Positions 1 to 33,318 of a stretch of 33,318 nt of DNA are shown here, piece after piece. How positions within the stretch are numbered: position 1 is the first letter of the stretch; every line of letters begins with the position of its first letter. This stretch comes from Candidatus Sulfotelmatobacter sp. (GTDB taxonomy: Bacteria; Acidobacteriota; Terriglobia; Terriglobales; Acidobacteriaceae): assembly GCA_030040965.1 (NCBI GenBank), contig JASHOT010000194.1:1-33318 (forward strand), read 5' to 3'. Below the pieces are notes generated by a model. That model saw only the letters and a list, made by a program, of their open reading frames with translations. It was not told the origin of the DNA and ran no database searches. The translations under genes and the position numbers were made by a program.

Positions 1-28
1 TCTGGCAAAAGCGGTCTGACAAAAGCGA
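1..28. repeat. Imperfect 14-bp tandem repeat at window edge
   Basis: Two adjacent 14-base units (1-14 and 15-28) both read tctg-r-caaaagcg-r and differ at two positions. They lie just outside the left end of the insertion sequence. The array is cut by the window edge, so its true copy number is unknown. Confidence 0.4.
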
Positions 29-30
29 CG

Positions 31-74
31 GCTAGCTTAGTACTCTAATTTGTAAATACGATGACGTATAATTA
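31..74 (+). repeat. IS630 left terminal inverted repeat
   Basis: It matches the reverse complement of 1267-1311, best over the outer 16 bases (gctagct, one mismatch, agtactct) and an inner block tacg-r-tgacgtat. A perfect TATAAT at 67-72 lies at its inner edge, so the transposase promoter probably overlaps the transposase binding site. Confidence 0.85.
67..72 (+). promoter_or_regulatory. Candidate -10 box of transposase
   Basis: The bases TATAAT match the sigma-70 -10 consensus exactly. No good -35 box is visible at the usual distance. A transcript starting near base 79 would include the ribosome binding site at 113-118 and favours the TTG start at 126 over the GTG at 78. Confidence 0.35.
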
Positions 75-112
75 TGTGTGCCAGATTACGTAAGCCCGCT
101 AGGCTTGTCCTT

Positions 113-118
113 GGAGGG
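113..118 (+). promoter_or_regulatory. Ribosome binding site deciding the transposase start
   Basis: GGAGGG lies 7 bases before an in-frame TTG at 126. The upstream in-frame GTG at 78 has no comparable site. The protein starting at 126 (Met-Pro-Arg-Pro-Ser-Pro-Phe) also resembles the usual short N-terminus of IS630 transposases. Confidence 0.55.
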
Positions 119-125
119 ACATATC

Positions 126-434
126 TTGCCACGGCCAAGCCCATTTCGCATCTTCCTCACCTTAGAGGAGAAGAAGGAACTGGAAGCTCGCGCGCGAAAA
201 TATACGTCACCGTATCGTGATGTCATGAGAGCTAAGATTGTACTTCTGGCGGCACAGGGCTTGCCCAACGATGTCATCGCTGCACGCTTGGACACGCCGC
301 GCCAGATCGTGAGCAAGTGGCGCAAGCGATTCGCACGAGCCCGTCTGCCAGGCCTCGACGAACAGCCGCGGGGCGGGCGTCCCGCCCTGTTTTCCCCCCA
401 GCGTCGTCGTGCAAGTAAAAGCCCTCGCCTGTGA
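126..434 (+). CDS. IS630 transposase, N-terminal part (orfA)
   Basis: This encodes the DNA-binding half of an IS630-type transposase. About 100 residues form a helix-turn-helix region: the segment around AKIVLLAAQG followed by DVIAARLDTPRQIVSKWRKR is the typical homeodomain-like HTH used to recognise the element ends. It ends with the GRPALF segment that normally continues straight into the catalytic domain. Here the frame runs into a stop at 432-434 after about 11 unrelated residues, while the expected continuation lies in the +1 frame. The start chosen is TTG at 126 because of the GGAGGG site; GTG at 78 is the alternative. Function depends on fusion with the downstream frame. Confidence 0.8.
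   Translation: MPRPSPFRIFLTLEEKKELEARARKYTSPYRDVMRAKIVLLAAQGLPNDVIAARLDTPRQIVSKWRKRFARARLPGLDEQPRGGRPALFSPQRRRASKSPRL
389..400 (+). other. Frame-change site between transposase halves
   Basis: The run T4C6 (390-399) lies where frame A (reading CTG TTT TCC CCC CAG) must pass to the +1 frame (CCC AGC GTC GTC). Joining here gives FSP or FPP followed by SVVVQVKALACELP, the usual IS630 linker. Either a programmed +1 slip on CCC-C or a one-base insertion in the homopolymer would explain it. Several IS630 members are described with two overlapping frames. Confidence 0.6.
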
Positions 435-1269
435 GCTTCCGCATCGACTCGGGCTGCCACTCTCTCGGCTGTCGCTTGCCGAGATCCGCCAGGAGGTGAT
501 GGCCCAAGGTATCGTCGCCCAAGTCAGCGGTACTACACTCTGGCGTTGGCTGAGTGCCGATGCCCTTCGTCCTTGGCAGCACCGCAGTTGGATCTTTCCC
601 CGAGATCCGGATTTCGCTTGGAAAGCAGGACGTATCCTCGACCTTTATGCTCGGCTCTGGGACGGAGAACCCCTCCAAAGCTCTGCGTTCGTCATCTCCG
701 CAGATGAGAAAACCAGCGTTCAGGCGCGACGCCGCAAACAACCCACTTTGCCGCCTGCTGCTGGCCGCCCTATGCGCGTAGAACACGAGTATTTCCGCGA
801 AGGTGCTTGGAGCTATTTGGCCGCTTGGGACGTGCATCGCGCCAAGCTTTTCGGCCGCTGCGAAAAGAAAACTGGTATTGCTCCAACCGACCGCCTCATG
901 GCCGAGGTCATGAGTCAAGAACCGTATCGGTCAGCCAAGCGCGTCTTTTGGATCATGGATAACTGCTCCGCTCATCGCGGTCAGAAAGCAGCACAGCGCA
1001 TCCGATCCCGTTGGTCCAACGCTCTGCTGGTACACACCCCGATTCACGCCAGCTGGCTCAATCAAATTGAAATTTATTTCTCCATCGTCCAGAGAAAGGT
1101 ACTGACTCCGAATGACTTTTCATCCCTTTCCCACCTCGAACAATGTCTTATGGATTTCCAAAAGCGCTACGAACAAACAGCTTCTCCATTCCAATGGACT
1201 TTCACCCGCAATGACCTTTCCGCTCTGCTCGCAAAACTTCAACCCCACGCGGCCGCCGCTGCCGCCTAA
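409..1269 (+). CDS. IS630 transposase, catalytic DDE part (orfB)
   Basis: This is the catalytic half of the transposase, which cuts and joins DNA at the element ends. The DDE triad is visible: Asp in the ISADEKTSVQAR segment, Asp in WIMDNCSAHRG and Glu in SWLNQIEIYFS, each in the family's normal context. The conserved motif HTPIHASWLNQIE marks the third acidic residue. The frame is open from at least 391, and GTG at 409 is only the first start-like codon, so translation probably arrives by frameshift from the upstream frame. The stop TAA (1267-1269) lies inside the right inverted repeat. The domain shows no further stops or missing catalytic residues, so the element could be active if the frame change is productive. 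Confidence 0.87.
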   Translation: MQVKALACELPHRLGLPLSRLSLAEIRQEVMAQGIVAQVSGTTLWRWLSADALRPWQHRSWIFPRDPDFAWKAGRILDLYARLWDGEPLQSSAFVISADEKTSVQARRRKQPTLPPAAGRPMRVEHEYFREGAWSYLAAWDVHRAKLFGRCEKKTGIAPTDRLMAEVMSQEPYRSAKRVFWIMDNCSAHRGQKAAQRIRSRWSNALLVHTPIHASWLNQIEIYFSIVQRKVLTPNDFSSLSHLEQCLMDFQKRYEQTASPFQWTFTRNDLSALLAKLQPHAAAAAA

Positions 1270-1311
1270 TAAATACGTCACCGTAATTCCGGTTCAGAGT
1301 ACTTAGCTAGC
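1267..1311 (-). repeat. IS630 right terminal inverted repeat
   Basis: It is the reverse complement partner of 31-74. It includes the transposase stop codon at its inner edge and ends in the palindrome gctagc, where the TA target duplication would lie. Confidence 0.85.
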
Positions 1312-1433
1312 GGGCCAACTGGCAGCGCCACCCTGATAGAATTTCTGACTTATTCGTACTCAGTGCGGGGAGCCCTGCGCGATGAGGTATAAATTCGAGC
1401 ATGAGTGCCGACGACTGAGTACCTACGACTGGT

Positions 1434-2099
1434 ATGCCGCCTTACTTCACTCCCGATCTTTTCCGATTTCTTGCCCGCCTCAAGCGCAACAATAACCGTG
1501 ACTGGTTTCAATCCCACAAAGATGAGTACGAGAACCTGGTAAAACAGGCTGCCCTTCGGTTCATCTCCGATTTCACCGAACCGCTATACGAAATCAGCCC
1601 ATATCTCGTTGCCGACGCGCGCCCCTCGCGGGGTTCTTTGTTTCGCATCTATCGGGACACGCGGTTCTCGCATGACAAGCGTCCCTATAAGACGCACGTG
1701 GCAATGAAATTTTCGCACCGCGGCAAAGATGTGCATTCTCCCGGATTTTATCTTCACTTGGAGCCGGCCGGGTGTTTTGCCGCCTGCGGCCTCTGGCACC
1801 CCGAGCCACCGACGCTGCTCAAAGTTCGCACTGCGATCGTTTCACGACCGGAAGATTGGCGGAAAGTCCGTAAACTTCTCAACTGGGACGATGCCGGAAG
1901 ACTCTCGCGTCCTCCGCGCGGATTTCCCTGTGATCATGAGTTCGTGGATGACTTGAAGCTGCGTGATCTAGGCACTACGGTCGACTTCACGCCGGAACAG
2001 ATCTGCAGCCCTCGTTTTATGTCGAACTTTGCAAAAGCATGCCGCAAGATGTCTCCACTGGGGGCATTTCTGAGCCGCAGCCTGGGCCTGGATTTCTGA
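1434..2099 (+). CDS. DUF2461 domain-containing protein
   Basis: This 221-residue protein has the full length and motif set of the DUF2461 (TIGR02453) family. Landmarks are FLARLKRNNNRDWF near the N-terminus, the FRIYRDTRFSHDKRPYKTH block around residues 70-90, GFYLHLEP around 105, and the C-terminal SPRFMSNFAKACRKMSPL segment. No biochemical role is established for the family; it is soluble with no signal peptide. The start ATG at 1434 is supported by the family-typical opening FTPDLFRFL. It lies 122 bases beyond the insertion sequence, so its promoter must be in that gap or inside the element. A tandem 18-base duplication overlaps its stop codon without altering the protein. Confidence 0.88.
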   Translation: MPPYFTPDLFRFLARLKRNNNRDWFQSHKDEYENLVKQAALRFISDFTEPLYEISPYLVADARPSRGSLFRIYRDTRFSHDKRPYKTHVAMKFSHRGKDVHSPGFYLHLEPAGCFAACGLWHPEPPTLLKVRTAIVSRPEDWRKVRKLLNWDDAGRLSRPPRGFPCDHEFVDDLKLRDLGTTVDFTPEQICSPRFMSNFAKACRKMSPLGAFLSRSLGLDF

Positions 2100-2126
2100 A
2101 ACGAATAAGATTTCTGAAACGAATAA
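2091..2126 (+). repeat. Perfect 18-bp tandem duplication at a stop codon
   Basis: The unit gatttctgaaacgaataa occurs twice head to tail (2091-2108 and 2109-2126). The first copy supplies the last two codons and the TGA stop of the DUF2461 gene; the second copy is untranslated. Perfect identity implies a recent slippage or duplication event. Confidence 0.9.
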
Positions 2127-2220
2127 TCAGACATCATCTCTCGTGCAGAGGGCGAAGCATCGTTCGCGATCGGCGGAATCGACGCATGCGATTCCGCCGC
2201 GCGACGAAGGGTGTATCGAT

Positions 2221-2577
2221 TCAACTCCGGCCGAAAATCAACGCTTCTTTCTGGTGCGCGAAATCGATTTCGGTGAGCATTCTACCGTTGCTCGAACTCG
2301 CAGTTTGTATATCGTTCCGATCGACTTGCGTATCGTTCGTTTTCAAGGTCGCGGGAGCAGCAGCCACCTCCTTGCCATTTTTCACGAATGTTACGTGCAC
2401 CTGCGGCCCAGCCTCTTGCCACTCCACTTTGTAGCTGCCCGGTTTCAGTGTCTGGCCGGCAATCTGCACGGGATTTGGGATGTCCACGCTCCGTTGGTAC
2501 TTTGCTTTCGCGAACAGTCCCACGGGGAACATCAGAATCAAGGTTGAAAAAATTGCCAGGTATCTTGCCTGCTTCAT
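2221..2577 (-). CDS. Small secreted protein of unknown function
   Basis: This protein of about 118 residues has a clear Sec signal: a basic start (MKQAR), a hydrophobic core (YLAIFSTLILMFPVGLFA) and an AKA-type cleavage site. The mature part is a compact, beta-rich domain with the phrase LKPGSYKVEWQEAGPQVHVTF followed by KNGKEVAAAPATL. Proteins with this pattern (a PGxYxVxW core followed by a KxxVATAPATL-like strand) are frequent in Acidobacteria; I do not know a function. The start is chosen at 2577 because GGAGGTA lies 9 bases upstream; earlier ATGs at 2586 and 2598 overlap or precede that site. It is divergent from the GH3 gene. Confidence 0.8.
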   Translation of the reverse strand: MKQARYLAIFSTLILMFPVGLFAKAKYQRSVDIPNPVQIAGQTLKPGSYKVEWQEAGPQVHVTFVKNGKEVAAAPATLKTNDTQVDRNDIQTASSSNGRMLTEIDFAHQKEALIFGRS

Positions 2578-2918
2578 CTGCTTCATTACCTCCATCATTT
2601 ATTGGCTTTTCCATCGCGAACAGGTTCATTTTCAGACGGCCCGCAATGTCCCACATCCGCTTAGATGGTCATAGGCGCTGCTTCGATGTTTAATGTGCGA
2701 AGTGACGAACAATTCCGTCGGGCGCTAACTCAAAAACGCTAGATAAGATTACGTAGATCGGAACGCTCGCGCGGAGCACGATGCATCATTTGGTGAGCGA
2801 GGAGACCTCTGCGCGAACTCGAGCCGCCCGGCCTCAAATGAGTCAATTACGTTTTCGTGACTGCCGCGTCATGTATGATCCCGATGCAAGCGGCGAAGCC
2901 CAATTGAGGATTCCATCC
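2578..2918. other. Divergent intergenic region
   Basis: These 341 bases separate two divergent genes and must hold both promoters. The GH3 reading frame is open back to 2781, but its first 46 residues do not resemble a signal peptide or the family, so I treat them as untranslated. I see no convincing promoter pair, terminator or RNA structure. Confidence 0.5.
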
Positions 2919-5417
2919 ATGAGATCGCTTGTTCGCGTTGGCGCAATCGCCATTTTGCTGGTGGTGCATTTTGCTGCGGCGCAAGTTGCGCCATCGAAGT
3001 CGGATGTCGAGGCGCATATTGGTGCCATTCTCGGCCAAATGACGGTCGACGAGAAAATTGAGTTGATTGGCGGCATCAATGACTTCTATACGCGTCCAAT
3101 TCCTCGACTCGGAATCCCGTCGCTGAAGATGTCTGACGGGCCGATGGGTGTTCACGATTATGGGCTTACAACAGCATATCCGGCGGGAATCGCTCTCGCC
3201 GCATCCTGGGATGTGGACCTTGCGCAACGTTTCGGCATTGCGATGGGGAAAGATGCCCGCGCCCGAGGAGTTCACTTTATTCTCGGCCCCGGAATGAATA
3301 TCTACCGTGCGCCGATGAATGGCCGCAACTTCGAATACTTCGGCGAGGACCCCTTCCTCGCGTCGAGAACGGCGGCCTCAGTGATTACCGGAATCCAGAA
3401 ACAACACGTTGTCGCAGTGGCCAAGCACTTCGCTGGCAATAATTCCGAGTTTGCACGCATGACCCTGAGCTCAGACATCGATGAAAGAACTCTGCGCGAA
3501 ATTTATTTACCCGCGTTCGAAGCCTCGGTGAAAGAAGGCCACGTGGGTGCGGTCATGGATGCCTACAATCTGGTGAATGGCACATACATGACGCAGAATT
3601 CTTATCTGAACAAGGAAATACTGAAAAAGGAATGGGGATTCGATGGCATTCTTATGTCGGATTGGGGCGCCACCCATGATGGAATTGCCGCCGCGAAGGG
3701 TGGCTTAGATCTGGAAATGCCGTCTCCCACTTTCATGAATCGAGATACTCTGCTTCCCGCAATTAAGCAGGGCACGCTGCCCGTGACCCTGCTCGACGAC
3801 AAAGCACGACGAATTCTCCGCAAGGCAATCGAGTTTGGATTTCTTGACCAGCCGCAGACCGATACAAGCATCCCAACTTACAGTCAGGAGGGAAGACAGG
3901 TCGCGCTCGAAATGGCGAGAAGCGGAGTGGTGCTGCTCAAGAACTCAGGCAATCTCCTTCCCCTCGATGAGAATAAATTGAAAACCATCGCCGTGGTTGG
4001 CCCGGATGCGTATCCGGCGGTTGTCAGCGGGGGCGGCAGCGCGGAATCAAAACCGTTCAATGCCGTAAGCTTTCTGGAAGGAATCAGCAACCGCCTCGGA
4101 ACGAAAGTCAACGTCTTGTATGCAGTCGATGTCCCCGATCTCAACGAAGTTTTTGAACATTCCGAATTTGTTACGACGCCTGGGGGCGAGCCCGGTCTGA
4201 AGGGTGAATACTTTGGCAATCAGGAATTAAGAGGGCCTCCGGCTCTGGTACGTACCGACCGGAAGGTTCATTTCGATTGGGGAGAAGGCAGTTTTGCCGA
4301 GGGCGAGCCTGTGGATCATTTTTCCATTCGCTGGACCGGCTACTTTATTCCCACACAATCCGGAGACTACCAGTTCTTTACTTCGGCCGATGATGGGGTG
4401 CGCCTTTACATTGGAGATGAGATTGGAATTGATGATTGGCAACCTCATGCGCAAACCATGGACACCTGTACTCGCCATCTCGAAGCTGGGAAGGCTTACA
4501 AGATCCGCCTCGAATACTTCGAAGACGTTGGCAGTGCCATCGTCGGATTCGGCGTGACTCGCGCGGATTCATTCATGGGCCGCGAAACCAGGGCGTTGGC
4601 TGCCAAGGCGGACGCCGTGATCCTCTGCGTGGGCTTCGATCCCAAAACCGAAGGAGAGGGCTTGGATCGGACGTTTGAGCTACCAGGCGGACAAGATGAA
4701 CTGATTCGGCAAATCAGTGCCGCGAACAAGAACGTGATCGTTGTCGTGACCGCTGGCGGCAACGTGGATATGACGCGTTGGGTCGACGCGGTTCCGGCCA
4801 TCCTGCATGCGTGGTACCCGGGACAGGAGGGCGGTACGGCTCTGGCGCAAATTCTGTTCGGTGATTACAGTCCGTCGGGCAAACTACCCGTATCTTTTGA
4901 ACGCCGCTGGGAAGATAACCCGACATTCCAGAACTACTATCCCGAAAAAGGTAGTAGTCACGTAAAGTACTCAGAAGGAATATTCGTAGGCTATCGCGGA
5001 TACGATCGCTCGACCACCAGGCCGCTTTTTCCTTTCGGCTTTGGGCTTTCCTACACCAGTTTCGCATATAGCAACCTGGCGGTAACGCCCGGGAATGGAA
5101 ACCTGAACGAGCCGATCTCAGTCTCGTTCGATCTGAAGAACACCGGCCACCGTCAAGGCGCCGAAATTGCGGAACTGTATGTCGGTGATTCGCACTCTAG
5201 CGTTCCACGACCGGTCAAAGAATTAAAGGCATTTGCGAAGGTGAATCTCAAACCGGGAGAAACTGAGCGTGTCACGCTGAGCCTTCCGCGCAGAGCGTTC
5301 TCATATTATGACGTGCAGAAAAAAGATTGGAGCGCGGAACCCGGAGAGTTCACAATTTTGGTTGGCAGTTCCTCGGACAACATTCAACTGCGGGGCAAGT
5401 TCACTCTGACGCGCTAG
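2919..5417 (+). CDS. Secreted GH3 beta-glycosidase with PA14 insert
   Basis: This is a retaining glycoside hydrolase of family 3 (beta-glucosidase or beta-xylosidase type), 832 residues, predicted periplasmic or surface-located. Residues 1-22 form a Sec signal (MRSLVRVGAIAILLVVHFAAAQ). The GH3 N-terminal barrel spans about 35-330, with the VAKHFAGNN substrate loop and the catalytic nucleophile Asp248 in ILMSDWGATHDG. The C-terminal GH3 sandwich is interrupted by a PA14 domain at about 425-547 (GEYFGNQ to DGVRLYIG to LEYFED), a carbohydrate-binding insertion known in many GH3 enzymes. A fibronectin-III-like domain ends the protein. ATG 2919 is chosen for the signal peptide and a TGAGGA site 8 bases upstream; the frame is open to 2781. 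It is convergent with the GH30 gene at a spacing of 12 bases. Exact substrate cannot be read from sequence. Confidence 0.93.
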   Translation: MRSLVRVGAIAILLVVHFAAAQVAPSKSDVEAHIGAILGQMTVDEKIELIGGINDFYTRPIPRLGIPSLKMSDGPMGVHDYGLTTAYPAGIALAASWDVDLAQRFGIAMGKDARARGVHFILGPGMNIYRAPMNGRNFEYFGEDPFLASRTAASVITGIQKQHVVAVAKHFAGNNSEFARMTLSSDIDERTLREIYLPAFEASVKEGHVGAVMDAYNLVNGTYMTQNSYLNKEILKKEWGFDGILMSDWGATHDGIAAAKGGLDLEMPSPTFMNRDTLLPAIKQGTLPVTLLDDKARRILRKAIEFGFLDQPQTDTSIPTYSQEGRQVALEMARSGVVLLKNSGNLLPLDENKLKTIAVVGPDAYPAVVSGGGSAESKPFNAVSFLEGISNRLGTKVNVLYAVDVPDLNEVFEHSEFVTTPGGEPGLKGEYFGNQELRGPPALVRTDRKVHFDWGEGSFAEGEPVDHFSIRWTGYFIPTQSGDYQFFTSADDGVRLYIGDEIGIDDWQPHAQTMDTCTRHLEAGKAYKIRLEYFEDVGSAIVGFGVTRADSFMGRETRALAAKADAVILCVGFDPKTEGEGLDRTFELPGGQDELIRQISAANKNVIVVVTAGGNVDMTRWVDAVPAILHAWYPGQEGGTALAQILFGDYSPSGKLPVSFERRWEDNPTFQNYYPEKGSSHVKYSEGIFVGYRGYDRSTTRPLFPFGFGLSYTSFAYSNLAVTPGNGNLNEPISVSFDLKNTGHRQGAEIAELYVGDSHSSVPRPVKELKAFAKVNLKPGETERVTLSLPRRAFSYYDVQKKDWSAEPGEFTILVGSSSDNIQLRGKFTLTR

Positions 5418-5429
5418 GCAGAATCCGGC

Positions 5430-6935
5430 TTATTTCCAGCTGAATGTCGCCAGTGCTCCTGCCGGCAATGCATAGCCGAAAGCTTGGTGGTTGTAACTCA
5501 CACGGAACGTTGCCGGAGCTTTGGCGGAGTTCAGCACGAGCAGAACGATGGATCCGTCAGGATTCTGAAAAGCGACGTCTTCGATGCTGCCTGCTCCAAA
5601 CGTATTCGAATCGATCCGATGGGCGCCGGGTAGAACGAACTTGGCAAGATGGCCCAGGATGTAATACTCCACGTTGAACGTGATTTTAGCGGGCGAAACT
5701 GAGTCGTCGATCGTTACCACACCGCGACAGTTCATGCAGGTGCCATTTTTAGGGCCGGAGTTCTGATCAAGAGCGATGTTCCAAATAGAAACACTTCGTG
5801 CCCAGTTGCGCGGAGCACCAATCAGCAAATTCCGCGCATTCCACACCAGGTCGGCAGCAAAAGTTGTTGAGGTAATCCCTGAACATTCTGTAAACCAAAT
5901 GTCATGATTGGGCGAGGCGGCTTTCACCACGGATTGTGCGCCGGGATCGCCGGCGTAACAGTGAAACGACGTTCCCGCAACAAATCGGGCCGCAGAACTC
6001 CTTAGCACGGTCTCAGGATAGGTCGTGTTATCCCAGTTATGCTCGTAGGCGAATATCTTGACGCTCCCCAGCCCGGCCCTTATGAGGGCTGGTCCAAGAT
6101 GATTGGCAATGAAGCTCGCTTCGTCACGGGCAGAAAGATCTTCTGTGGGATAACCGGCCGTCGAGTATAACGGCTCGTTCTGAACCGACAGTGCGTAGAT
6201 TGGGATTTCCTCCCGCTGATAGGCCTTCACAAAATCGACGAAGTACTGAGCCAGGCTTGGGAAATACGAGGTATTCATGGTGCCCCCATTCATGGCTCCG
6301 CCTGTCTTCATCCATGCGGGAGGACTCCAGGGCAACGCCACCACTTTCAAGCTGCGATTGATGGAGAGAGCCTGTTTAATCAGAGGAATGATGTACTCGG
6401 TGTCATGCGATATCGAAAAATGTGTGAGATCAGGGTCGGTCTGACCTGGCGGCATGTCGTCATAACTGTAGTTGCCCGAGGCGGAGAAGTCAGTTGCTCC
6501 CATGGGCTGGCGCAGAAAGCTGATGCCGATGCCACTCGCTGGATTGAAGAGCTTCCCCACTAACTCACTCTTCTGGGAACCGTTGAGTTTGTTCCAGATT
6601 AACCAGGCAGAAGAGTCGGTGAGAGACGCGCCGAACCCATCCATTTCCTGGTACTGCTTTGTTGCGTCCACGGTGATCACCGGACCAGCAAAATTTCCGC
6701 CGGCTGCAAACGAGACGTTCGGCTGCACCTGCAGCAGCATCGTGCGGTCGCCGGTGGTTTCGACCACCAGAACGGCTGGGGAATGAGATGTTTTCGTAGA
6801 ATCTGTTGACCTGGCGCGACTCTTCACCCAAGAATTCGCGATGCATAGCGACGAAATCAGACAAAGTACGATGATCATGCACAAACGGTAGACACAATTA
6901 GTCTGCAGTCGGGATTGAACGCGCGGAAAGATCAT
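5430..6935 (-). CDS. Secreted GH30 glycosidase
   Basis: This is a glycoside hydrolase of family 30 (glucosylceramidase or endo-beta-1,6-glucanase-like), 501 residues. After an N-terminal hydrophobic stretch (VYRLCMIIVLCLISSLCIA) it shows the family's opening QEMDGFGASLTDSSAW, the FLRQPMGATDF strand and LPWSPPAWMKT. The acid/base is Glu254 in SVQNEP and the nucleophile Glu350 in WFTECSG. The C-terminal beta domain has the usual YYILGHLAKFVLPGAHRI segment. ATG 6935 is chosen over 7016 because of a GAGG site 5 bases upstream; ATG in LCMIIV is an alternative. The family removes beta-linked sugars from the non-reducing end or cuts beta-1,6 glucans; the exact target is not clear. It is divergent from the histidine kinase gene. 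Confidence 0.92.
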   Translation of the reverse strand: MIFPRVQSRLQTNCVYRLCMIIVLCLISSLCIANSWVKSRARSTDSTKTSHSPAVLVVETTGDRTMLLQVQPNVSFAAGGNFAGPVITVDATKQYQEMDGFGASLTDSSAWLIWNKLNGSQKSELVGKLFNPASGIGISFLRQPMGATDFSASGNYSYDDMPPGQTDPDLTHFSISHDTEYIIPLIKQALSINRSLKVVALPWSPPAWMKTGGAMNGGTMNTSYFPSLAQYFVDFVKAYQREEIPIYALSVQNEPLYSTAGYPTEDLSARDEASFIANHLGPALIRAGLGSVKIFAYEHNWDNTTYPETVLRSSAARFVAGTSFHCYAGDPGAQSVVKAASPNHDIWFTECSGITSTTFAADLVWNARNLLIGAPRNWARSVSIWNIALDQNSGPKNGTCMNCRGVVTIDDSVSPAKITFNVEYYILGHLAKFVLPGAHRIDSNTFGAGSIEDVAFQNPDGSIVLLVLNSAKAPATFRVSYNHQAFGYALPAGALATFSWK

Positions 6936-7184
6936 AAGTTCCTCGGACGATGCCTTGCTTCCGCTCGGGCATGATTGCCAGCAAAAGATTGCCGACCAGA
7001 ATCTCATGCTTGTCAATCCACCGACGAATTCGGTTATTCCACCTCATCTCCAGGAAATCCCGCGTTGGACCTTTCCCCAGCGGCTAGTTTGGGCTACCCT
7101 AGTGCGAATCTGCGATTGGCGGATGCCGGTACAGGTTTGATCAAAAAGCTACAGTCCACGTTGAACGGTATCGTGCGACCACTC

Positions 7185-9284
7185 ATGAGTTGGGGCGTAT
7201 TCAAACGGTCGTTGTCGATCTCGGCGGCCTTGATCTCTGCAGCGCCGGCGATTGCGGGCGCATCCGGAGCCCAGGCATCCAGCCCGGTCAAGCCGCTTCC
7301 CACCTTTACGCATGCCAATCAAATCCGCAGATTGAGCCCTGAGGAGGCGTCACGGGGGTATCCAGTCCTGATTCGGGGAGTGATTACGATGGATGCCCCG
7401 GCACCTGACTTCTTCGTACAAGACGCAACCGCAGGCATTTATGTCGAAGGTAGTGATTTCCCCAAATTCACGCATGTGTTGGGCCAGTTTGTCGAAATCG
7501 AAGGAATAACCGGTCCTGGCAAGTTCGCGCCCGTAATCCGCGAAACAAAGCTGCACGTAGTGGGCAAAGGCGTTCTGCCAAAAGCACGCCTGTTTGTTTT
7601 TTCCGAATTGTCGAATGGACAGCAGGACAGCCAATGGGCTCAAGTGCGTGGCATAGTGCGATCGGTTGCGGTTGACCGAAATTCGTGGAGAGAGGGCACG
7701 CTGGCCATGCAAGTGGCAGCTGAAGGTGGGGAGTTCAACGTGCGTGTGCCCATCACACACGAGCAGGATTTTTCTTCCTGGATCGACAGCGAAGTCCTGA
7801 TCGAGGGCGTATGTGGCAGTCTTTATAACGCCAACCGACAACTTACCGGAATCCTGTTTTACGTGCCCCGCTTGAGCTTCATAAGAATCGAAACTGCCGC
7901 CACCAAAGAAGTGCCACTCTCGGAGTTGCTGCGATTTACTCCGGTCAACGGAACTCGGCACCGTGTGCGGATCCGTGGGATTGTCGGTTACCAGCAGGGC
8001 AACGCTCTTTTTCTGCAGAGTCAAGGCAAAGGTCTTCGTGTGCTGATGCAGTCCGATAGCGCACTCGGAATTGGCGACTTGGTCGATGCGCTCGGCTTTC
8101 CTGCCATGGGAGACTCCGCGCCGATTCTCGAAGACGCCGTTATTCATCGCTTAGGACATGAAAAATCCCCCCAAGCGCTTACGCTCAGGCTGGACGTTCC
8201 TTGGGAGCAGTTCGACGGCGCCCTTGTGACGACGGATGCCAAGTTGCTCAATCGGCAAGCCCAGCCCGATGGTCTTCGATTCACTTTTCAGGACGGCAAC
8301 TTGTTTTTCGATTCCGCACTTCCCGAAAACGCCTCCACCGAGCGGCTGAACTCGGTCCCGCTCAATAGCAATGTGCGAATCACTGGAATCTGTCTGGTCC
8401 GCAGCGGCGGCCTGTGGCGGACCCCACAATCATTTAGCATCCTGCTGCGCACGCCGGAGGACGTAATGGTTCTGTCAACTCCGTCGTGGTGGAATCTGGC
8501 CCACACACTCTGGATGCTGGGAGTCACAGTAGGGATTTTGTTCATGGTATTGGCGTGGGTCGTCGTGCTTGGCCGTCGCCTGCAGGACCAGATGACCGTC
8601 ATTCGCCAGAAGCGGAGAAGCGGCGCCGTCCTTGAGGAGCGCAACCGCATTGCTCGCGAACTGCACGATACTCTTGAACAGGAACTCGCCGGCATCACGA
8701 TGCAACTGGATCTTGCCGTGGACTGCTTTCAGCAGGCGCCGAATGTGGCCCGGCACGCATTGGAATCGGCTCGCGACATGTGCCGGCACAGCATGATTGA
8801 AGCGCGACGATCAGTATGGGATTTGCGCTGCCAATTGCTGGAAGATGGCGATCTTGTGTCCGCGCTTAAGCAAATCGTGGAACCGCTTCTACCGGTTGAC
8901 AGCAAAATCGAATTCCGGATTCAGGGAAATCCGGTGCGACTTCCCGCTCCGATGGAGATGAACCTGTTGCGCATTGGGCAAGAGGCAGTGGCTAACGCGG
9001 TGAAACACGGCGGCGCTCACGAGGTTGTCCTTGAATTGGTCTATCGTGCCAGCTCGGTTTGCCTTGCGGTGAGTGATGATGGCAAGGGTTTTGCCCTAAG
9101 CAAGACCGCGCGGATTGGGCATTTTGGACTTCTCGATATGAACGAGCGCGCACAGTCGATGGGCAGTCAGTTGAAGATTGAGAGTAAAGCCGGCTGCGGA
9201 ACGCGGATTACAGTTGAGGTTTCTGTGAACGCGAACGAAACTCCGGATGACGAACTCAAAGCCAATTCGAATTCTCGTAGTTGA
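7185..9284 (+). CDS. NarL-type sensor histidine kinase, OB-like repeat sensor
   Basis: This membrane sensor kinase has 699 residues from ATG 7185. A signal-like segment (SLSISAALISAAPAIAGA) precedes a large periplasmic region of about 400 residues. That region carries four related beta-rich stretches at about 59-120, 149-229, 259-322 and 346-404, each built like RGVIT, FVQD, VEIEGITG, and I read them as OB-fold-like repeats. One membrane helix follows at about 436-462. The kinase core has a HisKA_3 box with phospho-acceptor His494 in ARELHDTLEQELAG, an N-box (EAVANAVKHGGA) and a G-box (SDDGKGF). The start is uncertain: the frame is open to 6975, and no good ribosome site precedes 7185. It overlaps the response regulator by 38 bases, so the two form one operon. 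The likely input is an extracellular glycan or breakdown product, by inference from neighbours. Confidence 0.88.
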   Translation: MSWGVFKRSLSISAALISAAPAIAGASGAQASSPVKPLPTFTHANQIRRLSPEEASRGYPVLIRGVITMDAPAPDFFVQDATAGIYVEGSDFPKFTHVLGQFVEIEGITGPGKFAPVIRETKLHVVGKGVLPKARLFVFSELSNGQQDSQWAQVRGIVRSVAVDRNSWREGTLAMQVAAEGGEFNVRVPITHEQDFSSWIDSEVLIEGVCGSLYNANRQLTGILFYVPRLSFIRIETAATKEVPLSELLRFTPVNGTRHRVRIRGIVGYQQGNALFLQSQGKGLRVLMQSDSALGIGDLVDALGFPAMGDSAPILEDAVIHRLGHEKSPQALTLRLDVPWEQFDGALVTTDAKLLNRQAQPDGLRFTFQDGNLFFDSALPENASTERLNSVPLNSNVRITGICLVRSGGLWRTPQSFSILLRTPEDVMVLSTPSWWNLAHTLWMLGVTVGILFMVLAWVVVLGRRLQDQMTVIRQKRRSGAVLEERNRIARELHDTLEQELAGITMQLDLAVDCFQQAPNVARHALESARDMCRHSMIEARRSVWDLRCQLLEDGDLVSALKQIVEPLLPVDSKIEFRIQGNPVRLPAPMEMNLLRIGQEAVANAVKHGGAHEVVLELVYRASSVCLAVSDDGKGFALSKTARIGHFGLLDMNERAQSMGSQLKIESKAGCGTRITVEVSVNANETPDDELKANSNSRS

Positions 9285-9882
9285 CGATCACTTCATGGTC
9301 CGCATGGGCCTTTCGGCCTCGTTGAACGTTGAGGCCGACATGGAGGTTGTAGCGGAAGCAGGCAACGGTGAAGATGCCCTGCAGGCCTATCGCAAACACC
9401 TCCCTACCCTGGTGCTGATGGATCTCCGTCTCCCCGGGCGGAGTGGTACGGACTGCACAGCCGCCATCCTTCGAGAATTTCCCAACGCAGCCATCCTGAT
9501 GCTTTCCACCCATTCGGGAGAAGAGGAGATCTATCGCGCGATGCAGGCTGGGGCGAAAGGCTACATCGTCAAAAGCATTGTCCGCGAGGAATTGTTGCGA
9601 GCCGTGCGTGAGGTTCACGCCGGCGGCGTTTATGTCGACCCGATCGTGGCATCCCAACTCGAAGGACGAAGGTCTCACCGTTCTTTGAGCAGCCGCGAAA
9701 TCGAAGTGCTGCGGATGGTGGCTAAGGGGTTAGGGAACAAGGAAATTGCCAGCGCCCTGAACATCGCTGAGGTCACCGCAAAGCTGCACGTGAGCCACAT
9801 CCTTGAGAAGCTCAATGTGAAAGACCGCACCCAAGCCGCAACCGTAGCCCTGCAACGCGGCATTATTTCGCTGGAATTGTGA
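9247..9882 (+). CDS. NarL/FixJ-family response regulator
   Basis: This 211-residue DNA-binding regulator has a receiver domain at 7-120, with the acidic pair in LVVDDH, phospho-acceptor Asp59 in LVLMDLRLPG and Lys in KGYIVKS. A LuxR-type helix-turn-helix lies at about 145-205 (LSSREIEVLRMVAKGLGNKEIA, then VTAKLHVSHILEKL). It is the cognate partner of the kinase immediately upstream, with which it shares 38 bases. Its nearest downstream target is the big TonB receptor gene, 160 bases away, and the divergent GH30 gene is on the other side of the pair; control of either is inference. Confidence 0.95.
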   Translation: MTNSKPIRILVVDDHFMVRMGLSASLNVEADMEVVAEAGNGEDALQAYRKHLPTLVLMDLRLPGRSGTDCTAAILREFPNAAILMLSTHSGEEEIYRAMQAGAKGYIVKSIVREELLRAVREVHAGGVYVDPIVASQLEGRRSHRSLSSREIEVLRMVAKGLGNKEIASALNIAEVTAKLHVSHILEKLNVKDRTQAATVALQRGIISLEL

Positions 9883-9917
9883 CTTTCTGGCTGCGTTCCA
9901 CGACTACTGTACAAAAG

Positions 9918-9923
9918 TATACT
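9918..9923 (+). promoter_or_regulatory. Candidate -10 box before TonB receptor
   Basis: TATACT matches five of six consensus bases and lies 118 bases before the receptor's start at 10042, in the short gap after the response regulator. No convincing -35 box accompanies it, as expected for an activator-dependent promoter but equally for chance. Confidence 0.25.
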
Positions 9924-10041
9924 TGACCGCCACCCGCTAATTGATTTCTATTACAGCGTTTCGACTCGATGCAGGAACTGGCGCATTTGTGTGAGAAGCG
10001 CCTGTGTCTTGGTACAGCCGTTGGCAAATTCGGGGGCGGAA

Positions 10042-13000
10042 ATGAATTGGAATTCGCGGCGAGTCGTGGCGGTCGTAGCGTTCTCTCTGCTGTTCGTGTG
10101 CAGCTCCCTAGGGCAGTCCGACCGGGGTGCCATCGCTGGTACGGTACTTGACAGCACCGGAGCTGCGATCGCCGGAGCGTCGATCACGATCACGGGTGTC
10201 GATACTGGCAGCGTCTATAAGACCCAGTCGTCATCTTCCGGCGCCTACCATGTAAACGATCTTGCCATCGGCCGCTACAATGTCTCGGCTGAGGCTAGTG
10301 GCTTCAAAACCTCGGTCGAAAAAAACGTTGAGATCCAGATCAACACTGTTGCTTCCCTCAACATTACGCTGCAGCCCGGCAATGTGAAGGAAGAAGTGAC
10401 AGTTCTGGCCGATGCTCCCACGGTGCAGACCGACAGCTCCGATGTGGGAACGGTAGTAGAGGACAAGCAAATCCATGACCTGCCCCTGTCGCTGAATTCT
10501 ACCGGCCAGAGTTTTGTGCGGTCCCCTGAGACATTTATCTTCCTGACGCCCGGAACCATCGGGCAGGGAACGGTGGGCGACCATCCAGCTGCCGGCGTTT
10601 ACGAAACGAAGATCTCTGGTGGACAGAACTTCGGTTCGGAAATCCTGCTGGATGGAGCCAGCGTGCAGCGCATGGATTCCGGTACGGCGTTCGATCAGAC
10701 CGCTCCTTCCGTCGAGGCTCTGACTGAATTCAAGGTCACCACTGCAACGCCCTCAGCCCAGTTCGGCCATACCTCCGGTGGCGTTGAGAGTTTCACCACC
10801 AAATCGGGCACCAACAAGTATCATGGCAGCGTTTTCGAGTTGTTCCGCAACGAAGCGCTCGACGCTAACTCGTGGGACAACGATTTTGCCAATGCTCTGA
10901 CTCTTGAATCGGACGAGGCTGCGGGCTGTAACCCCAGTGTTCCACCTTGTACGCCTTTGACTCCCAAGCCTCGCGATCGGCAGAACGACTTCGGAGGTGC
11001 CTTGGGTGGTCCGGTCTGGATTCCCCACCTGTATAACGGGCACGATAAGACGTTCTTCTTCTTCGCCTGGGAGCAATACCGCAACCGCCGCGGTCTGTCG
11101 AACGACTTGTTAGATTTACCCACGGCGGCAGAGCGCACCGGCGATTTCTCCGCTTTGCTTGGGCCTGATACGGGAATACCGGACCCATGCAACCCGGGGC
11201 AAGACATATTCGTGGGAGAGATTTTTGATCCTACCACCACAAGGATAGGAACCGGCGGGCAGACCTGCCGTGATGCATTTCCTGGCAACAAGATCACAAA
11301 TATCAGCCCGGTTGCGCAAAAGATATTGGCCTATCTGCCACCAACCAACCTGACGGGAATTCCGAATGGCAACGGCGTTCCCGGAACCGTGCAGAACTTT
11401 CTCAATCCAGCGACCTTGGATCACGTCGTTACGACCCAGACCACTGTTCGCATCGACGAGAACGTGACGCAAAACCACAAGATGTTCTTTTCCTATAGCA
11501 GTCGCGAGCAGAACTTCCTGAATTCCAACAATTTCGACCTTCCCCCACCGCTTACCCCGGCGAATTATTACAACTATTACTTCACACACTACCTCCGCTA
11601 CGGATGGGATTACATTATCAGTCCCTCGCTGCTGAACCATGTGACAGTCGGATTTAACCGCATCTATACCGCCTCCAAGGCACCGAGCGTGAACGGATCG
11701 AACTGGGAGTCGGTGCTCGGTATCTCGGGCGCCAGCGGTCCGACCTTCCCGCAGTTCAGTTTCAATGCAGGAGTGGACGGAACGCCCTACAGCATGTGGA
11801 GCGACAACAACTACACCCTGCAGATTCCCAATGCCCTGGTTGTGGCGGACAGCATCTCCTGGACCAAGGGCCGTCATTCGGTGCGATTCGGTTTCGATTG
11901 GCGGTCTTACCAATACTCGGTGGAGGCTCCTGGAACAACCTCGCCTGCTTACACTTTTTCCTACAACGAAACGTCGTTCACTCCTCCCGCCCAGAATCCA
12001 AACAACAATCTGACCGGCGATCCGTTTGCCAGCTTCCTTATCGGCCAACCCGATATTGAGCAGCTCATGGTGACCTCTCACTACTCGCGCTGGGCTAATA
12101 ACTATTACGCCGTATACGCGCAAGACGACTTTAAGGTGCGTCAGGGTCTCACGCTCAACCTGGGACTGCGGTGGGACATCGAAACGCCGCGGCACGAGGC
12201 CGTCGGGGCGCAATCCGTCTTATCACTGACGGCCGCTAACCCGCTTACGCCAGGACAATCCGGAGCTTTGATTTACGGCAAGAGCGCCACAGGAGCTACG
12301 ACCTACTTCAAGAATTTCGGCCCGCGTATTGGTTTTGCCTACGCCCCAGCGGTCTGGAAGAACTTGACGGTGATTCGCGGAGCTTACAGCATCTACTACG
12401 CGCCGCTTACCTACTCCGACTTCGGTGACAATCTGAGCAGCGGGACAACGGCCAGTCCGAACTTCGAAAATGCGGATCACTTCACGCCGGTCAGTTCGCT
12501 CGATGCCGGATTCCCGGCCTATACACCGCCGAGCAACTCGCAAGACCCAACCCTGAATACCTTCACCACAAACGGCATTTATTACGTCGCGGCGAGCTAC
12601 GGACGGCCGGGCATGGTGCAGAACTGGGATCTGGAAGTGCAACACCAGATAGCGACCGACTTGATCTTCAGCATTGGCTATATTGGACAGCACGGTACTC
12701 GCCTGCGGTCGAACTTGGCGCAAGTCAACACCCCAAACCCTTTGTACAACAGCCTTGGGGCGGAGTTGGGCTACCAGGTCGACGGCTCTGACGGAAAAAA
12801 CGGACCGGCAATTCTGAGCTCACTCGGAGTTTCTGTACCCTCCTGGTTTACGCCGGGCTGGGGCAGTGGCACCTCGAATAACGTGATCGGACAGCTTCTG
12901 CGGCCCTTTCCGCAGTATTCGACCATCACGACCAACTGCTGCCTGGAGAACCTCGGGCAGTCCACTTACAACGCTTTGCAAACTGCACTGGAACGGCGCT

Positions 13001-13821
13001 TCCGCAACGGTTTGAACTTGCTAGCTTCGTACACATACTCGAAGACCATCACTGATGCCGACTCCTCGTTCTCTACCGAGACCGGCTTTAACTCCAGCGT
13101 CTTCGGAGCGCAGAACCCCTACAACCTGCGAGGCGAGAAAGCAGTCAGCTATCAAGACATTCCGCACGCCTTCGTTCTCAGCTATCTCTACGAATTCCCT
13201 GCCGGACCGGGCAAGCGGTTCCTGAGCCACGGCGTGCCCAGCAAGGTGGCCGGCGGATGGCAGGTCAGCGGGGTTCATCGTTACCAGGCCGGATCACCGA
13301 CCGTGATCAATGAATATGCAACGGCAAATCCGTTCAGCGGAGGAAACTACCGGTTGAGCCTGATTCCCGGCGTGCAAGTGCTCAACACAAATGCGGTGCA
13401 TTGGACTCCTTCGAGCAACCCAACATGGAACAGTGGCTGCACGGAGACGAATGGATTATTCAGTCCTGCGACAGGAAATGCCGGAAACGGTCCGGCAAAT
13501 TGCAACGCGTTCCTTGATCCAAGCGCTGCCTCGCTCAGCGCAGGCGGTGGATACGTCTTCGGCAATATCCCGGAAGTCGTTTCCTGGTGGCGAAGTCCCG
13601 GATACAGAAATGAAGACTTTGCTGTACTCAAACGAACTAACATTACGGAGACCAAAGACATCCTATTCAAACTCGATATCCCGAATGCATTCAACCGCCA
13701 CGTTTTCGGTGGTATTGACGGATGGCCGGGGGATCAGTTCTTTGGTGTCCCTGGCGGCAGCGGCCACACCGTTCTTAATGCGCCCAGACAAATACAGGCA
13801 ACCCTTCGCTACGAGTTTTGA
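10042..13821 (+). CDS. Oar-like TonB-dependent outer-membrane receptor
   Basis: This 1259-residue outer-membrane receptor is of the type expanded in Acidobacteria. Residues 1-24 form a Sec signal (MNWNSRRVVAVVAFSLLFVCSSLGQ). A carboxypeptidase-regulatory-like beta-sandwich follows at about 28-110 (GAIAGTVLDSTGAAIAGASITI, then IGRYNVSAEASGFK). A plug domain follows, including GGQNFGSEILLDGASVQ and VTTATPSAQFGHTSGGVESFTTKSGTNKYHGS, and the rest is beta barrel, ending in QIQATLRYEF with the terminal Phe expected for outer-membrane insertion. ATG 10042 is chosen for the signal and the GGGGGCGGA site; GTG 9991 is unlikely. Such receptors import bulky ligands such as oligosaccharides using TonB energy; the ligand is not known. 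It is followed by a strong terminator. Confidence 0.95.
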   Translation: MNWNSRRVVAVVAFSLLFVCSSLGQSDRGAIAGTVLDSTGAAIAGASITITGVDTGSVYKTQSSSSGAYHVNDLAIGRYNVSAEASGFKTSVEKNVEIQINTVASLNITLQPGNVKEEVTVLADAPTVQTDSSDVGTVVEDKQIHDLPLSLNSTGQSFVRSPETFIFLTPGTIGQGTVGDHPAAGVYETKISGGQNFGSEILLDGASVQRMDSGTAFDQTAPSVEALTEFKVTTATPSAQFGHTSGGVESFTTKSGTNKYHGSVFELFRNEALDANSWDNDFANALTLESDEAAGCNPSVPPCTPLTPKPRDRQNDFGGALGGPVWIPHLYNGHDKTFFFFAWEQYRNRRGLSNDLLDLPTAAERTGDFSALLGPDTGIPDPCNPGQDIFVGEIFDPTTTRIGTGGQTCRDAFPGNKITNISPVAQKILAYLPPTNLTGIPNGNGVPGTVQNFLNPATLDHVVTTQTTVRIDENVTQNHKMFFSYSSREQNFLNSNNFDLPPPLTPANYYNYYFTHYLRYGWDYIISPSLLNHVTVGFNRIYTASKAPSVNGSNWESVLGISGASGPTFPQFSFNAGVDGTPYSMWSDNNYTLQIPNALVVADSISWTKGRHSVRFGFDWRSYQYSVEAPGTTSPAYTFSYNETSFTPPAQNPNNNLTGDPFASFLIGQPDIEQLMVTSHYSRWANNYYAVYAQDDFKVRQGLTLNLGLRWDIETPRHEAVGAQSVLSLTAANPLTPGQSGALIYGKSATGATTYFKNFGPRIGFAYAPAVWKNLTVIRGAYSIYYAPLTYSDFGDNLSSGTTASPNFENADHFTPVSSLDAGFPAYTPPSNSQDPTLNTFTTNGIYYVAASYGRPGMVQNWDLEVQHQIATDLIFSIGYIGQHGTRLRSNLAQVNTPNPLYNSLGAELGYQVDGSDGKNGPAILSSLGVSVPSWFTPGWGSGTSNNVIGQLLRPFPQYSTITTNCCLENLGQSTYNALQTALERRFRNGLNLLASYTYSKTITDADSSFSTETGFNSSVFGAQNPYNLRGEKAVSYQDIPHAFVLSYLYEFPAGPGKRFLSHGVPSKVAGGWQVSGVHRYQAGSPTVINEYATANPFSGGNYRLSLIPGVQVLNTNAVHWTPSSNPTWNSGCTETNGLFSPATGNAGNGPANCNAFLDPSAASLSAGGGYVFGNIPEVVSWWRSPGYRNEDFAVLKRTNITETKDILFKLDIPNAFNRHVFGGIDGWPGDQFFGVPGGSGHTVLNAPRQIQATLRYEF

Positions 13822-13839
13822 CGTCGGATTCGTCTGGCA

Positions 13840-13875
13840 AATGGCTGGATGCCGGTTCCAGCCATTTTTCTTTTC
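13840..13875 (+). terminator. Rho-independent terminator after TonB receptor
   Basis: A perfect 10-bp stem (aatggctgga / tccagccatt) with a 7-base loop is followed by tttcttttc. It begins 18 bases after the receptor's stop. It implies that the downstream TPR gene, whose ATG is 30 bases later, has its own promoter or depends on read-through. Confidence 0.88.
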
Positions 13876-13904
13876 AAGATTGCTCCGAGATAGAATCTTT
13901 CCTC

Positions 13905-15155
13905 ATGAAGTGTTTCTGCGGTCAAGCCCAATTCTTTTCCGGTCGCTGTGAGCACATTTTCGCATCGTTTTTTGGGGCCGCGGGGGCCGCGGTTCTGCTT
14001 GCCGCGACTCAATCGTGGGCGCAGTCGTCCGCAGCAGCTGCCCAAGTTGAGCAGGCAACCTTTGAGCAGGCAACCCTGGATATGCGCTCGGGGAATCTTG
14101 AGGCTGCTGCCTCCGGTTTCGAAATGGTGATCCGCCACTCGCCGGCCTTCGCCGAGGCTCACTTCGATCTCGGCCTGGTCAACGAAGAGCGCGGCCATTA
14201 CGAAGACGCAATTGGCAATTTTGAAAAGGCGCTTACCCTCAAGCCTCATCTGCATGGGGCGAATCTTTTTCTGGGAATCAGCGAATTTCGGCTGAATCAT
14301 CTTGCAGAAGCGGTCGCAGCCGTCCAGAAAGAAACCGCGGCGTATCCCAAAGATGCCAACGCGTGGATGTGGCTGGGAGTGGTGCGTCTCGCGCAGGATC
14401 GTGCCGAAGATGCGGCCGAAGCGCTCGATCGCGCCGACAAGCTCAAGCCCGGCGACCAGGATATTCTGTATCACCGCGGTCGGGCTCACCTGCTGGTATC
14501 AAAAGATAGCTACGCCGAAATGTTCAAGGTCGATCCGCACTCCTGGCTCGTGCATCGTGTGCTGGCCCAGGCTAATGCGGAAGCCGAGCGGCATATAGAT
14601 GCCATCGCGGAGTATGAAGCCGCCATCCAACTTGCTCCCACACAACCGGGTTTGCACGAAGAACTGGGATCGGAGTACCGCAACGCCAACAAAATTCCAG
14701 AGGCAAAACAGGCCTTCCAGCGCGAACTGGAGATCGATCCCAATAACGTACTAGCGCGATATAAGCTGGGCGCGATCGCCGTCGAAGAAGGCGATGGAGC
14801 CACGGGAAAGCAACTGATGGAGGCGGCACAGCGAGAGAAACCCGGCCTCGTACACATGGACTACAACCTGGGACGCGCCGAGATGCTGTTGGGCAACGAT
14901 GATGCAGCAGCAAAACATTTCGAAATCACGGTGAAGACGGACACGACGGCGGAAGTTGTCGAGCAAGCCTGGTATCAGTTGGGAACAATCTATCGCCGCC
15001 AGCACCGAATGGATGAAGCCCGGAGTGCCATGGCGACATTTCAAAAATTGAAGGATGAAGATGCGGACAGAACGCAGCAACGTATGAAGAAACTGGTAGC
15101 GCCGAACGATGCCAGTTCAGCTGCGGCTCCCACGGAAACGCAAAACCCGCCGTAA
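13905..15155 (+). CDS. Secreted TPR-repeat protein
   Basis: This 416-residue protein has an N-terminal hydrophobic signal (FFGAAGAAVLLAATQSWAQ), so it is probably periplasmic or lipid-free surface-located. The remainder is a series of tetratricopeptide repeats, about eight, each with the W/LG-Y-A-F-A-P spacing (for example AFAEAHFDLGLVNEERGHYEDAIGNFEKAL is one repeat split by its turn). TPR arrays form superhelical protein-binding scaffolds. The start is ATG 13905, because the reading frame before it runs through the terminator. A 15-bp in-frame duplication (14049-14078) gives EQATFEQATL. It faces a second TPR gene tail to tail. Partner proteins are unknown; the receptor and CRTAC1 protein are candidates. 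Confidence 0.88.
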   Translation: MKCFCGQAQFFSGRCEHIFASFFGAAGAAVLLAATQSWAQSSAAAAQVEQATFEQATLDMRSGNLEAAASGFEMVIRHSPAFAEAHFDLGLVNEERGHYEDAIGNFEKALTLKPHLHGANLFLGISEFRLNHLAEAVAAVQKETAAYPKDANAWMWLGVVRLAQDRAEDAAEALDRADKLKPGDQDILYHRGRAHLLVSKDSYAEMFKVDPHSWLVHRVLAQANAEAERHIDAIAEYEAAIQLAPTQPGLHEELGSEYRNANKIPEAKQAFQRELEIDPNNVLARYKLGAIAVEEGDGATGKQLMEAAQREKPGLVHMDYNLGRAEMLLGNDDAAAKHFEITVKTDTTAEVVEQAWYQLGTIYRRQHRMDEARSAMATFQKLKDEDADRTQQRMKKLVAPNDASSAAAPTETQNPP

Positions 15156-15225
15156 ACTCCGAGCGCGGCTACCCTTGATCGTTTCAGGTGGCCGCTTTGC
15201 ATAAGTCCCGATTAAAGCTCTGCGC

Positions 15226-16287
15226 TCACTGATTCCGAGCTGGTGGAAGATTTTTCGTTGCACGGCTCTTAATCTCGGCCGTTCGCTGGAACTCTGCTTC
15301 CGCACGATCCATGGCGTGGATGTCTTTGTAGAGTCTTCCCAGTTGATAGTGAGCGACCGCATTCTCAGGATCAAGTTGCGTCGCCCGTTCCAGTTGCTGC
15401 TGCGCATCCTCAAGCCGTCCAATTTTGTGGTAGTAGATTCCCAGCGTCAAACGGCAATAAGCATTATCTGGCGCCAGCGCAACCGCCTTTTCAAGGGGCT
15501 CGATCGCCTCCTTGGTCTGTCCCTGTTCCATGAGAATGTTGCCCAGATTCACATAAGGCTGTTCGCTCGGCCGCAAGCTCTCCTTTTGCCACGCGATTGC
15601 TCTTCGGTAGGCTTCGATCGCCGCATCGAGTTCGCCGCTGGACTCGTGAACAAGGCCGAGGTTGGTTTCGGCTTTCACATTTTGTGGATCGAGATCAAGT
15701 ACTGTTTGAAAAGCCTTCCGCGCCTCAGCCAAGCGCGCTACCGTGTAGTAGGCGCGGCCCAGGGAATACCACGCGTCCACATTATGCGCGTCCATCGATG
15801 TGGCTTTTTCCAGCCACTTGATGGCATCGGGATAATCATCCAGGAGAACATAATCCAGCCCCACGATTTTTAAATCATCTGCGGTAGGCATTGTCATCGC
15901 AGCCGCTTTGGTGTACATCGCCAGTGACTCGCGCGGGTGATTCTGCCGGTGGAGAACAAAACCCAGCATATAAACCGCGTCGGAGGACTTAGGATGCGAG
16001 GGAACATAGCGTTGCAGTGCTTTTTCCGCTCCCGCGAAGTCCTGCAGGTGCACTAACGATTTTGCCTGGTAAAGAAGAGCGTCGGTTGCGCCGGGCGTGG
16101 CGGTCTCGGCCTGAGCAAACAGGAAAGCGGCGGATGAATAATCTCCCGCATGGAATGCAGCAAGTCCACGATCAAAAGCGCTGCCGGACTGCGCCGAGCC
16201 GCACAATCCGCTGAGAAACGCCGCTATGATGACGGAAAACAGAAGAAGCCTGGCTCGGCATGACTTCATGGCTTTGCCGATCTTCAC
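15226..16287 (-). CDS. Secreted TPR-repeat protein, coupled to CRTAC1 gene
   Basis: This 353-residue protein has a signal peptide (ARLLLFSVIIAAFLSGLCGSAQS) and about eight TPR units, including AWYSLGRAYYTVARLAEARKAF and AHYQLGRLYKDI. It is likely a periplasmic scaffold. The GTG start at 16287 shares bases with the TGA stop of the CRTAC1 gene (16284-16286), a GTGA overlap typical of translational coupling; ATG 16269 is an alternative six codons later. The two genes must be co-expressed. It lies tail to tail with the other TPR gene, with 70 bases between and no obvious terminator. Confidence 0.9.
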   Translation of the reverse strand: MKIGKAMKSCRARLLLFSVIIAAFLSGLCGSAQSGSAFDRGLAAFHAGDYSSAAFLFAQAETATPGATDALLYQAKSLVHLQDFAGAEKALQRYVPSHPKSSDAVYMLGFVLHRQNHPRESLAMYTKAAAMTMPTADDLKIVGLDYVLLDDYPDAIKWLEKATSMDAHNVDAWYSLGRAYYTVARLAEARKAFQTVLDLDPQNVKAETNLGLVHESSGELDAAIEAYRRAIAWQKESLRPSEQPYVNLGNILMEQGQTKEAIEPLEKAVALAPDNAYCRLTLGIYYHKIGRLEDAQQQLERATQLDPENAVAHYQLGRLYKDIHAMDRAEAEFQRTAEIKSRATKNLPPARNQ

Positions 16288-18146
16288 TGTTCCACGATTC
16301 CTTTGCCTTCGACAACTGTGATGATGCGGTCAATGGCAGGGTTCTTGATCTCTTCTCTTGCACCGTCCGGCCAGAAGATTTCGACCTTGTCTACAGTTGT
16401 CGCCGTGCCCAATCCAAAATGCGGACGTGGATCGGAGCTTGAAGCATAGCTACCCCCGCTGAAAACGTCGGCCCGCTGCCGAACTGTACCTGTGGTGACA
16501 AATACCTTCGCGCCGACCGCATCCCGCGGGCTCTTGCCTGCTCCAATCAATTTAAATTTCAACCAATGATTCGAGTTCTTGACCACATTGCGCAGCAACA
16601 CGGGGGTCGAATCCATCACGTTGAGAACGGCGTCGATGTGGCCATCGTTGAACAGATCGCCGAAAGCAGCCCCGCGAGCCGAAACGACCACTGCCAGCCC
16701 ACTTCCAGAAGCTGCAGGAACCTCCTCAAACTTCGCCCCATTCAAGTTACGAAACAGCAATGGCCGTTGCGCCCACGTTGTGCCCCAATCCTGTTGGTCG
16801 ACGCCCGGATAGACGTGACCATTGGCGAAAAAAAGGTCGAGCAACCCGTCGTTGTCGTAGTCCAGGAAGCCCGTACCCCATCCTAGAAACGGAATGGTTG
16901 CGTTCGCGATGCCGGCAGCGTAACTCACGTCGGTGAAGCTGGCATCTCCGTCGTTTCGATACAGCGTATTGTAGTCGTCGGAAAAATTCGTAACGCAGAA
17001 ATCGACCTTGCCGTCGCGGTTATAGTCCCCAACGGCAATTCCCATCGACGCCTGTTCACGTCCTTCATCGTTCAAGGCGAATCCTGAAAGATAGCTGATA
17101 TCTTCGAATGTCCCGTCGTGCTTGTTGCGATACAGATACTTAGGTACAGAATCGTTCGCAACCAGCAAATCAATCCAGCCATCATCGTCCACGTCAACAA
17201 AGACAGAAGCCAGACCGTAATAACCTCTGGGATCGGAAACTCCAGCCTTCACGCTCACATCGGTAAACGTACCATCGCCGTTATTGTGGAACAGATGATC
17301 ACCCTCACCCGGTAAGCCACGAGGGCCGCACATGACCGGCACTCCGCGAAACTGACAAAATCCGGAAGGCAGCCTGCCCTTACCAGCGATTGGGGGATGG
17401 TCTACGTCGTATTTCACATATCCGGGAACAAACAGGTCCAGGAAACCGTCATGGTCGTAGTCGCCCCAGGTCGCACCGGTCGACCAGGTGCCCAGGGCAA
17501 CGCCCGCCGTTTCCGCAACATCGGTAAACGTGCCGTCACGGTTATTGTGGTACAGGCGGTTCTTGCCAAAGTTGGAAACGTAGATGTCGGGCCAGCCGTC
17601 GTTATCGTAGTCTCCTACGGCGACACCGAAGCCCCAGCGCTCATTGGCCACTCCCGCCTTTTCGGTCACATCGGTGAAGGTACCGTCGTGGTTGTTGTGG
17701 AACAACATCGCTCGCGGCGGTGCTTCCTTACCTTGAAGCGCGGGGAAGGTTGAGCCGTTCAGCAGATAAATGTCGAGCCATCCATCGTTGTCGTAATCGA
17801 GAAGGGCGACGCCGGATCCTGGCGTCTCTAAAATTGTAGTTTTCTCCGGCGTGCCCGACCGATGATGGAACTTATCGAGTCCGGCGGCGCGCGTAATATC
17901 GGAGAACACGACTGGCGCGCCGTCGACAAAACCGCCCGCCGTGATGGGGCGCGAAAGGGAGTCCTTGACTGGAGCGTGGGCAGCGCCGGTGCTCATGCCG
18001 CTCTGCTGGCTGTGAGTGTCCGCGGACGGGGCGTTTTGCGCCCAAGCTGCGGGAAGAAACAGCGTGAGACAAATCGTTCCCGACGCTAATATCGGAGCAA
18101 TAAAACGCACGGCAAAATGAGGAGGGACCATGGAGCTCTGAGACAT
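16284..18146 (-). CDS. CRTAC1-type FG-GAP/ASPIC-UnbV secreted protein
   Basis: This secreted beta-propeller-like protein has 620 residues. A signal peptide (FIAPILASGTICLTLFLPAAWAQ) is followed by at least seven FG-GAP/VCBS repeats with calcium-binding loops, such as DYDNDGWLDIY, DYDNDGWPDIY, DYDHDGFLDLF, DVDDDGWIDLL, DYNRDGKVDF, DYDNDGLLDLF and DLFNDGHIDAV. The C-terminus carries the ASPIC/UnbV domain with HFGLG and WPDGAREEI. The fold suggests Ca2+-dependent binding of a protein or glycan at the cell surface; no enzymatic role is established. ATG 18146 is chosen, with 18131 as an alternative. It is divergent from GH127 with only 73 bases between starts and coupled to the TPR gene downstream. 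In Bacteroidota similar proteins occur beside SusC/SusD-type uptake genes. Confidence 0.92.
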   Translation of the reverse strand: MSQSSMVPPHFAVRFIAPILASGTICLTLFLPAAWAQNAPSADTHSQQSGMSTGAAHAPVKDSLSRPITAGGFVDGAPVVFSDITRAAGLDKFHHRSGTPEKTTILETPGSGVALLDYDNDGWLDIYLLNGSTFPALQGKEAPPRAMLFHNNHDGTFTDVTEKAGVANERWGFGVAVGDYDNDGWPDIYVSNFGKNRLYHNNRDGTFTDVAETAGVALGTWSTGATWGDYDHDGFLDLFVPGYVKYDVDHPPIAGKGRLPSGFCQFRGVPVMCGPRGLPGEGDHLFHNNGDGTFTDVSVKAGVSDPRGYYGLASVFVDVDDDGWIDLLVANDSVPKYLYRNKHDGTFEDISYLSGFALNDEGREQASMGIAVGDYNRDGKVDFCVTNFSDDYNTLYRNDGDASFTDVSYAAGIANATIPFLGWGTGFLDYDNDGLLDLFFANGHVYPGVDQQDWGTTWAQRPLLFRNLNGAKFEEVPAASGSGLAVVVSARGAAFGDLFNDGHIDAVLNVMDSTPVLLRNVVKNSNHWLKFKLIGAGKSPRDAVGAKVFVTTGTVRQRADVFSGGSYASSSDPRPHFGLGTATTVDKVEIFWPDGAREEIKNPAIDRIITVVEGKGIVEQ

Positions 18147-18219
18147 GGTTTGCCTGGTCGGCCTGCGAAATCTTCTCACATGGCTGATTCCATCACAAGC
18201 GAATGAAACCTGGATCATA
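18147..18219. promoter_or_regulatory. Short divergent promoter region
   Basis: Only 73 bases separate the starts of the CRTAC1 and GH127 genes, so both promoters must overlap or share control sites here. I cannot pick out confident -35/-10 pairs. The placement suggests the two genes are regulated together. Confidence 0.4.
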
Positions 18220-20082
18220 ATGGCTATAACGATGTTCGCTTCGCCGCAAATCTCGCGCCGTGGATTCATGCGATCGGCTGCGTTCGCAGCTGCGGCGGTC
18301 GCCCTTCCCTACCGCGCATTGTCCCAGAACAGCGTGGTCCAGAAAAACAACGTCCCGTCTGTTTCCCCGCATTTGAAGCAGTTTGACTACGGAGACGTTG
18401 AGTTCGCAAGCGGTCTCCACGACGAGCAACTCGAGCACACTCGTTCCGTTTTGATGGGCTTGAGCGATGACAGCCTGTTGAAGCCATTCCGGCAAATGTC
18501 CGGCCAGCCCGCTCCTGGCGAGGATCTTGGCGGCTGGTATCGCTATGATCCCAACTATAAGACCGGTGGGCCCGATAACGCCGGCTTTGCTCCTACCTGC
18601 ACGTTTGGGCAATGGGTCTCAGCGCTGGCGCGTATGTATGCCATCCGGCGAGATCAGGCGATCCGTGAGAAGGTGCTGCGCTTGAACCGTCTCTACGCGC
18701 AGACCATTTCGGATGCTTATTACGACAAAAACCGATTCCCTACCTACTGCTATGACAAGATCGTTCGCGGTCTTGTTGACTCGCACAAATACGTTGGCGA
18801 TCCCGATGCCTTCTCAATTCTCGAGCAAACCACGAACACAGCCTTGCCGCATTTTCCAAAATGCGCAGTGGAACATGGACAAGCCTGGCGGCCCAACAAG
18901 GACGAAACCTGGACCTGGGACGAGTCTTACACGATTTCAGAGAATCTTTTTATTGCCTATGAGTGCGGCGCGGGAGAGCGCTATCAGCAGTTTGCCTGGC
19001 AATATCTCGACAACGACTACTACGACCCTCTGGCCGAGGGGCGAGATGTGTTGGCCGGCAGACACGCCTACAGCTATGTCAATTCTCTGGGCTCGGCGAT
19101 GCAGGCATATCTGACTCTTGGCAGCGAGAAACATCTGCGCGCCGCTAAGAACGGCTTTGACATGCTTTCAAGGCAAAGCTTTGTCACCGGAGGCTGGGGG
19201 CCGGATGAAATGCTCCGTGCCCCTGACAGTTCAGAACTTTGCGCCAGTCTCAGCAATACCCACGCCAGCTTTGAGACGCCCTGCGGATCCTACGCACATT
19301 TCAAGCTGACCCGTAAGCTGCTCCGAGTCACGCGTGATGCGCGATATGGCGACAGTATGGAGCGAGTGATGTACAACACAGTGCTCGGCGCAAAACCGCT
19401 CATGCCCGACGGACGAACCTATTATTACTCCGACTACAGCTTTCAAGGACGGAAGGTGTACAGACCGGATCAGCATTGGGCGTGCTGCTCGGGTACTTTG
19501 CCGCAAGTAGCGGCCGACTATCGCATCAACACTTATTTTCACGACCCGCAAGGTGTCTGGGTGAATCTTTACATCCCATCCACGTTGCGATGGAAACAGG
19601 ATGGCGGCGATGTCGCTCTCACGCAGGAAAGCCAATACCCGTTTGATAGCCTGATCCATTTCCGCGTCGAAACATCGCGCGCCCGGCGGTTTGCCTTGAA
19701 CTTCCGGATTCCCGCATGGACCAGGGGGGCTTCGCTTTCAGTAAACGGCCGTCGCCTACCCGAGGACTTAATCGCGGGAACCTTTGCGACCGTTCAAAGA
19801 GAATGGAGGACCGGGGATCGCATTGCATTGGATCTGCCGATGGCAACGCGGCTGGAAGCGGTCGACCCGCGCCATCCGCAGACTGTTGCGCTTCTCTTTG
19901 GTCCTGTCGTGTTGTTCGCCATCACGGATAGGCAGCCATCGTTACGTCGCGCGGACTTGCTGGCTGCCCAAAGAACAGGCCTGCGTAGCTGGCAAGTACG
20001 AACCTCCGGCGTCCCGCTAATGCTGCTGCCGTTCACGGACATTGAGGACGAGCAGTATTCCACTTACCTCACTATCGCATGA
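18220..20082 (+). CDS. GH127-type (DUF1680) glycosidase, Tat-exported
   Basis: This is a family 127 glycoside hydrolase (beta-L-arabinofuranosidase clan), 620 residues. The N-terminus has a Tat signal: ISRRGFMRSAAFAAAAVALPY. An alpha/alpha barrel follows. The metal site that anchors the nucleophilic Cys in characterised members is visible as Glu352 and Cys355 in SFETPCGS and the pair Cys422-Cys423 in HWACCSGT. Characterised enzymes have Glu-x-Cys; here the spacing is Glu-x-x-Cys. The C-terminal part is a beta-sandwich (FRIPAWTRGASLSVNGR). ATG 18220 is chosen, with ATG 18232 as an alternative; neither has a strong ribosome site. The 3' end overlaps the GMC gene by 11 bases, convergent. The substrate is probably an arabinose-containing glycan or a related furanoside, but DUF1680 is broad. 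Confidence 0.85.
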   Translation: MAITMFASPQISRRGFMRSAAFAAAAVALPYRALSQNSVVQKNNVPSVSPHLKQFDYGDVEFASGLHDEQLEHTRSVLMGLSDDSLLKPFRQMSGQPAPGEDLGGWYRYDPNYKTGGPDNAGFAPTCTFGQWVSALARMYAIRRDQAIREKVLRLNRLYAQTISDAYYDKNRFPTYCYDKIVRGLVDSHKYVGDPDAFSILEQTTNTALPHFPKCAVEHGQAWRPNKDETWTWDESYTISENLFIAYECGAGERYQQFAWQYLDNDYYDPLAEGRDVLAGRHAYSYVNSLGSAMQAYLTLGSEKHLRAAKNGFDMLSRQSFVTGGWGPDEMLRAPDSSELCASLSNTHASFETPCGSYAHFKLTRKLLRVTRDARYGDSMERVMYNTVLGAKPLMPDGRTYYYSDYSFQGRKVYRPDQHWACCSGTLPQVAADYRINTYFHDPQGVWVNLYIPSTLRWKQDGGDVALTQESQYPFDSLIHFRVETSRARRFALNFRIPAWTRGASLSVNGRRLPEDLIAGTFATVQREWRTGDRIALDLPMATRLEAVDPRHPQTVALLFGPVVLFAITDRQPSLRRADLLAAQRTGLRSWQVRTSGVPLMLLPFTDIEDEQYSTYLTIA

Positions 20083-21766
20083 TTCCGCCTGTCCCGGTTT
20101 TGTGTTCGCCGTGTCGCAGGTTCTCGATCAGATACTCCGTCGTGCGAAGCGAGAAGGCCAGAATGCTGATCGTCGTTGTTTTATCGGTGCAATTCAGAAA
20201 CACGCTGGCGTCGCACACGTACAGATTTGGCACGTCATGCGTCTGACCAAAACGATTCGTCACGAACTTCTTCGGATCATTGCCCATGCGGCATGTGCCC
20301 GTCTCGTGGAGGCTCCATCCGGGAATTTCCGGATGTTCGCTGGCGCCTTCCCAAACTCCGCCCGCTGCCCGCAATGCCTCTGCGCACACTTCTTTTGAGT
20401 GTTCCCACATCTTGAGCACATTATCGTCCCACTCGAAGTGAATCCGAGCTACCGAAATTCCGTATGGATCTTTGACGTCAGGGTCGAGTTCCACGAAATT
20501 CCTGGATGAGGGAAGGGTCGGAGCCTGAATCCCAAAACTCACGGGAGTGGGATACCGCCGTTTGATCTCGCGCTTGAACGATGAACCGAACCCATCCAGA
20601 TCGCGGGCAAACCAGGGAAATTCTTCGCATCCGCCATCGGGGTAAACCGAATAGCCCCGGATAAATTTCTCCTCGTGGGGATTGTTCAGGTTTTGCCAGC
20701 GCGGCATCCAGGCGATGGTGGAATCCGCTACGTGATCGGGAAAGCTGGGCTGGCCGAGCAGTTGCGGCAAATATCCTCGAGCGGATTCTCCATATAGATG
20801 ATCGCAGAGATTCTTTCCAAGCTGCCCGCTGGAGTTGGCGATCCCGTTGGGCCAGTAGCGCGATTTTGAATTCAGCATGATGCGAGCCGATTCGATGCAA
20901 GAGGCCGCGACCACAACGGCACTTCCGTAGACTTCGACTTCCTGCCTGGTTTTGCGGTCGATATACGCTACTCCGGCCGCCTGTCCTTTCTCGTCGACCA
21001 GAATGTTTTTCGCCAACGCATCGGTGCGTAGCTCCAGATTATTGGTCGCCTCGGCTTTTGGCAGCAGAAAATACGGCGTGGAAAAAAACGCTCCCACATC
21101 GCAGCCAGTGGTACACTCGCCGCAAAAATGGCACGCCGGATGTCCTTCGTACGGTTGGGTGAGCTGGGCGCAGCGGTCCGGCAGATACGGAATGCCAACT
21201 TTTTCGCACCCGGCCTGCAAGATGTAATCCAGACAGCGAAAATTGAAGGGAGGAAGATAGACACCGTCGGGATTGCTGGGCCGGTTCTGCACCGTGCTGG
21301 CCACGCCGATCATCTTCTCGACTCGTGTATAAAACGGACTGATCTCGTCGTATGTGATCGGCCAATCCACATCGTAGCCATCGAGCGAGGCTGCTCGGAA
21401 ATCGATGTCGCCGAAACGCGCTGAACTGCGTCCCCAGAAATTGGTTTTGCCCCCTACGGCATTGCAACGGGGCCACATCCACATCGACCCAGGCGCGACG
21501 GTAAATGGAATCTCGTGATCCCATGCGGCCTTTGTGTATTCGTTATCCATATAGCCGAAGGATTCGGAGCGCCGTTTGGGATCGTCGAGGCCACGAAACT
21601 TCATGTCCCACGGCATGCGGTGATAACGAAAATCCTTTTCCGGATCGAGCCTGCGCCCGGCGTTGAGCGCACAAACCTTGAGTCCGGCGTCGCATAGGAT
21701 CTTGATCGTCATGCCGCCGCTGGCGCCAGTTCCAATCACAATAACGTCGTAGATTTTCTTGCCCAT
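20072..21766 (-). CDS. GMC-family FAD sugar dehydrogenase, catalytic subunit
   Basis: This is a glucose-methanol-choline oxidoreductase, 564 residues. The FAD-binding Rossmann motif is VIGTGASGG at residues 10-18. The NAVGGKTNFWG segment (about 103-113) matches the FAD-contact loop. The C-terminal active-site His487 is in LHETGTCRMG, followed by NLYVCDASVF and CTDKTTTIS. Cysteines 212, 215, 218 and 222 form a tight cluster (CHFCGECTTGC); C-x5-C-x3-C is the spacing described for the 3Fe-4S ligands of bacterial FAD-dependent glucose dehydrogenase. It has no signal of its own and probably rides out with its Tat-bearing small subunit, encoded 19 bases upstream. The likely reaction is oxidation of a sugar hydroxyl to a keto group in the periplasm. 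The electron acceptor, normally a cytochrome c subunit, is not in the window. Confidence 0.9.
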   Translation of the reverse strand: MGKKIYDVIVIGTGASGGMTIKILCDAGLKVCALNAGRRLDPEKDFRYHRMPWDMKFRGLDDPKRRSESFGYMDNEYTKAAWDHEIPFTVAPGSMWMWPRCNAVGGKTNFWGRSSARFGDIDFRAASLDGYDVDWPITYDEISPFYTRVEKMIGVASTVQNRPSNPDGVYLPPFNFRCLDYILQAGCEKVGIPYLPDRCAQLTQPYEGHPACHFCGECTTGCDVGAFFSTPYFLLPKAEATNNLELRTDALAKNILVDEKGQAAGVAYIDRKTRQEVEVYGSAVVVAASCIESARIMLNSKSRYWPNGIANSSGQLGKNLCDHLYGESARGYLPQLLGQPSFPDHVADSTIAWMPRWQNLNNPHEEKFIRGYSVYPDGGCEEFPWFARDLDGFGSSFKREIKRRYPTPVSFGIQAPTLPSSRNFVELDPDVKDPYGISVARIHFEWDDNVLKMWEHSKEVCAEALRAAGGVWEGASEHPEIPGWSLHETGTCRMGNDPKKFVTNRFGQTHDVPNLYVCDASVFLNCTDKTTTISILAFSLRTTEYLIENLRHGEHKTGTGGIMR

Positions 21767-21785
21767 AGTTTCAGTCAGCTGCTCT

Positions 21786-22394
21786 TTACGCAGGGTGTGA
21801 AAGATGCAGGTGCCCGGGATCGCCTTTGTGTGGGCACTCCGGTGATTCGGAATAAAATTTCAGGGCTGGGTTATCCAGTTCTTTGTATCCGATTTCGCTG
21901 GTGTAGAAGCCAGTGACCGTGTACTCACGAATCAGACGAAAGAATTCTCGCCCGCCTTCCTCGGGGGGTCGGGCCCTGTCTTTGAATGCGAGTGGTTCGA
22001 GCAGAGAATTCTGCCGCTCATGGCTGATCTCCAGAAATTTCTTGCCGTAGTTGCTCTCGCAGTGCGCGTTGAGCCATGCCAATCCGGTGCGAAACCGATA
22101 CTGTACTTCGGGGTCGCTGGCCACCATGAAATCGATGAACTCGGCAACGCCAGCTTCCTTCGCGCCCGGAGTTGCGTCGGTGGGAATAATGAGTTCGGTC
22201 AGACAATCGACCATCGCATATTCGCCCGGCGTGAAAAATTGCGGATCATATTGGACCGGCCTGATCGGCAACGCCGCGTTTCCGATGTGGCCGCACGCAA
22301 AGGCCCATTTGCTGAAGCCGGGAAAGTGCCCTGCCGCCGCGGCCGCCCCGAGAATCCGCAAAACCTCCCGCCGTCGCACGCCTTGTCCTGCCAT
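21786..22394 (-). CDS. Gluconate 2-dehydrogenase subunit 3 family protein, Tat
   Basis: This small subunit of a membrane or periplasmic flavoprotein dehydrogenase has 202 residues. The N-terminus is a Tat signal: VRRREVLRILGAAAAAGHFPG. The body shows the family core: FTPGEYAMVDCLTELIIPTDATPGAKEAGVAEFIDFM, then RTGLAWLNAHC. In characterised relatives (gluconate, fructose and glucose dehydrogenases) this subunit carries the catalytic GMC subunit through the Tat pathway and stabilises it. ATG 22394 is chosen because GGGAGAG lies 4 bases upstream; 22421 is the longer alternative. It forms an operon with the GMC gene and diverges from the DUF1080 gene. Confidence 0.9.
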   Translation of the reverse strand: MAGQGVRRREVLRILGAAAAAGHFPGFSKWAFACGHIGNAALPIRPVQYDPQFFTPGEYAMVDCLTELIIPTDATPGAKEAGVAEFIDFMVASDPEVQYRFRTGLAWLNAHCESNYGKKFLEISHERQNSLLEPLAFKDRARPPEEGGREFFRLIREYTVTGFYTSEIGYKELDNPALKFYSESPECPHKGDPGHLHLSHPA

Positions 22395-22440
22395 AAATCT
22401 CTCCCGTTCGGAATCCCGCAATACGGTCGCGGCAGTTCAC

Positions 22441-22456
22441 ATGAATGATAATTCAT
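22441..22456. promoter_or_regulatory. Palindromic site in divergent promoter region
   Basis: ATGAAT-gata-ATTCAT is a perfect 6-bp inverted repeat with a 4-base centre, 47 bases before the small-subunit start and within the 240-base gap separating it from the DUF1080 gene. The position suits an operator for both operons, but a site of this size can arise by chance. Confidence 0.3.
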
Positions 22457-22577
22457 CGCGGCGGACCGAGCTCCGTGAACGAACCATGTTTGGGTCTGAC
22501 GAAATCGCGGGAATTGATAAGCACCTGGGACAGGCGGAAAAATCTTTGACAGACTGTGAGCGGCGTTTGCCTGAATC

Positions 22578-22606
22578 TTGCGCGGCGTGCCACCGCCTTC
22601 TACAAT
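22578..22606 (+). promoter_or_regulatory. Candidate promoter of DUF1080 gene
   Basis: TTGCGC (22578-22583) and TACAAT (22601-22606) are separated by exactly 17 bases. The -10 box matches five of six consensus bases. The predicted start would leave a leader of about 22 bases before ATG 22635. A perfect TTGACA also occurs at 22546-22551 but lacks a good -10 partner. Confidence 0.4.
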
Positions 22607-22634
22607 TCCCTTGCATGAAATTCGTGGTGTTCCC

Positions 22635-23618
22635 ATGAAACGTGCTATTCCGTTTTTTCTTTTGTCTCTCGCCTTCCTGCTCTCAATTGCAGCTGAAAAG
22701 CCTCTTGCGGTGCTTGCACATCCTCAATCGGCGGCAAGCACCTCGACTCCTGCCGCTTTTCTCGGCCGCTGGGACTTGACCCTGAAGGCACCCGATCGCC
22801 AGTATCCCTCCTGGCTTGAACTCACCCTGGAAAACGACGAACTGAAGGCACGCATGACGGGTCGCTGGGGTAATGCCCGTGCGCTCCCCAAGGTCACGCT
22901 CGTCGAGGGAAAACTGACATTCGTTTCGCCTAAGGAAGAAGAGGCTCGATCCGATGACATGGTGTTTCAAGGCACGCTGAGCGGCGGCAGGCTCGCGGGA
23001 ACAACCACCGGACCTGACGGGGCGATCTGGCAATGGACCGGCCAGCGCGCGCCGTCACTCGACCGGAAGCGTGAGCCCAGGTGGGGACGGCCGGTAACGC
23101 TCTTCAACGGCAAAGATCTTTCCGGCTGGCACATGGACAGTGCCAAGGGAACGCCGCCATGGACGGTGGAAAACGGAACTCTCGTGAGCCCGGGCCACGG
23201 ACCGGAACTCATCAACGACACGAAATTTGAGGATTTCAAATTGCACGTGGAGTTCAATTGCGGTGCCGACGCCAACAGTGGCGTCTACCTGCGCGGCCGC
23301 TACGAAGTGCAGATCGAAGACGACTCGATTCAGGAGCCCCCCAGCCACCATATGGGAGGAATCTACGGTTTCCTCGCCCCATCTCCGGAGTTGCCGCGCA
23401 AACCGGGCGAGTGGCAGACCTACGACATCACGCTCGTGGGAAGAACCGTCACCGTCGTTCAGAATGGCACGACCATCATTGACCATAAGGAAATTCCCGG
23501 ACTCACCGGCGGCGCGCTTGATAGCCATGAGGAGTTGCCTGGCCCTATCTACTTGCAGGGAAGCGAAAAGGGACATGTCGCTTTTCGCCAGATCGTGATT
23601 ACTCCCGCGGTCGAATAG
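22635..23618 (+). CDS. DUF1080 / 3-keto-disaccharide hydrolase-type protein
   Basis: This secreted protein has 327 residues: a Sec signal (MKRAIPFFLLSLAFLLSIA), a small beta-barrel-like domain at about 45-135 (GRWDLTL, LELTLENDELKARMTGRWG, FQGTLSGGRLAGT) and a C-terminal DUF1080 jelly roll at about 150-325. The latter shows LFNGKDLSGWH, WTVENGTLVSPG, FKLHVEFNC, NSGVYLRGRYEVQIEDD, GIYG, WQTYDITLVG and the closing GPIYLQGSEKGHVAFRQI. DUF1080 is now called the 3-keto-disaccharide hydrolase family because members cleave 3-keto-glycosides. ATG 22635 is chosen for the signal. It is transcribed toward the Gfo/Idh/MocA gene, 61 bases on, and diverges from the GMC operon. Confidence 0.9.
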   Translation: MKRAIPFFLLSLAFLLSIAAEKPLAVLAHPQSAASTSTPAAFLGRWDLTLKAPDRQYPSWLELTLENDELKARMTGRWGNARALPKVTLVEGKLTFVSPKEEEARSDDMVFQGTLSGGRLAGTTTGPDGAIWQWTGQRAPSLDRKREPRWGRPVTLFNGKDLSGWHMDSAKGTPPWTVENGTLVSPGHGPELINDTKFEDFKLHVEFNCGADANSGVYLRGRYEVQIEDDSIQEPPSHHMGGIYGFLAPSPELPRKPGEWQTYDITLVGRTVTVVQNGTTIIDHKEIPGLTGGALDSHEELPGPIYLQGSEKGHVAFRQIVITPAVE

Positions 23619-23679
23619 ATCTGCTGATCTCATGTGGGCTCGCGAATGACAACCTCGCAATTCCAGAACAGGAGAATCG

Positions 23680-25047
23680 ATGAAACGAAGTGATCTTTCG
23701 CGCCGTAAATTCTTGCGACTGGGTGCCGCTTCCGCGGCAGCGTTATCTGCGAAGCGCATCTCGAGCCAAAGCATTCCGCTCGGGCCGGAAAAGTTTTGGG
23801 CTTCCGCCCGGCCAGTTCCGGCCAGCGATCGCGTGCGTTTCGGCATGATCGGTGTGGGCATGCAGGGTTCGCAGCTGCTGACGCAATCGATCGAGTTGCC
23901 CGGCATTGAATGCGTGGCCGCTGCAGACTTGTACGACGGGCGGCATCAGCTGGCTCGCGAGATAACGGCGAAGAACGGCCTTCCGGTTACACGCCACTAT
24001 CATGAACTTCTTGAAAACAAAGAGATCGACTGCATCGTAGCCGCGGTGCCGGACCACTGGCACAAACAGGTCGTAGTGGACGCGGTGAACGCCGGCAAAG
24101 ACATCTACTGCGAGAAACCCATGTCGCACAGTCCGGCCGATGGCATCGCCATGGTCGAGGCGACCAAAAAAACCGGCCGCATCGTGCAGATCGGCTCGCA
24201 GCGCGTCAGTTCGCTGATCTGCAAAAAGGCCAAAGACATGATTGCCGACGGAGGGGTCGGCCAGGTCATGTTGGTGGAAGGATGGCTCGGGCGTAACGAT
24301 CCCACGGGCGCGTGGGAGTATCCGCCGCCTCCCGATCTTTCACCGCAGACCCTCGATTGGGATACCTGGCAAGGGACAGTGCCGAAGCGCGATTTTGATC
24401 CCTTCATTTTTGCGCGCTGGCGTTGTTGGAAGGAATACGGCACCGGTCTGGCGGGAGATCTGCTGGTGCATCTGGTGAGCGGAATGATGTTCATGCTCGG
24501 CATCAATGAGCCGCCGAACATGGCGGCATCGGTCGGCGGCATTCTACGCTGGAAAGATGGGCGCAACATGCCCGACGTACACGGCACGGTTTTCTACTAT
24601 GGCGATTTGCCCGTCTACATGCGCTTGAATCTCAACGCGGAGATGGCCGAGACCTACCGCATCCAGGGACCGAAAGGAATTCTCGAGGTGGGAGAATTTG
24701 GACTGAGCTACACACCCCAGACGGGAAAGGATTCAGGTCCAAGCTACTACTCGGCCGGCTTTCCGCGCGCGATGCGTGGCGCCTACGAGAAGAAGTGGCA
24801 TGAAGAGAACGATCCCGAGCTGGGGCAAGAGCCCATGCCCGAAACCCTATCGTTCAAAGGCCCCGACTACGACGACATGCATCCCCACCTGTGGAACTTT
24901 TTCCAGTCGGTTCGCTCGCGAAATCCGGTAGTGGAAGACGCGATCTTCGGTCACCACGCTGCCCTGGCTTGCCACATGGCGAACGAATCATATTTCCGAA
25001 GAAGGGCGGTGGTTTGGGACGAGTCATCACAAACTATCAAAGGCTAA
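23680..25047 (+). CDS. Gfo/Idh/MocA oxidoreductase, Tat-exported
   Basis: This NAD(P)-dependent sugar oxidoreductase has 455 residues. A Tat signal opens it (LSRRKFLRLGAASAAALSA). The Rossmann motif is FGMIGVGMQGS, the family's EKP motif is in IYCEKPMSHS, and the second-domain active-site region reads YGTGLAGDLLVHLVSG, with the His expected for catalysis. The C-terminal beta-sheet domain is complete (YRIQGPKGILEVGEFGLS). Export through Tat implies folding with a tightly bound cofactor, as in glucose-fructose oxidoreductase. AGGAGA lies 5 bases before ATG 23680. It sits in the same direction as the DUF1080 gene and probably in one operon with it; the role fits interconversion of sugars and keto-sugars in the periplasm. 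Confidence 0.93.
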   Translation: MKRSDLSRRKFLRLGAASAAALSAKRISSQSIPLGPEKFWASARPVPASDRVRFGMIGVGMQGSQLLTQSIELPGIECVAAADLYDGRHQLAREITAKNGLPVTRHYHELLENKEIDCIVAAVPDHWHKQVVVDAVNAGKDIYCEKPMSHSPADGIAMVEATKKTGRIVQIGSQRVSSLICKKAKDMIADGGVGQVMLVEGWLGRNDPTGAWEYPPPPDLSPQTLDWDTWQGTVPKRDFDPFIFARWRCWKEYGTGLAGDLLVHLVSGMMFMLGINEPPNMAASVGGILRWKDGRNMPDVHGTVFYYGDLPVYMRLNLNAEMAETYRIQGPKGILEVGEFGLSYTPQTGKDSGPSYYSAGFPRAMRGAYEKKWHEENDPELGQEPMPETLSFKGPDYDDMHPHLWNFFQSVRSRNPVVEDAIFGHHAALACHMANESYFRRRAVVWDESSQTIKG

Positions 25048-25191
25048 GCAGGTTTTTCCACTGGGGCAGCGCTCATGGCGGGAATTGCTTTGTAATTTTT
25101 TTGTGTTTTCTGCAAGCCGGAGTTTTCTGCGAGCCCGTCATTCGCTAGGGTTGGAGGCACGGCATGTGGGAGAAACGGATGGCCAGACGAC

Positions 25192-26925
25192 TTGGAAATC
25201 CAAGCTAGTGTGTGCACTGACGATTCAACTGTTGGCAAAGAAAACGCCCAACATCTCCAATCAGATTTCAAGCAACATCCCGCACGGCATCCCAAGGGGA
25301 TACAGGCCCGCATCCTGCTGACTTCAGTCTTCGGCCCCTACGCGCAAGACGACGAATTTGGCAGCCGCTTCATCAATCCTATGGAGCTGTACCACAATCA
25401 AGTCACACGCGCCCAGGGCGGCTTTTCGCTCCGCATGTTTCATCGCTCCTGGGGCATCATGCTGATCCAGGCGAACATCTCCGCCCCGTGCACTGTTCTG
25501 GACTTCCCCACGCGCCGCGCCTTCGCGCGTGAACTCACTCGGCACCACTATGATGTCGTGGGCATCTCCTCGATTATCGTGAACGTCGGCAAGGTGCGGG
25601 AGATGTGCCGCTTGATTCGCGAGCTCTCGCCGCACTCGACGATCGTCATAGGAGGCCACGTCGCCGCGATTCCGGGCATCGAGTCGATGATCGACGCCGA
25701 TCACATCGTGCGCGGCGAAGGCGTGGCATGGATGCGGCGCTATCTCGGAGAAAACGAAACCGCGCCTATCCGCCATCCCGCGATCGTCTCCGGATTGGGC
25801 ACGCGCATCATGGGTGTCCGTTTGCCCGAGCGTAAAGGCGCGACCGCTGCAACCATCATCCCTTCGGTCGGCTGCCCCATGGGATGCAACTTCTGCACGA
25901 CCTCTGCCTTCTTCGGCGGCAAAGGCCGATTCGTCAACTTTTTTGAGACCGGCGACGAACTGTTTGAAGTCATGAGCCGGATGGAAGACGAACTCAAAGT
26001 GCACTCCTTCTTCGTGATGGATGAAAACTTTCTGCTGCATCGCACCCGGGCCATGAGTCTGCTGGAGCGCATGAAAGAAGCCGGCAAAAGCTGGACGATG
26101 TCAGTTTTCGCCTCCGCCAACGCGATCCGTCAATACACCATGCAGGAACTAGTCGATTTGGGAGTCTCCTGGCTATGGATCGGTCTCGAGTCTCCGCAGG
26201 GCGCGTACAACAAGCTGCAAGGCACAGATACGCGGCAACTGACGCGGGAATTGCGCGAGCACGGAATTCGCGTGCAAGGGTCCACCATCATTGGTCTGGA
26301 GCACCACACTCCCGACAACATCGTTGCCGAGATCGAACACGCGGTTGCGCACGACACCGACTTTCATCAGTTCATGCTCTACACGCCGGTTCCGGGCACG
26401 CCTCTCTACCAGCAAATGTCCGAGGAAAGCCGGATGCTTCCTGACGTGGATTACGCCGATGTTCATGGCCAGTTCAAATTCAATTTCAGGCACAGAGCTA
26501 TTTCGCGCGACGACTCCCAACGCTATCTCGATTGGGCGTTCTGGCGCGATTTCGAAGTGAACGGCCCCAGTTTGTACCGCCTTGCCCGGACCTTGCTGTC
26601 AGGCTGGAAACGCTACAAGCACTGGCCGGACGCCCGCGTGCGCGAACGTTTTGCCAGCGAGATACACCGTCTCGCCGGCGTCTACAGCTCAGCACTCTGG
26701 GCCATGGAGCGTCATTTCAAAAAAGTGGATCGCGATCTCAGCGATAAAATTCGTGCTTTGCGCCACGAATTCAAGCGGGAGTCCGGAGTCGCGGCCCGCG
26801 TGCTCCCGGCGCTTCTTGGTCCGTTGCTGTTGTGGACGACACGCCGCGAAGAGAGAAATCTCGCGAGCGGAAAAACTTACGAGCCGCCCACGATTCTTGA
26901 ACGCACGAACTGGTCAGGTGCTTGA
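25192..26925 (+). CDS. B12-binding-domain radical SAM protein
   Basis: This 577-residue enzyme has two parts. The N-terminal 30-190 region has a Rossmann-like cobalamin-binding fold (YDVVGISSIIVNVGKVREM, TIVIGGHVAAIPGIESMI, HIVRGEGVAW) without the DxHxxG motif, as is usual in this class. The radical SAM core follows, with the 4Fe-4S motif C228-x3-C232-x2-C235 (GCPMGCNFCTTSAFFGGKGR), then FVMDENFLLHR, IGLESPQG and YTPVPGTPLYQQM. The C-terminal 130 residues are helical and end with a short hydrophobic patch. It belongs to the large class that methylates or rearranges unactivated carbons; the substrate is unknown. No ATG is available: TTG 25192 is the first start, GTG 25210 an alternative. The gene stands alone between two operons. 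Confidence 0.85.
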   Translation: MEIQASVCTDDSTVGKENAQHLQSDFKQHPARHPKGIQARILLTSVFGPYAQDDEFGSRFINPMELYHNQVTRAQGGFSLRMFHRSWGIMLIQANISAPCTVLDFPTRRAFARELTRHHYDVVGISSIIVNVGKVREMCRLIRELSPHSTIVIGGHVAAIPGIESMIDADHIVRGEGVAWMRRYLGENETAPIRHPAIVSGLGTRIMGVRLPERKGATAATIIPSVGCPMGCNFCTTSAFFGGKGRFVNFFETGDELFEVMSRMEDELKVHSFFVMDENFLLHRTRAMSLLERMKEAGKSWTMSVFASANAIRQYTMQELVDLGVSWLWIGLESPQGAYNKLQGTDTRQLTRELREHGIRVQGSTIIGLEHHTPDNIVAEIEHAVAHDTDFHQFMLYTPVPGTPLYQQMSEESRMLPDVDYADVHGQFKFNFRHRAISRDDSQRYLDWAFWRDFEVNGPSLYRLARTLLSGWKRYKHWPDARVRERFASEIHRLAGVYSSALWAMERHFKKVDRDLSDKIRALRHEFKRESGVAARVLPALLGPLLLWTTRREERNLASGKTYEPPTILERTNWSGA

Positions 26926-27085
26926 TTCCAGCCGCAGGCTCGTGAGCCGGCAAAAAACCTCTTCGAGCACAGGCGCTGGGACACTTTGGAAGGCCTTGCT
27001 TTGCACGTAGCAGACTTGAGCAAAACCGACGTGCAGAAAATCCATTAAGTTTCCGCTCGCTGTCATTCGGGCGCAGGCAACAGAG

Positions 27086-27538
27086 TCAATGATTCCGGTC
27101 GAACCGTGAAGATGCACCATGCTTCCGCGAAGGCAGGCACGGGACACATGCCAGCCCGACGGGCTCAACGGATAGAGGTTTAAGATCGATTCGTCGGGGT
27201 AGTGGCTGTTGAATTTCTTTCAGCTCGACTGCTTTATTTGCAATGTGTTCGGCGCTGACCTCGAATTCCTTGATCAACTCCCAGGGAGCGCCAGATTCGC
27301 CAAAGCGGTCGCGCACGCCAATGGAGCCAGTGATCACCGGTATACCATAAAGGTCGCGTGCCGAGGTAATCATACCGCTGACTCGCCACGCCAAAGCGCC
27401 CGTCTGGTGCTCTTCGGCGGTGATGATTATTCCAGTCTCCTTCGCGGCTCGGATCACCGCATTTTCATCGATAGGTTTAAGAGCATGCATGTTGATAATG
27501 CGAGTTTCCCATCCCAACTCCTGGTGCAGTATGAAACA
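27086..27538 (-). pseudogene. Transketolase C-terminal remnant
   Basis: About 100 residues match the C-terminal domain of transketolase-family proteins: LGWETRIINMHALKPIDE, then TGIIITAEEHQTGALAWRVSG, then GVRDRFGESGAPWELIKEFEVSAEHIANKAVEL. The first roughly 200 residues of a C-terminal half-subunit, and the whole thiamine-binding part, are missing. In-frame translation stops at 27539-27541, and upstream DNA belongs to the TonB receptor gene. After the domain ends, about 35 residues without family resemblance follow, so the original stop is probably lost too. No ribosome site precedes any start codon. It reads as a fragment left after recombination. A free-standing domain of this size is not known to be functional. 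Confidence 0.8.
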
Positions 27539-27556
27539 TTAGGATTGAAGGAAGTA

Positions 27557-30247
27557 ATGCATAGAGTAGGGACGATCCTTTTACTGCTCCTTATCGCGCC
27601 TGGCCTACACGCCGCGCAAGAGAATGCTGTTAGCGGTCGAATTCTCGACTTGCGGGATCACCTGCCCGCAACAAGTGAAAAATCTCATTTACTTCAGCTG
27701 TCCGGAACCGTCGCTGACACGTCTGGCGCGGTGATTGCCGGCGCCACCGCGCAGGTTCGGAGCGCGGACGACACAATCCAAAGAACGGCGCGGACGGATA
27801 AGGACGGTTCCTTCATTATTCTCGGGCTCCCGGCCGGTGATTATCGGCTTGTCGTGTCGAATCCTGGCTTTGAAACCAAGGAAATCCCCGTCACCATCGC
27901 TACAGGGGCTGCGGTCCCCCTGCGCATCGTTCTGGCTGTGGCTGAAGTGAGCACCACCATTGAGGTGAAGGAGCGTTCGGATGATCTTGTCGGAATTGCC
28001 AGCTCGGCGGGCCAGGTGACGGTCGGTTCTGAGGAACTCGAAAATCGGCCGCTACTTCGCTCGGGAGAGATTTTGGAGGCGCTGCCCGGCCTCATCATTA
28101 CGCAACACGCCGGCGGCGGCAAGGCCAACCAGTATTTTATGCGGGGCTTCAATCTCGATCATGGCACGGACTTCGCCATTTTCCTCGACGGCATGCCGCT
28201 CAACTTGCCGTCGCACGCGCACGGCGAGGGGTACTCGGACATGAACACCGTGATACCGGAGTTTGTGCAGCGAATCGACGCCGCGAAAGGCCCTTATTAC
28301 GCCGACGTAGGTGACTATGGCTCGGCGGGAAACGCCCACGTGGTGTTTTACAAGACGCTGCCCCGGAACTTCTTCCAGATCGACGGCGGAGAGGATCGGT
28401 TTGCGCGGTTCGTTTTCGGCATATCGCAAAAGCTCGGCGACGGCAACCTGCTGTACGGGGGAGAGGCGTATCACGATGCCGGCCCCTGGGTGCATTCGGA
28501 CAATTATTACAAATTCAACGCACTCGTCACCTACAGCGAGGGCGACAAGGCCAACGGTTTCACCATCACGAACCGCGACTACGATGGAGCCCGATGGAAC
28601 TCAAGTGACCAACTCCCTTATACGGCTATACCCGTCGTCGGTTTCTTCGGGGCATTGAACCCCGCCGACGGTGGGCGATCGCAGCGTTACAGCTTGCAAG
28701 GCGAATGGCACCACGAGGGGGCAAATTCCCAAACGCAACTCATGGGCTACGGGTTCTACTACGATCTCAACCTGTTCTCCGATTTCACCTGCTATCTGGT
28801 CGACCCCTATAAAGGCGACCAGTTCGAACAGCAGGACCGCCGCTGGGTCGCTGGGTTCGACCTACGTCATACGATCTACGGCAGATTCCAGGGCCGCAGG
28901 AGGGAAACCACGTTCGGCATGCAGCTCCGCAATGATTGGATCCACAACGGCCTTTTCCGGACCGAAGATGGCGTGCGCACGGATAAAACTTACTACACAG
29001 CGAACTATCTAGATGTACCCTCTTCGCTTGATCAAATCGCCGTTCTGCCCGCGGCCACGGATTTGAATAAATTTACGGAGACAATAACCAGTCCCTGGGT
29101 AACAAATAAAATTCAGTGGGGAGAGAGGGTCCGCTCTATTCTTTCCTTTCGTGGCGATGTCGGTGACGGCGTTCTTACGAGCTTTACCAATCCCACGAAC
29201 CCCAACTATCCCAACGATCCCTACCCTGCCAACTTTAATCCCAACACCAACAAATCGATCTCCAAGTTTCTGCCCAGCCCGAAAGCGAGTTTGATCTTCG
29301 GCCCCTGGGCCAATACGGAGCTCTACTTGCAGGGCGGATTCAGTTACCACACCAACGACGTGCGTGGCTCAACGCAGCTGTATGAACCGGTTTCACCGGA
29401 CTATCCTTACTACAACACGCCGAACCCTATCAAGATTCCATTCCTGGTCGAAACTAAAGGCGGGGAGGTTGGCGTGCGCACTGCGGCCGTCCCACAACTG
29501 CAAAGCACGGTCGAGCTCTGGTACCTTCACAGTAATTCCGAACTGTTGCAGGATGGCGACACCGGAGGCACGACTCCCTCACTGGAGTCAAGCAATCGCT
29601 ACGGCATCGAGGTTGGGAACTACTACACGCCAACACAACATTGGGCTTTTGATGCCGACTTCGCGGACTCACGCGCGATTTTCACCCAACAAGACCCATT
29701 CGATTCGACCTTTTACTACACGACTCCAACGGGTACCCAGCAGCTTTGCGCAAGAAACTCGAATTGCTTTGGACTTATTCCGACTGGGGGCGGCACTTAC
29801 CTGCAAAATGCGTACGGCAAGGAGGTGCCCGAAGCGGTTCGGTGGGTGGTTGCAGCCGGCGCTACCTTACGGGACTACAAACGCTTTTCGGCGAGTTTGC
29901 GCCTGCGCTACTTTGGCCCACGCCCTTTGACTTCGGACGCAATCTACACCTCACCCTCAACCGCGTTGGTCAACATGCAGGCGAGCTACAAGTTCAACCA
30001 GAACTGGAGCTTGGTGGGTGAAGTTCTAAATTTGCTCAACCGCCGGGATCACGACGTTGACTACGCCTACGTGTCGCAAATCACGCCGGCGATAGGGCTG
30101 GGGCTACCCGCAACTCCACCAACAACACTGGCCGGGCAGGAGCAAGTCGCGAGTGTTGTGAATGCCAGCGCGGCGTTCACCAGAGTGATGCACCCAGTCG
30201 AGCCGATCGAGGCGCGATTCAGTCTACGTTACAGTTTCGGTCGGTGA
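27557..30247 (+). CDS. TonB-dependent receptor with carboxypeptidase-regulatory domain
   Basis: This 896-residue outer-membrane receptor has a signal peptide (MHRVGTILLLLLIAPGLHAAQ). A carboxypeptidase-regulatory-like domain follows at about 50-135 (LSGTVADTSGAVIAGATAQV, then LPAGDYRLVVSNPGFE), then a plug with LEALPGLIITQHAGGGKANQYFMRGFNLDHGTDFAIFLDGMPLN split over two strands, then GPYYADVGDYGSAG and a barrel ending in RFSLRYSFGR. The plug segment LPSHAHGEGYSDMNTVIPE is typical of a receptor subfamily of unknown ligand also found in Proteobacteria. It differs from the first receptor in size and plug and is not a copy of it. ATG 27557 is chosen for the signal and an AGGAAG site; the frame is open to 27209 across the transketolase remnant. 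Its promoter must lie in or near that remnant. Confidence 0.93.
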   Translation: MHRVGTILLLLLIAPGLHAAQENAVSGRILDLRDHLPATSEKSHLLQLSGTVADTSGAVIAGATAQVRSADDTIQRTARTDKDGSFIILGLPAGDYRLVVSNPGFETKEIPVTIATGAAVPLRIVLAVAEVSTTIEVKERSDDLVGIASSAGQVTVGSEELENRPLLRSGEILEALPGLIITQHAGGGKANQYFMRGFNLDHGTDFAIFLDGMPLNLPSHAHGEGYSDMNTVIPEFVQRIDAAKGPYYADVGDYGSAGNAHVVFYKTLPRNFFQIDGGEDRFARFVFGISQKLGDGNLLYGGEAYHDAGPWVHSDNYYKFNALVTYSEGDKANGFTITNRDYDGARWNSSDQLPYTAIPVVGFFGALNPADGGRSQRYSLQGEWHHEGANSQTQLMGYGFYYDLNLFSDFTCYLVDPYKGDQFEQQDRRWVAGFDLRHTIYGRFQGRRRETTFGMQLRNDWIHNGLFRTEDGVRTDKTYYTANYLDVPSSLDQIAVLPAATDLNKFTETITSPWVTNKIQWGERVRSILSFRGDVGDGVLTSFTNPTNPNYPNDPYPANFNPNTNKSISKFLPSPKASLIFGPWANTELYLQGGFSYHTNDVRGSTQLYEPVSPDYPYYNTPNPIKIPFLVETKGGEVGVRTAAVPQLQSTVELWYLHSNSELLQDGDTGGTTPSLESSNRYGIEVGNYYTPTQHWAFDADFADSRAIFTQQDPFDSTFYYTTPTGTQQLCARNSNCFGLIPTGGGTYLQNAYGKEVPEAVRWVVAAGATLRDYKRFSASLRLRYFGPRPLTSDAIYTSPSTALVNMQASYKFNQNWSLVGEVLNLLNRRDHDVDYAYVSQITPAIGLGLPATPPTTLAGQEQVASVVNASAAFTRVMHPVEPIEARFSLRYSFGR

Positions 30248-30909
30248 GATTCGCGTCTACCGAGTCTTGGATTTTGTTCGCGATTTTGACGCGGCCGGAA
30301 GGAAAACTCGCGACTATCCCGATCACGGCTTCTCACGAGAAACAGATTCTCCGAAAACTGTGAAACTCGGTATTACCTGTTTTGGCAAGGACTTACGTTA
30401 TAAAAATCCCATTCGTCTGAAAATATAAATCTATCTCCTTTTGTCACTTAATCTCACGACGTTTTCCGTTCCGCTTTTAAGTCCGCTGCGTCTGCCTTCG
30501 CCATCCCGGCAATGTCTATAAATTACTGATTGCAAGCGTATTGTACTCGCACGCCCCATCGAAGCTTCATGAGTGAAGTGTGAAAATGTGTAAGCAAATG
30601 TGTTGCTTTTGAAGATTTTTTCGCCTGGCCCGGCACAACGGATAATGTTGGAGGATGCGCTCTTTTCTGCGTTTTGGCCGTTGCCGAGCTCTTTGAAGTG
30701 GTTTCGCAACTGGTACAACGATTCTATTGGCTTGCTGAGCGAAAATAACGTCTCGCACGATTTTCAGAATCAGTGGCAATCGAAAATAGCGAGGCATCAA
30801 ATTCCGATTCCGCGATTGGCACCGGTAATAGGCGATGTGTTGCGGTCTTCAGATATCCTTCTCTTTCGCTTTTCCTGGTGCAACAATTCTTGCTTCCCGT
30901 GCGGCATGA
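30248..30909. other. 662-bp stretch without recognisable gene
   Basis: Open frames here (for example 30431-30718 minus and 30600-30998 plus) show no signal peptide, no family motif, no ribosome site and biased composition, so I do not call them genes. The part at about 30400-30620 is richer in A and T than its surroundings. No terminator hairpin with a T-run is visible at the end of the receptor gene or of the minus-strand operon that ends at 30910. Confidence 0.55.
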
Positions 30910-31599
30910 CTATTTGGCACGTTTCTCAAAGACATCTTTCACAACGGGTAGGGCAGAAAAGGCATTTGGCCAGCCGGCATAAAAGGCTAAATGCGTGACG
31001 ACCTCGCCGGCTTGCTCCTTGGTCAGCCCGTTATCCATCGCTCTGTTGAGGTGGTAAGTGATCTGGGCGACCTGGCCCGCAGCAATTAATGCGCTCACGG
31101 TTACCAGGCTTCGGTCCCTCGGTGCTAGATCTGGGCGCAGCCACACATCCCGAAACAAAACATCCGTCGTGTAATCGACGATGCCAGGAGCGACGCTTCC
31201 GAAGTTCTCTCGAACTCCAGTGGAGCGTTTTGCTTCGGCGTCGTTGTCCAGTGGAAGGGGCGTAGGTGATGCTGGAGGCAATTGATTGGCGCCGATTTTG
31301 CGTAGGGTGAAGGCATCCTTCGCAACAGCGACTGCTGAGATCGCGTTGGCCCAACCCGAGTAAAACGCGAGATGCGTAATGATTTCCGAAATCTCACGTG
31401 GCTTGACGCCGTTGGCAAGCGCTAGATTCATGTAATAGGGCATCTCGGTTGTCTGGTTGCGCGCGATCAGGGCTGAAATTGTCACAATGCTGCGGTCGCG
31501 CGGCGAGAGCCCTGGCCGTTTCCAGAGGTCAGTCACTGATCCTTGCGCGTACTTCTCAAGTGCAGGAGCAACCTTTCTAATCTCGTCGACTGTCTGCAT
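30910..31599 (-). CDS. Carboxymuconolactone decarboxylase-like protein, two domains
   Basis: This 229-residue protein consists of two tandem CMD/AhpD-like domains, at about 20-100 and 140-220. The same phrases occur in each: LSPRDRSIVTISALIA and LAPRDRSLVTVSALIA, then VKPREISEIITHLAFYSGWANA and LTKEQAGEVVTHLAFYAGWPNA, the second close to the C-terminus. Neither has the CxxC redox pair of AhpD peroxidase partners, so a lyase or hydrolase-like role on ring-cleavage intermediates is more likely; the substrate is unknown. ATG 31599 is chosen because AGGAGA lies 9 bases upstream; GTG 31626 is possible. It is the last gene of the minus-strand run. Confidence 0.92.
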   Translation of the reverse strand: MQTVDEIRKVAPALEKYAQGSVTDLWKRPGLSPRDRSIVTISALIARNQTTEMPYYMNLALANGVKPREISEIITHLAFYSGWANAISAVAVAKDAFTLRKIGANQLPPASPTPLPLDNDAEAKRSTGVRENFGSVAPGIVDYTTDVLFRDVWLRPDLAPRDRSLVTVSALIAAGQVAQITYHLNRAMDNGLTKEQAGEVVTHLAFYAGWPNAFSALPVVKDVFEKRAK

Positions 31600-31700
31600 T
31601 GGAGTGATTCTCCTCTTGTGCCGCACCGCTACCCTGGGCCGATTACGTGGTGAAGAGAGCGACGAACGCGATCATCACCGCCGTGAATCTCATCTGTCCA

Positions 31701-31937
31701 TTACGGGTCGTTCTCGTCGTAACCGGGTTTCTTATATAGCTTGCCGAAGTTGTTCTTGATCTCGGGCCTGTACACTTTTTCGATCCAGTCTTTTGGTTCT
31801 ACTTCTTCCATCGCTACGGAAACGGACTCGTCTCCGTAATGCAAAATGGTCATTACGTCCTTGGTGATTGCTTCCGCAAGACGAGTCTTCTGCTGTTCCG
31901 ATTTGCCTGTCCACAACTTCACGATCACATGCGGCAT
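31701..31937 (-). CDS. PptA-like tautomerase
   Basis: This 78-residue protein belongs to the 4-oxalocrotonate tautomerase superfamily. Its sequence begins Met-Pro-His, exposing the catalytic N-terminal Pro after Met removal, and closely follows the E. coli PptA (YdcE) layout: [45 protein letters not shown] and a closing KKPGY. Such enzymes interconvert keto and enol forms. The start at 31937 is fixed by the Pro and by GGGAGGGAAG just upstream; the longer frame to 32030 overlaps the cupin gene and should be ignored. It sits 16 bases after the cupin gene, as part of the same operon. Confidence 0.92.
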
Positions 31938-31953
31938 ACTTCCCTCCCACCGT

Positions 31954-32349
31954 TTATTTCCGATATTGCTCGTCGGTGACTTTTTCCAGCCAATCGCCAG
32001 TCTTGCCATCGAACTCTTCCAGAATGGCAATGTGCGTCATCCCAGTTGACGGCGTGGCTCCATGCCAGTGCTTCTCACCAGCAGCGAACCACACCACATC
32101 ACCGGGCCGAATTTCCTCAACCGGTCCGCCTTCGCGTTGGACCCAGCCACAACCAGCGGTCACGATGAGGGTCTGGCCGAGTGGATGAGTATGCCAAGCC
32201 GTCCGAGCGCCCGGTTCAAAAGTCACACTCGAACCAAGAGCGCGTGCCGGAGGCTGCGCTTCAAACAACCGATCGATGCGCACGGAACCGGTGAAATAAT
32301 CAGCCGGGCCTTTGGCGGATGGTTGTGAACCAACTCTCTTTATTTCCAT
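31954..32349 (-). CDS. Manganese-type cupin, hydroxynitrile lyase-like
   Basis: This 131-residue single-domain cupin has the length and residue numbering of the Granulicella tundricola hydroxynitrile lyase (GtHNL), including the opening MEIKRVGSQ and closing VTDEQYR. The metal ligands fall at the same positions: His53, His55 and Gln59 in [10 protein letters not shown] and His94 in EKHWHGA. In GtHNL they hold Mn and the enzyme adds or removes HCN on aldehydes; that is a measured activity, but the natural role is unknown. Residue 40 is Ser here, where I recall Ala in GtHNL. ATG 32349 has AGGAAGG 7 bases upstream. Its start follows the stop of a broken alcohol dehydrogenase by one base. It could equally act on another small carbonyl compound. 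Confidence 0.9.
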
Positions 32350-32350
32350 T

Positions 32351-32491
32351 TCACCATTTCCTTCCTGTGTCAGACCCGCACACGCATGTTGCCGAAGTCC
32401 TAATAATGGCATCCGTCGGCTTGACGATCCTCGGGAACTCGCGCTCCTCAAATCGCACGTCACGCGGACCATACAAAACAGCTCCTCGCAT
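32351..32491 (-). pseudogene. Truncated zinc alcohol dehydrogenase, first 46 codons
   Basis: Reading from ATG 32491, the sequence begins [18 protein letters not shown] and continues to ATCVCGSD, which is the N-terminus of zinc-dependent medium-chain alcohol dehydrogenases up to and including the first zinc ligand Cys38. After GSD the homology ends: the next five residues (TGRKW) are foreign and are followed by TGA at 32351-32353. About 300 residues are missing. A good ribosome site (GAGGTAAGGGG) still precedes the ATG. The cupin start is one base after this stop, so the remnant may still help couple translation of the cupin. The likely cause is an internal deletion joining ADH codon 41 to the cupin leader. 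Confidence 0.85.
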
Positions 32492-32515
32492 GATTTGTCC
32501 CCTTACCTCTTTCGG

Positions 32516-33009
32516 TTAGTAATGTTCCCAAGTGACGGACCAATGTTCGTCTGGCCTAGTGGACCTGATGATGAGATGTCCGTCTGCTGTGAATTCAAAC
32601 TTGCGTGGGAGGTCTTTGCCGACGAGCAAATCTCGCGTAATCGATCCCTGCACGTCGTGCGTCACCGTGTGCTCAGTCTCGTCGACTTCGTAACTACCGA
32701 ATGAGGCCTCGTATCCGTTAAGCACGTACTCGTTCGATAGAGTGTTGGCTGATTCTGGATACATCAATTGCACCGACATGTGCCCGTCTCGGGTGTAGAT
32801 CAACATGCCTCTCGGCTGCGGGATCGGCTGGGACTTCCCATCGGGGCTCGGAGCATCGATGTGCACAAGATGCCAAGCCCCGATGAGTTTCTCTTTCGCT
32901 GCGCCGCTACCACCGGTCGTCTTCGCAGATTGAGCGTGACCGAAGAGCGTGAAGGCCATGGCGCCCATGACGACGATGAAGCGACAAGGGGACATTCTTG
33001 GTGTGCTGC

Positions 33010-33013
<4 letters not shown>
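32516..33013 (-). CDS. Secreted lipocalin-like domain protein
   Basis: This 165-residue protein has a signal peptide (FIVVMGAMAFTLFGHAQS) and one lipocalin-like domain (Lipocalin_5 type). Motifs are LIGAWHLVHIDAPS at the start of the domain, PRGMLIYTRDGHMSVQLMYP and a closing LIIRSTRPDEHWSVTWEHY. Such proteins are predicted beta-barrels that may bind small hydrophobic ligands; no function is proven. The start ATG at 33013 overlaps the aldo/keto reductase stop in an ATGA arrangement, implying translational coupling. ATG 32995 is an alternative with a slightly shorter signal. Confidence 0.87.

Positions 33014-33318
<305 letters not shown>

Follow-up and report, generated by a model that had tools for sequence, protein, structure and literature searches.

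A candidate extracytoplasmic 3-keto-glycoside cleavage module, with two possible oxidants for one DUF1080 protein, in an acidobacterial glycan-use island

The four genes and their surroundings

Within the 33,318-nucleotide stretch of Candidatus Sulfotelmatobacter sp. DNA analysed here (the window), the genes for a GMC-family dehydrogenase and its small subunit are divergent from those for a DUF1080 protein and a Gfo/Idh/MocA oxidoreductase. The four genes and their families were confirmed from open frames and Pfam matches, each above its cut-off. This arrangement and the export signals given in a preliminary description (Tat on the small subunit and Gfo, Sec on the DUF1080 protein) both held, the former by open frames, Pfam and motif scan, the latter as read by motif and by eye. 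The divergent intergenic region, counted from the likely starts, spans 240 bp (22,395–22,634) and contains one weak sigma-70-like match (22,514–22,543, + strand; mean of 0.2 in shuffled sequences), a consensus match only. A larger glycan-use island surrounds the four genes, with GH3, GH30 and GH127 families and an outer-membrane receptor recognised by Pfam. The GH127-type glycosidase (18,145–20,082, + strand; PF07944 and PF20736; Tat motif SRRGFM) is the convergent neighbour and a possible supplier of glycosides to the module. The receptor of the OMP_b-brl_4 type (9991–13,821, + strand, profile scan) has a 75% relative in genome G019 that shares a locus (L129) with the DUF1080 orthologue.

The GMC flavoprotein dehydrogenase (20,072–21,766, − strand; 564 residues; PF00732 61.8 bits, PF05199 74.8 bits) is LacA/GlycDH-like. 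No export signal of its own was seen by motif or by eye, and it is probably carried out of the cytoplasm by its Tat partner. The latter, a Gluconate_2-dh3 small subunit (PF13618, 114.2 bits), lies in an open frame at 21,786–22,421 (− strand), in which the internal ATG at 22,394 is the likely start since the orthologues begin MAGQ; the gene is accordingly placed at 21,786–22,394. Its twin-arginine motif RRREVL (22,359–22,376, − strand, motif scan) reads QRREIL in G055 and GRREVL in G019, and close orthologues adjoin a GMC gene in relatives. Cys212, Cys218 and Cys222 of the GMC protein (21,101–21,133, − strand; Cys215 lies between), conserved without exception in the 12 GMC proteins aligned and aligning to the cysteine stretch of 6a2u, are what we take to be the probable [3Fe-4S] ligands.

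Of 15 PDB sequence matches to the GMC protein, the nearest are FAD-glucose and fructose dehydrogenases, and no LacA entry was seen among them. That type was nevertheless not matched, as the small subunit is PF13618 and the tree clade differs; in the Pantoea representative of the fructose dehydrogenase type the partner is of the sorbitol dehydrogenase family. In a midpoint-rooted tree with flagged long branches, from which LacA itself is absent, the GMC protein grouped with nine other DUF1080-linked GMCs sampled (support 99/99), apart from the gluconate-2-, 2-keto-gluconate- and fructose-dehydrogenase types. A role as gluconate 2-, 2-keto-gluconate, fructose or glucose (C1) dehydrogenase was judged unlikely from the tree and the small-subunit family. 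Its proposed membership of a 3-keto pathway is favoured by this grouping, but the group also includes GMCs not known as DUF1080-linked (L166, L170, L173 and paralogues).

With regard to electron transfer, we take the LacA and LacC family labels to stand for the GMC large subunit and the Tat small subunit, and lacB presumably encodes a cytochrome c. No CxxCH motif was found in the called window genes by motif scan, and a LacB-like query (a Hymenobacter cytochrome) gave no match in the genome in a search run without positive control; a cytochrome c family gave 29 matches on other contigs. The idea, drawn from gene sizes, of a link between GMC and a terminal oxidase in relatives was dropped once the N-termini encoded downstream of GMC had been read. 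By eye, those genes would seem to resemble a chromate transporter, a DNA glycosylase, a B12 mutase subunit and CoA enzymes.

The DUF1080 (3keto-disac_hyd) protein is a two-domain protein of 327 residues (22,635–23,618, + strand; PF06439, 148.9 bits against a cut-off of 26.8), its likely start being the internal ATG at 22,635 (MKRAIPFFLLSLAFLL) of an open frame at 22,578–23,618. The hydrophobic N-terminus, Sec-type by motif and by eye, is followed by an extra 8-strand β-barrel domain of about 95 residues (22,761–23,048, + strand; AlphaFold pLDDT 90–97 over residues 41–140) for which no Pfam match was found. Gly44, Trp46 and Trp60 of this domain are invariant in 50 aligned sequences, and an unnamed N-terminal domain is indicated on many DUF1080 proteins; PDB sequence matches were confined to profile positions 140–323. 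The catalytic domain (23,091–23,615, + strand) was defined by alignment of 14 proteins, in all of which Glu224, Tyr244, Trp260, Asn277 and Gln308 are invariant, with Gln226 nearly so; judged from this alignment, the five are conserved DUF1080 core residues. Foldseek matched 8v31, 8rr2, 9fbe, 8tda and 3osd (BT2157), with E values of 4e-10 to 4e-9 against PDB entries titled hydratase or eliminase/hydratase. The earlier statement that DUF1080 members hydrolyse 3-keto-glycosides was not borne out, as PDB titles name the characterised proteins eliminase/hydratases.

The Gfo/Idh/MocA oxidoreductase (23,680–25,047, + strand; 455 residues; PF01408, 72.1 bits) carries a Tat-type signal. Its best NCBIfam model is the BT_2158 glycoside 3-dehydrogenase (NF058561, 113.3 bits); it is not a BT_2158 equivalog, since it reaches 113 of the 750 bits that NCBIfam asks, and the Gfo proteins of relatives score likewise (113 in G005, 114–125 bits in G055, L177 and L241). 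The nearest PDB sequences are 8tdf/8tdh, which were not among the best 50 Foldseek matches listed; the top ones were other Gfo enzymes. Foldseek matches include 1h6d and 1ofg, and the underlying AlphaFold model is weak (pLDDT 72.9; below 50 over residues 1–44, where a glucose-fructose oxidoreductase-like arm over bound NAD(P) would be sought). In an alignment of 17 sequences, comprising the window protein and 16 of the 26 Gfo found, Ser7, Arg8, Arg9 and Phe11 of the Tat motif SRRKFL (23,698–23,715), Glu145-Lys146-Pro147 (EKP; 24,112–24,120) and Asp260 and His264 (24,457–24,471; all + strand) are invariant in 17/17. We take EKP to be the active-site motif and Asp260/His264 the catalytic pair of the family. 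A plain glucose-fructose oxidoreductase was rejected (its PDB sequences scored 39–46 bits versus 87 for 8tdf), as was GH109, no entry that we would assign to that family being recognised among the best 60 of 69 PDB matches. An exported Gfo that scores best with, and lies nearest to, glycoside 3-dehydrogenases renders doubtful the earlier view that it reduces the keto-sugar product.

Recurrence in related genomes

DUF1080 and Gfo genes lie at most 5 kb apart in 14 of 61 genomes, window included, against 0.2 expected under random placement. Among 42 named loci with a DUF1080 match of at least 51%, a Gfo above 40% was present in 26, on the same strand in all 26 and within 400 bp in 22. By this comparison of gene order and sequence, the conserved unit of the clade is a DUF1080 protein with a Tat-exported BT_2158-like Gfo, usually adjacent and on one strand. 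MFS-transporter and ROK-kinase genes adjoin this core in G005, G018 and G055, as would be expected for a hexose product; the best models for the G005 copies, below cut-off, are a glucose/galactose transporter and a glucokinase. Of the window genes that went through the Pfam scan, none was of the MFS, ROK or SIS type. The SIS gene of relatives, considered as an amino-sugar sign, matches GlmS and NagB-II far below their cut-offs; by eye only, a NagB-like frame was noted in L241. In the window's own genome, SIS matches reach only 23–25%.

GMC orthologues of at least 60% occur in 20 of the 61 genomes, own included. GMC and DUF1080 genes are no more than 5 kb apart in two of the 61, one being the window, within 15 kb in four (a subunit-3 fragment included; 0.57 expected), and in the fetched stretch of two of the 42 close DUF1080 loci. 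The expected co-occurrence of all four families stood for G055 and L177, where the divergent four-gene layout recurs, but not as a fixed unit; partial sets are present in a few more relatives. As far as these gene neighbourhoods go, GMC and subunit 3 form a separate cassette, a loose partner found next to the core in the window and in a few relatives.

It is possible, though doubtful, that the cassette is independent of the DUF1080–Gfo pair, the two sharing an island and acting on different substrates, with GMC normally accompanying a Tat-exported TIM-barrel isomerase. In nine related genomes a Tat PF01261 TIM-barrel gene precedes subunit 3 and DUF1080 is absent from the fetched stretch (in one of the nine the contig ends before GMC). 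In a tree among relatives the window GMC groups, with modest support, with that of G016, whose 9.7-kb contig lacks DUF1080, and not with those of G055 and L177; with the window left out, the 5-kb association remains in 1 of 60 relatives. Conversely, the two modules meet again in divergent order in G055 and L177. G028 encodes a shorter DUF1080 protein, missed by the homologue matches behind the 2/61 count, divergent from subunit 3–GMC; G005 has a subunit-3 fragment on its DUF1080–Gfo contig, and in G025 the matching halves are split between two contigs. Moreover, in L241 a TIM-barrel gene of the type seen in the nine GMC relatives is joined to the DUF1080–Gfo pair, and clusters of the four families are also present in other phyla. 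The nine PF01261 matches of the genome all fall on contigs other than that of the window, where a TIM-barrel eliminase and hydratase as in the Agrobacterium operon are thus absent from the cluster, and the Tat TIM-barrel gene (c6) found no match in the own genome in a search without positive control.

Comparison with known systems

The oxidise-then-cleave pathway type and the gene grouping are already known. LacABC-type GMC dehydrogenases with DUF1080 have been published, and in excerpts of that source the clusters of Caulobacter and others resemble the window in their GMC, Tat small subunit and exported DUF1080 protein, and additionally have lacB, two epimerases, a sugar reductase and a transporter (PMC9007349). 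At the window, a GMC of the DUF1080-linked group and a PF13618 Tat subunit were found, whereas no cytochrome c gene is clustered nearby and the Gfo, which is exported, belongs to a different subfamily. The Bacteroides BT2157/BT2158 system, in the portions of the sources seen (PMC11300592, PMC11501099), likewise encodes DUF1080 and an exported Gfo together, an adjacency present in the window and in relatives with export read by motif. The window differs in a Gfo far below the equivalog cut-off, the extra DUF1080 N-terminal domain and the adjoining GMC pair. The view in the preliminary description that pairing with an exported Gfo is unusual was not supported, BT2158 being a periplasmic glycoside 3-dehydrogenase according to excerpts of PMC11300592. 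Deletions of BT2157 and BT2158 gave no defect on raffinose-family sugars in the excerpted PMC11501099; the system is also the subject of Nasseri, Nature 2024, as cited in an extract of PMC12550630.

The Agrobacterium GlycDH–OGE–HYD–Gfo operon, as extracted from PMC10628242, shares a Tat-partnered GlycDH, a Gfo member and the logic of oxidation, cleavage, hydration and reduction, but cleavage is by a TIM-barrel eliminase, not DUF1080, and the Gfo is reported as a reductase. All four families do share a cluster in six annotated plasmid records, which come from six genera (Pseudoalteromonas, Paracoccus, Palleronia, Sphingomonas, Hymenobacter and Xanthomonas). These differ from the window in that their Gfo, which scores best with levoglucosan dehydrogenase, has no signal, and in carrying a transporter along with several sugar isomerase/TIM-barrel genes; three of the six have an annotated cytochrome c. 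The soil acidobacterium carries an unusual mix of the two versions of the pathway, with every enzyme apparently exported. The matches listed from the open-licence literature did not describe this gene set for Acidobacteria, and DUF1080 combined with Acidobacteria returned a match from Planctomycetes only; in Granulicella, an excerpt describes a glucose-fructose oxidoreductase gene, gfo4, as upregulated at high sugar (PMC7074687).

Proposed function and alternatives

With moderate confidence, we favour the locus as an extracytoplasmic 3-keto-glycoside cleavage module in which a FAD/respiratory and a NAD/hydride-recycling oxidant, both exported and both acting at C3, would feed one DUF1080 eliminase/hydratase. 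Gfo with trapped NAD(H) would oxidise the C3-OH of a glycoside, the DUF1080 protein would cleave the 3-keto-glycoside by elimination and then hydration, and Gfo–NADH would hand the hydride back to the freed 3-keto-sugar to give the normal sugar, so that the loop would have no need for free cofactor. GMC/subunit 3 would act as second C3 oxidant, yielding the same intermediate irreversibly, and a cytochrome or quinone would receive its electrons by way of the FeS cluster. This appears the best explanation because of the DUF1080–Gfo pairing, the motifs invariant in 17/17, the BT_2158-like Gfo, the eliminase/hydratase fold, the GMC grouping, the hexose-type neighbours and the precedents, as excerpted (PMC9007349, PMC10628242, PMC11300592). 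It would place in Acidobacteriota, as a recurrent exported DUF1080–Gfo pair, a route that is known in Proteobacteria and in Bacteroides of the gut. The window would offer a natural case of the two kinds of oxidant meeting, where one may ask which of them supplies DUF1080 when the periplasm has no free NAD.

A respiration-primed version, in which GMC makes the first 3-keto-glycoside, is unlikely. Here, GMC electrons would enter the respiratory chain, DUF1080 would free the 3-keto-sugar and the exported Gfo would swap hydride between it and the next glycoside; one priming event would therefore drive many cleavages without NAD(H) export, GMC setting the keto-sugar pool and replacing leakage.

Equally improbable is a linear, wholly extracytoplasmic route in which GMC oxidises C3, DUF1080 cleaves and Gfo reduces the 3-keto-sugar. 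Its step order is published, in the extracts seen, for Agrobacterium GlycDH, OGE, hydratase and Gfo (PMC10628242) and for levoglucosan (PMC7676230), but the Gfo of the six plasmid clusters, nearest to levoglucosan dehydrogenase, lacks a signal. An exported Gfo with trapped NADH would moreover need a second substrate for its re-reduction, and a one-way route would therefore not balance.

Compared with the favoured two-oxidant module, it is highly unlikely that the DUF1080 protein acts on unoxidised polysaccharide, like the endo-xanthanase THTE_1561 named in PMC9007349, or only binds glycans via its extra N-terminal barrel: that domain, the island context of GH3, GH30 and GH127, and the 38 of 80 loci with more distant DUF1080 proteins whose fetched stretch holds no Gfo above 40% would be in keeping with such a role, whereas the close group often pairs DUF1080 with a dehydrogenase gene, and the DUF1080 core residues are conserved.

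The four genes and the surrounding glycan-use island

Four open frames were confirmed at the positions and with the families assigned in the preliminary description, all above the Pfam cut-off: on the minus strand a GMC oxidoreductase (20072-21766) and a Gluconate_2-dh3 small subunit (subunit 3, 21786-22394), and on the plus strand a DUF1080 protein (3keto-disac_hyd, 22635-23618) and a Gfo/Idh/MocA oxidoreductase (Gfo, 23680-25047). The divergent gap is 240 bp, provided that the likely starts of the small subunit (22394) and of DUF1080 (22635) hold. Tat signals are predicted by motif on the small subunit (RRREVL) and on Gfo (SRRKFL); judged by eye, the DUF1080 N-terminus appears Sec-like and GMC appears to have no signal. 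An extra N-terminal 8-strand barrel in DUF1080 (22761-23048), which has no Pfam name, is predicted with high confidence and was aligned in 50 sequences, Acidobacteriota and Bacteroidota relatives among them. The genome (5.87 Mb, 93.6% complete) contains two matches each to PF06439 and PF13618.

The four genes are part of a glycan-use island, together with GH3 (2781-5417), GH30 (5430-7016), a histidine kinase (6975-9284), an outer-membrane receptor (9991-13821), TPR-like frames recognized by eye, an FG-GAP/ASPIC protein and a GH127 (18145-20082) that seems to carry a Tat motif some 37 residues from its start. In the relative G019, one stretch (L129) holds a DUF1080 orthologue as well as genes related to GH30, the receptor, the TPR-like frames and ASPIC, and thus there too DUF1080 travels with the glycan-use island. 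Relatives of GH127 at 60-72% sit on three DUF1080 loci (L182, L187 and L197). A B12-binding radical SAM protein (25192-26925) has Gfo on one side and a TonB receptor (27209-30247) on the other; clustering of the relatives' loci gave no partner for it, the only match being one of 29% in locus L207.

Linkage of DUF1080, Gfo and GMC in relatives

Proximity was counted in 61 genomes (the window's own, the window itself counted, and 60 relatives) against random placement, a null that ignores sugar-gene clustering and contig breaks. DUF1080 and Gfo lie within 5 kb in 14/61 genomes versus 0.2 expected, and GMC is within 5 kb of DUF1080 in two (the window and the relative G055), for which the null gives 0.19. 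When one subunit-3 fragment is counted along with GMC, Gfo lies within 10 kb in 5/61 (0.54 expected), and DUF1080 within 15 kb in 4/61 (0.57 expected), all GMC counts being drawn from the best 80 of 110 places. Outside those matches, the relative G028 encodes a 222-residue DUF1080-family protein, included in the alignment, divergent from subunit 3-GMC.

Loci were also fetched with the DUF1080 alignment (best 80 of 589 confirmed), and as many contigs are short the counts are lower bounds. DUF1080 is present at 51% or more in 42 of the 80; a Gfo above 40% accompanies it in at least 26 of these, every one on the same strand, with a gap within 400 bp in at least 22, and GMC is found in at least two, one of them (L210) as a weak broken match. 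The fetched stretches of the 38 more distant loci, mostly Bacteroidota, contained GMC in at least four and a Gfo above 40% in none. In this clade, the link of GMC to DUF1080 and Gfo is sporadic. A second recurrent DUF1080-Gfo pair, with Gfo about 62% to that of the window, was observed at L144:8263-16803, where its neighbours are a beta-lactamase-like protein, a molybdopterin-binding protein, a TIM-barrel protein and a further Gfo; at L136 and L137 a pair of this second type has GMC and subunit 3 nearby.

Neighbours of the GMC pair in relatives and in other phyla

GMC orthologues of at least 60% are present in 20/61 genomes, the window's own included (best 80 of 110 places). In nine genomes subunit 3 is preceded by a Tat-motif PF01261 TIM-barrel gene (c6, annotated in one case), with GMC next wherever the contig is long enough; DUF1080 is absent from the fetched stretch in these nine, and no c6 match was found in the window's own genome. 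The four-gene set recurs in G055 and at L177 (Terriglobia SRVP_33), with Gfo preceding DUF1080 in both. In the orthologue tree the window GMC groups with that of the relative G016, apart from G055/L177 (supports 84/78 and 86/100; bootstrap unsettled, with few well-supported forks), and therefore the linkage may have arisen several times or been lost repeatedly.

A single 15-kb contig of the relative G005 begins with a subunit-3 fragment and also carries DUF1080, two Tat Gfo and a Tat TIM-barrel protein, along with MFS, a ROK kinase, a receptor, SIS and LacI; this cluster (L122:1-13558) looks like a full route to imported, phosphorylated hexose. The relative G025 has these genes split over two contigs: GMC, subunit 3, the second Gfo and the TIM-barrel gene share the first, and DUF1080, LacI, SIS and Gfo share the other. 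Locus L241 links DUF1080, Gfo and a c6-like gene. At L241:1-4831, DUF1080, Gfo and a frameshifted TIM-barrel gene come in that order; next are a second TIM-barrel protein, Tat-like, and a frame resembling NagB, both identified by eye.

All four families occur together on plasmids of Pseudoalteromonas sp. CF6-2, Paracoccus liaowanqingii, Sphingomonas parapaucimobilis, Hymenobacter volaticus, Palleronia sp. and Xanthomonas sacchari. By coordinates, GMC lies within 10 kb in at least 10 of 20 listed plasmid records with a DUF1080 match (24 in all). One of these, an unannotated Gemmatirosa record (L164), has GMC, subunit 3 and a DUF1080 match at 51% that includes the extra domain; no signal is visible on its Gfo match, whose frame may be broken. 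No annotated GMC was found within 7 kb at three other DUF1080 regions (two Parabacteroides, one Bradyrhizobium), and in one of the Parabacteroides regions a DUF1080-type protein adjoins two Gfo whose N-termini look Tat-like. LacABC, a GMC-type glycoside 3-dehydrogenase, was already drawn beside DUF1080 in Price 2022 (PMC9007349), which together with the plasmid clusters indicates that the grouping is of a known, widespread kind. LR134133.1, a record of 6,249 bases that bears the label of a Klebsiella aerogenes plasmid, may be a mislabelled contig; the annotation splits its GMC gene into three pieces.

Proposed roles of the four proteins

The preliminary description envisaged one route outside the cytoplasm, with GMC oxidizing a glycoside, DUF1080 hydrolysing it and Gfo reducing the keto-sugar. 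This is partly supported. The pathway logic is already published and the window locus is a variation on a known kind; the GMC link is sporadic in this clade. Whereas Gfo lacks a signal in all six annotated plasmid clusters (6/6), with levoglucosan dehydrogenase as best model (103-196 bits), the window Gfo has a Tat motif. This motif is present in 17/17 aligned acidobacterial Gfo (the window and 16 of 26 found), and the best model in 5/5 scanned was the BT_2158 glycoside 3-dehydrogenase, at 113-125 bits against a cut-off of 750.

The first 20 fold matches of DUF1080 include 8v31, 8tda, 8rr2 and 9fbe, titled 3-keto-2-hydroxy-glucal hydratase or 3-keto-glycoside eliminase/hydratase; BT2157 (3osd) is also a match. 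Judging by these titles, cleavage by elimination and hydration is likelier than direct hydrolysis. BT2158 is a periplasmic glycoside 3-dehydrogenase on which growth on trehalose, leucrose and palatinose depends (PMC11300592), and in another study deletion of BT2157 or BT2158 caused no defect on raffinose-family sugars (PMC11501099). An exported NAD enzyme would be cut off from cytoplasmic NADH, and would thus need to catalyse the two half-reactions itself or rely on another exported substrate for its regeneration. For this reason we prefer a scheme in which Gfo would act as a hydride shuttle working with DUF1080, and GMC, with putative C3 activity, would be a second, respiratory oxidant. No CxxCH motif was found in the called window genes, and the cytochrome-c-family matches of the genome are on other contigs. 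GMC retains three cysteines at the FeS position in the alignment, and groups with DUF1080-linked GMCs in the tree.
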